From a virus, in IMG/VR virus record IMGVR_UViG_3300044568_000721, positions 1 to 56,351 of that record: a stretch of 56,351 bases of DNA; one strand, 5' to 3'. The notes below the pieces were generated by a model, which was not told the origin of the DNA, ran no database searches, and saw only the letters and a list, made by a program, of their open reading frames with translations. Position numbers and translations under genes: made by a program. Shown here one piece after another: positions 1 through 56,351 of this stretch (the stretch's first letter is position 1; each line of letters opens with the position of its first letter).

Positions 1-45
1 AGATTTAACAAATATCTAATCTGAAGTAATTCTTAGATAATAAAA

Positions 46-76
46 TTGGGGGAGAAGAAATTCTCTCCCTTTTTTA
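46..76 (+). terminator. Rho-independent terminator of an upstream unit
   Basis: A G-rich arm (GGGAGA at 50-55) pairs with TCTCCC at 64-69, and a run of T follows at 70-75. It probably ends the transcript of a gene lying left of the window. No part of that upstream gene can be identified with confidence in bases 1-45. Confidence 0.75.
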
Positions 77-113
77 TGTCTTTTTTTATTTTTACCCCTT
101 TCCAACATTTTAA

Positions 114-121
114 TATTTATA
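114..121 (+). promoter_or_regulatory. TATTTATA late-promoter-like element (unit 1)
   Basis: Exact TATTTATA octamer, 22 bases before the ATG at 144 and just after a terminator. The same octamer recurs before most other transcription units in this window. No -35 element is visible, as in T4 late promoters. The role is inferred from position and recurrence. Confidence 0.6.
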
Positions 122-143
122 AGAGTATTAAACCGAATTACTT

Positions 144-524
144 ATGGCAGCAGGAAAATACTCTTTTATAATAGAGCAAGGAGCAACAACAAATTTTCAA
201 ATCAATTGGAACGATGAATCAGGTTCAGCAGTTGATTTGAGTGGTTATCATGCTAGAATGCAAATCAGACCGGGTGTTGAATCATCTGATGTCTTTCTTT
301 CACTATCATCATCTTTAAAGTCCGATAATACGGGAATCAATTTAAGTGGTTCTAATTTTATAACTCCATTGGCAAGTGGTTCAATAGGAATATACATATC
401 TGCAGCATCTTCATCCGCATTAAATTTCGGTGAAGCATTTTACGATTTAGAATTGGTAAAAGGTAATGAGGTTACCCGTTTATTAGAAGGTAAAGTTAAG
501 TTATCTAAAAACGTAACACGATAG
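144..524 (+). CDS. Virion protein with BppU-N/Ig-like fold
   Basis: A 126-residue protein, serine- and threonine-rich, with alternating beta-strand patterns and no signal peptide or membrane segment. The layout (IEQGATTNFQINW at the start, then DLSGYHARMQIRP, and a final YDLELV...RLLEGKV) is one I associate with small virion proteins of T4-like marine phages and with the N-terminal domain of siphophage BppU baseplate proteins. It is the first gene after a terminator and promoter, and its stop is one base before the ATG of the next fibre gene, so the two are co-translated. It may be a fibre adaptor or baseplate decoration; that is inference. The fold assignment is from pattern memory, not a search. 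Confidence 0.55.
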   Translation: MAAGKYSFIIEQGATTNFQINWNDESGSAVDLSGYHARMQIRPGVESSDVFLSLSSSLKSDNTGINLSGSNFITPLASGSIGIYISAASSSALNFGEAFYDLELVKGNEVTRLLEGKVKLSKNVTR

Positions 525-525
525 G

Positions 526-3500
526 ATGTCAATACAAATAGAAAAAAATATTACAACTGTCCAAGTTGAAATACCAAAAACAAATGTTGCAATTGAAACT
601 GCGATAACGGAAATAACTGTCCAAACTTCACAACCGGAAATAATAATAGCAACGGCAGGAGTTCAAGGACCGGTAGGGCCAAGAGGTTTTGATACTGGTA
701 CTTCGGGAACATCTGGAACAAGCGGAGTAACCGGCACATCGGGAACTTCTGGAATAGGAAGTAATGGTACATCGGGTACATCCGGTTCAAACGGTATAAC
801 TGGAGCAGGTGGTACGGCTGGTTCATCTGGAACATCAGGTTTAAATGGTACATTCTTTGGAAGTAGTGGAACATCTGGAGTAAGTGGAAGTGGTGGCACA
901 AGTGGTACATCAGGAACTTCTGGAGTAAGTGGAAGTAGTGGGACTAGTGGTATAAGTGGTAGTGATGGTACAAGCGGCACATCTGGAACAAGTGGCACTT
1001 CGGGAACGTCTGGAGTAAGTGGAAGTGGTGGCACAAGTGGTACATCAGGAACTTCTGGTGTTAGTGGAGAAACTGGTAGTAGTGGTACATCAGGAACATC
1101 TGGAACTTCCGGATTAACAGGAGATAGTTTATTTGCACTAACTGGTTCTAAATGGGCAACAACAAATACAATAGAGATTACGGGTTCATTAACAGTATCA
1201 TCATCGGGTACTTTCACAAATATCGGACCTGCAAATTTTATAGGAAATCAAACAACAACTGGTTCATTAAATGTAACTGATTCGGTAAATATTAACTCTC
1301 CAGAACCAAAACCATTATCAATAGGAGATAGTTTTGGGGGTGGGAAGTTGGCATATATACTAACACCTACCGATGCTGGGTACGATTCAACTTTAATTAA
1401 AGGTATTGTAGCAGCAACCGCTGATGAAGCAACAACTCAAACTTGGACTAACGCTATAACAGCATCTAACAATAAAGTTGAAAATGGATATGATGATTGG
1501 TATCTTCCTAGTAAAGATGAATTAAATAAATTATATCTAAATAAAGATGCAATTGGTGGTTTTGTGAACGCCACATATTGGAGTTCTACACAGTCCAGTT
1601 CCACATTAGCATGGTTTCAGATTTTCTCAACTGGTACTCAAACCGTCTCTACTAAGACATTCGCACTTAATTTTCGTGCAATTAGGGCTTTTTCAATACC
1701 AAAGAATGCATTAAACGTAATTGGTAATACAACAATAACTGGTTCATTAAATGTAAGTGGTTCGACAACTATAACTGGTTCATTAAACGTAAGTGGTACT
1801 TTAAGTATTGGTGGAGATTTAAGTACTCAAAGTTCCGAAACCATAGCAAACACTTTAGAAGATGGTGGTGTATTTGTAAATAAACAAACCAATGCGTTTC
1901 AATATTCTGCTTATACTGGAGCACCGCAACTTACTTTAGATATAGAATACCAAAAGCCACTAACCAGGGAAATTGGTATTAATACATTAGCAATAGGATT
2001 TGCAGATTTAACGGTACAGACAACGGCATTCGTTCCAACAACATACGCAACAACCGGTTCAAATCAATTTAATGGTAATCAAACTATAACAGGTTCTCTT
2101 ATTCACGGATTAGAGGGAAATCTAGCAACCGGAGACCAATCACATGCTGAAGGAAGTGTTACTAAAGCAATAGGAAACTACTCACATGCCGAAGGAGATT
2201 TTACACAAGCAAAAGGAGATTACTCACATGCTGAAGGACAAGAAACAATAGCATCGGGCTCATATTCACATGCAGAAGGTTATCAAACAATAGCATTGGG
2301 TCAAAGACAACACGTAACAGGTCAATATAATTTTGTATCACCCGTACAATCCGCTTTTATTGTAGGTAATGGAATTGATGGTGGTAATAGAAGTAATCTT
2401 ATATACGCTGCAGAAAATGCAGTGGAGATAACTGGTTCATTAAATGTAAATGGTAGTATAAGTGCATCGGTTAAAGTAGATACTCCTAATATTAATCTTA
2501 AAGGTGGAAACATTTCATTTGATACAAATGGGGCAGGTATTTTACATACTGGACAATTTAACATAACAACTGTATTTGAAGATAATGAGTTAGCAAAAAC
2601 ATGGACGTTTAATCAATATGGAACGCTAACAACTCCAGGTGATATAGTTGTAACTGGTTCATTAAATGTAAGTTCATCCTTTACCGCATCTTTAAGAGAA
2701 GGATATGTTTGGGTTGGTGATAATACTGGAAAAAGCACATTACAAATAGCAACATCTTCATTTGGTGTAGGTGGAGGAGCTGGTACATCAGGAACATCTG
2801 GCGTAAGTGGAACTTCGGGTACAAGCGGTATCAATGGTGTATCAACTAATTTATTCTTATACGAAGCTGATGCAAATTCTTTTACAGGTGCACCTTCAAG
2901 TGGGCATATTCTTTGGAATAATGCAACACAGATAAGTGCTACCCAAATAAACATAAATCACTTAACAGATACCCCGATAACAGATATTGATATATTTATA
3001 TCTTTATGGCAAACAGGGCAAAAATTAACAATACAAGACAGAAACGATTCAGCTAACTATCAAATATGGACAATTAGCGCTACCCCTACTTATGTCCCTA
3101 CAACTTATTGGACTATACCTGTTACATTGGTATCATCAGCAGGAACGGGAACGACAGGGTTTGCTAATAACCATAAAATATTTGTAGCTACATCTACTGT
3201 AAGCGGAACTTCTGGCACATCAGGAACTTCTGGTGATATAACATTATTTAACGCATTTACTGGTTCAATAAATACTTACACATCTTCAAACGATTTAGTA
3301 AGAAATAGAATCTTACAAACAACCGCATCTTTAAATACATATACTGGTTCTAATGATAATATTGTACAAAGATTAATGCAAGCAACTGCTTCTATTAATA
3401 TTACAACAGGTTCTTTATTAAGAATATATCAAACAACCGCATCATTGAATACTTACACTGGTTCTAATGATAGTGTGATAGCAAGAATATTACAAGCAAC

Positions 3501-4308
3501 GGCGTCTTTAAACTCAAAGACAGGCTCATTCGCAACAACTGGGTCTAATCAATTTAATGGTAATCAAACAATTACAGGTTCATTATTTGTAACATCTACT
3601 ACTATAAGTGATTCAATTTTATTAGCAACTGGTTCAAACTTAATATTGAATAGTGGTAGTAATTTATATATTAATAATGGTGGGTTTGCTGATATTAGTG
3701 GTTCTTTAAGATTAACCGGTTCATTGAATGTAGGATTTTCAACAGGTACTTCCGAATTCCAAGTATTAAGTACTGGAGTAAATATTGGTAACATTTCAAC
3801 GGATAGACATTTAATAACCGGTTCATTAATTGTATCAGCATCAACAAATTTAACGGGTTCGGTAACTATAAACGAAAGTAGAATTGATAACGCTTGGACT
3901 TCATATACACCAACATGGGAAGCTGCTACACCTCCTGCAATTGGTAATGGAACTATAACTGGAGCATATAAGGTAATTGGTAAGACTTGTTTTGTAAGAG
4001 GAAGCATTACTATGGGTTCAACTACTACATACGGAAGTGGTGATTGGAAAATTGGATTACCGGTAGCAGCAATAAATGCATACGCAATACAAATACCCGC
4101 ATCTTTGCTTGATGGCTCTGGTGGTACTGGTTGGTATAATGCATTAATGAATGGCGCTGTTGCACTTAATACAATATCCTCGCAAATTCTAGCTAATCTT
4201 CCGCCATCTTTTGGTGGAAGTACTGCAGGTGGTATATCATCAATTTTCCCATTTACTTGGGGGAGTGGTGATGCGTTATATTTTAACGGAAGTTACGAAA
4301 TAGCATAA
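526..4308 (+). CDS. Collagen-like tail fibre with DUF1566 and YadA-head repeats
   Basis: A 1,260-residue modular fibre. From the N-terminus: a short beta region (1-44); a collagen-like Gly-X-Y stretch (about 45-200) opening with a true collagen motif GPVGPRG and continuing as Gly-Thr-Ser triplets; a DUF1566/Lcl-C-type globular domain (about 265-390) with WYLPSKDELN, YWSST and a final RAIRAF; ITGSLNVSGS beta repeats; YadA-head-like SHAEG repeats (about 538-600); two further short Gly-Thr-Ser blocks; heptad-like TASLNTYTGSND repeats (about 920-1010); and a C-terminal globular domain (about 1,120-1,260). Collagen and YadA-head modules are both trimeric, so this is probably a homotrimeric receptor-binding fibre. 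The DUF1566 domain and C-terminus are the likely ligand-binding parts. It lies between a BppU-like gene and a LamG gene in one operon. Confidence 0.75.
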   Translation: MSIQIEKNITTVQVEIPKTNVAIETAITEITVQTSQPEIIIATAGVQGPVGPRGFDTGTSGTSGTSGVTGTSGTSGIGSNGTSGTSGSNGITGAGGTAGSSGTSGLNGTFFGSSGTSGVSGSGGTSGTSGTSGVSGSSGTSGISGSDGTSGTSGTSGTSGTSGVSGSGGTSGTSGTSGVSGETGSSGTSGTSGTSGLTGDSLFALTGSKWATTNTIEITGSLTVSSSGTFTNIGPANFIGNQTTTGSLNVTDSVNINSPEPKPLSIGDSFGGGKLAYILTPTDAGYDSTLIKGIVAATADEATTQTWTNAITASNNKVENGYDDWYLPSKDELNKLYLNKDAIGGFVNATYWSSTQSSSTLAWFQIFSTGTQTVSTKTFALNFRAIRAFSIPKNALNVIGNTTITGSLNVSGSTTITGSLNVSGTLSIGGDLSTQSSETIANTLEDGGVFVNKQTNAFQYSAYTGAPQLTLDIEYQKPLTREIGINTLAIGFADLTVQTTAFVPTTYATTGSNQFNGNQTITGSLIHGLEGNLATGDQSHAEGSVTKAIGNYSHAEGDFTQAKGDYSHAEGQETIASGSYSHAEGYQTIALGQRQHVTGQYNFVSPVQSAFIVGNGIDGGNRSNLIYAAENAVEITGSLNVNGSISASVKVDTPNINLKGGNISFDTNGAGILHTGQFNITTVFEDNELAKTWTFNQYGTLTTPGDIVVTGSLNVSSSFTASLREGYVWVGDNTGKSTLQIATSSFGVGGGAGTSGTSGVSGTSGTSGINGVSTNLFLYEADANSFTGAPSSGHILWNNATQISATQININHLTDTPITDIDIFISLWQTGQKLTIQDRNDSANYQIWTISATPTYVPTTYWTIPVTLVSSAGTGTTGFANNHKIFVATSTVSGTSGTSGTSGDITLFNAFTGSINTYTSSNDLVRNRILQTTASLNTYTGSNDNIVQRLMQATASINITTGSLLRIYQTTASLNTYTGSNDSVIARILQATASLNSKTGSFATTGSNQFNGNQTITGSLFVTSTTISDSILLATGSNLILNSGSNLYINNGGFADISGSLRLTGSLNVGFSTGTSEFQVLSTGVNIGNISTDRHLITGSLIVSASTNLTGSVTINESRIDNAWTSYTPTWEAATPPAIGNGTITGAYKVIGKTCFVRGSITMGSTTTYGSGDWKIGLPVAAINAYAIQIPASLLDGSGGTGWYNALMNGAVALNTISSQILANLPPSFGGSTAGGISSIFPFTWGSGDALYFNGSYEIA
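657..1120. repeat. Collagen-like Gly-Thr-Ser coding repeat, block 1
   Basis: Tandem 9-base units encoding GTSGTSG with variants such as GVSGSGG and GLNGTFFGSSG. Many nearly identical DNA units make it prone to slippage or unequal recombination in steps of whole triplets. The same unit recurs in two later fibre genes. Confidence 0.85.
2140..2325. repeat. YadA-head-like HAEG coding repeats
   Basis: Four copies of a 14-16-residue unit with the core (S)HAEG followed by T-x-A-x-G-x-YS. This is the trimeric autotransporter head (left-handed beta-roll) signature. The last unit degenerates to RQHVTG. Confidence 0.75.
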
Positions 4309-4309
4309 T

Positions 4310-5032
4310 ATGAGTATTACATTTGAGAACGGATTTTCTATAACACAAAGAACTACTTTAGTTAGAAGTGGATTAGTATTTAATTTATTTACCGCACCCT
4401 CATCTGGAACAACTTGGATAGATGAAAGTGGAAATGGATATAACGCAATAATATCAGGTTCAGCAACTTATGTATCTAATAATGGTGGTGGAATAAAATT
4501 AAATAACACTTTGCAAAGTGTCGGCGTGGATTTTATTAGTGTTCCATATAATATAGCTAGTACAACTACAACGGTTGAAATTGTAGCATCATTCAATCCA
4601 ACTGGATATTGGGCAACTATTTGGGGTAATGAGGCATATAGTTTTAGTAGAGGATATTTTGCATATATGCCAAATTCAACTACTATAACTTGGGGCTCAC
4701 CAACTAGCAATACTGTAAACAGTACAATAACAGCGAGTAATGCTATAAGACACTGGATATTTGTTATTAATGGAACAAGTAAAAGTTTATATTTAAACGG
4801 TACTCAATTAGGTACTACCCAAACATCTACTAACCCAAGTTCATACGCTACAAGTGAATTTTATTTTGGAGCGAGACATACAAATGGAGGAACAGGCCAC
4901 ATAGATAGAATGAATAGTTCAATTACGGCAAATCAACCTGTGTTTTACCAAATGAGAGTTTACAATAGAGCATTATCGGCAGCTGAAATTACACAAAACT
5001 TTAATGTGGTTAGGGGAACTTACGGATTATAG
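4310..5032 (+). CDS. LamG/concanavalin-A-like lectin virion protein
   Basis: A 240-residue protein whose layout matches the LamG/concanavalin-A-like jelly roll. It has an early GLVFNLF...WIDESGNGYNA segment, a central IVASFNP strand, HWIFVINGTSKSLYLNGTQLG, and a closing MRVYNRALSAAEITQNFN segment, which is the typical LamG ending. There is no signal peptide. Such domains on phage virions usually bind glycans. The ATG follows the fibre stop by one base (TAATATG), so it is coupled to the 1,260-residue fibre and may be its receptor-binding tip or a separate decoration. Family membership is well supported; ligand and location on the virion are inferred. Confidence 0.75.
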   Translation: MSITFENGFSITQRTTLVRSGLVFNLFTAPSSGTTWIDESGNGYNAIISGSATYVSNNGGGIKLNNTLQSVGVDFISVPYNIASTTTTVEIVASFNPTGYWATIWGNEAYSFSRGYFAYMPNSTTITWGSPTSNTVNSTITASNAIRHWIFVINGTSKSLYLNGTQLGTTQTSTNPSSYATSEFYFGARHTNGGTGHIDRMNSSITANQPVFYQMRVYNRALSAAEITQNFNVVRGTYGL

Positions 5033-5064
5033 TCTCCACCAAACACTATTCTTTTGATTCTTAA

Positions 5065-5072
5065 TATTTATA
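5065..5072 (+). promoter_or_regulatory. TATTTATA late-promoter-like element (neck unit)
   Basis: Exact octamer in the 67-base gap between the LamG gene and the gp13-like gene, 27 bases before the ATG at 5100. It is followed by an A-rich leader without a Shine-Dalgarno sequence. No terminator is evident in the gap, so read-through from the first unit is also possible. Confidence 0.6.
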
Positions 5073-5099
5073 GGTAACGATTAAAAAAAGTACTTATAA

Positions 5100-6263
5100 A
5101 TGGCACAAGAATTAATATATCCGGGTTCATCTTCATTCTTTCCGGGACAAACTCCCTTTGGAATCTACGATGATGATTATGTGTTTCAAGAAGATGCACC
5201 TAAAATGGCACTTTGGTGTGCTAGAAGATTGGGTTTCCCTATTCAAAACGTAGAATTGCAGGATGAAAACTTCTATGCATGTTTTGAGGAAGCAGTTTCC
5301 GAATACTCTGCACAAGTTAATCAATTCAATATTCGTAATGACCTGTATTCTCTTAAAGGTAGAGATACTGGTACTAACTATTCTGGAAAATTGGTTGAAG
5401 GTAGTATATTACCACATTTAGTACAAATTTCTGATGCATATGGTACTTTAGTAGGAGTTGGTGGAAATACTGAAATTAAGAAAACAAAAATACAATTAAC
5501 CGCAGGCCAGCAAGAGTATAATTTAGATACATTAATATCTGCTGTAAGTGAGAGTGGTAATCGTATTGATGTTAGTAGAGTTTATTTTGAAGCAACTCCG
5601 GCAATTAATAGATTCTTTGACCCGTATTCAGTAAGTGGACAAGGTACATTAAATCTAATTGATGAGTTTGGATTTGGTTCATATTCACCAGCAGCACAAT
5701 TTGTATTGATGCCTGTATTTGAAGATTTACTTAGAATACAAGCTATTGAATTTAATGACCAGATAAGAAAATCTGCACATTCATTTAATATTATAGATAA
5801 TAAACTTACTATATTCCCAAGACCAACAAGTACAACAATAACAACTCATCCAAATCTTTATATTGAATATTTTGTAAGAAGGGATTTTGTAACAAATTCT
5901 ACATCGGTAAAATCAAATGTAGTTTCTGATTTTTCAAACGCAGGATATGATTTTATTCAATATACTACTATAAACGATGTGGGTAAACAATGGATTAGAA
6001 AATATACTCTTGCTTTAGTAAAAGAATTATTGGGAGCTATTAGAGAAAAATATTCAACTATTCCAATTCCGGGTTCTGAAATTAGTTTAGATGGGGCAGC
6101 ATTGAGAAGTGAAGCACAAACTGAAAAGGAAGCACTAATGACTCAATTAAGAGAAACATTGGAAGAACTAAGTAGAAAGGTTCAGTTTGAAAACAAATCT
6201 AACGAAGCTAGACAGCAACAAGAAATGTTACAAAAAGTGCCTTTGGCAATTTATATCGGATAA
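5100..6263 (+). CDS. 13: Neck protein, T4 gp13-like
   Basis: A 387-residue protein, longer than T4 gp13 (about 309). The C-terminal part (about 290-360), with INDVGKQWIRKYTLALVKELLG then REKYSTIPIPG and SLDGAALRSEAQTEKE, is the most characteristic segment of gp13-like neck proteins of T4-like marine phages. The rest is mixed alpha/beta and soluble. In T4, gp13 and gp14 form the neck connecting the head portal to the tail. The next two genes look like gp14 and gp15, matching the T4 order 13-14-15. The leader is A-rich with no Shine-Dalgarno sequence. The call rests on remembered motifs and gene order. Confidence 0.75.
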   Translation: MAQELIYPGSSSFFPGQTPFGIYDDDYVFQEDAPKMALWCARRLGFPIQNVELQDENFYACFEEAVSEYSAQVNQFNIRNDLYSLKGRDTGTNYSGKLVEGSILPHLVQISDAYGTLVGVGGNTEIKKTKIQLTAGQQEYNLDTLISAVSESGNRIDVSRVYFEATPAINRFFDPYSVSGQGTLNLIDEFGFGSYSPAAQFVLMPVFEDLLRIQAIEFNDQIRKSAHSFNIIDNKLTIFPRPTSTTITTHPNLYIEYFVRRDFVTNSTSVKSNVVSDFSNAGYDFIQYTTINDVGKQWIRKYTLALVKELLGAIREKYSTIPIPGSEISLDGAALRSEAQTEKEALMTQLRETLEELSRKVQFENKSNEARQQQEMLQKVPLAIYIG

Positions 6264-6265
6264 TT

Positions 6266-6727
6266 ATGGCAAGATTTGCATTAGGTAGAGATATAAGATT
6301 CTTCGAAGGAATCTCTAGAGAATTAGTAGATGCAGTGGTAACAACCGCTGTTATACTTTACAAGCTTATTATTGAAGATAGTAAAACTAATCTTTATGGT
6401 GAATCTCTTTCTAAAACTTATTTTCAAGGTGTAGAATGTAACGCTATAATTCAAAGAGATGATACTGCAGCTAATTACGAAGGATTTGGACCTGATTCAT
6501 CTCAAACTGTACAATTCCGTTTTAATAGATTTACATTAGCTGAAACAGGATTTTATCCTGAAGTTGGTGATATTATATTTCACAACGATGCTTATTTTGA
6601 AATTGATAATGTAACTGAAGATTTTTTAATTGGTGGCAGGACTGGAGAGGAAGAACATTTCTCACTTATATGTTCAACATTTATGACTAGACGTAGTTCT
6701 ATACAAACTGAAATGAGAATAGTATAA
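6266..6727 (+). CDS. 14: Neck protein, T4 gp14-like
   Basis: A 153-residue protein, shorter than T4 gp14 (about 256), so it probably keeps only the core. Recognisable pieces are the start RDIRFFEGISRELVDAVV, YGESLSKTYFQGVE, and a GDIIFHNDAYFEIDNV segment, which is the layout of gp14-like and head-completion proteins of T4-like phages. It starts two bases after the gp13-like stop and its stop shares an A with the next ATG (TAATG), so the three neck genes are translationally coupled. Expected role: neck assembly and attachment of whiskers or collar. Function is inferred from order and partial motif similarity. Confidence 0.65.
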   Translation: MARFALGRDIRFFEGISRELVDAVVTTAVILYKLIIEDSKTNLYGESLSKTYFQGVECNAIIQRDDTAANYEGFGPDSSQTVQFRFNRFTLAETGFYPEVGDIIFHNDAYFEIDNVTEDFLIGGRTGEEEHFSLICSTFMTRRSSIQTEMRIV

Positions 6728-7788
6728 TGGAAAGAAAAGATACAAATAGAGCAAAGCAATTACCAATAGATAAAAAATATCAAAAGGGTGTAAACTTAAT
6801 TGATATTGATACAACTATTGCTGAATACATGTCATCTGTAATTGTACCTGATGTTGAGGAGAATGGTAAAAAGGTAAAAGTTCCTTTAGTATATGGTAAT
6901 GCCGAAAGATGGAAAAATGCTAGAAAGGATGGATATCTTAAAGATGTTAGAGGTAAAATACAAATACCTATGGTAATGTTTAAAAGAAATTCAATACAAA
7001 GAGATGAATCTTTACAACATTTTAAAGATGCGGCAATAATGCCATCATACCAACAATATTCAGCAAAAAATAGATACGAAAGATTTAGTTTACAAAATAA
7101 TGTAAAACCTGTAATGGAATTATATAATATAAGAGTTCCTGATTATGTAACTGTAACATACGAAGTAATGATTTGGACATCCTTTACAGAACATATGAAT
7201 CATATTGTAGAAGCATTTCAATTTGCTACTGATAGATATTGGGGAAGTGAAGAAAAATATAAATTTAGAACCCGAATAGATTCGTTTGATAATCAACAAG
7301 AAGTTGGTGCTGGTTCTGAAAGAATAATTCGTACTACATTTACTATGAATGTAAACGCTTATTTATTGCCTGAGAAATTTAATGAGCTTCCTATTGTTAA
7401 AAAAGAGAACTCAAAAAAGAGAGTTGTATTTGGTGTTGAAACCGATTTGACTGGAAACTTATTTAATCAACCATCATTGTATAATGAATACGCTCAGGTT
7501 ATTGATTTTGTGGCTGTTAGAGGCTCTCAAATGGCTGAGTTTGTAAATACTACCACCGCTAAATTGACGGGTGTTAAGAAACCTATATTACCATCTGAAT
7601 TGGTTGGTACTTTTGATATTGTAAATTGGTTTAGAATTTATATAAATGGTGATTTTATTTCACCATCATTATATACATACACATACAATGGTGTAACTAA
7701 TGAAATAACATTTACATTTACTGGATTAGGATTTCCTTTAGAAAATGTAGATGAGATAGCTGTAACTGGTAAATTTCAAGAGATATGA
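6727..7788 (+). CDS. 15: Tail sheath stabiliser/terminator, T4 gp15-like
   Basis: A 353-residue protein. The first 220 residues match the gp15 layout: VPLVYGNAERW, IQIPMVMFKRNSIQRDE, then VPDYVTVTYEVMIWTSFTEHMNHIVEAF, corresponding to the VPITY...IYELSIFTRYEDDM core of T4 gp15. T4 gp15 caps the last sheath ring and joins tail to neck. The C-terminal 65 residues are an added beta module (INGDFISPSLYTY...) that reappears in each of the next two proteins. The stop overlaps the next start as ATGA. Identity as gp15-like is good; the extra module is seen directly but its role is unknown. Confidence 0.72.
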   Translation: MERKDTNRAKQLPIDKKYQKGVNLIDIDTTIAEYMSSVIVPDVEENGKKVKVPLVYGNAERWKNARKDGYLKDVRGKIQIPMVMFKRNSIQRDESLQHFKDAAIMPSYQQYSAKNRYERFSLQNNVKPVMELYNIRVPDYVTVTYEVMIWTSFTEHMNHIVEAFQFATDRYWGSEEKYKFRTRIDSFDNQQEVGAGSERIIRTTFTMNVNAYLLPEKFNELPIVKKENSKKRVVFGVETDLTGNLFNQPSLYNEYAQVIDFVAVRGSQMAEFVNTTTAKLTGVKKPILPSELVGTFDIVNWFRIYINGDFISPSLYTYTYNGVTNEITFTFTGLGFPLENVDEIAVTGKFQEI

Positions 7789-8150
7789 ATGTAACTCAGC
7801 TTAAAAATATAATGAAAGAAGTTAATGAACCAAATGAGTTTGAGTTATTTGCTTACGATTTGGTACATCCTTACTTTTGGATTTTTAAAGTAGATAATGT
7901 TAGAATAAAAACTTTATTTACTAAATTAGAAGAATTTAGAAGACCATCTGCAAGATTTGATGTTTTTATAAATGGATTATTTATATCAGAGAATGATTAT
8001 TATTTTGAAAATAAAGGTAATGATTTTTATATCAATTTTATAAAAGCTAAATTTCCTGAATTAGATAGATTTGGTAATCCATACTCAATTGATGAAACTG
8101 ATGAAGTTAAAATAAACGGTGACGTTGAAAAATTTACAAAAAATGGGTAG
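7785..8150 (+). CDS. Small neck-associated protein with shared beta module
   Basis: A 121-residue protein I do not recognise as a named family. The first half is mixed helix/strand. The second half (about 60-120) has FDVFINGLFISENDYYF, a variant of the beta module that ends the gp15-like protein upstream and the protein downstream. It starts inside the gp15-like stop (ATGA overlap), and its own stop lies inside the next gene, so it is expressed with the neck block. It may be a collar, whisker or fibre-anchoring subunit, or a duplicated piece of the gp15 C-terminus. No enzymatic motif is visible. Confidence 0.6.
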   Translation: MNVTQLKNIMKEVNEPNEFELFAYDLVHPYFWIFKVDNVRIKTLFTKLEEFRRPSARFDVFINGLFISENDYYFENKGNDFYINFIKAKFPELDRFGNPYSIDETDEVKINGDVEKFTKNG

Positions 8151-8526
8151 AACTGTACCAAATATAGATATAAACTCAACTCAAAAATTAAGAGATAGAG
8201 TTGGATTTAAAGACTTTGTATTACAAGTAGCAACGGATACATTTATATATTCGTATAATCCAAATACTATACAAGTAGTAGATGGAATTTATTTTACACT
8301 AACTTTGCAAAATAAAAGATTTATTTTTGATATTTTAGAGTTGGATAATGTTAAGGATTATATTGATGTATATTTATTTGGAGTAAAGCAACCACAAGAT
8401 AGATACACAGCTTTAGTTGATGGTAATAACATAGTTGTTACTTTTGTGGCAGATATTACTAGATTACCAAATGAAGTAAAAACAACTGATTTTGAAATAA
8501 AAGGAAAAATAGCAGAAATAGTATAA
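8143..8526 (+). CDS. Small neck-associated protein with shared beta module
   Basis: A 127-residue protein starting at ATG 8143, eight bases before the end of the preceding gene. A GTG at 8119 is in frame but would overlap further without adding anything recognisable, so the ATG is preferred. The C-terminal half (YLFGVKQPQDRYTAL...DFEIKGKIAEI) is the third consecutive copy of the module found in the two upstream proteins. Four bases separate it from the start of the 4,606-residue protein, so it could form the attachment point between neck and the giant appendage. Function unknown. Confidence 0.6.
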   Translation: MGRTVPNIDINSTQKLRDRVGFKDFVLQVATDTFIYSYNPNTIQVVDGIYFTLTLQNKRFIFDILELDNVKDYIDVYLFGVKQPQDRYTALVDGNNIVVTFVADITRLPNEVKTTDFEIKGKIAEIV

Positions 8527-8530
8527 AATA

Positions 8531-11500
8531 ATGGCAAGATTAATACCTCGTAAACAGATTGAAGAACAACAAAATATTAGCGGCTCTTTTAGAGTTGGTG
8601 AGGATATTAATATTGGCAACAATACCATTATTAGTGGTTCTATTTTTGTTTCGCAAAGTTTCTTTTTTGGTTCGGCAACATCATCTAGAAATGAAATAAC
8701 TGGTTCTGTATTTTTAACTGGTTCATTGGTAATTGAAGGTGATTTAAGAACTGGTGCACCAAATACAATTCTTTCTGTAACATCTTCAAATACTGTATTA
8801 GCAGTTGATACTCAAAGATACGCCGGTATTCTTGCAAAAGATTTTGGTGCTAACTTACCTACACTTTATGTATCTTCAACTGATGGTGATGATTCAAACG
8901 ATGGTAGAAGTATTCAGTATCCACTTCGTACAATTAAAAGAGCAGCCGCATTATCAACTCCAGGATACGATGGTAGATATGGATTTGATACTGGTTCAGT
9001 ATTTAATGGATATGTAATTAAGGTTCAAGCGGGAACGTATTTAGAGGATAATCCTGTTATACTTCCTAAGAACACTACAATATGGGGTGCTGGTTTGCGT
9101 ATTACCAAAATTAACGCTAAGACTCCTACTGAAGACCTATTCTATGTAAACTCTGGATGTTATATTGCCGAAGTAACGATGGGAGGATTGAGATTATATC
9201 CAGACCAAATAAATCCTGAAAAGGGATTTGCAATTGCTTTCCAACCGGGTGCATTTATTACAACTTCACCATACGTTCAGAACTGCTCGCAAATTTCAAA
9301 CCAAGAGAATTCATTCACCGAACTTTACGAAGATATTCCGCCAGGTGGTGGTGGTCTTTATGTTAATGGTGATGTGATAGACCCAGACTCTCCGTTGGCT
9401 TCAATGGTATTGGATGCTTATACTCAAATTTCTCCAAATGGTGTTGGGTGTTTGGTAAATGGTAGAGGATTCATTCAGCTGGTATCTTTCTTTAATAACT
9501 TCTCATATTACGCAATTAGGGTAAACAATGGCGGACAAGCTACGCTAAACAACTCAAACATTTCGTTTGGTTTGTATGGTATGTATGCATCTGGTTCTCG
9601 TTTTATTTCTGGTAGTGGTGGTAATATTCAAGCTAGAGATTCAGTAAGAGGAACTTGGAGTTGCGTTGTTGATGTACTAAATAAAGGATTGGAGAACGGA
9701 TTACCTACAATAACAAAATTAAATACCGCAGAGGGAATTCGTTTAACATCACCGGCATTATATACACAAAGTAGAGTATCTGCTACAACAACACTATCAA
9801 CTACTGCAGCTGATGAAATATTTTCTGATTATACATTAATAAGTGAAATTGTTGATAAAGGTGTAACTAACTTTCCAACCCTATTAGCAAAGAGTTCTAT
9901 AAAAGGATATGGATTTGATTCTCCATATAATATTTTAGGAGCAGAGCAAATAACATCATCTATATCAGCTACTCAACATGATTTAAATAGTACAAGTGCA
10001 TCTTACGCAGCTATTTTAAGTATATTAGCAAATGGTACTGGTTCGTTTACTTTTAAATCCAATACAAGCGCTAGTAGACAAATAGGTACTGATACAATTC
10101 AACCAATAGCAAATGAATCTCCATTTACGTCAAGTGTAAGTTCATCATTTGGAACGATTCTTAATATTATTACAAAAGGTGTTTCTGTTAAACCAACTTA
10201 TATAGCAAACACAAGCGCTAGTATAAAGGGTGGAAGTGTTGAACAAACAATGTTGGGTGTAACATCATCTTTAGCAACAATAAATTCGGTAAGTGCAAGT
10301 TTTAGTATTGTTTATAATATTTTAGCAAATGGTACTGGTAGTAATATTTTACCAATACCGGCTAATCATCAAAAATCTTTTGTAATAACAAATAACAATA
10401 GTTCTTCTTTTGATTTTGAAGGAATTGGTAGTAATCCTACATTAACTTTATTTAGAGGAGAAACTTACAAATTCAATGTAGATGCAATAGAAACTTTTGG
10501 TGGTATTGAATATCCGTTTTGGATTAGAACAGAACAATTAGAAGGTATTACTGAAAAATATGATTATAATATTGGTATGGTAAATAATGGAGATAGTAGA
10601 GGAACAATAACCTTTACAGTACCATATAACGCACCAAATAGATTATATTATGTATCTCAAAATAGAAGTTCGATGGGTGGTAAGATTGAAATAGTAAATT
10701 CATCTACAACTCCATTTGAATTAATTAAAAATACATTAACATACCCAGCTACAATACAAAGTGGTTCAATAGCTAAAACAGGTATTGATGTTGTAACGGC
10801 ATATGAAATATTAGTAAGTAATATAGAATTTATCAAAGATGAAGTAATACAATTTGTATCATCATCTTGGAGTGGATTTTCATATCCGGAAGAAACTTGT
10901 AAAAGAGATGTTGGATATATTGTAAATGGTGTAGCAAAAGACCTTTTATTTGGTGGAAATGAAGAAAGTATTAGAAATGGTTTATTTTATTATCAATACC
11001 CATCTGAAGCAACTACCACACAATTAGGACCAACGCTAACTGCTATGAAACATGCAGCTGGGGTTTCATTAAATTTAATTAGAGGAAAAGTATATACAGA
11101 ACCAACAACTGAAGTAGATGATGTTTGGAATACTATTAGAGATAATAAAACATTTGTACAAAATGAGGTTATAACTTATTTATCTTCTTCTTGGTCTAAT
11201 TTTTATTATAACGAAGCGAAATGTAGACGTGATACCGGTTATATATTAGATGCGGTAGCAACTGATGCAAAATATGGTGGTAATGAAAGAAGTATAATTG
11301 CTGGTGAATATTATTACCAATACCCATCTTTAGCAATAGTAAGAGGCGATGGTGATGGTGTTGGACAATTAGGACAAACATCAGATGGTATCAGATATGC
11401 TAGTGGGTTGGTTGATAATTTATTAAAACAAAAAACATTTACAGCTCCTGATGCAACAACTCTATCGGCATATAATAATTTACTAAACAATAAAGAATTA

Positions 11501-14500
11501 ATTCAAAACGAAACAATTCAATTTATCAATGTTGCATTTCCAAACTTAAAATATAATCAAGCAACTTGTAAAAGAGATGTTGGATATATTGTTGATAATG
11601 TAGCAACGGATTTATTATATGGTGGAATTGAAAGAGGTGTAACTGCTGGTAGATATTATTATGATTATCCATCTTTAGCAACTACAACTCAAAGAACATC
11701 AACTATTGCTGGTGTTAGATACGCAAAAATTATTGGAGATACTATTGTTCAAAATCAAATATTAGATACACCACGTATTGTTTATAATGATGAGAAGAAT
11801 TTTAGAGCATCATCTTTAACAAACGTATCATCTTCATTTAGTGGTTCAGTAACTCAACAAACTTCTATTGGTAATACATTCTCAATTATAGAAGGAATTG
11901 TAGCAAGAGGATTGAGTTCAATTAAATCTTTGTTAGCACAAAATACTGGATTAATTTGGAATAAATACAATCCATTAAATGTAACTAATGATTCTCAAAT
12001 AACATCATCATATACAACACCAAATGAAGTAAATACAATTGATAGGAGTTTTGATATTGTGAATACTATTATTGGTGGTGGATTGATAGCTGAGCCTGTA
12101 TTTACATCATCTCAAGCAAATGCAATAGCTGTAACTGGTACAACACAAACAACTGCATCATTGGCAGTTAGTGGTTCGGTTACATCATCTATATCAGCAT
12201 CAATTGCTTATGTAGCAACTATAATAACAAATGGTACTGGTTCATTGGGTACATTAGTTTCAAATCTAAACTCAAATGTAAAGGTAACTAATACACCACA
12301 ATACATAACTGGTTCTGGGTATTATGGAACAAATACTCAAAGTACACAATTAAGTTCTTCAATAAAAGTAATTACCGATATATTAGAAGGTGGATTATCT
12401 TTTGTACCTACTCTTACATCAAATGTAAGTGCAAGTATTAAAGTAACAAATACATCACAATATATTTCCGCATCTTATTCGGCAAGTGCAAGTAATGTAA
12501 ACTTTATATCATCATCAATATCAATAGTAACAAAGATAATTGAAGGTGGTGAGTTTTCGGCACCTGCTTTCCAAACATATACAAATAGAGTAACATCATC
12601 TAATAGTGTAGCAGCTTACGAAATACTTAAAAACAATATTCCATTTATTCAAAATGAAACTATTGCTTATCTAAGTTCTTCTTGGGCTGGTTTTGAATAT
12701 GATGAAACTAAGTGTAGACGAGATTTAGGATTTATATTGAGTGGTTCTGCAGAAGACTTGATATGGAACGCAAATTCTGCATCTGTATTTAACGGATTAT
12801 TCTATTGGGAATTCCCATCACAAGCGCAAGGGGCTCAACTACAACAAACTTTAGATGGTATCAATTACGCAAGTAGATTAGCACAAAAAGTAATCCAAAA
12901 CGTAGAGTTCACCACAGCATCCGCTAATACCCTAAATGCGGCATCCTTATTAGTAAATAACAAAGTATTCATACAAGACGAAACAATCGCTTATTTGAGT
13001 TCCTCTTGGAGTGAGCAGGCATATATCGAATCAACTTGTAAGAGAGATGTAGGACACGTAATAGATGCAATCAGAACTGACTTAGTTTATGGTGGTAATG
13101 AGAGAAGTAGAAACGCTGGTATATTTTATTATCTATACCCATCTCAGGCAACTGGTTCACAATTACTTCCAACTTTAGATGGTATTAACTACGCAGGTAG
13201 AATGATACAAAAGATTGTTACTGGTTCGGTATTTGTCGCAGCTGAAGGAAATAAAGTAAATGCAAGTAATTTAATATTAAGAAACAAAAACTTAATTGCA
13301 AATGAAGTTGTAGCTTATGTAAGTTCTTCTTGGAGTGAAGCAGAATACAATCAGGCTAAATGTTTAAGAGATACAAAATATATCTTAGATGCTGTTAGAA
13401 CTGACTTGGTATATGGTGGTAACGAAAGAACTAGATTTGCAGGAGAATATTATTATAGATACCCATCAGCAGCAATTGTAGGTGGAGTTCCTTCTGCAAC
13501 ACAACAATTAGACCCAACTATAACTGGTGTATATTACGCAAATCAATTAGTACAAAATATAATTAAAAATATTGTATTATCTGCTCCATCTACATCAGCA
13601 TTAAACGCTGCAAGTTTATTAAAAACTAATAGAGCATTTTTACAACAAAATACCGTTGATTATGCAAATGAAACATATCCTAACTTAGAGTATATTGAAA
13701 GTAAGTGTTATAGGGATACTGGATTTATTGTAGATGCTGTAATTACGGATTTAGTATATGGTGGTAACGAAAGAAGTATAACTGCTGGAAGATTCTATTA
13801 TCTATATCCATCACAAGCTACTGGAGTTCAATCGGAAGAAACAATTGATTCGTTAAACTTTACAAAAGGTTTAGCAAAATTAGTAGCAATTGGTGGTAAA
13901 TCAATAGAAGATGGTTTTGATATTGTAGCAAACGTAATTGAAAGTGGAAGTAATTCAGCACCTAATGTAGTATTAAATACTGCAGCTGGAATTAAAGCAA
14001 CTACTGCTCAGCAAACTACATCATCAATATCAGTAAGTACATCCGATAAATTTATTGTATCATCTTCATTTGGTAACATACTTAATATTTTATCAAACGG
14101 AACTGGTTCAATACCAACAACTATTGTTAAGAATACAAATAGGGGTGTAAATGTTTTAGGTGGTACGCAAATAACATCGTCAATAACTCCGGCTATTTCT
14201 GAAAAGACAAAAGTAACTACTGGATTTGATATTGTTTTAGATATTGTAGAAAATGGCACTGGTTCAATTCCAACTATTGTAACAAATGTAAATTCTTTAA
14301 TTAAAAGAACTACTACAAATAGTTATATAACAACTGCATCAATATCATCTACATATCTTACAGCTTCAAATAATAGTTTTAATATTGTTTTAGATATTGT
14401 TGAAAATGGTACTGGTTCTTTACCTACATTAGTAAAAAATACCGATTCGTTAGTAAAGATAACAAATACAAATCAATTCACATCTTCAGTAATTATATCA

Positions 14501-17500
14501 TCTTCATTAGCAAGAAATATATCTGGAAGTTTTGATAAAATTATAAACATATTAGAAAATGGAACGGGTTCGTTACCTACTATTGTTCTAAATACAAATA
14601 ATAATATTAAAGTAACTAATGCTACTCAATATTTAGGAGGAACGCCAGCAACACAAACTGAAGCTAACGCAATATCCGCATCTATTTCTATTGTAACAAA
14701 TATAATAGCAAATGGTATTGGTTCATTACCAACTGTAACTTTATACACATCATCAATATCATCTTCAAATGTAGTAGCAGCTTATACTATTCTAAAAAAT
14801 AACTTAGATTTCATAGTATCGGAAAGTATTGCATATTTAAGTTCATCTTGGTCAACTGCATCTTATGATGAAAGTAAGTGTAGACGTGATTTAAGGTTTA
14901 TACTTAGTGGTTCTGCAGAAGATTTAATATTTAATGCAAATTCAGCATCCGTATTTAATGGTAAGTTCTATTATCAGTTTCCATCTCAAGCACAAGGTGC
15001 ACAATTAAATCAAACTTTAGATGGTATTAAATACGCATCACGTTTAGCACAAAAATTAGTATTAAATACTCCATTTGTAACTCAATCGGCACAAGTTAAA
15101 GATGCATACACTTTGTTGGTTAATAACAAAGATTTTATTAAGGATGAAGTAATACCTTACATAAGTTCATCTTGGAGTACGCATCAATATGTTGAATCGA
15201 CTTGTAAGAGAGATATAGTACATATTATAGATGCAGTTTCTACCGATTTATTATATGGTGGAAATGAGAGAACAATAAATGCTGGAGTATTCTATTATCT
15301 ATATCCATCTGAAGCAACTGGTTCACAAATACAGGAGACTGTTACTGGTATTGAATATGCTAGAGATATCGCATTCAAAATTTTAAAAGGAAATACATTT
15401 ACTAAAGTATCTCAAAATAAATTACAAGCAAAAGAATTAATTTATAACAATAGAGCATTTATACAAAATGAAGTTATAAGTTATATTTCGGCAAGTTGGA
15501 GTACAGCATCTTATAATGAAACAACTTGTAAGAGAGATGTAGGACATATCTTAGATGCGGTAACAACTGATATAGTTTATGGTGGTAATGAGAGAAGTAT
15601 AAATGCTGGAAAATTCTATTATGAATATCCATCACAAGCTACAACATCTCAATTAGGACCAACATTAAGTGGAATCAAATACGCAAAAGATTTAACCGAT
15701 AGTGTATTAAAGAATTCAACATTTGTATCAGCATCCAATTCTAACGTTACTGCATACGAATTAATATTCAATAATAAGGCATTTATACAAAATGAAACTA
15801 TTGCATATCTATCTTCTTCTTGGAGTGCATTCAGTTATAATCAAACTACTTGTAAAAGAGATATTGGTTATATATTAGATGCGGTTGCAACTGATATTCT
15901 TTATGGTGGTAACGAAAGAGTAGCTAAAGCTGGTGAGTATTATTACTTATATCCTTCATTAGCAACTGTTGGTAATGATGGTGATACTGGTGGACAATTA
16001 AATCAAACTTTAGATGGTATAAAATACGCTAAAGGAATTACTGAAAAGATTGTAGCAAATTTATTATTGCAATCACCAACAACATCTGAATTAACTGGAT
16101 TTAATTTATTAATTGATAATAAGAAGTTTATACAAAGTGAATCAATTGCTTATCTATCTTCTTCTTGGAGTGGTGGTGATGGATTTTATTATAACGAAAC
16201 AACTTGTAAGAGAGATATTGGACATATTATAGATGCAGTTAGAACTGATTTGGTATATGGTGGAAATGAGAGAAGCTCTAAAGCTGGAGAATACTATTAC
16301 CTATATCCATCAGCAGCAATTCTAACAGGTTCGGTTTCACCAACTGTAGCAACACAAAAAGGACCTACACTTGATGGAATAAACTATGTAGCTGGTACTG
16401 CAAAAAATATAATAGAAAATAAAGTATTAATATCACCAACTGGATTTACAACATCATCAGTTAATTTATTAAGACAGAATAAAAAATTTATACAAAATGA
16501 AACTGTACAATACATAGATGCTTTCTTCCCTAATTTAGTTTATTTAAGAGAAACGTGTAGACGTGATGTTGGATATATTTTAGATGCAGTTATAACCGAT
16601 ACTTTCTATGGTGGAAATCAAAGAAGTGTTATAGCTGGACAATATTATTATTTATATCCATCATTAGCAACAAAGAGTACGCAAGTTAGAGAAACTGTTG
16701 CTGGTGTTGATTATGCAAAAGCATTAGCTAAAGCAATAGCTCAAAATATTAAATTAAATACACCAACACTAACTACAAATACTGATGGAAATATTAAGGT
16801 AACAAATACTACACAATATACGTCATCTTTAGGTGCAACTACAATTGAAGTAAATCAAATTAGTTCATCATTTGGTTTAGTAACTGGAATTATAACTGAC
16901 GGAGTAAAATCATTTACACCAACTACGGCAACATACAATCCGGCTAATGGAGATTTTGTAATTACTATTCCAAGTCATACATTGACAAAGTATAATAGTA
17001 TTTACATCAAACCTGAATCATTTGTATTCACTTGTGATATGGATGGTAATAGAACGGAACATAAGTTACCTTCAATTGGACAATACGCATATTCTAACAA
17101 ATTACAAATACAATCAGTAACAACTAATACAATAACTGTTAATGTTGGAGCATCAGGACCTAATGTAGAGTTTACACCTACTAACGCAACTTATGACCCA
17201 GCTACTGGAGATTTTGTAATGACAGTAGGAACACATAGTTTAAGTATTGGTGAAGGAATTCTAATTTCAACGGGTTCAATCGCATTTACTTGTGATATGG
17301 ACAACAATCAATCGGTTAAATCATATCCTAGATTTGGTATAGACCCATACGCTGGCCGTTCTATGATGATAACTAATACTACACCAACTACATTGACGGT
17401 TAGTGTTGGAGCATCTGCGGCTAACAAATATTTTACACCATCTGCAGCTAATTACAATGCACTTACGGGCGATATGTCTGTAACTGTTGGACAGCATGGC

Positions 17501-20500
17501 TTAGGTGTTGGTAGAAGTGTTATTTTAGCAACGGGTTCAATGGCATTTACTTGTGACCAAGACGGAAATGCAACAACACATAGTTATCCTAGAAGTGGAA
17601 GTGGTGACCCGTATCTTGGAAAATCAATTGAGATAAAATCAGTTGGATTTACTCAACACACAGTAACTAATGCACCATATAACGCTGAAACTGGCGATGT
17701 TACTATAACAATAGCATCTCATGGATTTAGTAATGGAGATTATATTAAACTTTCCGATAACTCATTAACTTACAATTGTGTATTGGATGATAATGTAGTT
17801 TCAAAATCTTACCCTAGGGCTGGATACGATTATCCAAGCGGAAGATGGTTAAGTATATCTGGTGTAACTCCAAATACATTTAATATCAATATTGGAGCAT
17901 CATCATATACAAACTCACATACATTTGTGACAGCAAGTATTAATGGATTACAAAGACAGAATGGCATCTTTACAATCAATGTAGGGGATGCTGGAAGTGC
18001 TTCTGGTTCAATACATACATTTGTATCAGCATCAGCAAACGCTATAAAACATCTACCTCAATCAATTCACACATTTGTATCAGCATCAGCTGGGGCAATT
18101 AAACATTTACCACAAGCAGCTCATACATTTGTTAGAACTACTAAAAATTCAATAAGTACTATACCTGTATTGGTTCAAAATGGTGATAGTTTAATTAAAG
18201 TAACAAACACAACTCAATACTCATCATCAATATCGGCAAGTGGAGCTGAATTAGATATTATTACATCATCATTTAAGCATGTAGCTGATATTATTGAAAA
18301 TGGTGTTGCATTTGTACCGGATTCATTGGCAAGAAACTATAATTACGGATTTGAATTATCTACACCAACTTTATTACATATAAGTTCTAAAGAGCAGACA
18401 ATTGGTACGGGTTCATATAATTTATCAACTGAAATTACGAATGTAAGTTCTTCTTATGGTAATGTTGTAAATGTTGTTAAAAATGGTTTGAGTGTATTAC
18501 CTACATTAGTAACAAATACATCATCATCTTTAAAAGTAACAAACGTAAATCCTATAAGACAAGCAACATCAGCATCATCTTTTGATACTAATAAGATTTC
18601 AAGTGGATTTGATTTGATATTAAGTGTAATTGAAAATGGAACATCGGTTCTACCAACAATTATATCAAACACATCAGCAAGTATTAAAGTAACTAACACC
18701 CCACAATTAATAAGTGGAAGTGCTGCTGGAAGATTGCAAGGTAAATTAATATCAGCATCTTTATCTTTGGTAATTGATGTGTTATTAAGTAATGGTACAA
18801 GTTCAATTGGACTTAAACAATCAACATTCCCAATAGCAAATTCAAATGCAAAAATAAACTCAGCATATAATCTATTAGTGAGTAACTCTAAATTTATAGT
18901 TGATGAAACTATTGCTTATATGAGTTCTTCTTGGAGTGGATTTGAATATACACAAAGTAAATGTGAAAGAGATTTGACAGGAATCCTTAGTGGTTCTGCA
19001 TTTGACCTTTTATATGGTGGTAACTCTGCATCTTTGTTTAATGGTAAGTTCTATTTTGATTTCCCATCTCAAGCTACTGGTTCACAATTAGACCAAACAA
19101 TTACGGCAATCAAATACGCAAGTGGATTGGCTGAAAAGGTTGTATTGAATACTCCGTTTACACATATATCTGCATCAATTAACCAACCAACATCAGCATC
19201 TTGGAATTCATTAAGAAATAATAAAGGATTTATACAAAGTGAATCAATTGCATATCTATCTTCTTCTTGGAGTAATTTTGATTATAACGAAACTACTTGT
19301 AAGAGAGATATTGGATACGTTATAGATGCAGTAGCAACTGATTTATTATATGGTGGAAATGAGAGAAGTGTTGTAGCAGGTAGATACTATTATGATTATC
19401 CATCTCAAGCTACAAACGCACAATTAGAACCAACATTGACTGGTATAAGATACGCTAAAGGAACAGCTATGAATGTAGTTGTTAATAAGCAGGTATTTAC
19501 AGCATCTTTGGAAGCTCAATACGCATACGATTTAATAAAAGCTAACAAAGTATTCATACAAAGTGAAAGTATTGCATTTGTAAATGTTAAATACCCTAAC
19601 TTAGATTATAGTGAAAGTAAATGTTATAGAGATTTAGGATATATCATTGATGGAGTAGCAACTGATTTACTTTATGGTGGTAATGAAAGAAGTAGAAAGA
19701 ACGCAGATTACTATTATGAGTTCCCATCTCAAGCTAATGGGTCTGGTTCGCAAGTTGTGGAAACGGTAGAGGCAATTAAGTACGCAGCTAGAATAACAAC
19801 GGCATCTATTAGTAGTACATTAATACCAACACCACAAACTATACCTAATACGTTAGCAAATATTAAAGTAACAAACGCTAATCAATATATTTCAGCATCA
19901 TCGGCAACTTCTACTGAAGCAACAATACTATCAGCATCAATTGCTATCGTAACTAACATAGTTGCTAACGGAACTGGTTCAGCAATAGTATCCGCATCAT
20001 TAAGTTTACCAACTTCATCTTATACAACGCCGGTAAGTAATGATAATAGATGGATTGCATACGGAATACTAAAAAATAATATTTCATTTATACAGGATGA
20101 AACTATCGCATATCTATCATCATCTTGGTCAACTGCATCTTATGATGAAAGTAAGTGTAGACGTGATGTGGGATTGATTATAAGTGGAGCAGCTGAAGAT
20201 TTAATATTTAACTCAAATTCAGCATCATTATTTAATGGTATATTCTATTATCAATATCCATCACAGGCGCAAGGAGCACAATTGAATCAAACGCTTGATG
20301 GAATAAACTACGCAAGTAAGTTAGCACAAAAGGTAATTCAAAACGTAACTTATGTAACGGCATCAGCAATTGTATCGGCATCATACGCATTGATTAGAAA
20401 GAATAGAGAATTTATACAAAATGAAACTATTGCGTATCTATCTTCTTCTTGGAGTACCGCATCTTACATTGAATCAACTTGTAAGAGAGATGTTGGTCAT

Positions 20501-22351
20501 ATTATAGATGCAGTTTCTACGGATTTACTATACGGTGGAAACGAAAGAAGTACAAACGCTGGGGTGTTCTATTACTTATATCCATCACAAGCGCAAGGTG
20601 CACAATTACAACCAACATTGACAGGTGTTAATTACGCAGGACAACTTTCTAAAAATGTTGCGGCATCATTAACATTTGTGACAGCATCACAATTAGTATC
20701 AGCATCGGTTAATTTATTAAGAAAAAATAGAGAGTTTATACAAAATGAAACCTTAGCTTACTTAACTGCTAGTTGGAGTACATTTGAGTATGATAAAGAT
20801 AAGTGTAAGAGAGATACTGGTTATATATTAGATGGTGTTACTACCGATTTATTATATGGTGGTAATGAAAGAGGTGTATTGAATGGTAAATTCTATTACG
20901 AATATCCATCGTTGGCAATCGTTGAAGGTGATGGTGATGGTGTTGGACAATTAGGACAAACAATTGATGGTATAAACTACGCAGGTAGAATAGCACAAAA
21001 GATTGCACAAAATATACAATTCGTAACTGCATCATTACAAGCATCGGCATCATTTGATTTATTAAGAAAGAATAAAGCATTTGTGGCAGAGGAAACTATT
21101 GCTTATGTAAGTTCTTCTTGGAGTGGTGTATATTATAACGAAGCAACTTGTAAGAGAGATGTAGGATACCTAATAGATGCAGCAGCAACGGATGTATTAT
21201 ATGGTGGACAAGAAAGAAGTGTGATAGCAGGACAGTATTATTACTTATATCCTTCTAACGCAATCAATAAAGGTGTACCATCTACTCAAAATCAATTAGA
21301 CCCAACCCTTACTGGTATCAGATATGCTGGAAAGACAGCTAAAAAAGTAATAACTAATCCAACTTATTTAGTACCATCTGCATCTCTATTAACAACAGCA
21401 AAATTGTTGACAGATAATAAAGAATTGATACAAAAAGAAACTATACTATTCTTATCTTCATCTTGGAGTAATTTGAAATACAATGAAGTAAGTTGTAGTA
21501 GAGATTTAGGATTTATCATAGATGCAATCAGAACTGACTTAGTTTATGGTGGTAATGAAAGAAGTATTGAAGCTGGTTCATATTATTATAAATTCCCATC
21601 AGTAGCAATATTAGATAGTTATGGTGATAATAATGGACAAAAGAAGCAAACGATAGATGGCATAAACTTCGCAAGAGGAATATCTGAAAAAATTGTAGCA
21701 AATACTCTATTAACTTACTTAGCACCATCTACTAAGAGAAGACAAGCAGCTGAAAGATTGAAATCTGGTAAAGATGAATTGAAACAAAGAGCAATTGGAT
21801 ATACAAATGGAGCTTTTCCATATTTAGTATATAATGAGGCAAGTTGTTCACGTGATACAGGATTTATTGTAGATGCAGCTGTAACGGATTTATTGTATGG
21901 TGGAAATGAAAGAGGAATCAGAGCAGCATCTTCATATTATGATGGTCAGTACGGAAGTGCAATAGCTGTGACTAGAGACCAATTATTAGAAACATTGGAA
22001 ACAAATCGTTATCTAAGAACTAGAGCAGAGTTTATAGCAGCTGGGGCACCATTAGAATCATTTGGTTCTTTGATTGTAGCAACTGGTATTGACTACTCTT
22101 ATAATGGTAGTGGTGTGACATTCAAAGCACTTCCTCCAAATCAGGGTGGTAGTGGTGTGGCTGACCCAATATACGAAATTACCGAATTGGGTGGAGGTAG
22201 AATCTTCTTCACATCTGGTAATCAGGATGGTGACTTTAGAATTGGTACGGGATTAAGTATTAATCAGGCAACTGGTACTCTTGTGGGTAGAACATTTAGT
22301 AAATCTCTATTCTCATTAGTAACTCCGTTCTCATTGGCACTACAAATATAA
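8531..22351 (+). CDS. Giant repeat virion protein (4,606 residues)
   Basis: One uninterrupted frame of 13.8 kb. Domains in order: fibre-like N-terminus with ITGSVFLTGSL strands (1-90); a right-handed beta-helix/pectate-lyase-like domain (about 95-380) starting with DGDDSNDGRSIQYPLRTIKRA; a degenerate cupredoxin-like domain (about 615-722); then 22 copies of a helical repeat with core C-x-RD-x-G-x-I-x-DAV-x-x-D-x-x-YGGNERS...YYY-x-YPS, grouped in five arrays separated by Ser/Thr-rich NGTGSxPT linkers; four FTCDMDGN repeats (about 2,795-3,130); and a short beta C-terminus. Giant proteins with such repeats occur in T4-like cyanophages, where their function is unknown. It probably forms a very long neck or tail appendage. 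The repeat cysteines are conserved once per unit. Start is ATG four bases after the preceding gene. Confidence 0.85.
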   Translation: MARLIPRKQIEEQQNISGSFRVGEDINIGNNTIISGSIFVSQSFFFGSATSSRNEITGSVFLTGSLVIEGDLRTGAPNTILSVTSSNTVLAVDTQRYAGILAKDFGANLPTLYVSSTDGDDSNDGRSIQYPLRTIKRAAALSTPGYDGRYGFDTGSVFNGYVIKVQAGTYLEDNPVILPKNTTIWGAGLRITKINAKTPTEDLFYVNSGCYIAEVTMGGLRLYPDQINPEKGFAIAFQPGAFITTSPYVQNCSQISNQENSFTELYEDIPPGGGGLYVNGDVIDPDSPLASMVLDAYTQISPNGVGCLVNGRGFIQLVSFFNNFSYYAIRVNNGGQATLNNSNISFGLYGMYASGSRFISGSGGNIQARDSVRGTWSCVVDVLNKGLENGLPTITKLNTAEGIRLTSPALYTQSRVSATTTLSTTAADEIFSDYTLISEIVDKGVTNFPTLLAKSSIKGYGFDSPYNILGAEQITSSISATQHDLNSTSASYAAILSILANGTGSFTFKSNTSASRQIGTDTIQPIANESPFTSSVSSSFGTILNIITKGVSVKPTYIANTSASIKGGSVEQTMLGVTSSLATINSVSASFSIVYNILANGTGSNILPIPANHQKSFVITNNNSSSFDFEGIGSNPTLTLFRGETYKFNVDAIETFGGIEYPFWIRTEQLEGITEKYDYNIGMVNNGDSRGTITFTVPYNAPNRLYYVSQNRSSMGGKIEIVNSSTTPFELIKNTLTYPATIQSGSIAKTGIDVVTAYEILVSNIEFIKDEVIQFVSSSWSGFSYPEETCKRDVGYIVNGVAKDLLFGGNEESIRNGLFYYQYPSEATTTQLGPTLTAMKHAAGVSLNLIRGKVYTEPTTEVDDVWNTIRDNKTFVQNEVITYLSSSWSNFYYNEAKCRRDTGYILDAVATDAKYGGNERSIIAGEYYYQYPSLAIVRGDGDGVGQLGQTSDGIRYASGLVDNLLKQKTFTAPDATTLSAYNNLLNNKELIQNETIQFINVAFPNLKYNQATCKRDVGYIVDNVATDLLYGGIERGVTAGRYYYDYPSLATTTQRTSTIAGVRYAKIIGDTIVQNQILDTPRIVYNDEKNFRASSLTNVSSSFSGSVTQQTSIGNTFSIIEGIVARGLSSIKSLLAQNTGLIWNKYNPLNVTNDSQITSSYTTPNEVNTIDRSFDIVNTIIGGGLIAEPVFTSSQANAIAVTGTTQTTASLAVSGSVTSSISASIAYVATIITNGTGSLGTLVSNLNSNVKVTNTPQYITGSGYYGTNTQSTQLSSSIKVITDILEGGLSFVPTLTSNVSASIKVTNTSQYISASYSASASNVNFISSSISIVTKIIEGGEFSAPAFQTYTNRVTSSNSVAAYEILKNNIPFIQNETIAYLSSSWAGFEYDETKCRRDLGFILSGSAEDLIWNANSASVFNGLFYWEFPSQAQGAQLQQTLDGINYASRLAQKVIQNVEFTTASANTLNAASLLVNNKVFIQDETIAYLSSSWSEQAYIESTCKRDVGHVIDAIRTDLVYGGNERSRNAGIFYYLYPSQATGSQLLPTLDGINYAGRMIQKIVTGSVFVAAEGNKVNASNLILRNKNLIANEVVAYVSSSWSEAEYNQAKCLRDTKYILDAVRTDLVYGGNERTRFAGEYYYRYPSAAIVGGVPSATQQLDPTITGVYYANQLVQNIIKNIVLSAPSTSALNAASLLKTNRAFLQQNTVDYANETYPNLEYIESKCYRDTGFIVDAVITDLVYGGNERSITAGRFYYLYPSQATGVQSEETIDSLNFTKGLAKLVAIGGKSIEDGFDIVANVIESGSNSAPNVVLNTAAGIKATTAQQTTSSISVSTSDKFIVSSSFGNILNILSNGTGSIPTTIVKNTNRGVNVLGGTQITSSITPAISEKTKVTTGFDIVLDIVENGTGSIPTIVTNVNSLIKRTTTNSYITTASISSTYLTASNNSFNIVLDIVENGTGSLPTLVKNTDSLVKITNTNQFTSSVIISSSLARNISGSFDKIINILENGTGSLPTIVLNTNNNIKVTNATQYLGGTPATQTEANAISASISIVTNIIANGIGSLPTVTLYTSSISSSNVVAAYTILKNNLDFIVSESIAYLSSSWSTASYDESKCRRDLRFILSGSAEDLIFNANSASVFNGKFYYQFPSQAQGAQLNQTLDGIKYASRLAQKLVLNTPFVTQSAQVKDAYTLLVNNKDFIKDEVIPYISSSWSTHQYVESTCKRDIVHIIDAVSTDLLYGGNERTINAGVFYYLYPSEATGSQIQETVTGIEYARDIAFKILKGNTFTKVSQNKLQAKELIYNNRAFIQNEVISYISASWSTASYNETTCKRDVGHILDAVTTDIVYGGNERSINAGKFYYEYPSQATTSQLGPTLSGIKYAKDLTDSVLKNSTFVSASNSNVTAYELIFNNKAFIQNETIAYLSSSWSAFSYNQTTCKRDIGYILDAVATDILYGGNERVAKAGEYYYLYPSLATVGNDGDTGGQLNQTLDGIKYAKGITEKIVANLLLQSPTTSELTGFNLLIDNKKFIQSESIAYLSSSWSGGDGFYYNETTCKRDIGHIIDAVRTDLVYGGNERSSKAGEYYYLYPSAAILTGSVSPTVATQKGPTLDGINYVAGTAKNIIENKVLISPTGFTTSSVNLLRQNKKFIQNETVQYIDAFFPNLVYLRETCRRDVGYILDAVITDTFYGGNQRSVIAGQYYYLYPSLATKSTQVRETVAGVDYAKALAKAIAQNIKLNTPTLTTNTDGNIKVTNTTQYTSSLGATTIEVNQISSSFGLVTGIITDGVKSFTPTTATYNPANGDFVITIPSHTLTKYNSIYIKPESFVFTCDMDGNRTEHKLPSIGQYAYSNKLQIQSVTTNTITVNVGASGPNVEFTPTNATYDPATGDFVMTVGTHSLSIGEGILISTGSIAFTCDMDNNQSVKSYPRFGIDPYAGRSMMITNTTPTTLTVSVGASAANKYFTPSAANYNALTGDMSVTVGQHGLGVGRSVILATGSMAFTCDQDGNATTHSYPRSGSGDPYLGKSIEIKSVGFTQHTVTNAPYNAETGDVTITIASHGFSNGDYIKLSDNSLTYNCVLDDNVVSKSYPRAGYDYPSGRWLSISGVTPNTFNINIGASSYTNSHTFVTASINGLQRQNGIFTINVGDAGSASGSIHTFVSASANAIKHLPQSIHTFVSASAGAIKHLPQAAHTFVRTTKNSISTIPVLVQNGDSLIKVTNTTQYSSSISASGAELDIITSSFKHVADIIENGVAFVPDSLARNYNYGFELSTPTLLHISSKEQTIGTGSYNLSTEITNVSSSYGNVVNVVKNGLSVLPTLVTNTSSSLKVTNVNPIRQATSASSFDTNKISSGFDLILSVIENGTSVLPTIISNTSASIKVTNTPQLISGSAAGRLQGKLISASLSLVIDVLLSNGTSSIGLKQSTFPIANSNAKINSAYNLLVSNSKFIVDETIAYMSSSWSGFEYTQSKCERDLTGILSGSAFDLLYGGNSASLFNGKFYFDFPSQATGSQLDQTITAIKYASGLAEKVVLNTPFTHISASINQPTSASWNSLRNNKGFIQSESIAYLSSSWSNFDYNETTCKRDIGYVIDAVATDLLYGGNERSVVAGRYYYDYPSQATNAQLEPTLTGIRYAKGTAMNVVVNKQVFTASLEAQYAYDLIKANKVFIQSESIAFVNVKYPNLDYSESKCYRDLGYIIDGVATDLLYGGNERSRKNADYYYEFPSQANGSGSQVVETVEAIKYAARITTASISSTLIPTPQTIPNTLANIKVTNANQYISASSATSTEATILSASIAIVTNIVANGTGSAIVSASLSLPTSSYTTPVSNDNRWIAYGILKNNISFIQDETIAYLSSSWSTASYDESKCRRDVGLIISGAAEDLIFNSNSASLFNGIFYYQYPSQAQGAQLNQTLDGINYASKLAQKVIQNVTYVTASAIVSASYALIRKNREFIQNETIAYLSSSWSTASYIESTCKRDVGHIIDAVSTDLLYGGNERSTNAGVFYYLYPSQAQGAQLQPTLTGVNYAGQLSKNVAASLTFVTASQLVSASVNLLRKNREFIQNETLAYLTASWSTFEYDKDKCKRDTGYILDGVTTDLLYGGNERGVLNGKFYYEYPSLAIVEGDGDGVGQLGQTIDGINYAGRIAQKIAQNIQFVTASLQASASFDLLRKNKAFVAEETIAYVSSSWSGVYYNEATCKRDVGYLIDAAATDVLYGGQERSVIAGQYYYLYPSNAINKGVPSTQNQLDPTLTGIRYAGKTAKKVITNPTYLVPSASLLTTAKLLTDNKELIQKETILFLSSSWSNLKYNEVSCSRDLGFIIDAIRTDLVYGGNERSIEAGSYYYKFPSVAILDSYGDNNGQKKQTIDGINFARGISEKIVANTLLTYLAPSTKRRQAAERLKSGKDELKQRAIGYTNGAFPYLVYNEASCSRDTGFIVDAAVTDLLYGGNERGIRAASSYYDGQYGSAIAVTRDQLLETLETNRYLRTRAEFIAAGAPLESFGSLIVATGIDYSYNGSGVTFKALPPNQGGSGVADPIYEITELGGGRIFFTSGNQDGDFRIGTGLSINQATGTLVGRTFSKSLFSLVTPFSLALQI
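10800..11760. repeat. YGGNERS repeat array A (3 units)
   Basis: Three 85-110-residue units. The first has a variant core (GGNEESIRNG) and the last replaces the usual SSSWS segment by NVAFPNLKY, the same terminal variant seen at the end of the other arrays. Confidence 0.8.
12600..13900. repeat. YGGNERS repeat array B (4 units)
   Basis: Four units. The first carries SGSAEDLIWNANSASVFNG in place of DAV..D..YGGNERS..AG, and the last carries NETYPNLEY in place of SSSWS. Confidence 0.8.
14770..16750. repeat. YGGNERS repeat array C (6 units)
   Basis: Six units. The opening unit has SGSAEDLIFNANSASVFNG and the closing unit DAFFPNLVY. Confidence 0.8.
16912..17925. repeat. FTCDMDGN tandem repeats (4 units)
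   Basis: Four units of about 80-87 residues, each with a Y-(D/N)-x-x-(T/N)-GD opening, an (F/Y)-x-C-(D/V)-x-D core and YPR-x-G before a GKSIEI-like strand and VGAS. The fourth unit is degenerate (YNCVLDDN). Confidence 0.8.
18855..19800. repeat. YGGNERS repeat array D (3 units)
   Basis: Three units. The opening unit has SGSAFDLLYGGNSASLFNG, and the closing unit NVKYPNLDY. Confidence 0.8.
20050..21960. repeat. YGGNERS repeat array E (6 units)
   Basis: Six units. The opening unit has SGAAEDLIFNSNSASLFNG, and the closing unit NGAFPYLVY. It ends 390 bases before the stop codon. Confidence 0.8.
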
Positions 22352-22375
22352 AAAAGAAAATAAAAAAATAAAAAA

Positions 22376-23293
22376 ATGGCAGAAGTTTTTGTACCCTTAA
22401 ATCGGTTTCAGTCAGTAGTAACAGGATTGACTGGAGAGCCCGATGAAATTTATACAACACCGGCAGGTGTGTCATCTATTGTGTTATCTTGTCAAATTAC
22501 AAATAATAGTTTGGTAACACAACCCGTAACTATATTTGTAACATCAAATAAAGAAATACCTGTACCTGAATTTGGAAATGTATATAGTGGTAGTTCATTT
22601 ATAAGTTCTTCTGTAAATTTATTAAATTTTAGTGGCAGTTTTGCTAGTGCATCTTTATTATTAAATGCAAATAGACAATTTTTAAGAAAAGAAATTGCAG
22701 CATATACACAAAACCAAAATAGTTTATCAGAAACTCCATTTACTTTTATATCATCTTATTTTGAACAAAATACTTTGGATGATGTGGATGCAATAAAATA
22801 TGATATCGTTAATAACACAACAATTAGAACAAATAAAGCAGCAAAAGCATACTTTGATAAAAATGGTGTATCTTTAATTGATTCAACTGAATATTCTGCA
22901 TCTATATTTGCTTTAGATTATTTAAAAGTATTATCAAATCAAATTATAAAAAACGAATCTGTAACTGGTTCTGCACTTTCACCATTATTATTTCAAAGTG
23001 GAGTTACTCAATCTGTATTGACATCATTTAATAACGGAACAAACGCTGGAGTTTCTGCATCTATATATGTTGTAAATTCTTTGGTAGATGTAATTAAAAA
23101 AACAATTGAAGCTCCTGTATTTATTGAACAGGAAGCTGTAAGATTAGTGACTAACGTAACAATACCACCAGCTGATTCACTTTCACCGGTGGTTTCTGGT
23201 AAATTAGTATTGGAAGAAACTTATGGATTTATTGTTTCTGGTTCAACTCAATTGACTGTGGTTCTTTCTTTGTTAGAAAGTGCAAATGAATAA
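22376..23293 (+). CDS. Beta-sandwich virion accessory protein with helical insertion
   Basis: A 305-residue protein. Its N-terminal 65 residues (YTTPAGVSSIVLSCQITNNS, QPVTIFVTSN) and C-terminal 55 (IPPADSLSPVVSGKLVLEE, FIVSGSTQLTVVLSLLES) together form the same beta-sandwich pattern as the whole 110-residue protein at 35172. The middle (about 70-245) is a largely helical, Asn/Ser/Lys-rich insertion. It is preceded by a purely A-rich leader without Shine-Dalgarno sequence and follows the giant protein by 24 bases in the same unit. It is likely a structural partner of the giant protein. I do not recognise a named family. Confidence 0.6.
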   Translation: MAEVFVPLNRFQSVVTGLTGEPDEIYTTPAGVSSIVLSCQITNNSLVTQPVTIFVTSNKEIPVPEFGNVYSGSSFISSSVNLLNFSGSFASASLLLNANRQFLRKEIAAYTQNQNSLSETPFTFISSYFEQNTLDDVDAIKYDIVNNTTIRTNKAAKAYFDKNGVSLIDSTEYSASIFALDYLKVLSNQIIKNESVTGSALSPLLFQSGVTQSVLTSFNNGTNAGVSASIYVVNSLVDVIKKTIEAPVFIEQEAVRLVTNVTIPPADSLSPVVSGKLVLEETYGFIVSGSTQLTVVLSLLESANE

Positions 23294-23312
23294 CAATAAT
23301 ATCATTGATTGA

Positions 23313-23340
23313 TATTTATAAGGGATTCTCTATATTTATA
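23313..23340 (+). promoter_or_regulatory. Tandem TATTTATA late-promoter-like elements
   Basis: Two exact octamers at 23313-23320 and 23333-23340, exactly 20 bases apart, in the 67-base gap before the 3,369-residue fibre gene (ATG 23361). This is the only place with two separate non-overlapping copies this close to a start, which suggests strong or dual initiation. Confidence 0.6.
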
Positions 23341-23360
23341 ACAAAGCTGGAAAGTAACGC

Positions 23361-26300
23361 ATGGCAATAAGTAATCTATTAACGGGCAGGGTAAGGGTTG
23401 TAAGCCCGAAAAATGTAACATCTGACAGGTATCAATTCTTGGATTTATCTCAAGCAGAGCCGAATTTGGGTGTTCCTAGCTTTTCTGCATCATTATTAAC
23501 GAATCCTGCTATTGTAGTTTCGGATAGTGAAGGTAATAGAGGATTTGCAAGAACAATTAGTTTAGACCAAATTTCAGGTTCTTTTTCTGGTTCATTTCAA
23601 GGGGATGGTAGTAACTTAACAAATCTACCTGCAGCAATTAGAATAGCTAGTGGTTCAGCAACTGCATCTTTTATAGGAGGCAATTTAGTTGTAAATACAA
23701 ATACAACAGTTCAAGGAAATTTAATTGTAAGAGATTCTATATTTGCAGAACAATTAGTAGTATCTTATATTTCATCATCTGTAATATATTCATCGGGTTC
23801 AAATAAGTTTGGAGATGATATATTAGATATACAACAAATAACTGGTTCACTTAATATTAGTGGTAGTGTTATAATAACTGGTTCTCTTAAAGCCCAAGAA
23901 ATAACAGGTTCTGTATCTGGTGCATTTACTGGAGATGGTGCTGGATTGTTTAACATTCCTCGTTCTGCATTTAGTGGTGATTCATTTAGAATAGCTAGTG
24001 GTAGTGTAACTGCTTCCGTAGACCCTACATATGGATTTAAAGTTGAATCGGCATTAAGTGGTTCTGAATTTACTGGTAGTGTGGATATTAGTGGTAGTAT
24101 ATCAGCATCGTTATTTATTGGAGATGGTAGAGGATTATTTAATTTACCAGCTTTAACAGCAACATTAATAGCAAGTGGTTCTGCAACTGCATCTATCGCA
24201 CCAAACACTGGATTGGTTGTAAATACATTCTCAACATTCCAATTTCCAGTATCCGCATCAATGTTTAGTGGTAGTGGTAAGGGATTATTTGATATTCCAC
24301 AATCAGCTTTAGCAGAGGATGCAACTTTAATAGCAAGTGGTAGTGTAACGGCATCGGTATCACCTAATTTTGGATTTAGAGTAGAATCTGCTACGGTTGG
24401 TTCTCAGATAACTGGTAGCATGTTTGTTACTGGTAATATTCAATTGGGTGTTGGTGGTGTTTATTCTGGTAGTGGTGCAAGATTATTCGATATACCACGT
24501 TCAGCATTAACTCCGGATGCATTGGTAGCAACATTAATAGCAAGTGGTAGTGTAACGGCATCAACATCTCCGGATTTTGGATTTAAAGTAATATCTGCAC
24601 AAAGTGGTTCTAGTTTTACTGGTAGTTTATTTGTAAGTGGTGGAATTGAAATTAATTCTGGTTCATCTTACTCTGGTAGTGGTGCTAGATTATTTGATAT
24701 TCCAGTAAGAGCATTAAGAGATTTAGACTTATCTAAGATTTCAAGCGGTTCGGCAACGGCATCAATTTCTCCTGATAAAGGATTGGTGGTAAATACATTC
24801 TCTACATTTAGTGGAAGTATGCTTATTTCAGCATCTAAGCAATATTTTCCATCCGAATCTATACAAACTGTATTTAACGTAACTAATAATGATAATTTAA
24901 ATTATAATTTTACTGGGGCAGCTATTGGTTCGAATCCAACATTAACATTAGTAAGAGGTATAACTTATATTTTTAATTTAAATGTAAGCGGACATCCTTT
25001 TCAAATAAAAACAATTAATACAACCGGAACAAACGATTTATATAATACGGGTGTAACGAATAATGGAGGTCAAGTTGGTACTTTAATATTTGCAGTACCA
25101 TCAAATGCACCTGATAGACTTTATTATATTTGTCAATTCCATGCATCTATGGCTGGTACTATTAATATAGTAGATGGATTATTGCAAAAAGGTGATGGTG
25201 TTACCATAACAGGAAGTTTGGATGTTAGTGATATTATTAGAGCTAGAGAATTTACTGGCTCATTTAGTGGTTCGTTTTTCCAAGGTGATGGTGGGGGATT
25301 ATTTAATATTCCAAGAGCAGCATTTACTGGAGATTCTCCTAGAATAGCAAGTGGTTCTGTAACGGCTTCTGTAAGTCCTGATGATGGGTTTTTAGTAAAA
25401 TCAGTTGAAAGTGGTTCAACTTTTAGTGGGTCTGTTGATATTAGTGGTTCTTTAATTATATTTGGAAATTTAATTGGACAAGAAATTAGTGGTTCAAGCT
25501 TTAGTGGTTCATTTCAAGGAGATGGTAGTAGATTAACAAATATAAACGTACCACCTCAAGTTGCAACAAAGATAGTATCTGGTTCGGTAACAGCTTCTGT
25601 AAGTCCTGATTCTGGATTCGTAGTAGTATCTTCTGATAAAGGTTCTCAATTTACTGGTAGTATATTTTTAAGTGGTAGTATATTTGGAAATTCAAGTATA
25701 GAAATATCCAGTGGTTCGTTTAGCGGTAGTGGTGCTAGATTATTTGATATACCAAGAGCAGCTTTAACGCCAGATGCTTTATTATCTACTGAAATAAAAA
25801 GTGGTAGTGTAACGGCATCGGTTAGTCCTGAATTTGGATTTAAAGTATTATCTGCGGAAAGTGGTTCTCAATTTACTGGTAGTTTATTTGTTAGTGGTAA
25901 TATATCATTAGCAAGTGGTTCATCTTATTCTGGTAGTGGTAAAAATTTATTTGATATCCCACTATCAGCATTGGCAAACTTAGACCTTTCTAAAATTTTC
26001 TCTGGTTCGGCAACTGCATCAATTTCTCCTGATAGAGGATTTGAGGTATTCGCTTCAGTATCAAACTTTTCTGGTTCAGTATCAGCATCCGTATTTAGTG
26101 GTAGTGGTAAAGGATTAACAGATATTCCATTTTCAGCGTTATCAGAAGAATTAAAAAGAATTGCTAGTGGAAGTGTAACTGCATCGGTTTCTCCTGATGA
26201 TGGATTTAGAGTAATATCAGCTGAAAGTGGTTCTCAATTTACAGGTTCTTTATTTGTAACTGGTGGATACATTAGAGTTGAGACTGGCTCATTTTTCTCT

Positions 26301-29300
26301 GGTTCTGGTGCTGGATTAAAAGATATTCCTAGAAACGCATTGACCGAAGATGCTTTAATATCTACCGAAATTAAAAGTGGTAGTGTAACTGCATCTGTTT
26401 CTCCTGATTTTGGATTTAGAGTAATATCAGCTGAAAGTGGTTCGCAATTTACTGGTAGTTTATTTGTAACTGGTGGATATATTAGAGTTGAGACTGGTTC
26501 TTTCTTTAGTGGTAGTGGTGCTGGATTATCTGATATTCCTGAATCTGCATTATCATTTAAAATTAATAGAATTGCAAGTGGTTCGGTAACTGCATCAATT
26601 TCGCCTGATTATGGGCTTAGAGTAAATACATTTTCTACAATTAGTGGAAGTTTTATAGTATCATCTTCTGCAAGAGAATTAGCATATTCTGATATAGATA
26701 CTGTATTTAACGTAACCAATGCTGGAAGTAGTGCATATAATATAAGTAATAGATTAGTAAGTGGTTCAAACCCAACTTTAACTTTAGTTAGAAATGTAAA
26801 TTATACATTTAATGTAAATGCTAGTGGGCATCCATTTTGGATTAAAGATACAAATAGTACAGGTACTGCAAACTCATATGATACTTGGGTAACTAATAAT
26901 GGTGATGATGTTGGTGTTATAACATTTTTAGTTTCAGGAAGTGCACCGAATACACTTTATTATAATTGTCAATTACATGGTTCAATGGCCGGCACTATTA
27001 ATGTAGTAGATGCATTATATGTTCCAGCAGAAATAAAATTAATTGGAGATACAAAAGTAATTGGTGTAGTAACTGCTTCTGTATTTAGTGGTAGTGGTAA
27101 AGGATTATTTGATATTCCTTTCTCAAATATTACTGGTGATGCAGTACGAATAGCAACTGGTAGTATAACAGCATCGGTATCACCACAAAAAGGATTTTTT
27201 GTTGAATCAGTTGAAAGTGGTTCATCTTTTAGTGGAAGTATTTTAATTGATTCATCTTCTTTTATTTATTCAGAAGGTACTTATTTACGAAATATTCCTC
27301 GTTCTGCATTAACTGAAGATGCATTAGCTTCATCTGAAATTAAATCAGGTTCAGTAACAGCATCGGTATCTCCTGTATTTGGATTTATAGTAAAAACACC
27401 ATTTACTTCATCAGTAAGTGAAAGTTTCTTTGTTACACAAATAGCATCTCAATTTACGGGTTCAATATCCGTATCTGGTAGTTTATTTGTAAATGATACA
27501 AGCGGAGGACTATTTATAGATTCATCATCATTTATATTTGCTGATGGAACATATCTTAGAAATATTCCTCGTTCTGCATTAACTGAAGATGCACTATTAT
27601 CATCGTTTATTGTATCTGGTTCAGTAACGGCATCTGTAAGTCCTGATTTTGGATTTAAAGTAATAGCAACTAATATATTTAGTGGTTCTGAGTTTGGTTC
27701 TCAATTTACTGGAAGTGTTGATGTAAGTGGAAGTGTTAGAGCATTTAGATTTATAGGAGATGGTTCTCAAATTACAAATGTACAAGCGGCAGCATCACCT
27801 TTAATAGCAAGTGGTTCTGCAACGGCTTCGGTAGCTAGTGGTGATACTTTTGTAGTTACAACCGGTGCAACTGGTTCTGGCTTAAATTATCAAATTGGTA
27901 CTCGTATAACTGGTAGTGTTGATGTTAGTGGTAGTTTAAAAGCTCAATTTATATTAGGTGATGGTAGATTTATAACAAACGTACAAGCGGCAGCTGCACC
28001 ATTCATTGGTAGTGGTTCTGCAACTGCATCGGTTCAAAGTGGTGATTCCTTTGTAGTAACAACTGGAGCAACTGGTTCGGCCATTGGTTCTAGATTTACG
28101 GGTTCAATTGACGTAAGTGGTAGTGTTAGAGCATTTTCATTCATTGGAGATGGTTCTCAATTAACGAATGTACAAGCATCTGCAGCTCCATTAATAGCAA
28201 GTGGTTCTGCAACGGCATCCGTTCAAAGTGGAATACAATTTGTAGTAACAACGAATGGTGTATTCTCAAGTGTAGGTTCTAATTCTGGTTCTTATTATGG
28301 TTCTATATTCACTGGTTCGGTAAGTATTAGTGGTTCGATATCATCATCTCGTTTTGAAGGTGATGGTGGTGGATTGTTTAATATCCCAGCATCGGCATTA
28401 GAAGATTTACAATTAAGTATAATTCAATCTGGTTCTGGTAGAGCAATTGTAGACCCAGAAAAATTAGATGTAAACGTACCTATAACAGCTGCATTATTTA
28501 TTGGTGATGGTGGTGGATTATTTAACATTCCGGCAAACGCATTACAAGACCTTAAATTAGATAGAGTTATATCTGGTTCGGTTGAAGGTGTGATATCTCC
28601 AAATAAAGGATTTGAAGTAAATACATCTGTAAGAATATTCTCTGGTTCACTAACTGTGAGTGGTTCGGTATTTGTTAGTGGTGGAAATGTAATAGCAGCA
28701 TCTGGTTCTTCATTTATTGGAGATGGTAGTGGATTAAGAAATATCAATATCGCTAATTTAGCATTTGAAACTTCTCTATTACAATCTGGTTCTGTAACTG
28801 CACAAATCTCTCCAAATTTAGGATTAGTTGTAAATACATCAGCATCTATACAAGGTGATTTGAATGTATTGAATAAAATATTAGTAAATAATATTACGGC
28901 AAGTAATGTTATTAAATCTCAATTATTTACCGGTTCATTCTTAGGTACATATAATTTCCAAGGAGTTGGGGCTACGGCTAGTGCAGAATATGATATTTTA
29001 AGATTCAATCCAACACAAGGATATTTCATACCTCAGCCGGAAACATCATTAACTGAAACAGTAGCATTTAATAATGTAAGTAATTTAACTATTGTACACA
29101 ATTTGGGTATAAAATATCCAATGGTTCAGGTGTACGCTACTGGTTCTGAAGACCAAATTTTACCTGGAACAATAAAATCAATTGATGATGATACTATACA
29201 AATTGTATTTAGTGGATTAACATCTGGACATGTTGTAATTGGTAGTGGTGGTTCTTTAATAAATGGAACTATTAATGGAGATAGGGTATTTGGTGAAGTT

Positions 29301-32300
29301 TATTCGGCATCTTATGCTAGGAGAGCAGCTTTAGCAGACGCTGTAACTGGATTTGATTCGGCATCGTTGGTAGCATTATCAGCATCGTTATCAAATGCAA
29401 ACGCTTATGTAAGAAATGACCAAACAGCTTCAATGGCTGTTTTAAATTCTAAATTTGCAGAAACTGCATCATATGTAGCTGATTTAAGTAATCTTAATTT
29501 AACTGATTATGTAAGAAATAGTAGAACATCTTCAATGACTGTTGGTACTGCTTCTTTAGCAATTACCGCATCATATGCATTATTTGCACAAAATGCATCA
29601 AACGTTGATACGGCTAACTTTATACAAAATTTCCAAACCGCATCAATGAGAGTTGGTACGGCTTCATTGGCAATATTTGCATTTACCGCATCATACGCTT
29701 TAAATGCAGCTGGAAGTGATACTTCATCGTTCTTACAAATTAATACTGACCAAACTTTTAGAGCATCTTTAGTAGTTAGTGCTAGTTTGGGTGTGAGTGG
29801 TAGTGTATTTTTTGGAAATTTACCATCTGCATCATATGAGCAAGTAGTAATATGGGATACAGTAACAAAAAAATTAGGATATAGAAATATAGCAGCAGCT
29901 GTGGGTTCATCTGGTACATCAGGAACTTCTGGTATAAGTGGAACGGATGGTACATCAGGAACTTCTGGTACAAGTGGTACAAGCGGTACTTCTGGGACTT
30001 CTGGAACATCTGGAGTAGATGGTACATCAGGAACTTCTGGTACATCAGGAACTTCTGGTACATCAGGAACTTCTGGAACTTCTGGATTAGATGGTACATC
30101 AGGAACTTCTGGTACATCAGGAACATCAGGAACTTCTGGTACATCAGGAACATCAGGAACTTCTGGAACTTCTGGAACTTCTGGAACATCGGGAACTTCT
30201 GGAACATCTGGAACATCGGGAACTTCTGGAACATCTGGGACATCGGGAACTTCTGGAACATCAGGCACAAGCGGAACATCTGGAACATCAGGCACAAGCG
30301 GAACATCAGGAACTTCTGGAACTTCTGGAACATCAGGAACATCAGGAACAAGCGGTACAAATGGAACTGCAGGAAGTGGTGGTTCATCAGGAACTTCTGG
30401 AACATCAGGAACTTCTGGAACATCAGGAACTTCTGGAACATCGGGAACAAGCGGTACAAATGGTTCTGCTGGTACAGCAGGTACTTCTGGTACATCGGGT
30501 ACTTCAGGAACTTCTGGTTCTAATGGTAGTAGTGGTACTTCGGGAACTTCTGGTACATCGGGAACTTCTGGTACATCGGGAACTTCTGGTAGTGGTGGTG
30601 ATAGTGGTAGTAGTGGAACATCTGGTAGTGGTGGTTCTTCTGGTACATCTGGAACAAGTGGTACATCTGGTTCAACTGGTTCAGATGGTACATCAGGAAC
30701 TTCTGGTACATCCGGCTCAGCTGGACAAGATGGTACATCGGGAACTTCTGGTTCATCAGGAACTTCTGGTTCAACTGGTTCGGCTGGAACTTCAGGTACA
30801 TCGGGAACTTCTGGAACTTCTGGAACATCAGGAACTTCTGGTTCGGATGGTACATCAGGTTCATCTGGTACAAGCGGTACATCGGGAACTTCTGGAACAA
30901 GCGGTACATCTGGTACAAGTGGTAGTGACGGTTCATCTGGTACAAGTGGTACTAGTGGTAGTAGTGGTACTTCGGGAACTTCGGGAACTTCTGGTACATC
31001 GGGAACATCGGGCACAAGTGGTAGTGATGGTTCATCTGGTACAAGCGGTACATCAGGAACTTCTGGTACAAGCGGCGTTGGTACTGATGGTACATCTGGT
31101 ACATCAGGAACTTCTGGAGAAAGTGGTTCATCTGGAACTTCAGGCACATCTGGTACAAGTGGCACAAATGGTAGTGCTGGTTCAAGTGGTACAAGTGGTG
31201 TTGGTACTGATGGTACATCAGGAACTTCAGGAACTTCTGGAGAAAGTGGTTCATCAGGAACTTCTGGAGCAAGTGGTACATCGGGAACTTCAGGTACAAA
31301 TGGTTCAGCTGGTACATCCGGTACAAATGGTTCAGATGGAACTTCTGGAACATCAGGAACTTCTGGTAGTGATGGAACAAGCGGTACAAGCGGCACAAGT
31401 GGTAGTGATGGAACTTCTGGAACATCTGGAAGTGGTGGTACAAGTGGTACATCAGGAACATCTGGATTAGATGGAACTTTCTTTGGTAGTAGTGGTACTT
31501 CTGGTACAAGCGGTACAAGTGGCACATCAGGAACTTCAGGAACTTCTGGAGAAAATGGTTCATCAGGAACTTCTGGTTTAAACGGAACATTCTTTGGTAG
31601 TAGTGGTACAAGCGGCGTAAGTGGTTCTGATGGTACATCGGGAACATCAGGAACTTCTGGAGAAAATGGCTCATCGGGAACTTCTGGAGAAAATGGTTCT
31701 TCTGGAACTTCTGGATTAAATGGTACATTCTTTGGTAGTAGCGGTACTTCTGGAACATCGGGAGAAAGTGGAAGTAGTGGAACGAGTGGAATAAATGGTA
31801 CGGATGGTACTAGCGGAACTTCAGGAACTTCTGGATTAAACGGAACTTTCTTTGGTTCTTCAGGAACTTCTGGTATAAATGGTACTGATGGTACGTCTGG
31901 TACAAGTGGTACAAGTGGTACATCGGGAATAAATGGTACTGATGGTACTTCAGGAACTTCTGGATTGAATGGTACAATGTTTGGAAGTAGTGGTACTTCT
32001 GGAATAAGTGGTACTTCAGGTACTTCTGGAGAAAGTGGTTCTTCTGGAACTTCTGGAACTTCAGGAACTTCTGGTTTAAATGGTACAATGTTTGGAAGTA
32101 GTGGAACATCTGGTTTTGATGGTACTTCTGGTACAAGCGGAGCTGGTACATCTGGAACTTCTGGAGAAAGTGGTTCATCGGGAACTTCTGGTTTAAATGG
32201 TACAATGTTTGGAAGTAGTGGTACTTCTGGAGAAAGTGGTTCATCGGGAACTTCTGGTTTAAATGGCACGGATGGTTCATCAGGAACTTCTGGTACATCG

Positions 32301-33470
32301 GGAACATCAGGAACTTCTGGATTAAATGGAACTTTCTTTGGAAGTAGTGGTACAAGTGGTACTTCAGGAGTAAGTGGAAGTAGTGGTACTTCTGGAACTT
32401 CTGGAACTTCTGGTTCGGCTGGAACTTCTGGTTTAAATGGTACAATGTTTGGAAGTAGTGGTACTTCTGGAACATCGGGTACTTCCGGAGTAAGTGGTAC
32501 ATCGGGCACATCTGGTATTTCTGGGACAGCAGGAACTTCTGGATTGAATGGTACTATGTTTGGTAGTAGTGGTACAAGCGGCACATCAGGAACTTCTGGA
32601 GTATCTGGTTCTGCTGGTACATCGGGAACTTCAGGTACATCAGGAACTTCTGGATTAAATGGTACAATGTTCGGTTCATCAGGAACTTCTGGAATAAGTG
32701 GTACGGCTGGAACATCGGGAACGTCTGGATTAGGAACTTCTGGAACTTCTGGTACATCAGGAACTTCTGGTGTTAATGGTACATTCTTTGGTAGCAGTGG
32801 TACGAGTGGTATTAATGGTGAAACTGGCGCTTCCGGTTCTTCTGGTACATCAGGTACAAACGCTCCGGGATTTTCATCTGGTACTTCTGGTAGTGGTGGT
32901 GCAAATGGTACTTCTGGATTAAATGGTACATTCTTTGGTTCATCTGGGACTAGTGGTGCAAATGGTACATCGGGTACTAATTCACCGGCATTTTCATCTG
33001 GAACTTCTGGTACAAATGGATTTTCTTTGGTTGGAACAACCAATGATGGATTATTAACTTACACAAATGCACCCGTTGGTGCAACTGTTGAAAGTAATAT
33101 AACATTTGATGGTACGAATTTAGCAGTAGTAGGTAACGTAATATCAACAACATATAGAGAAACATTTAATGATTTAGGAACTGGTGGAAGTGCAACATTG
33201 GATTTATCAACAGCAAACAACTTTAGAAGACAATTTAACGGAACTGCAACAATAACAATAACAAACGCACCTAATTCTCCAATTGGATTTGGATTTACAT
33301 TAGTAACCGTAAATGCCGGAGCATATGCAATTACTTGGCCTGCTAGTGTTGATTGGGTTGGTGGAAGTGCGCCAATACTTACTTCTTCTGGAACTGATGT
33401 TTTAGTATTCTACACTTATAATGGTGGAACATCTTACTATGGATTTGTAACAGGTAAAAACTTAAGTTAA
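23361..33470 (+). CDS. Giant collagen-like tail fibre with cupredoxin-like domains
   Basis: A 3,369-residue fibre. Residues 1-2,180 are dominated by about 60-100-residue modules with the fibre motifs (F/Y)SGSGARLFDIP or GDGSNLTNLP followed by IASGSVTASVSPDFGFRV and GSQFTGSLFVSG. Two cupredoxin-like domains are inserted at about 502-605 and 1,113-1,217. A domain at about 1,880-1,970 (VAFNNVSNLTIVHNLG) precedes a short Ala/Ser-rich YVRNDQTASM region. Residues about 2,182-3,219 are a collagen-like Gly-Thr-Ser stretch with 13 interruptions of the type GTFFG or GTMFG. The C-terminal 150 residues form a beta domain (YRETFNDLGTGGSATLDL...). It is likely a homotrimer forming a long flexible fibre. 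It has its own tandem promoter-like elements and a weak GGAAAG sequence before the ATG. Confidence 0.8.
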   Translation: MAISNLLTGRVRVVSPKNVTSDRYQFLDLSQAEPNLGVPSFSASLLTNPAIVVSDSEGNRGFARTISLDQISGSFSGSFQGDGSNLTNLPAAIRIASGSATASFIGGNLVVNTNTTVQGNLIVRDSIFAEQLVVSYISSSVIYSSGSNKFGDDILDIQQITGSLNISGSVIITGSLKAQEITGSVSGAFTGDGAGLFNIPRSAFSGDSFRIASGSVTASVDPTYGFKVESALSGSEFTGSVDISGSISASLFIGDGRGLFNLPALTATLIASGSATASIAPNTGLVVNTFSTFQFPVSASMFSGSGKGLFDIPQSALAEDATLIASGSVTASVSPNFGFRVESATVGSQITGSMFVTGNIQLGVGGVYSGSGARLFDIPRSALTPDALVATLIASGSVTASTSPDFGFKVISAQSGSSFTGSLFVSGGIEINSGSSYSGSGARLFDIPVRALRDLDLSKISSGSATASISPDKGLVVNTFSTFSGSMLISASKQYFPSESIQTVFNVTNNDNLNYNFTGAAIGSNPTLTLVRGITYIFNLNVSGHPFQIKTINTTGTNDLYNTGVTNNGGQVGTLIFAVPSNAPDRLYYICQFHASMAGTINIVDGLLQKGDGVTITGSLDVSDIIRAREFTGSFSGSFFQGDGGGLFNIPRAAFTGDSPRIASGSVTASVSPDDGFLVKSVESGSTFSGSVDISGSLIIFGNLIGQEISGSSFSGSFQGDGSRLTNINVPPQVATKIVSGSVTASVSPDSGFVVVSSDKGSQFTGSIFLSGSIFGNSSIEISSGSFSGSGARLFDIPRAALTPDALLSTEIKSGSVTASVSPEFGFKVLSAESGSQFTGSLFVSGNISLASGSSYSGSGKNLFDIPLSALANLDLSKIFSGSATASISPDRGFEVFASVSNFSGSVSASVFSGSGKGLTDIPFSALSEELKRIASGSVTASVSPDDGFRVISAESGSQFTGSLFVTGGYIRVETGSFFSGSGAGLKDIPRNALTEDALISTEIKSGSVTASVSPDFGFRVISAESGSQFTGSLFVTGGYIRVETGSFFSGSGAGLSDIPESALSFKINRIASGSVTASISPDYGLRVNTFSTISGSFIVSSSARELAYSDIDTVFNVTNAGSSAYNISNRLVSGSNPTLTLVRNVNYTFNVNASGHPFWIKDTNSTGTANSYDTWVTNNGDDVGVITFLVSGSAPNTLYYNCQLHGSMAGTINVVDALYVPAEIKLIGDTKVIGVVTASVFSGSGKGLFDIPFSNITGDAVRIATGSITASVSPQKGFFVESVESGSSFSGSILIDSSSFIYSEGTYLRNIPRSALTEDALASSEIKSGSVTASVSPVFGFIVKTPFTSSVSESFFVTQIASQFTGSISVSGSLFVNDTSGGLFIDSSSFIFADGTYLRNIPRSALTEDALLSSFIVSGSVTASVSPDFGFKVIATNIFSGSEFGSQFTGSVDVSGSVRAFRFIGDGSQITNVQAAASPLIASGSATASVASGDTFVVTTGATGSGLNYQIGTRITGSVDVSGSLKAQFILGDGRFITNVQAAAAPFIGSGSATASVQSGDSFVVTTGATGSAIGSRFTGSIDVSGSVRAFSFIGDGSQLTNVQASAAPLIASGSATASVQSGIQFVVTTNGVFSSVGSNSGSYYGSIFTGSVSISGSISSSRFEGDGGGLFNIPASALEDLQLSIIQSGSGRAIVDPEKLDVNVPITAALFIGDGGGLFNIPANALQDLKLDRVISGSVEGVISPNKGFEVNTSVRIFSGSLTVSGSVFVSGGNVIAASGSSFIGDGSGLRNINIANLAFETSLLQSGSVTAQISPNLGLVVNTSASIQGDLNVLNKILVNNITASNVIKSQLFTGSFLGTYNFQGVGATASAEYDILRFNPTQGYFIPQPETSLTETVAFNNVSNLTIVHNLGIKYPMVQVYATGSEDQILPGTIKSIDDDTIQIVFSGLTSGHVVIGSGGSLINGTINGDRVFGEVYSASYARRAALADAVTGFDSASLVALSASLSNANAYVRNDQTASMAVLNSKFAETASYVADLSNLNLTDYVRNSRTSSMTVGTASLAITASYALFAQNASNVDTANFIQNFQTASMRVGTASLAIFAFTASYALNAAGSDTSSFLQINTDQTFRASLVVSASLGVSGSVFFGNLPSASYEQVVIWDTVTKKLGYRNIAAAVGSSGTSGTSGISGTDGTSGTSGTSGTSGTSGTSGTSGVDGTSGTSGTSGTSGTSGTSGTSGLDGTSGTSGTSGTSGTSGTSGTSGTSGTSGTSGTSGTSGTSGTSGTSGTSGTSGTSGTSGTSGTSGTSGTSGTSGTSGTSGTSGTSGTSGTNGTAGSGGSSGTSGTSGTSGTSGTSGTSGTSGTNGSAGTAGTSGTSGTSGTSGSNGSSGTSGTSGTSGTSGTSGTSGSGGDSGSSGTSGSGGSSGTSGTSGTSGSTGSDGTSGTSGTSGSAGQDGTSGTSGSSGTSGSTGSAGTSGTSGTSGTSGTSGTSGSDGTSGSSGTSGTSGTSGTSGTSGTSGSDGSSGTSGTSGSSGTSGTSGTSGTSGTSGTSGSDGSSGTSGTSGTSGTSGVGTDGTSGTSGTSGESGSSGTSGTSGTSGTNGSAGSSGTSGVGTDGTSGTSGTSGESGSSGTSGASGTSGTSGTNGSAGTSGTNGSDGTSGTSGTSGSDGTSGTSGTSGSDGTSGTSGSGGTSGTSGTSGLDGTFFGSSGTSGTSGTSGTSGTSGTSGENGSSGTSGLNGTFFGSSGTSGVSGSDGTSGTSGTSGENGSSGTSGENGSSGTSGLNGTFFGSSGTSGTSGESGSSGTSGINGTDGTSGTSGTSGLNGTFFGSSGTSGINGTDGTSGTSGTSGTSGINGTDGTSGTSGLNGTMFGSSGTSGISGTSGTSGESGSSGTSGTSGTSGLNGTMFGSSGTSGFDGTSGTSGAGTSGTSGESGSSGTSGLNGTMFGSSGTSGESGSSGTSGLNGTDGSSGTSGTSGTSGTSGLNGTFFGSSGTSGTSGVSGSSGTSGTSGTSGSAGTSGLNGTMFGSSGTSGTSGTSGVSGTSGTSGISGTAGTSGLNGTMFGSSGTSGTSGTSGVSGSAGTSGTSGTSGTSGLNGTMFGSSGTSGISGTAGTSGTSGLGTSGTSGTSGTSGVNGTFFGSSGTSGINGETGASGSSGTSGTNAPGFSSGTSGSGGANGTSGLNGTFFGSSGTSGANGTSGTNSPAFSSGTSGTNGFSLVGTTNDGLLTYTNAPVGATVESNITFDGTNLAVVGNVISTTYRETFNDLGTGGSATLDLSTANNFRRQFNGTATITITNAPNSPIGFGFTLVTVNAGAYAITWPASVDWVGGSAPILTSSGTDVLVFYTYNGGTSYYGFVTGKNLS
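29904..33021. repeat. Collagen-like Gly-Thr-Ser coding repeat, block 2 (3.1 kb)
   Basis: More than 1,000 residues of Gly-X-Y with X mostly Thr and Y mostly Ser, encoded by near-identical units such as GGAACTTCTGGTACATCA. The left third is almost pure GTS. The right half carries regularly placed (L/V)(N/D)GT(F/M)FGSSGTSG segments. The lack of stops on the opposite strand is a by-product of this codon use. Confidence 0.9.
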
Positions 33471-33481
33471 TAATTATAGTT

Positions 33482-34384
33482 ATGGGAATATTTAGAAGAC
33501 TAGTAGAATCAGAAACATCGGCAGTTTTTCCGTTTGTATTTAGAATAACAACGACTACGGCTAATACTGTATTTACAACTCCTTTAGTAGATTATGGTGG
33601 TTTAACTCCTAATTTAACGATTAGCTGGGGAGATTCTACATCATCACCACTAATAACATCATCAAATTCAGTAGATAGAATACATACCTTTGTAACAGCC
33701 GGAACTTATACAATTACTATAAATGGATTTATGCCAGGTTTTCGTGTCGATAATAATGCTGGTATTAGAACTCTTGTTACGGAATTAGTACAATGGGGAA
33801 TTGTTGGATTAAGAACTATAAATTTTTATGGATGTACTAATTTGACAGCAATACCTGGAAGTGCTTCATTGAGTGGTGTGGGTGGGTATACTGGTTTAGC
33901 AGAGGTAGTTTCTTTTGCCTCTTTTATGAGAGGTACTAGAATAACAGCAATTCCTGAGGATGTATTTGATTATTCACCAAACGCAACAACATTTACGGAT
34001 AGTTTTTCTGGTATAACAACTATAACAACCGTACCAACTGGATTATTTGATAATGTAACTTTAGCAACAACATTTGCATCTTGCTTTTTTGCTTGTACTG
34101 GATTAACATCAGTACCTTCTACATTATTTGATACTAATACTTTAGTAGTAAACTTTTCATCAACTTTTAGAAATTGTAGAGCATTAACAAATGTATTACA
34201 ATTTACATTTAATACAAACGTAACTATTTTTAATAATATTTATAATATGAGTTCAACTGTAAATTCATTAACGGGAACTGCACCTGAATTGTGGTTAAGA
34301 ACTCCAACTCCATCTGGAACTGATGCATTCAACAATTGTACTGGTTTATCAAATTTTGCATCAATACCTGTAAACTTTAAATAA
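33482..34384 (+). CDS. PKD plus leucine-rich-repeat virion protein
   Basis: A 300-residue protein. Residues about 40-82 (LTISWGDSTSS, HTFVTAGTYTITING) fit a PKD/Ig-like domain. Residues about 130-290 contain BspA-like leucine-rich repeats with spacing seen in FxxxxTxxxxxxFxxCxxLTSVPSTLFD. There is no signal peptide or membrane segment. Both domain types mediate binding. It lies 11 bases after the 3,369-residue fibre and just before a tail-chaperone-like gene, so it is probably the receptor-binding tip or an accessory adhesin of that fibre. Domain calls are moderately secure; its position on the virion is inferred. Confidence 0.65.
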   Translation: MGIFRRLVESETSAVFPFVFRITTTTANTVFTTPLVDYGGLTPNLTISWGDSTSSPLITSSNSVDRIHTFVTAGTYTITINGFMPGFRVDNNAGIRTLVTELVQWGIVGLRTINFYGCTNLTAIPGSASLSGVGGYTGLAEVVSFASFMRGTRITAIPEDVFDYSPNATTFTDSFSGITTITTVPTGLFDNVTLATTFASCFFACTGLTSVPSTLFDTNTLVVNFSSTFRNCRALTNVLQFTFNTNVTIFNNIYNMSSTVNSLTGTAPELWLRTPTPSGTDAFNNCTGLSNFASIPVNFK

Positions 34385-34385
34385 T

Positions 34386-34829
34386 ATGTATTTACGAATT
34401 ATAGATGAAACAATAAACTATCCTTATAGTATTCCTCAATTAAGAGCAGCATTTCCAAATGTAAGCTTACCTAGCGAATTAACTGATACATCATTGATAG
34501 AGTGGGATATGTATGTAGTTACTCCAACTCCAATGCCAACCGATTACACAAAAAATATCACCGAAGGAACGCCTGTTTTAACTGATGGTGTATATTATCA
34601 AAATTGGATTCAAACCAATGCATCTCAAACTGAAATAGATTATAGATTAGAAAATCAATGGTTTATTGTTAGAGAAACTCGAAATGAATTATTGGTAGAG
34701 TGTGATTGGACACAATTAGCAGATGTATCAGCTGAAACAAAAGCAATTTGGTCTGAATACAGACAATCTTTAAGAGATATTACATCTCAACCCAATCCAT
34801 TTAGTATAACTTGGCCTGTGAAACCTTAA
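34386..34829 (+). CDS. Tail (fibre) assembly chaperone-like protein
   Basis: A 147-residue protein. The C-terminal 55 residues (RNELLVECDWTQLADVS, WSEYRQSLRDITSQPNPF, ITWPVKP) carry the signature of the phage tail assembly chaperone family (Phage_tail_APC/Caudo_TAP type): R-x-x-LL-x-x-(C/S)DWTQ, then W-x-x-YRQ-x-LRD-(I/L)-x-x-Q. Such proteins usually sit directly after a tail fibre gene and assist its folding or attachment. Here it closes the unit with the 3,369-residue fibre and the PKD/LRR protein, starting one base after the latter. Family fit is good; its client is inferred from context. Confidence 0.75.
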   Translation: MYLRIIDETINYPYSIPQLRAAFPNVSLPSELTDTSLIEWDMYVVTPTPMPTDYTKNITEGTPVLTDGVYYQNWIQTNASQTEIDYRLENQWFIVRETRNELLVECDWTQLADVSAETKAIWSEYRQSLRDITSQPNPFSITWPVKP

Positions 34830-34838
34830 AAGGAAAAT

Positions 34839-34852
34839 TATTTATATTTATA
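34839..34852 (+). promoter_or_regulatory. Overlapping TATTTATA late-promoter-like elements
   Basis: Two overlapping octamers (34839-34846 and 34845-34852) in the 51-base gap before the ATG at 34881. The downstream copy is 28 bases from the start codon. Confidence 0.55.
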
Positions 34853-34880
34853 CACATAACACAAAAGTATATAGATATAG

Positions 34881-35159
34881 ATGGTAATACATAGTCCAAT
34901 ATTTTCAGGTTCAATTATTCAAGCTTCAAATGCATACGCAAATTTAAGCGGTTCATTTACTGGTTCATTTACTGGTTCATTTAAAGGAACTATTGATGTA
35001 TCTCAAGCATCTTTTGATTTTCTTAATATAAATCAAAGATTATCTGTTACTGGTTCTCAAATAATTACTGGTTCTATTAGATTAACACAAGGTGGTTATT
35101 TAGTAGATGGTGTGGACGTATTAGATTCGGCAATAGCCTTTGCAATAGCATTAGGATAA
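34881..35159 (+). CDS. Small fibre-like virion protein
   Basis: A 92-residue protein made of fibre-type strands (GSFTGSFTGSFKGTIDVSQ, SVTGSQIITGSIRL) and ending in a hydrophobic ALDSAIAFAIALG-like tail. It resembles one module of the neighbouring giant fibres without collagen. It may be a fibre trimer adaptor, or a remnant of a larger fibre gene. It starts the unit that contains the 2,455-residue fibre. No enzymatic motif is visible. Confidence 0.55.
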   Translation: MVIHSPIFSGSIIQASNAYANLSGSFTGSFTGSFKGTIDVSQASFDFLNINQRLSVTGSQIITGSIRLTQGGYLVDGVDVLDSAIAFAIALG

Positions 35160-35171
35160 AAATAAAACAAA

Positions 35172-35504
35172 ATGGCAAATACATTTAAAAATAGTATAAC
35201 AAGTTCAATCGGAATAACAGGCGTAAAAGTATATGAAGCTCCGGCAGGAACAGCAGCAACTGTAATTGGTGTCAATGTAGCAAATACATCAACTCAAAAT
35301 ATTTCTGTAAGTGTAATGCTTAGAGATAATGGTGGAAACAAATGCGTATTTTTGGTAAAGAATGCTTTAATTGTACAAGGTAGTTCAAATGTTATGGTAG
35401 GTGGAGACCAAAAAGTTGTATTAGAAGCAACAGACTTTATTTCAGTTACATCATCGTTAGCAGCTTCGGCAGATGTAATTGTTTCAGTATTAGAATTGAC
35501 ATAA
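35172..35504 (+). CDS. Small beta-sandwich virion protein
   Basis: A 110-residue protein with the pattern YEAPAGTAATVIGVNVANTSTQ, VSVMLRDN, LVKNALIVQGSSN, KVVLEATDFISVTSSLAASADVIVSVLEL. This matches the outer parts of the 305-residue protein at 22376, which has a long insertion in the middle. Both sit next to a giant appendage gene. It is probably a virion decoration or adaptor. The leader is A-rich (AAAATAAAACAAA) with no Shine-Dalgarno sequence. Confidence 0.6.
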   Translation: MANTFKNSITSSIGITGVKVYEAPAGTAATVIGVNVANTSTQNISVSVMLRDNGGNKCVFLVKNALIVQGSSNVMVGGDQKVVLEATDFISVTSSLAASADVIVSVLELT

Positions 35505-35520
35505 TAAAAAGATATATTAA

Positions 35521-38500
35521 ATGGCGTTTAACGGTAATAATCCAAATGGTTTAAATCAGACTAGTGTAAATAGTGTATCACTTTTTGTAAGTGGTTCTCC
35601 TATTTTAAATGCCTCATCTGAATCTGTTAATATTGTAGGAAATTTTAGTTCTTCTGCAGTACAAACAAATGTAATTGGAGTAATTGGTACATCACCACTT
35701 CAAATAAAAGCAAATACCCAAATTAGTGGCTCTTTTAATATTTCATCATCAATATCAGCATCTTTGTTTAGAGGAGATGGTAGTGGATTGTTTAATATAT
35801 CAGCTACATCAATTGGTGATTTGGATAGATTAAAATCAGGTTCAGCAACGGCAATAATTTCTCCAAATAAAGGTTTAGTAGTTAATACTGATTTAACAGT
35901 AGCTGGTACAATAAATGCAACTGAATTAAAAGTAACTTACATTTCATCATCAATAATATACGCAAGTGGTTCATCAAAATTTGGTGATGCTCAAACTGAT
36001 AAGCAAGAATTTACTGGAAGTGTTGGTATTACTGGTTCATTAACATTTGGTGTTGGCTCTTTACCGCAAGATGGTAGTACAAATGAAGTTTTAGTTTATA
36101 ATACAACAACTGGTAGGGTTGGTGTAAAAACAGCAGCAGCAACATCAGGAACATCTGGTACTTCTGGAACATCGGGAACATCAGGAACATCTGGTTCATC
36201 TGGTACATCGGGTTCATCAGGAACTTCTGGTTCTCAGGGTTCGTCTGGAACTTCTGGAACATCAGGAACTTCTGGAACATCAGGAACTTCTGGTTCAACT
36301 GGTTCGGCTGGCACATCAGGAACTTCTGGAACATCAGGAACTTCTGGAACATCAGGAACTTCTGGTACAAGCGGTAGTAGTGGTACAAGTGGTACATCGG
36401 GAACTTCTGGAACATCAGGCTCAACAGGTAGTAGTGGTACAACGGGTTCGGCAGGAACTTCTGGAACATCAGGAACTTCTGGAACATCAGGAACTTCTGG
36501 TACAAGCGGTACATCTGGACTAAGTGGTAGTAGTGGAACAAGCGGTACGAGTGGTTCATCGGGAATAAGTGGTACAAATGGTACGGGTGGTACAACTGGT
36601 ACAGCTGGTACATCGGGAACCTCTGGAAGAAGTGGTAGTAGTGGTACTTCGGGAACTTCTGGAACTGCAGGAAGTGGTGGTATAACTGGTGGTGGCGGTT
36701 CAAATGGAACATCAGGAACTTCTGGTAGTAGTGGGACAAGCGGTACAAGTGGAACGAATGGAACGGCTGGTAGTGGAGGTTCATCGGGAACTTCAGGTAT
36801 AACTGGAGCCGGTGGAGGAAGTGGTTCATCGGGAACTTCGGGAACAAGTGGAAGTAGAGGTACATCAGGAACTTCTGGTTCATCAGGAACTTCTGGTTCA
36901 TCTGGAACTTCTGGAATAAGTGGTAGTGGGGGTTCATCGGGAACTTCAGGAACTTCGGGAACAAGTGGAAGTAGAGGTACATCAGGAACTTCTGGAGCAC
37001 AAGGTTCATCGGGTTCAGCAGGAACATCAGGAACATCAGGAACTTCTGGAGCACAAGGTTCATCGGGTTCAGCAGGAACATCAGGAACTTCTGGTACATC
37101 TGGAATTTCAGGTTCGGCAGGTACATCGGGAACATCTGGAACTTCTGGAGCACAAGGTTCTTCTGGTTCAGCAGGAACATCTGGAACTTCTGGAGCACAA
37201 GGTTCTTCTGGTTCAGCAGGAACTTCTGGTACAAGTGGTAGTAGAGGCACTTCAGGAACTTCTGGTATAAGTGGTAGTAGTGGGACTAGTGGTAGTAGTG
37301 GGGTGAGTGGTTCGGCTGGAACTTCAGGAACTTCTGGTACAAGTGGTTCGGCTGGAACTTCTGGTACAAGTGGTAGTAGAGGTACTTCAGGAACTTCTGG
37401 TACAAGTGGCTCATCGGGAACTTCTGGAGTAAGTGGTTCTGCTGGTACAAGCGGTAGTAGTGGTACTTCTGGTTCTTCTGGAACTTCTGGAAGTAGTGGT
37501 ACTTCTGGTTCTTCTGGAACTTCTGGAAGTAGTGGAACATCAGGTACGCGTGGTACATCTGGTACATCTGGATTATTAGCATTAACTGGTACAACTGATA
37601 ATGGTGTAATCACACTAAATGGTTCAGCTCCTAACGGAACTGTTGAAGCAAATTTAAGATTCGATGGTACTACATTAGCAGTAACTGGTAACGCTACAAT
37701 TAGTGGTGACCTTACTGTAAGTGGTACAACAACATATATTAATACAACAACTCTTAACGTAGGTGATAATATCCTTACACTTAACGCAGATATTGGAGCA
37801 TCAACTGCACCAACTGAAAATGCAGGTATAGAAGTTAAGAGAGGTAATGCAGCAACGAAAGCATTTTATTGGGAAGAAGCAAATGATAGATGGTATGCCG
37901 AAGATGGTCTTTATGTAGCAGGTAATGTAGTTCTTAGTGGAACTGTTGATAGTGGACAAGGAGCAACTGAAGTTCATTTAATGAACCAAAATGTTCGTAC
38001 AACTGATTCACCATCATTCAATAGAATAACATCAACTGTAGCAACTGGTACATCACCATTAGCAGTATCATCTACAACTTTAGTTAGTAACTTAAACTCT
38101 GATTATTTAGGTGGACAACAAAATTCATCATTCTTTAGAAATTTAAGTGGAGGTACTGGTACTAGTATTGATACTTATGTTGATAATGGATTTAGAACCT
38201 TAAGTTATACAGGATATAGTTCTGGATTGTGGTCTACTAATATGGGTGGTTCTACTGGAACAGTTCAAATGGAGTTTGAATATAATACTCCTGTTAGAGG
38301 ATTCAAAATAAGAAATAGAACGGATAATACATCTTGGTCATCGGTTGGATGGGTAACTATGACAACTGCAAATCAAGGACATATTGCTGGAACAATTTGG
38401 CATAGTGCAAATGATGGAACTGGTACTGGATTGGATGCGGATTTATGGGATGGTTACCAATTCTCAGATTATTTAAACCAACCGGTTAGAACAACTGATA

Positions 38501-41500
38501 ACGTAACACATAATAGACTAACATTAGGAGTTGCAACTGGTACATCTCCATTGGTAGTTTCATCAACTACATTAGTATCAAGCCTCAATTCAGATTTATT
38601 GGATGGGCAAGAAGGTACTTATTATGACCAAAGACAATATACAAGAGCAGATAACTATTTAGGTGGTTATTATGTGAGTGGTGGTAGTGAAAAACCAAAC
38701 AACGCTATATTTGGAGCTGGTAAGTTTAAGGTAGCAATGTTATCCAGTGGTAATTTAGGATTTAGTGGTCCTTGGAGTGATGTGTTATGGACAAGTACAT
38801 ATAGTGGTGGTGATGTTAAGAGTAGTTTCGCTATTGTAAGTGACAAATACTCAGAAAATGTTTTCTTCGCAAAACAAGCATTTGATTCGGCAAATTGGGG
38901 AAGTGGTAGATTAGTTCTTACTGATTTCAATTCTCCATATGCATATTATATGAATCAGTATGTTCGTACAACCGATTCTCCTACTTTTAATGATTTAACA
39001 GTAACAGGTAGAGCTGTAATTGGTGGTAACTTTAGTAATCAGGCATATAGTTCAGTAGGTTCTACTAGATTACATTTTGGTGGTGGTGATAGTGATGCAA
39101 ATAGTAATTACTACATTGGTACTAATATAGAAAATTTTGGAGGTTCATATACCAAATTAGATTTAAGATGGCACACTGGTATTCGTATGGGTGCACAACC
39201 TGGATATGGTGGAGTTCGTTTCTATAATAATGAAGATTTAGATGCAGTTATTTTATCAGTTGGTACTAGTGATGCAAACGTTAAAGTAACAAATAGTTTA
39301 ATAGCTGGAAGTACTGGTACTCCTCAAGCTACTATACAAGCCGTTGGTAATTTAAGATGGTCTTCTGGTGGTAACTCATATTACACTTATAGTGATATGG
39401 ATAGTGGCGGTCTTTATATTGAGACTGTTGATAATGGCACCAGCCGTGCAAAAATGAGATTCCAAACTAGACCATCAAACTCTGGAGCATATACAACATA
39501 TCAAATTGATGCTAATAACAACGCTCATTATTGGAGTATTAATGGAACAAATTATTTAACATTAGATACTGGTAATTTGAATGTAAACAATGCCGGTTTA
39601 ATTGTAAATGGTTTAGCAAGATTCAATAGTAGTGGCGCTCCGTTTATGAGATGGCATAATACATCTGCATCTGGATATATGTTATTGGGAATGTATGATG
39701 ATAATAGTACTCAAAGAGTTTGGTTTGGTATGGGTGGTAGAACACAATCTTTTGGTTCTTATGCAGCATATTCTACTGATGGATTATCTATGAATTTAGA
39801 TGGAGCTGGGGCAATTAATATATCAAATAGAGGTTCATCAAAAAGAATCAATTTAAATACTGGTACTGAAGGTGCATCGAATTTTACTACATTAAGAATG
39901 GTAAATCAGGAAGTATATGTAACGCCTGATTCGGTAAATGGTAATTTACGTTCACCACTATATTATGTTTCGGATGATACAACTTATTTATGGAATAGTA
40001 ATAGAATAGTAGTAAACCAAGTAACATTCCCTTATAGAGAATGGGATTATAGTTGGGGAGCTCATGGTACTGGTAGTGGTACTCAATCAATGTCCTTTAG
40101 AATGTGGGATAGTTACACTCAAAGTGGAGCACCTTCATCTTATGGTACATTAATTGAATATTATGGATTAGGTGGGCATCAACATGACCAATACTATTTC
40201 TATCAGGGTGAAATTCTTCATAGATACGGATGGTATGGTACTACGAACTGGCAAAGTGGGTGGAGAGCAATGTTGCATGCTGGAAACTATTCTGGATACG
40301 CAATTCCTATTAGTGGTGGTATAAATATGACTGGTTCTTATGGTTTAAATGACCAAAGATTATATCTAAGAACTAACGGAGATACCAATCACTTTATATG
40401 GAATGCGGATGATGATTGGGAAGAAATGAGATACTATTTTGGAACTGGATTTAGAGTTCAAAGTAGTAATGGTGTAACATCGGCAACATTTACAAATAGT
40501 GGTATTAACGCCGTTAATATGACCATTGGTGGCGCACAAGTTTGGTATAATAGTGGTGGTTGGTTAGGTGATTTAGCATCTTATGGATTTACTAGAGCTT
40601 GGGGACATGCTATGTCTGGGGGTTCTGAATTTGTAATCCTATATAAAGGTGGACAAGGATATACATTAGTTGATGGCTCTTATTACGCTTACGAAGCAGG
40701 TGGATTCTATTCATCAAATAACTCAGCAGGAAACACATTATTAGGATTTAATGCAGATAGTACATCTTCTGTTAGATTTAATTCGGCAGTTAGAATTGGT
40801 ACAAACAATAACCTTTACTTAGATTACAACTACGGACAATCTGTTGTAGGTGTTTATACATCTACTAGATATCAGGGTGTATTCGCAATGGGTGATTCAT
40901 ATAAATTAGCAATTGATGGTTCATCTCCTGGTTCTTTATATGGTTTAGCTTGGTCACATCCAAACGCTGGAGGACAAGCTGGATTCTTAAATGACCACGG
41001 ATTATTGGTAATGAACTATGGTACTACATTCGCAGCAATTTCTTCTAGAATTTGGGCAAGAGACCAAATGAACGCACCAATCTATTACGATAGAGATACT
41101 GGTTACTATTTTGATGGTAACGGAAATACTAACTGGCAAGGTTTGACCGATTATGGTAAAATGAGAATTGGACAGACTGCAAAAGGTAACTTCCGTAGAA
41201 ATGATTATACTGGGGATTCTAACTATTGGGTAGGTTCAATGGGTTGGGGTACAACTGACCTTATTTCAGTATTTACTTGGGGTAGTGGATTCTTTGATAC
41301 GTGGAGTAACCCAGCTAACCAACCCGCTGGTACATCTCACTGGACTGGAGTTCAGGCACTTCACTATGTAAGTTCATATAATAGTGGATATGGGTGGCAA
41401 TTAGTTGGTGGACCTATTGAAGGTGCATGGTGGACATCTTATTGGAGTTCAAAGCGTGCTTGGTATAAGTTAGCAATGTACGGATTGAATGAAGTTGGTG

Positions 41501-42888
41501 TTGGTTCACTATATTCTACAATTATGTACGATGCCAATGACACATCTCGATATGTAGACCCTAATGGATATAGTTATTTTACAAACACTGGTTTAGTATT
41601 AGAAGTTGTAAAACTTGGAACAGGTCCTAATAGTAGAGCATTTATGGCAGCAAACAACCAGGGTGATAACTCTTGGGGTATTGTTGGTGAATTTAGAGTA
41701 AATGGTGGACCTGGAGGTGATAGACCTTCTATCTTATTCTCAAGCGGATTTAATAGTAATACATGGTCTTGTGGATATGGATATGCAGATGATTCTTATT
41801 TTAGAATCAACCACGACCACGGCCATAGAAACCAAAGTTGGGGTACTACTGATTTCTATATAGATAGGGGTGGTAACTCATATTCAAATGGTAGTTCTAG
41901 AGCACCTATATTCTATGACCAAAACAATACAGGATATTATACTGACCCTACTGGATATTCTCAAATGAGTTCTGGTGAATTCAATAACTATATGAGAGCA
42001 GCTCGTATTGATTTTATTGGTACGGGTGGTAACTCTGGACAAGGTACAAATGCATACTCTATCTTCCAAGAAGGTGGTGGATGGGGTTATCCTTATCCGG
42101 ATTTAAGAATTGCATACCATACTGGTATTAAATTGGGAGGAAATGCTGGTTCTTATGAAGGAACTAGAGTTTATTCTGATTACGATATGAGTGATTTGTG
42201 TATCCAATTGGCAGGTTCATCAAACTATTCATTTAAGTATAAGTGGATGTGGACAAATGATACTGGATATTACGCCAGTCAAAACGGAGCTCACTGGTAT
42301 CCAAACAACATCACATATGGTGCTTGGAGAATGAATGGTAATAGAAATGGATGGTATGGACACGTAATCGATTCAGCATATTTACCTCACTATATGTGGG
42401 AGAGTGGTAATGGTGGTTGTTATTTACAAGACGCTGGAAGATGGGTATGGTATCATTCATTGGGAAATAACTGTACGGGATTTTGTACATCTTCAACATC
42501 TGGAGCATATGGTATATATGTAGCTAAAGGTATTTATTCTGAAGGTAATATAGTAGCTTATTCTGATAGACGAGCAAAAGAAAATATTATAACTGTTGAT
42601 AATGCTTTAGATAAAGTATCACAAATGAGAGGTGTATTTTATAGTAGAATTAATGATGAAACCAAAAAAAGAAATATAGGGGTAATTGCACAAGAAGTAG
42701 AAAAAATATTACCTGAGGTAGTAACATACGCAGCTGATGTGGATGAGTATGGTGTTTCATATGGTAATTTTGCTGGTTTATTTATTGAAGCAATAAAAGA
42801 ACAAAATGAAATTATAAAAAAACAATCAGCTGAAATTAAAGAATTGAAAGAAATTTTAAATAATTTAATACTTAATATTAAAGGATAA
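35521..42888 (+). CDS. Collagen-like tail fibre with C-terminal S74 self-cleaving chaperone
   Basis: A 2,455-residue fibre. Residues 1-205 are fibre strands (FRGDGSGLFNIS). About 207-683 are collagen-like Gly-Thr-Ser triplets. About 690-830 form a LNVGDNILTLNADIG module. Three VRTTDSPxFN modules follow about 160 residues apart (about 820, 985, 1,143). A long Trp/Tyr/Gly-rich beta region includes three (D/N)TGYY-type YYD motifs (nt about 41,080, 41,520 and 41,910). The last 108 residues are a peptidase S74/endosialidase-type intramolecular chaperone: SDRRAKENI (Ser2348, Lys2353) and IGVIAQEVEKILPEVV, ending in a coiled coil. In that family the chaperone trimerises the fibre and then cleaves itself off near the Ser-Asp. 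So the mature fibre is likely about 2,347 residues. Confidence 0.85.
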   Translation: MAFNGNNPNGLNQTSVNSVSLFVSGSPILNASSESVNIVGNFSSSAVQTNVIGVIGTSPLQIKANTQISGSFNISSSISASLFRGDGSGLFNISATSIGDLDRLKSGSATAIISPNKGLVVNTDLTVAGTINATELKVTYISSSIIYASGSSKFGDAQTDKQEFTGSVGITGSLTFGVGSLPQDGSTNEVLVYNTTTGRVGVKTAAATSGTSGTSGTSGTSGTSGSSGTSGSSGTSGSQGSSGTSGTSGTSGTSGTSGSTGSAGTSGTSGTSGTSGTSGTSGTSGSSGTSGTSGTSGTSGSTGSSGTTGSAGTSGTSGTSGTSGTSGTSGTSGLSGSSGTSGTSGSSGISGTNGTGGTTGTAGTSGTSGRSGSSGTSGTSGTAGSGGITGGGGSNGTSGTSGSSGTSGTSGTNGTAGSGGSSGTSGITGAGGGSGSSGTSGTSGSRGTSGTSGSSGTSGSSGTSGISGSGGSSGTSGTSGTSGSRGTSGTSGAQGSSGSAGTSGTSGTSGAQGSSGSAGTSGTSGTSGISGSAGTSGTSGTSGAQGSSGSAGTSGTSGAQGSSGSAGTSGTSGSRGTSGTSGISGSSGTSGSSGVSGSAGTSGTSGTSGSAGTSGTSGSRGTSGTSGTSGSSGTSGVSGSAGTSGSSGTSGSSGTSGSSGTSGSSGTSGSSGTSGTRGTSGTSGLLALTGTTDNGVITLNGSAPNGTVEANLRFDGTTLAVTGNATISGDLTVSGTTTYINTTTLNVGDNILTLNADIGASTAPTENAGIEVKRGNAATKAFYWEEANDRWYAEDGLYVAGNVVLSGTVDSGQGATEVHLMNQNVRTTDSPSFNRITSTVATGTSPLAVSSTTLVSNLNSDYLGGQQNSSFFRNLSGGTGTSIDTYVDNGFRTLSYTGYSSGLWSTNMGGSTGTVQMEFEYNTPVRGFKIRNRTDNTSWSSVGWVTMTTANQGHIAGTIWHSANDGTGTGLDADLWDGYQFSDYLNQPVRTTDNVTHNRLTLGVATGTSPLVVSSTTLVSSLNSDLLDGQEGTYYDQRQYTRADNYLGGYYVSGGSEKPNNAIFGAGKFKVAMLSSGNLGFSGPWSDVLWTSTYSGGDVKSSFAIVSDKYSENVFFAKQAFDSANWGSGRLVLTDFNSPYAYYMNQYVRTTDSPTFNDLTVTGRAVIGGNFSNQAYSSVGSTRLHFGGGDSDANSNYYIGTNIENFGGSYTKLDLRWHTGIRMGAQPGYGGVRFYNNEDLDAVILSVGTSDANVKVTNSLIAGSTGTPQATIQAVGNLRWSSGGNSYYTYSDMDSGGLYIETVDNGTSRAKMRFQTRPSNSGAYTTYQIDANNNAHYWSINGTNYLTLDTGNLNVNNAGLIVNGLARFNSSGAPFMRWHNTSASGYMLLGMYDDNSTQRVWFGMGGRTQSFGSYAAYSTDGLSMNLDGAGAINISNRGSSKRINLNTGTEGASNFTTLRMVNQEVYVTPDSVNGNLRSPLYYVSDDTTYLWNSNRIVVNQVTFPYREWDYSWGAHGTGSGTQSMSFRMWDSYTQSGAPSSYGTLIEYYGLGGHQHDQYYFYQGEILHRYGWYGTTNWQSGWRAMLHAGNYSGYAIPISGGINMTGSYGLNDQRLYLRTNGDTNHFIWNADDDWEEMRYYFGTGFRVQSSNGVTSATFTNSGINAVNMTIGGAQVWYNSGGWLGDLASYGFTRAWGHAMSGGSEFVILYKGGQGYTLVDGSYYAYEAGGFYSSNNSAGNTLLGFNADSTSSVRFNSAVRIGTNNNLYLDYNYGQSVVGVYTSTRYQGVFAMGDSYKLAIDGSSPGSLYGLAWSHPNAGGQAGFLNDHGLLVMNYGTTFAAISSRIWARDQMNAPIYYDRDTGYYFDGNGNTNWQGLTDYGKMRIGQTAKGNFRRNDYTGDSNYWVGSMGWGTTDLISVFTWGSGFFDTWSNPANQPAGTSHWTGVQALHYVSSYNSGYGWQLVGGPIEGAWWTSYWSSKRAWYKLAMYGLNEVGVGSLYSTIMYDANDTSRYVDPNGYSYFTNTGLVLEVVKLGTGPNSRAFMAANNQGDNSWGIVGEFRVNGGPGGDRPSILFSSGFNSNTWSCGYGYADDSYFRINHDHGHRNQSWGTTDFYIDRGGNSYSNGSSRAPIFYDQNNTGYYTDPTGYSQMSSGEFNNYMRAARIDFIGTGGNSGQGTNAYSIFQEGGGWGYPYPDLRIAYHTGIKLGGNAGSYEGTRVYSDYDMSDLCIQLAGSSNYSFKYKWMWTNDTGYYASQNGAHWYPNNITYGAWRMNGNRNGWYGHVIDSAYLPHYMWESGNGGCYLQDAGRWVWYHSLGNNCTGFCTSSTSGAYGIYVAKGIYSEGNIVAYSDRRAKENIITVDNALDKVSQMRGVFYSRINDETKKRNIGVIAQEVEKILPEVVTYAADVDEYGVSYGNFAGLFIEAIKEQNEIIKKQSAEIKELKEILNNLILNIKG
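36139..37570. repeat. Collagen-like Gly-Thr-Ser coding repeat, block 3
   Basis: About 475 residues of Gly-X-Y triplets, mostly GTS with GSS, GSA, GAQ and GSR variants. Longer DNA repeats are present, for example GGAGCACAAGGTTC units between 36,990 and 37,210. Unlike block 2 it lacks the GTFFG/GTMFG interruptions. Confidence 0.9.
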
Positions 42889-42892
42889 TAAT

Positions 42893-43324
42893 ATGGCACT
42901 AATTAGAGATTACGAATTACCAGGAACTGGATTGACTGTACCAAATGCATATCACGTTGTTACAAATATAAAAGTTGAAAAAAGAATGGCAGATTTCAAG
43001 CCACCTGTTGACCTATCTAGACCCGATGGTTTAACGCCAATGAATAGAAGCGCAGGTACGGAAGTATATTGGTCTGCTGGATATACTGGAGAAGTGGCAG
43101 TAACTATTTGGGTAAATAAAGCTGCAAGGGATGCCAATGCAAACCCAATTGGATTTATAGGAACTAACCCATCTGATAATAAACATGGTGTTAGTATTGG
43201 TACTGCTGGTATGGACCATAAGTGCGTATTTTTTATAGACCAATCATCACCATTGGACCATATGGCACAAGCATATAGACATTTATTAACTACCGATTAT
43301 TATAGTGGTTCATTGGAAGTTTAA
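42893..43324 (+). CDS. Conserved-looking virion protein, function unknown
   Basis: A 143-residue soluble protein beginning MALIRDYELPGTGLTVPNAYHVV. I recognise no family beyond similarity in style to small structural proteins near tail genes of T4-like phages. It has a central beta region (EVYWSAGYTGEVAVTIWVN) and an acidic C-terminus (HLLTTDYYSGSLEV). It starts four bases after the S74 fibre stop, in the same unit. It may be a baseplate or fibre accessory. Confidence 0.5.
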   Translation: MALIRDYELPGTGLTVPNAYHVVTNIKVEKRMADFKPPVDLSRPDGLTPMNRSAGTEVYWSAGYTGEVAVTIWVNKAARDANANPIGFIGTNPSDNKHGVSIGTAGMDHKCVFFIDQSSPLDHMAQAYRHLLTTDYYSGSLEV

Positions 43325-43332
43325 AATCAATA

Positions 43333-43340
43333 TATTTATA
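43333..43340 (+). promoter_or_regulatory. TATTTATA late-promoter-like element
   Basis: Exact octamer in the 35-base gap, 19 bases before the ATG at 43360. An A/T-only leader follows. Confidence 0.55.
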
Positions 43341-43359
43341 TAATATAAAATAAAAAATT

Positions 43360-43761
43360 ATGGCATTAACATACGAATGGAAATTAATAGGACTTAAAAA
43401 GCAAAACACAGAAAATTTATCTGATGTAATTGTTGGTACTAATTGGAGATTAACAGGTACCGATGAAGATGGTAATAGTGGTATATTCAATGGAGCAACT
43501 CCTTTTCAAATACAAGACCTTAACGGTGATGGTTTTGTAGATTATAGAGATTTGACAGAAGAATTAGTATTGGGTTGGATACAAAACCATGTAAGTGGTT
43601 CATCTCCATCAAACTATATGACTCATATAAATCAACAAATACAAAAACAAATTGATACTGTAAAATTTGCAACAATAGATGTAAATGAAATTGATTTACC
43701 TTGGTCACCAACATCTGGCAGTGCTACACCAACTCCACCAGAGGTTGCACCAACAACTTAA
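43360..43761 (+). CDS. Small virion protein with EF-hand-like loop
   Basis: A 133-residue protein. The core (TYEWKLIGLKKQNTENLSDVIVG, WRLTGTDEDG, FNGATPF, then LTEELVLGWI) matches a small protein type common in T4-like marine phages (DUF7936-like, from memory). Residues 53-64 read DLNGDGFVDYRD, with Asp, Asn, Asp, Asp and Asp at loop positions 1, 3, 5, 9 and 12, a good EF-hand/dockerin-type calcium loop. The C-terminal 20 residues are Pro/Thr-rich. It has its own promoter-like octamer and is followed by a long hairpin. Role unknown; calcium binding is inferred from the loop. Confidence 0.6.
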   Translation: MALTYEWKLIGLKKQNTENLSDVIVGTNWRLTGTDEDGNSGIFNGATPFQIQDLNGDGFVDYRDLTEELVLGWIQNHVSGSSPSNYMTHINQQIQKQIDTVKFATIDVNEIDLPWSPTSGSATPTPPEVAPTT

Positions 43762-43787
43762 TAATATTTAAAGATTTTTATTGTAAT

Positions 43788-43831
43788 ATGTTCAAAGCAC
43801 TTATTTATAAACAAATTTGTGTTTTGAACAT
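43788..43831 (+). terminator. Long-stem hairpin before the sheath gene
   Basis: ATGTTCAAAGCAC (43788-43800) pairs with GTGTTTTGAACAT (43819-43831) over 13 base pairs with one G-U, leaving an 18-base loop. A T-rich stretch (TTTCTTT) follows. It can act as a terminator for the 133-residue gene. The loop holds a TATTTATA copy (43802-43809), so it could also influence promoter use. Confidence 0.5.
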
Positions 43832-43839
43832 TTTCTTTA

Positions 43840-43847
43840 TATTTATA
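43840..43847 (+). promoter_or_regulatory. TATTTATA late-promoter-like element (sheath)
   Basis: Exact octamer 59 bases before the sheath ATG, giving the longest untranslated leader in the window. The leader ends with GGAGA at 43896-43900, one of only two good Shine-Dalgarno-like sites here. This fits strong expression of the sheath. Confidence 0.6.
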
Positions 43848-43906
43848 TAGGTAATTACATAGGATTTTCTTAATTACAAACTTAAAATACAAATTGGAGA
43901 AATAAA

Positions 43907-46273
43907 ATGGCAGAAAGAATCGTATCACCGGGAGTTTTCACAAGAGAAAATGACCTTTCATTCTTAGCACAAGGTGTAGGAGAAATCGGAGCAGCATTTA
44001 TAGGACCTTTTAAGCAAGGACCTGCATTCGTACCTACAATTGTGAGAACCCAATCAGAGTTCGAAGATATCTTCGGTACTCCTGATGGAACTTATTATAC
44101 TGAATATGCAGTACAAAACTATTTAAGAGAAGCTGGACAAGCAACAATCGTAAGAGTTGCTGGTATTGGTGGATATCAACAATTAGCACCTTTAGGTATC
44201 TTAGCATCTGGTTCTACTAATGGAGTAGGACAAAAATTTGTTGGGGTACTTTATTCAACTAATTTTGGTGATGAAAAAGTAGGTTTTACAAATGCATCAA
44301 CTAATATCACAAGTAGTGCAGAAGGCGAGGGTAGTTTCGTAATTTCTGGACTAATTAGTTCAGGTTCTGGCGCAGCTAACATATCAGCATCTATATTAAG
44401 TACAGCTACTAATGATTTAGCAGACGTATTTGGTGAATCTGCATTTGGTGCTAAAGCAGCATACGCTTATAATTTCTTTGAAAACGTTGCATTATCCTAC
44501 ACTGGTTCTGGTGCTAATGGTACTAATAAAACTGTAATTAGTGAGGTAACATTACCAACTCAAACTTATGGTGATGCACAAGAAGCTGAAACTCCAATTG
44601 TTCAATCTCAATTAATTAGTGGTGAAAGATATAACCTATTCCAATTTAAAACTATTGGACATGGTACATTATACAATACTAAATTTAAAGTTGGTATTTC
44701 TAATGTAAAAGCAGCTGGTGAAGATGGTTCGACTGATTATTCAACATTTACTGTAACAATTCGTTCATATAGTGATACTGATAAGAGAAAGAGTGTTGTT
44801 GAAACATTTAACAATGTAAACTTAGACCCTGCTTCTCCAAACTATATTGCTAGAAGAATTGGTGATAGATATTTCACAATTGATTCTAATGGTAAAATTA
44901 CTGAATATGGTGATTATACATCAAAATCAAAATATGTAAGAGTAGTAGTTCAGGATGCAAACGCTAATATTTTAGGACCTGGTTCTTATCCAATATCAGC
45001 AGCACCATTTGGACATGAAGCATATACAAATCCAATCAAAACAAATTCTACAACAGAAGATGGATGGGTGCCTGCAGTAACTTATCAAACTGGTTCAGCA
45101 AATAACACATCATCATCTCCAATTTATTATAGTGGATTTGATTTTGAAACATCTGGTGTATCAATGGATAATAAACAATATTTGAAACCAATTCCTGTTG
45201 GAGCTAAATCTGGAGCAAACGTAGCATTCGCATTTGATTCTCAATTGAATTATGTAATGACTGGTTCAGCATCAACTGATATGGTTAAGAGACAATTTGT
45301 ATTAGGATTCCAATTTGGATTTGATGGTACTAACCCAACTGTAAAGATAGCTAAGGCTGGCGATACTGATTGGGGTAATGCAAATCAGCAAGGTTTTAAT
45401 TGCGCAACTTCAACATCATCTGGTTCAGTAGCATATACAAAAGCAATCAACGCTGTATCTAATCCTGATGAGTATGATATCAATATGGTAGTAACTCCTG
45501 GTATTGTAAGACAATTACATCCGGCTATTACTTCTAAAGTAATTGATATGGTTGAAGAAAGACAAGATTGTTTCTACATCGCTGATTTCAACGATTACGA
45601 TGATACAATTACTGAAGCAACTGAGCAAGCAAATTCAGTAGATTCAAACTATGTAGCAACTTACTATCCTTGGGTTAAAACAATCGATAGTAACACAAAT
45701 AAATTAACTTCAGTTCCACCATCAGTATTGATGCCGGCTGTATTCGCTTCTAATGATAGATTAGCAGCTGAATGGTTCGCACCTGCTGGTTTGAATAGAG
45801 GTGGTATCACTGGAGCAGTTAGTGTATTAAATAGATTAACGCACGCTGAAAGAGATACTCTTTATGAGAACAAAGTAAACCCAATCGCAGCATTCCCTGG
45901 ACAAGGTATTGTAGCATTCGGACAGAAGACATTGCAAGATAAGGCATCTGCTTTAGATAGAATCAATGTTAGAAGATTACTTATCACTCTTAAGAAGTTT
46001 ATCGCTTCAACATCTCGTTTCTTAGTGTTCGAACAAAATACATCTACGACTAGAAATAGATTCTTAAATACTGTTAATCCTTATTTAGAGTCTGTACAAC
46101 AAAGACAAGGTCTTTATACATTCAAAGTTGTAATGGATGAAACTAACAACACACCGGATGTGATTGATAGAAACATATTAGCAGGACAAATTTTCTTACA
46201 ACCGGCTAAGACAGCGGAATTTATCGTAATAGATTTCAACATCTTACCAACTGGAGCAAGTTTCACAGCATAA
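43907..46273 (+). CDS. 18: Contractile tail sheath protein, T4 gp18-like
   Basis: A 788-residue protein, somewhat longer than T4 gp18 (659). The start SPGVFTRENDLSFLAQGVG and GAAFIGPFKQGPAFVPTIV are the classic sheath N-terminus. The C-terminal third (ADFNDYDDTI, VPPSVLMPAVFASND, APAGLNRGGITGAV, NPIAAFPGQGIVAFGQKT, and NVRRLLITLKKFIASTSRFLVFEQNT) is the conserved sheath core found across myoviruses and related contractile systems. Residues about 110-500 form the more variable outer domains. It assembles around the tail tube and contracts on infection. It has its own promoter-like element and Shine-Dalgarno-like GGAGA, and is followed by the tube gene as in T4. Confidence 0.95.
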   Translation: MAERIVSPGVFTRENDLSFLAQGVGEIGAAFIGPFKQGPAFVPTIVRTQSEFEDIFGTPDGTYYTEYAVQNYLREAGQATIVRVAGIGGYQQLAPLGILASGSTNGVGQKFVGVLYSTNFGDEKVGFTNASTNITSSAEGEGSFVISGLISSGSGAANISASILSTATNDLADVFGESAFGAKAAYAYNFFENVALSYTGSGANGTNKTVISEVTLPTQTYGDAQEAETPIVQSQLISGERYNLFQFKTIGHGTLYNTKFKVGISNVKAAGEDGSTDYSTFTVTIRSYSDTDKRKSVVETFNNVNLDPASPNYIARRIGDRYFTIDSNGKITEYGDYTSKSKYVRVVVQDANANILGPGSYPISAAPFGHEAYTNPIKTNSTTEDGWVPAVTYQTGSANNTSSSPIYYSGFDFETSGVSMDNKQYLKPIPVGAKSGANVAFAFDSQLNYVMTGSASTDMVKRQFVLGFQFGFDGTNPTVKIAKAGDTDWGNANQQGFNCATSTSSGSVAYTKAINAVSNPDEYDINMVVTPGIVRQLHPAITSKVIDMVEERQDCFYIADFNDYDDTITEATEQANSVDSNYVATYYPWVKTIDSNTNKLTSVPPSVLMPAVFASNDRLAAEWFAPAGLNRGGITGAVSVLNRLTHAERDTLYENKVNPIAAFPGQGIVAFGQKTLQDKASALDRINVRRLLITLKKFIASTSRFLVFEQNTSTTRNRFLNTVNPYLESVQQRQGLYTFKVVMDETNNTPDVIDRNILAGQIFLQPAKTAEFIVIDFNILPTGASFTA

Positions 46274-46294
46274 TACGAAAATAAAGGAATTAGA

Positions 46295-46302
46295 TATTTA
46301 TT
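46295..46302 (+). promoter_or_regulatory. TATTTATT, one-mismatch late-promoter-like element (tube)
   Basis: Seven of eight bases match the octamer, 22 bases before the tube ATG at 46325. A Shine-Dalgarno-like AAGGA lies at 46314-46318. No terminator separates it from the sheath gene, so it would add tube transcripts to read-through. Confidence 0.45.
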
Positions 46303-46324
46303 AATATAATAAAAAGGAATAAAA

Positions 46325-46813
46325 ATGGCAGAAATATTAGAGTTTGATAAGATGTTCTATACGAACTTCGAACCGAAGATGAAAAATAGATATGTGATGG
46401 AGATTGAAAACATCCCTTCATATCTTGTAAAGGCAGCAAATAGACCCACAATTCAATTTGAAACAATTACTTTAGACCATATCAACGTAAAGAGAAAGTT
46501 AAAAGGTAAAGGTGAGTGGCAAGATGTAAGTATCACTTTGTATGACCCAATTGTACCTTCGGCAGCACAAGCGGTAATGGATTGGGTTCGTTTAGGACAT
46601 GAATCAATTACTGGTAGAGATGGATACGCTGATTTCTATAAAAAAGATATCACTTTCTATATGTTGGGACCTGTTGGTGATAAGATTGAACAATGGACTT
46701 TAAAAGGTGCATTTATTTCTCAGGCTAACTTTGGTGATTTATCGTTTGATTCTAATGAACCTGCAACAATAGAATTAACATTAGCTTACGATTACGCAAT
46801 CTTAGAATTCTAA
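46325..46813 (+). CDS. 19: Tail tube protein, T4 gp19-like
   Basis: A 162-residue protein, the same length as T4 gp19 (163). Segments FEPKMKNRYVMEI, YLVKAANRPTI, WQDVSITLYDPIVPSAAQAVMDWV, GRDGYADFYKKDI and the final AYDYAILEF fit the tail tube family. Hexameric rings stack inside the sheath around the tape measure protein. It lies directly downstream of the sheath and upstream of a strong terminator, and it carries one of only two good Shine-Dalgarno-like sequences, as expected for a protein needed in more than 100 copies per virion. Confidence 0.93.
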   Translation: MAEILEFDKMFYTNFEPKMKNRYVMEIENIPSYLVKAANRPTIQFETITLDHINVKRKLKGKGEWQDVSITLYDPIVPSAAQAVMDWVRLGHESITGRDGYADFYKKDITFYMLGPVGDKIEQWTLKGAFISQANFGDLSFDSNEPATIELTLAYDYAILEF

Positions 46814-46831
46814 TCAAAAGTATATAAAATT

Positions 46832-46861
46832 AAGGGGATATCAAAAGTATCCCCTTTTTTG
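46832..46861 (+). terminator. Rho-independent terminator after the tube gene
   Basis: AAGGGGATA (46832-46840) pairs perfectly with TATCCCCTT (46848-46856) around a seven-base loop. The hairpin runs into a T tract ending at about 46860. It is the strongest terminator in the window and isolates the abundant sheath/tube transcript from the baseplate genes. Confidence 0.9.
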
Positions 46862-46887
46862 TGCTTTCTAATTTTTTAAAAAGTATG

Positions 46888-46895
46888 TATTTATA
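46888..46895 (+). promoter_or_regulatory. TATTTATA late-promoter-like element (baseplate unit)
   Basis: Exact octamer between the tube terminator and the ATG at 46923, spacing 27 bases. The leader (ACTTAAAACAAAGTAAAGTT) lacks a Shine-Dalgarno sequence. Confidence 0.6.
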
Positions 46896-46922
46896 TATAC
46901 AAACTTAAAACAAAGTAAAGTT

Positions 46923-47687
46923 ATGAACGAAAGAGAATATGATTTTCCAACCGAAGTGTTGGATTTACCATCTCAAGGTAAATTGTATCCAAAGGATAAT
47001 CCGTTATCATCTGGTAGAATCACAATTAAATGTATGACTGCAAAGGAAGAAGATATCCTTTCCAATCAAAATCTTATTAAAAAAGGTGTTGTTTTGGATA
47101 AATTGTTTGAATCAATTATAGTTGATAATGGTGTAAATTCAAAAGATATTTTAATTGGTGATAAAAACGCAATTTTATTAGCAACTAGATTATTAGGATA
47201 TGGTCCTGATTATAATTTTAAATTTTATTCAAATGTTACTGGCGATGTAATATCAACAACTATTGATTTGGCAAAAATCCAAACAAAAGAAGTAGATATG
47301 TCAGTATTCAATAATAAAAACGAATTTGATTATACAACACCATTTGGTAAAACAAAATTAACATTCAAATTATTAACTCATGGTGACGAAATTGCTATTG
47401 AGAAAGATATTGAAGGAATGCAAAAAATAAATAAAGAGTTTTCTGGTGAAATTACTACTAGATTACGTTATATGATTAAAAGTGTAGAAGGTGATACATC
47501 TTTAGGTGCAATTACAAAGTATTTAAATAATATGTTAGCTAGAGATAGTAAAGCATTCAGAGAATATGTTAAAACTATATCTCCTGATGTTGATATGTCA
47601 TTTACATATACCCACAGAGATGGAGAAAAGGAGGTAAGTCCGATTCCAATGGGCGTAGGGTTTTTTTGGCCTAGCTCAGAATCATAG
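46923..47687 (+). CDS. 26: Baseplate hub/tape-measure chaperone-type protein, T4 gp26-like
   Basis: A 254-residue protein. The start (FPTEVLDLPSQGKLYP, SGRITIKCMTAKEEDIL) and the ending (IPMGVGFFWP) fit the T4 baseplate family that includes gp26. Its place between tube and tape measure is where contractile and siphoviral phages encode tape-measure chaperones, so it may serve that role. Codons 246-249 lie on GGG TTT TTT TGG, a T7 run at 47661-47667, inside the only short stretch where the +1 frame is also open. That +1 frame leads into the downstream 63-residue frame, so a fusion product by frameshifting is possible. Family call moderate to good; chaperone role and frameshift inferred. Confidence 0.72.
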   Translation: MNEREYDFPTEVLDLPSQGKLYPKDNPLSSGRITIKCMTAKEEDILSNQNLIKKGVVLDKLFESIIVDNGVNSKDILIGDKNAILLATRLLGYGPDYNFKFYSNVTGDVISTTIDLAKIQTKEVDMSVFNNKNEFDYTTPFGKTKLTFKLLTHGDEIAIEKDIEGMQKINKEFSGEITTRLRYMIKSVEGDTSLGAITKYLNNMLARDSKAFREYVKTISPDVDMSFTYTHRDGEKEVSPIPMGVGFFWPSSES

Positions 47688-47694
47688 TGTTCAA

Positions 47695-47886
47695 ATGCAT
47701 TCGCAGATATTTGATATGGTAAATTATGGAAACGGATTTACTATGATGGAAATCTATAAAATGCCAACATATCTTCGAAACTTCTACTATAATAAATTGG
47801 TTGATTCAAAAACCAAAGAAAACGAACAAATACAAGCAGCCAATACAAAGGCTGGGAAATCATCCAAAGTTAGGATTAAACGGTAA
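47695..47886 (+). CDS. Small tail-assembly frame, possible frameshift extension of the gp26-like gene
   Basis: A 63-residue frame starting at ATG 47695, seven bases after the gp26-like stop. The pattern HSQIFDMVNYGNGFTMMEIY, then MPTYLRNFYYNKLVDSK, is a short helical domain with a lysine-rich tail, comparable in layout to the small second domains (GpE', T) made by frameshifting in other phages' tape-measure chaperones. This frame is open upstream from 47659, so it could also be reached by a +1 or -2 slip on the T7 run, adding GLAQNHSVQ before the Met. It may be translated both ways. Its 3' end forms one arm of a terminator. Confidence 0.65.
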   Translation: MHSQIFDMVNYGNGFTMMEIYKMPTYLRNFYYNKLVDSKTKENEQIQAANTKAGKSSKVRIKR

Positions 47887-47911
47887 TTTACTGGGTAATC
47901 CTAACTTTTTG
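47869..47911 (+). terminator. Rho-independent terminator overlapping a gene end
   Basis: GTTAGGATTA (47869-47878) pairs perfectly with TAATCCTAAC (47896-47905), followed by TTTTTG. The left arm is inside the last codons of the 63-residue frame and the stop codon lies in the loop. So translation to the end could compete with hairpin formation. Confidence 0.85.
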
Positions 47912-47921
47912 TTTTATACGA

Positions 47922-47929
47922 TATTTATA
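47922..47929 (+). promoter_or_regulatory. TATTTATA late-promoter-like element (tape measure unit)
   Basis: Exact octamer just after a terminator and 21 bases before the ATG at 47951. It probably drives the tape measure, baseplate and hub genes through 55927, since no further octamer or terminator is seen before the tmRNA region. Confidence 0.6.
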
Positions 47930-47950
47930 GTAGTATAAACCCAATATTCA

Positions 47951-48187
47951 ATGAAAAAATATAAAATATCTAAATCAAATCTAAAAGAGCTGTTTGGATG
48001 GTTCGGTAAAAAGAATGTGCCAAATAAATTACAAACTATAATAGATAATGACCCGGTTTTACAACAATTGAAAGCAGATGTTAATAAAATAAACAACAAA
48101 TACGCTGATGATATTGAAAAAATGAAAAAAGAAGAACCTGAATATTATAATATGTTAGTTAAAGCTGGCATTTTGGGTAAAGATTAA
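47951..48187 (+). CDS. Small charged protein preceding the tape measure
   Basis: A 78-residue, strongly charged, mostly helical protein (LKELFGWFGKK near the N-terminus; then KLQTIIDNDPVLQQLKADVNKI and DDIEKMKKEEPEYYNMLVKAGI). There is no signal peptide or membrane segment. I recognise no named family. It is the first gene of the tape-measure unit and ends 10 bases before the tape measure ATG. It may be a tape-measure chaperone or tail-completion factor, by position only. Confidence 0.6.
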   Translation: MKKYKISKSNLKELFGWFGKKNVPNKLQTIIDNDPVLQQLKADVNKINNKYADDIEKMKKEEPEYYNMLVKAGILGKD

Positions 48188-48197
48188 TTAATAAGTA

Positions 48198-50570
48198 ATG
48201 GCATTATCCAACGAACAATTACAACAAAGGGCTGACCTATTAGAAGAAATTGCTGAAATTGAAGCTAGGTTAGCTGTTACCAATGAAGCATTGGCAACGG
48301 CAACTGGTGCGCAACGAAGACAATTAGAACAAATAAGAGATTCCGAAAAGGAAACACTTGGATACAGAAGAGCTTCAGTAGCTCCATTAAATGAGCAAGT
48401 TGCTGCAGAAGAGAGAGCAGAAAGAGCAGCTAGAGAAAGAGCAAAAGCTTATAGAGATTCTGCGAAATCAATGGCTAGATTGGCGCCTGATGTAAAAAAG
48501 ATGCTAAAAGATTCTGTTACTGGTAATAGTTTAGTTGCTGCATCTAGTAGAAAGATAGTAGAATTAAAAGCACAAGAATTAAGTTTAAGTGATGATGAAT
48601 TAGAGGCAGCTCAAGAAAAAAGAGCAATTTTAGAAAATTTACAATCATCATTAATAACTCAAGCAAAAGCAACTGCATCTGCTGAAAGAAGTGCTAAAGG
48701 AATGACAGATTCTGCGCAAAGAAGATTAGAATTTCAAACATCAATAACGGATTTAAGTGAAGATGAAAGAAAAATTGCTGAGGACTTATTTGAACAAAAT
48801 GAACTATTAATTAAGCAAGAGGCTAGACTAAATGAATTAAAGGAAGCTCAAGATGGAATAATTGGTGCACTACCGGCTGGATTGCAAAGTATCATTGGGG
48901 TAGCTAAAAAGTTAAAGATGGCTTTAGCGGCTGGTTTCGGCCCTATATTTATAATAGGAGCTATATTGGCATTGGCAATTAAATCATTCGTTGATTTGGA
49001 TGATGCAGCTGCAGATTTTAGAAAAGAAACTGGATTATTAAATTCGCAAATGGAGGGAATAAAATCCCAAGCAGTACAAATCAGTACGGAGTTTGCAAAT
49101 ATTGGATTAGAAAGTGCAGATGTCTTAAAAACCATATCATCTTTAAAAAGTGAATTTAGTGATTCGGTTGAGTTTTCAAAAGAAACAGTAGCTGCACTAA
49201 GTGTAATGAATAAAAACTTTGGAATAGCAGCTGAATCATCAGCTAAAGTACAAGGTATATTTGAAAGTGTTGGTGGGTTGAGTGCAGAAACAGCAGCTAA
49301 TGTTCAAATGCAGGCAGCTAATATGGCTAAATTAGCCGGAGTAGCTCCCGATAAAGTATTTAAAGATATTGCAGAAAATGCAGAAGCAGCATCAACGTTT
49401 TTTAAAGGAGATTTAAGTGCATTAACAAAGAATGCAGTTCAAGCCCGTAGAATGGGTACTTCTTTAAAAGAGCAAGTATCATTAGCAGAAAAATTATTAG
49501 ATTTTGAAAGTGGTATAGAAGAAGAATTAGTAGCAGCAACTTTTGTTGGTGGACAATTTAATTTGAGTAGAGCTAGAGCATTAGCAATGGAAGGTAAACT
49601 TCAAGAAGCAAATGAAGAAACTCTTTCTCAAATTCAAAGAAGTGGTGATTTCCGAAAGAAAGATTACTTCACCCAACAGCAATTAGCCAAAGCAGCTGGA
49701 ATGACCGTTGAAGAAATTAATAAACAACTTAGTACTCAAGATAAATTAAATAGTCTATCAGCAGAACAAAAGAAAGCTGCCGAAGATGCGATTAGTAAGG
49801 GATTGGATATAACAAACATTGGGGCAGACCAATTAGCACAAGAAACTGATAAATTTGCTAAACAACAAGAACAGCAAAAGCAAGTTGAAAAAATAACAAA
49901 CGCGTTTATGGGTATGGCAACTGTGATAGGAAATACATTGATGCCTTTAATTGAAGGTATTGGTATTGCATTGATGCCAATTCAAATGATAGTTGAATTA
50001 ATACAATATGTATTTGGTGGTATTGGTGACTCTATTAGTAACATGATAGGTCCTTTGGGAACTGTTGGTAAAGTTTTAAAGGGACTTGCTGGTTTGGCAG
50101 TTGTTTACGCAGCTTATAGCGCATTCCAAGGAATTATGGCAATGAGTTTGGGATTTGGATTACCATTAGCAATAGCAGCTTCGGCAGCAATATTATCGGC
50201 AGGATTTGCTACATTATCAAAAGTTGGTGATATGAATTCACCGGCAGATGGCAAAACTCAAGTATCTACAAAAGAAGGTGGATTATTTCAATTATCTCCA
50301 AACGATGATATAGTTGCTGGGCCTGGTATATCAAATGCTTTAGCAAACGGAGGAACTCAACAAACGGGAACAACTCAACAATCGGCAACACCTCAAATGA
50401 ATTTAGCAATTTTATCTGCACCATTAAATGCTATGATAGCTGAAATAAAAGGATTAAGAGCAGATATGGCTGCCGGTAAAATATCGGTACATATGGATGG
50501 AGCAAAAGTTACAGCAGGAGTATCAAATCAGGTTAATAAGAGTACACGAAATAACTTTGCAATAGCATAA
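48198..50570 (+). CDS. Tail tape measure protein
   Basis: A 790-residue protein. Residues 1-240 are Ala/Glu/Arg-rich coiled coil. A hydrophobic segment lies at about 250-268 (FGPIFIIGAILALAIKSFV). The middle (about 270-560) is helical and Ala-rich, and a second hydrophobic region spans about 570-675. The C-terminus has a low-complexity QQTGTTQQSATPQ stretch. Coiled coil plus hydrophobic helices, size and position after tube and chaperone genes are typical of tape measure proteins (T4 gp29 equivalent, 590 residues). At about 1.5 angstrom per residue it would set a tail of about 110-120 nm; that is an estimate. The protein threads through the tube and is ejected at infection. Confidence 0.82.
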   Translation: MALSNEQLQQRADLLEEIAEIEARLAVTNEALATATGAQRRQLEQIRDSEKETLGYRRASVAPLNEQVAAEERAERAARERAKAYRDSAKSMARLAPDVKKMLKDSVTGNSLVAASSRKIVELKAQELSLSDDELEAAQEKRAILENLQSSLITQAKATASAERSAKGMTDSAQRRLEFQTSITDLSEDERKIAEDLFEQNELLIKQEARLNELKEAQDGIIGALPAGLQSIIGVAKKLKMALAAGFGPIFIIGAILALAIKSFVDLDDAAADFRKETGLLNSQMEGIKSQAVQISTEFANIGLESADVLKTISSLKSEFSDSVEFSKETVAALSVMNKNFGIAAESSAKVQGIFESVGGLSAETAANVQMQAANMAKLAGVAPDKVFKDIAENAEAASTFFKGDLSALTKNAVQARRMGTSLKEQVSLAEKLLDFESGIEEELVAATFVGGQFNLSRARALAMEGKLQEANEETLSQIQRSGDFRKKDYFTQQQLAKAAGMTVEEINKQLSTQDKLNSLSAEQKKAAEDAISKGLDITNIGADQLAQETDKFAKQQEQQKQVEKITNAFMGMATVIGNTLMPLIEGIGIALMPIQMIVELIQYVFGGIGDSISNMIGPLGTVGKVLKGLAGLAVVYAAYSAFQGIMAMSLGFGLPLAIAASAAILSAGFATLSKVGDMNSPADGKTQVSTKEGGLFQLSPNDDIVAGPGISNALANGGTQQTGTTQQSATPQMNLAILSAPLNAMIAEIKGLRADMAAGKISVHMDGAKVTAGVSNQVNKSTRNNFAIA

Positions 50571-50581
50571 AATATAAGTAA

Positions 50582-52411
50582 ATGCCAACGATAGAAGAAT
50601 TATTTAAAAGTAAAAAATTAGTTAGTGGGCAAACTGCTGAACAACAATATGATATTCGTAATACTGCTGATTTGCGAAGAAATCCATATAATGTTTTAAT
50701 GACACCATCTTTTAGAATTGCTGAAATTGGTAGAAGAAATTTATCACTTCGAACAAGAGAAAGAAGATTAGAAGAAGAAGTAACTGGATTACGCATATTA
50801 TCAAAAACAACAAGTCCTATTTTATATGGAACTGATATAATCAAATTCACTACAAAGACTAGAGGTATTGTAGATGATATGAAAGGTGGTGCTGGTGGTG
50901 TTACTAATGGTGGTATATTAGGTACATTTTTAAATAAAGCAGAGAATTTAGGAAAAAATGTATTATCAAAACTAGGTATTAAATTACCTGAACAACTTAT
51001 ACCAAGTAGAATTGTATTAGATAAAGATTTTACAAGAGAAGGTGGTGAATATAACACCATGATTACTCTAAGAAATTTAAAATTACAATCTGGTGGTAAT
51101 TTACTTGGTAATCTTATTAAAAATAATTTATCAGGAAGACCAAATCCAAACCAAATACTTGGTTCAGCTTTAGAATTAGGTAAAAAGAAATTAAACAATT
51201 TATTATTAGGTTCTCCATCTCAAGCAGCAGTTAATTTTGCAAAAGCCGGTGGTGTTCTATATGATAGTCTAGCTCCATATGGTAAAGTAATGACTGATAC
51301 CACAATCGGTTTATTATCAAAATATACGGAATATGAAGTAGATATATTTAATACACCATTACCAATAACAAATTATATAGCAGTACCAAATGTAATAAAA
51401 ACACCAAAAACAAAATTTAGTAGAAATGAAATACAACGTAATAATAGTATTGAAAGAGTTAGAGCGATGTTTACAACATCAGATTACTTAAATAAACAGG
51501 TTTCATATCCATCAGCAACTGGGTTAAAAAATGATTTAATCAAAGATACGGAAAAGCAATTAGATGATTATGATTTTGTAACTTTAAAATTTTGGTCTGT
51601 GCATAAAAAGGCAGCAGTAAACTTTAGAGCAACTATAAGTGGATTAAGTGAAACATTATCACCTAGTTGGGATACTAATAAATTTATTGGAAATCCATTT
51701 AATTTTTATACATATAATGGTGTTGAACGAAGTATAACTTTTAATTTTAAAGTATATTCCTTATCATATGATGAACATGTAGCAGCTTGGCAAAGATTAA
51801 ATTTTTTAACAAGTCTTACTTATCCACAAGGGTATTCACAAAACTCAGTATATGCACCTTTTATTAAATTTACATTAGGAGATATGTTTAGAAATAAAGA
51901 AGCATATATAGATTCATTAACATATACAATTGATGATAATTCACCTTGGGATATTGGTCTTGATACTGAAACTAAAAATTGGAAATTGCCAAAAATTGTA
52001 AATGTTGATATTACGCTTAAATTAGTAGAAACAATTGGAAGTACATATCAAAAAAGATTATATGGATATGGTGATGTTCCTGCTAATGTTTCAATTAAGC
52101 AAGATAGTAACAAAGAATTAAATGCGGATGGTTCTCCTAAAAAGAAAGAAGATGGCACTCAGACTGATGTAAAACAGGATTCAAATACAAAAAATCCATC
52201 CGAAGAAAAACCAAAAGAAAAAATAGGTCCACATGGTATATTTGTAGAAAAATACAAAGATTTCAATATATACAAAAAATCAAAACCACCAAATTTTGTA
52301 TATATTACAAGAGATGGAGAGCAACCACTTCATGCAGGACCCGAAGGTAGGGCAGAGATAGAGTTACTTAACTTTGAAAGAAGATGGATTGATAATTTTA
52401 TTGGAAAATAA
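50582..52411 (+). CDS. Baseplate tube-cap/initiator protein, gp48/gp54-like
   Basis: A 609-residue protein. The N-terminal 250 residues are Lys/Arg/Leu-rich and poorly recognisable. The domain at about 320-510 has VNFRATISGLSETLSPSWD, IGNPFNFYTYNGVERSITF, AWQRLNFLTSLTYPQGY and PWDIGL, the tube-like fold seen in baseplate proteins that nucleate the tail tube (T4 gp48/gp54 type). A charged linker (about 515-545, Lys/Asp/Glu/Ser/Thr) leads to a small C-terminal domain. It directly follows the tape measure, where such proteins are expected. The fold is a moderate call; which of gp48 or gp54 it replaces cannot be told. Confidence 0.6.
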   Translation: MPTIEELFKSKKLVSGQTAEQQYDIRNTADLRRNPYNVLMTPSFRIAEIGRRNLSLRTRERRLEEEVTGLRILSKTTSPILYGTDIIKFTTKTRGIVDDMKGGAGGVTNGGILGTFLNKAENLGKNVLSKLGIKLPEQLIPSRIVLDKDFTREGGEYNTMITLRNLKLQSGGNLLGNLIKNNLSGRPNPNQILGSALELGKKKLNNLLLGSPSQAAVNFAKAGGVLYDSLAPYGKVMTDTTIGLLSKYTEYEVDIFNTPLPITNYIAVPNVIKTPKTKFSRNEIQRNNSIERVRAMFTTSDYLNKQVSYPSATGLKNDLIKDTEKQLDDYDFVTLKFWSVHKKAAVNFRATISGLSETLSPSWDTNKFIGNPFNFYTYNGVERSITFNFKVYSLSYDEHVAAWQRLNFLTSLTYPQGYSQNSVYAPFIKFTLGDMFRNKEAYIDSLTYTIDDNSPWDIGLDTETKNWKLPKIVNVDITLKLVETIGSTYQKRLYGYGDVPANVSIKQDSNKELNADGSPKKKEDGTQTDVKQDSNTKNPSEEKPKEKIGPHGIFVEKYKDFNIYKKSKPPNFVYITRDGEQPLHAGPEGRAEIELLNFERRWIDNFIGK

Positions 52412-52446
52412 ACCAATCTAAAAGATATAACAATTGTAAATAAAAT

Positions 52447-52737
52447 ATGCAAAGTAGATACAAAAATAGTAGATTCAAAAAAACAATAGATGGTAGGGAA
52501 GTACTACAATCTAAAATATATCCTAATATCGCAAAAACGGATGATGATATATATGTTGCAACTGAAACTGGTGATAGATTTGATACATTAGCATATCAAT
52601 TTTATAACGATTCTACTTTATGGTGGATAATTGCTTGTGCTAATAATATTCATAATGCAAATATTGGAATAAAGGAAGGAACGATTTTAAGAATACCACA
52701 AAATTACATTGATATTTTGCGTGATTTTGAACAATAA
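52447..52737 (+). CDS. 53: Baseplate wedge protein with LysM-like domain, gp53-like
   Basis: A 96-residue protein. The core DDDIYVATETGDRFDTLAYQFYNDSTLWWIIACANN, with a final GTILRIP, is a LysM-like fold. It matches the N-terminal part of T4 gp53 (GDR...LA..FY.D...WW.I...N...). It lacks the rest of T4 gp53 (about 196 residues), so it is a minimal form. In T4, gp53 cross-links baseplate wedges. The gap of 35 bases upstream holds no octamer, so it belongs to the tape-measure unit. Written in two pieces, the motif is GDRFDTLAYQFY then WWIIACAN. Confidence 0.7.
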   Translation: MQSRYKNSRFKKTIDGREVLQSKIYPNIAKTDDDIYVATETGDRFDTLAYQFYNDSTLWWIIACANNIHNANIGIKEGTILRIPQNYIDILRDFEQ

Positions 52738-52749
52738 TAATTTACATAT

Positions 52750-55566
52750 ATGTGGCCTAAGCTAAGTAACATTGAAGATAATATTTATATAAATTTAACA
52801 TCTGAGGTATCCAGCAGTAAAGTAGGATTTAATGCAAGTAAAAGAATGGCTTGGATTAGAGTTTTTTCTGGAGCAAGGGTGCTTGAATATGATAGTAGTA
52901 AAGATACTATTGTTAAAGATAAAGATGGAAAGGAGACAACAAAAAAAGGAACTAGAGCTAGAAATGGTCTTATATTATCATCTGTAAACCAATCCGATGT
53001 TTTTAAAGGTACTACTGAATTTACAAGTACATATGGTGATAGTGTTAGTAGTGGTGATATGGGTCTTAGTTGGGACGGTAACCCAATATCATCTGGAATA
53101 GGTGCACCATTAAGACCATCTCCAATTATAACTGCATTGGAAATAAAAGAAGGTAAAGACCAAATATCAAGAGAATGTACATTAACTATGAAAGCATTTT
53201 CATTAGCTCAAATAGAGTTAATGCAGACTTATTTTTTGGAACCTGGATATTCTTTATGCATTGAATATGGTTGGAATAGTGTAAACGGTATAAAAAGTGC
53301 AATTAATACAAATGTTAAAGAAAATAAAGCACAACATATATTATCTCAAGCTGTAAATATAAATTTAGATTATAACAAATTACATTCAATACGTGTAAAT
53401 TCTGCTGGAGACTATGATTCTTTTTTGGGATTTATAGTTGGTGGTACGGTATCATCTGATGGAGATAAATGGACAGTATCTGTTAAACTTAGAGGAGCTC
53501 CCGGATTACCAACATTTTTACAAACTCAAAATAAATCATTACAAATTGATGGTAATGGTGATATAGTTGATAAACCCGGAGAACCTAAACCTTATGGGGT
53601 ATCCGAAACAGAAGAAGCAGGTAGTGGTGAAATTCGTAGAGATAGAAGATTCAAAAATATGTTTAATCAGTTACCATCTCAAAGGCAAACTGACCAAGTA
53701 CGAAAATTAATGCCCACAACTGATTGGGATTCTTATTTAAATTTAGATGCTGCTGTTAATAAAAGTATTACAACATATGCAAACCCTGGATTTATCGCTA
53801 AAATTTTCGGTAACTCCAGTGAAATAAAAGTTGGAAAATCTACAATTGAAAAGGAAAAATTATTTTCAAAAAATAAATATATACGATTTGATTTGGCTGT
53901 AAAAATATTAAATTCAAATAGTGAATTTACTGCTTACACAATGGGTAGTAAAAAACTTAGTGTTGAATTTGATATTAGCAAAGCAAAAATTGGAGCATTT
54001 CCAAATATGTTTTCAACTAAGGCATCTAAATTGGTAATACCGGGGTTTATGCCTGATTTCTCTGTTTATTTTTTAAATGAGGGGCAAGTAGACCAATTAA
54101 AAGGTGGTATATTTAGAAGCGGTGGTAACGAGTATGGAATAGTACGAAATGCAATTCCTGGTCAACCAATACAATTTGTTGAACAAACTGATTTAAATGA
54201 AGATGGGTATGTTGAAAAGGCGGGATATTGGGGATATTTAAAAAACTTATATATAAATTTTGATTTATTTGTTGAAAAATTAACACAAAAAAATAAAAAC
54301 ATAAGAGAGGTTTTTGTTGATATGTTGAATGAGATGTCATCTGCAGTAAATTCATTTTGGAATTTTCAAATAGTTGAAGAAACAGTAAACACTGGTAAGG
54401 TTGAAGAAGGAAAACCAACGCCAAGTAAAATTATAATAACTGTAATAGATGAAAACTGGGTTGGTAGTAATCCCAATACTAACACAAAGGTATTTTATCA
54501 CAGTGGGCCCAAATCTGTATTTTTAGATGCCAATCTTGATATATCAGTACCATCTGAAATGACAAATCAAATTATTAGTAGAAGATTAGCATTAGCAAAT
54601 AATCCGGATGAACCAATTGTAGGCGTAGGTGGATTTTTTAATTCACAAACTGATTTATTTTTAGATAGTGTTACTGATTCAAATGGTAATAAAAGAAAAA
54701 AATTAACTCAAGCTGAAAAGGATGCTCAAGATTTAGCACAAAAAGAACAACAAAAAGAAACAGAGAAAAAGCCACATGAAAAGATACAAGAAGATATTGT
54801 AAAAAACGAAGGAGCACTAGAAAAAGCAAGAAACGATAAAAAAGATTTGCAGGCAGAAATTGATAAAATAAAAGCTGATTATGCAAAAAAAGGAGCTAGG
54901 GGTCTTGATGTTGAATTTATACAAGAAGCTGCTGATACAGTAGCTAATGTATTTAGAAGTGATAAAGCTATAAAAGAAGCTGCAGATAAAGAAGCTGCTA
55001 AAGATGTTCAAGAAGATTTACGTGATAAAGATATAGCAAAAATTAGAGCTAAAATTGAGACATTGGATAAAAGTATATCGGATATCAAAAAAGAAATTGA
55101 AAAGAAAGAAGAAGAAGTAAAAGAGCAAAAGAAAAAAGATGAAGCGGATGATGAGCAAAATAAAAAAACAGCTCTTTCAAATAATTTAGCTAAAATAGAT
55201 GTATTACCACTTCCAGATTGGGCATCAATGAATCCTGATAAAATTACTGCTTTAGAAAACCCAGAAGCTTTAAAGAAATTATTTGTTATATATTGCTTAA
55301 ACGATGAACCATTTTTTGATAGAATGAAAAATGATGCATTTACTGCTAAGAAGGCTAATGGAACATTATCGCATCCATTACCAATAAAATATAATTTTAA
55401 AGTATTGGGAACAAGTGGTATTCGTAGAGGAGATACGTTTAATATAAACGGAATTCCAGCTAAGTATGCTAAGCATGGTTTATTTCAAGTTACACAAATA
55501 GAGCAAAGTTTGGAAGGTATGATGTGGACAACAAATGTGACTGGAGAATATAGACAAAAACAATAA
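52750..55566 (+). CDS. Large baseplate hub-like structural protein
   Basis: A 938-residue protein. The N-terminal domains (about 115-260) hold RPSPIITALEIKEG, then CTLTMKAFSLAQIELMQTYF and EPGYSLCIEYGW, a pattern I associate with baseplate/hub proteins of T4-like phages. A Lys/Glu/Ala-rich coiled coil spans about 655-810. The C-terminal 120 residues (LPLPDWASMNPD, KVLGTSGIRRGDTFNINGIP, HGLFQVTQIEQSL, and MMWTTNVTGEYRQ) resemble the final beta-barrel domain of gp27/XkdQ-type hub proteins. Position after the gp53-like gene supports a baseplate role. No lysozyme motif is visible, so the cell-puncturing enzyme is elsewhere. Hub identity is inference. Confidence 0.55.
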   Translation: MWPKLSNIEDNIYINLTSEVSSSKVGFNASKRMAWIRVFSGARVLEYDSSKDTIVKDKDGKETTKKGTRARNGLILSSVNQSDVFKGTTEFTSTYGDSVSSGDMGLSWDGNPISSGIGAPLRPSPIITALEIKEGKDQISRECTLTMKAFSLAQIELMQTYFLEPGYSLCIEYGWNSVNGIKSAINTNVKENKAQHILSQAVNINLDYNKLHSIRVNSAGDYDSFLGFIVGGTVSSDGDKWTVSVKLRGAPGLPTFLQTQNKSLQIDGNGDIVDKPGEPKPYGVSETEEAGSGEIRRDRRFKNMFNQLPSQRQTDQVRKLMPTTDWDSYLNLDAAVNKSITTYANPGFIAKIFGNSSEIKVGKSTIEKEKLFSKNKYIRFDLAVKILNSNSEFTAYTMGSKKLSVEFDISKAKIGAFPNMFSTKASKLVIPGFMPDFSVYFLNEGQVDQLKGGIFRSGGNEYGIVRNAIPGQPIQFVEQTDLNEDGYVEKAGYWGYLKNLYINFDLFVEKLTQKNKNIREVFVDMLNEMSSAVNSFWNFQIVEETVNTGKVEEGKPTPSKIIITVIDENWVGSNPNTNTKVFYHSGPKSVFLDANLDISVPSEMTNQIISRRLALANNPDEPIVGVGGFFNSQTDLFLDSVTDSNGNKRKKLTQAEKDAQDLAQKEQQKETEKKPHEKIQEDIVKNEGALEKARNDKKDLQAEIDKIKADYAKKGARGLDVEFIQEAADTVANVFRSDKAIKEAADKEAAKDVQEDLRDKDIAKIRAKIETLDKSISDIKKEIEKKEEEVKEQKKKDEADDEQNKKTALSNNLAKIDVLPLPDWASMNPDKITALENPEALKKLFVIYCLNDEPFFDRMKNDAFTAKKANGTLSHPLPIKYNFKVLGTSGIRRGDTFNINGIPAKYAKHGLFQVTQIEQSLEGMMWTTNVTGEYRQKQ

Positions 55567-55567
55567 A

Positions 55568-55927
55568 ATGTCAGTAAACAAATACAGATACGAAAAGATT
55601 AATAATAATTTATCGGAATATGAACTTCCGGAAATAATCACTCACGTACCATCTCCATTAGTAGATGATTATAACAGAGGATTTATAAAAAGATACTTTA
55701 TTCAAAAAGCAAATGATGCTACTGGATACATATATGAAATTGATTCATTATCATTTTTAAATTTTAAAATAAGTCCATTTTTTAATGTTGTAATTATACG
55801 TTGGAGAATAAGTGGAAGCGTAGATGAAATAAAAGAATCTAATTTCAATTCAATAAAAATAGGAATGAAGACTATTTCATCCTTACATTTATATTTACCA
55901 AACTATTTACAATTTTCTAAACAATAA
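55568..55927 (+). CDS. Small baseplate-linked protein of unknown function
   Basis: A 119-residue protein starting one base after the hub-like stop. It has GFIKRYFIQKANDATGYIYEID, FNVVIIRWRISGS and a final YLPNYLQFSKQ. It is soluble, Tyr/Asn/Ile-rich and mostly beta with a helical tail. I do not recognise a named family. It closes the tape-measure/baseplate unit, and a weak AT-rich hairpin follows, so it is probably a baseplate or tail-tip component. Confidence 0.55.
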   Translation: MSVNKYRYEKINNNLSEYELPEIITHVPSPLVDDYNRGFIKRYFIQKANDATGYIYEIDSLSFLNFKISPFFNVVIIRWRISGSVDEIKESNFNSIKIGMKTISSLHLYLPNYLQFSKQ

Positions 55928-55946
55928 TTTGGTAATCTAAATTATT
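55923..55946 (+). terminator. Weak AT-rich hairpin after the baseplate unit
   Basis: AATAATTTGG (55923-55932) pairs with CTAAATTATT (55937-55946) with one G-U and a four-base loop. It has no proper T tract and low GC content, so termination would be inefficient, or it may only be a chance palindrome. Confidence 0.35.
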
Positions 55947-55953
55947 ATTCGTA

Positions 55954-55961
55954 TATTTACA
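55954..55961 (+). promoter_or_regulatory. TATTTACA, one-mismatch late-promoter-like element (tmRNA)
   Basis: Seven of eight bases match TATTTATA. The element ends eight bases before the first base of mature tmRNA (55970), about where a -10-type element would sit if transcription began at or near the mature 5' end. This is the best positional evidence for the orientation of the motif. Confidence 0.5.
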
Positions 55962-55969
55962 TATTATAT

Positions 55970-56351
55970 GGGGATGCCATGGACTTGATTGCAATGAGAA
56001 TGGTAGTACCACACGTAGACAGAAGTGCTAGATGTCTTTAAATCTGTACAAAACAATAACTGACGAAATGTCAACTATGACCTTCGAAGACCTTATGGCT
56101 TTCGTAGGTGCTGATTACGCTGTAGCAGCCTAGTCACAACAATCGGGTCGGTGCACATACAACCTAGGAACAGAAGTGTTTACAAAGGCTTTATTCGTTG
56201 AGCCCGAATCAACGAATTGGTGGAAAAGCTGTACTAACCATACGGCCCCAATTATTTTGGAAAGTGAATAAGATTAAACTTTACCTAAACGTGTGATATG
56301 CTGGTATTATGATTACTTTGTAAGACAGGGGTTCGATTCCCCTCATCTCCA
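55970..56351 (+). ncRNA. ssrA: tmRNA (transfer-messenger RNA)
   Basis: A 382-base one-piece tmRNA rescuing stalled ribosomes. The 5' GGGGATG (55970-55976) pairs with CATCTCC (56344-56350) as a seven-base-pair acceptor stem with the G3-U wobble that identifies alanine tRNAs, and A56351 is the discriminator. The T arm is AGGGG/CCCCT around TTCGATT (56327-56343). A D-loop-like TGGACTTGA lies at 55980-55988. The connecting helix pairs CACACGT (56010-56016) with ACGTGTG (56289-56295). A PK1-like stem is AGACA/TGTCT (56017-56021 with 56033-56037), and a perfect 8-base-pair stem is at 56194-56201/56209-56216. Its loop CCCGA could pair with TCGGG at 56143-56147. The tag frame is 56062-56133. The window ends at the discriminator, so whether CCA is encoded cannot be seen. 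Confidence 0.93.
56062..56133 (+). other. tmRNA proteolysis tag reading frame (23 codons plus TAG)
   Basis: The resume codon is most likely GAC at 56062, directly after AATAACT, the same upstream context that precedes the GGC resume codon in Bacteroidota tmRNAs (from memory). The tag starts DEMSTM, contains FEDLMAFV, and ends GADYAVAA before TAG at 56131-56133. The last eight residues resemble an ordinary tag ending (YALAA type, here YAVAA), so it looks like a standard tag with about 15 extra codons in front. Usual bacterial tags are about 8-15 coded residues. Confidence 0.75.

Follow-up and report, generated by a model that had tools for sequence, protein, structure and literature searches.

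A conserved two-part tag in the tmRNAs of a large group of uncultured phages

The C-terminus of the ssrA tag is a ClpXP-type degron. In Escherichia coli, A86, located four bases upstream, determines which codon is used to resume translation, with the assistance of U85 (PMC2481249). A different pairing of tag and protease is found in Mesoplasma florum, whose tag is specific for the cognate Lon (PMC9097571, PMC8138137). Phages also carry tmRNA genes. In mycobacteriophage Wildcat, tmRNA is the most highly expressed lytic gene (PMC7474061), and mycobacteriophage DS6A harbours a gene composed only of the tRNA-like domain (TLD), thought to titrate SmpB (PMC4131195). Marine myophage Melnitz has a two-piece tmRNA with a riboswitch (PMC9004378).

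The window analysed here, i.e. the whole stretch of 56,351 bases, is a complete, A+T-rich IMG/VR virus record (GC content of 34%), with genes for tail sheath, tail tube, baseplate hub and tail fibre. An earlier note, made from the sequence alone, described a T4-like phage and its tail genes. The tail is contractile and its proteins include types known from T4 (gp18/gp19), but judging from these proteins the phage is related to Flavobacterium phage immuto and is not a close relative of T4. Among isolated phages, the sheath protein matches those of Microcystis phage Mel-JY01, LR756508 and Flavobacterium phage immuto. The product of the 938-aa gene that neighbours the tmRNA gene has no match in the isolated-phage collection. 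The window also contains two very large ORFs, at 8531-22351 (4606 aa) and 23361-33470 (3369 aa), the latter overlapped by an opposite-strand open frame of 1178 aa at 29507-33043.

The phage-encoded tmRNA that the note had placed at 55970-56351 was identified there by both ARAGORN and the Rfam RF00023 covariance model (CM), the latter scoring 70.9 bits, well above its gathering score (47), and matching over its full length (model positions 1-374). ARAGORN assigns to it a tag of 23 aa followed by a stop, DEMSTMTFEDLMAFVGADYAVAA. The features of the locus are as follows.

55928-55959, + strand: predicted Bacteroidota-type promoter, with -33 TTTG at 55928-55931, a 20-nt spacer and -7 TATATTTA at 55952-55959; the mature 5' end follows after 10 nt
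55970-56351, + strand: one-piece tmRNA gene (ssrA; ARAGORN, RF00023), complete save the 3' CCA, which lies beyond the record end
55970-55976, + strand: acceptor stem 5' arm GGGGATG (sequence, CM alignment)
56017-56049, + strand: pseudoknot 1 (PK1), with S1 pairing 56017-56021 with 56033-56037 and S2 pairing 56025-56032 with 56043-56049
56057-56061, + strand: frame-setting pentamer UAACU (U85 and A86 equivalents; A at 56058), from conservation at -4/-5 and the rule of PMC2481249
56062-56109, + strand: N-terminal tag module, codons 1-16, DEMSTMTFEDLMAFVG, from pN/pS in frame versus off frame
56110-56133, + strand: C-terminal host-like degron ADYAVAA, codons 17-23, and stop TAG (56131-56133), from sequence, ARAGORN and likeness to GENNYALAA/GEYNYALAA
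56327-56351, + strand: T arm AGGGG-TTCGATT-CCCCT (56327-56343), acceptor 3' arm CATCTCC and discriminator A (sequence, CM alignment)

The acceptor stem with its G3-U pair, the T arm and the tag with its stop, all pointed out in the note, are thus present in the sequence or the CM alignment, the alanine identity pair being formed by G3 (55972) and the U at 56348. An A-rich leader is also present. Across the 10 pairs of PK1 in 19 distinct relatives, 95% of the cells are paired and 14 have changed on both sides, a level of double change that none of 500 shuffles reached. In the middle part of the tmRNA (PK2-PK4/helix 5 region), the RF00023 alignment is weak, with low posterior values. A DNA search for the nearest host tmRNA gave matches confined to the T arm and the 3' end, so that a donor is not traceable. 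The GAC resume codon at 56062 has the required A at -4. All 66 distinct tag DNAs of relatives likewise have A at -4, preceded by a pyrimidine (T or C) at -5, which agrees with the 23-codon tag of the earlier note.

We collected related loci using the neighbouring 938-aa gene or the last 24 bases of the tmRNA, and these already encode homologous long tags. Degenerate searches then brought the total to ~185 IMG/VR loci (100 distinct 5' regions) whose tags start with a module similar to DEMSTMTF(D/E)DLMxFVG and continue with A(D/N/E)..YA(L/V/Y)AA. The module is present in all nine complete close relatives fetched by the neighbouring tail gene, and in 37 of 37 fetched by the 3' end at E<1e-20, the tag being used in neither case. 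Members of 134-237 kb include L022, L066, L142, L203 and L259, and in one case the tmRNA lies inside a 237-kb contig, beside 21 tRNAs. The tmRNAs differ widely outside the tag, and the tag peptide is near constant. T7, F14 and G16 are invariant in the 49 distinct modules, in which position 10 admits no residue other than D or S. Conversely, the tag ends vary (YALAA, YAVAA, YAYAA, LAVAA, LAIA, EATFA) while the module stays. The conserved two-part tag is thus common to a large uncultured phage group, and this tmRNA variant is more than a single-genome curiosity. By tblastn, neither module nor tag was found in the isolated-phage collection, the PDB holds no sequence match to the tag, and a search for similar peptides elsewhere in the fetched loci returned nothing but further tmRNA tags. 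In two loci (L260 and L267), the tags are truncated (DELSTMTFDDLMAFVGRLIK and DEMSTMTFDDLMAFVGADYE), representing sequencing errors or decayed degrons. ARAGORN gave the tags VNKTELYLSAP in L016, ADEYAYAA in L036, VNKTELYLSAL in L064 and ANEYAVAA in L092, despite a conserved in-frame long tag in each. Annotators should therefore be aware that such shortened or misread tags hide the family.

As pairwise counts among related sequences are not independent events, the following pN/pS values should be taken as effect sizes rather than probabilities. For codons 1-16 of 12 distinct modules, whose loci had been retrieved via the neighbouring gene or the 3' end and thus independently of tag patterns, pN/pS was 0.30 in the tag frame versus 1.13 and 1.60 off frame. 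For 49 modules it was 0.21 in frame versus 1.27 and 1.75 off frame; that set was partly fetched with back-translated tag patterns, which favours silent differences, and the tag-independent repeat upheld the result. Codons 9-16 of the pattern-1 loci, which that pattern leaves unconstrained, also gave 0.30. The module appears at least as constrained as the degron (0.21, in the partly tag-fetched set, versus 0.38). The suppression of non-synonymous change in the tag frame argues that the extension is translated and that its sequence matters; judging from these ratios, purifying selection acts on the peptide that the first 16 codons encode. The third bases of codons 1, 2, 4 and 7 (GAC, GAA, TCA and ACC; 56062-56085) are kept despite the phage being A+T-rich, hinting at some additional, RNA-level constraint near the resume codon.

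We then looked for the module in cells. A scan of 84,980 cellular species for DEMSTMT with F, Y, I or N as the next residue gave two matches, neither with a tmRNA, and a search for the middle of the module in 396 Bacteroidota genomes gave one match, without tmRNA. In 29 Bacteroidota tmRNAs (28 of the 30 best-scoring ones and one more), the tags are 9-10 residues long, for example GENNYALAA, GEYNYALAA and DNNYSYRLAA. The phage tag resembles these host tags only over its final 8-9 residues, and its end is hydrophobic and of the AA type (...YAVAA, then TAG). Given the short host tags and the absence of the module in the cells searched, the phage tag looks like a host-type ending extended at its front by about 15 residues. 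This fits the view of the earlier note that the end is a normal-looking degron and the start is extra. The tag is usually taken as merely the degron of the host; here, a large phage group adds to it a conserved peptide that is absent from the bacterial tmRNAs searched.

The host is likely to belong to the Bacteroidota, based on the promoter, on missing Shine-Dalgarno sites (23 of the 27 window genes have no such site) and on the similarity of the sheath to that of immuto. The predicted promoter follows the Bacteroidota housekeeping consensus, TTTG / TAnnTTTG (PMC7366714, PMC2483708). Of the 47 distinct regions upstream of tmRNAs of this family, 37 contain the motif TTTG-N18-22-TAnnTTT[GA], versus 1.1% of Markov-resampled controls, a count that overstates independence since these regions are mutually related. 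The motif mostly ends 10-14 bases before the tmRNA gene. With a predicted promoter of its own, expression of the tmRNA need not be late and could start early; the promoter thus argues against purely late expression.

Two alternatives concern the nature of the locus itself. Translation might in truth resume at 56107 and the tag be the 8-residue GADYAVAA, an outcome that the earlier note had itself considered. The host tag is about equally long, and ARAGORN gives 8 residues in relatives L092 and L036. Nevertheless, the base at -4 of GGT 56107 is C and not A, contrary to the rule (PMC2481249), PK1 and the frame pentamer directly precede GAC, and the 15 codons upstream of 56107 evolve in frame as coding sequence. 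The 8-residue tag is rejected on the first and last of these grounds, and we regard it as most improbable. The tmRNA might instead belong to a bacterial chromosome beside a prophage, the record having been cut at the gene. ssrA is frequently used for integration (PMC3029335), and the discriminator base (56351) is precisely the last base of the record, as it is in the IMG/VR records L005, L038 and L065; perhaps the software that made these records cut them at a tRNA-like gene, so that the end would be artificial. However, in contigs L003 and L006, whose tmRNAs are identical to that of the window, the encoded CCA and further phage-type genes come next, so that a host gene at a prophage edge is rejected. 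Synteny of the tmRNA with the 938-aa gene in each of the nine complete relatives retrieved by means of this gene, the occurrence of the family within the 237-kb contig and the lack of the module in the tmRNA of any scanned cellular genome also make a chromosomal origin scarcely credible.

The reading that we consider reasonably probable is that the phage tmRNA is functional and appends a host-like degron together with a conserved, probably protein-binding module. Its activity, the targeting to ClpXP, the helix and the binding to a partner are all inferred. Host RNA polymerase would transcribe the tmRNA from its own Bacteroidota-type promoter, and host AlaRS would charge it with alanine via the G3-U pair. 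Host SmpB would then bring it into stalled ribosomes during infection. Phage SmpB was not found in 17 records, so host SmpB and host AlaRS would serve the phage tmRNA. The abundance of the Wildcat tmRNA makes ribosome rescue in infected cells plausible. Translation would resume at GAC 56062 and append the two-part tag, whose last 7-8 residues (GADYAVAA) would mimic the host tag and deliver the product to ClpXP-type proteolysis. Among the same 17 records, ClpP-type proteases occur in four (three tag carriers and LR756508) and may be head-maturation proteases; no phage ClpP is consistently present, so that these proteases do not point to the partner. The module DEMSTMTFEDLMAFVG would be a separate selected peptide, its pattern T-F-(D/E)-(D/S)-L-M-x-F-(V/I/M)-G possibly forming a short capped helix with T7 as N-cap and G16 as C-cap. 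The hydrophobic moment of its 9-residue core versus shuffles (p about 0.02-0.24) is at best suggestive of amphipathicity. Through the module, a protein (protease, adaptor or phage factor) would make a second contact with the tagged product; a binding partner would best account for the module being conserved no less than the degron. That the module is conserved and selected across a large phage group makes a specific role much more likely.

How far this role extends can be read in several ways. More tentatively, and somewhat short of even confidence, we propose that the module is a second targeting signal invented by the phage, a short helix binding one specific partner (a host adaptor or protease, or a phage protein), which would create the phage's own branch of trans-translation, and that other phage lineages built unrelated modules at the same place, namely EA[ED]YIFNNADEFL..., GN..(D/N/A)KM..(L/V)GL(V/T)R... 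and ATDTDATVTDAEIEAFF.... If the module steers products to a chosen protease or adaptor, it would represent a natural, portable, phage-made degradation signal. Alternatively, the extension might be only a longer flexible handle that helps an unfoldase engage tagged products, its sequence being kept mainly by RNA needs or common descent. Several phage tmRNA lineages do have long tags of unrelated sequence, such that length itself may be favoured, and the conserved third bases near the resume codon would fit as well. Nevertheless, suppression of non-synonymous change in the tag frame only, across widely differing tmRNAs, and the three invariant residues of the module make this explanation unlikely. 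The tag could also act as a decoy or redirector that occupies the host protease or adaptor, diverts products from it or marks them for another fate, thereby protecting phage proteins. A host-like end with a non-host extension suits competition, variants ending in EATFA or LAIA are unlike the host tags seen, and the Wildcat tmRNA is extremely abundant (PMC7474061). However, the canonical YA(L/V/Y)AA end of most variants predicts ordinary degradation, and we deem this role quite unlikely. The earlier note had suggested that the tag could compete with host trans-translation during late infection or send products to another protease or adaptor; either may occur.

Long tags are also found in other phage tmRNAs. 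ARAGORN predicts a 25-aa tag, ATDTDATVTDAEIEAFFAEEAAALV, in ET08, a mycobacteriophage of the Bxz1 species, in line with the comparison with Bxz1 that the note had drawn. Other long tags include EAEYIFNNADEFLGGVEEECYALAA in L051 and L088, and GNVLDKMETLGLVRESEVTVA and GNTFAKMATLGLTREASVVAA in L299 and L388. In contrast, the tag of the Bacillus phage G tmRNA has 13 aa; thus, long phage tags are common but not universal. Phage tmRNAs of the EA[ED]YIFNNADEFL... group were observed in L051, L086, L088, L095 and L031, and those of the GN...KM..(L/V)GL(V/T)R... group in L299, L388 and L045. Beside the phage G tmRNA, ARAGORN detects a tRNA with anticodon TTA, which reads the stop TAA (L447:1373-1446). 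The 484-kb huge phage LR756508.1 has a 112-base RF00023 match of 58 bits at 414804-414915 (L122:1501-1612) that looks like the tRNA-like domain of a tmRNA, almost without mRNA part, and resembles the TLD-only gene of DS6A (PMC4131195). It also has a second, full tmRNA at 92434-92880 (L120:1501-1944), for which the A86 rule gives a tag of ~33 residues, NADYESAGFTAEDFAQMDGESLYHGSERKPAAV, and ARAGORN a different one of 8 aa.

Compared with known systems, the window tmRNA shares with Bacteroidota-type bacterial tmRNA (RF00023) the TLD, PK1, the frame rule, the alanine acceptor and a GENNYALAA-like ending, but the phage tag has 23-24 codons instead of 9-10, and the 16-residue module is absent from the sampled tmRNAs. 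Flavobacterium phage immuto (NC_055915) is among the closest isolated phages, with 48.9% sheath identity over 59% of the protein; unlike in the window phage, no tmRNA was detected in it. In the huge phages (PMC7162821) and in Melnitz (PMC9004378), tmRNA is likewise a phage-borne genome feature, and the accessible text of these two reports does not mention a conserved tag module such as that of the window family. Bxz1 and ET08 are similar in having a phage tmRNA with a long tag and adjoining tRNA genes, as in L066 of our set; they differ in tag sequence and host phylum, and the TxxEIxAF similarity is too short to count. Lastly, the Mycoplasma/Mesoplasma florum pair of tmRNA and Lon is cellular and its whole tag differs, whereas the phage keeps a host-like end and places its module in front.
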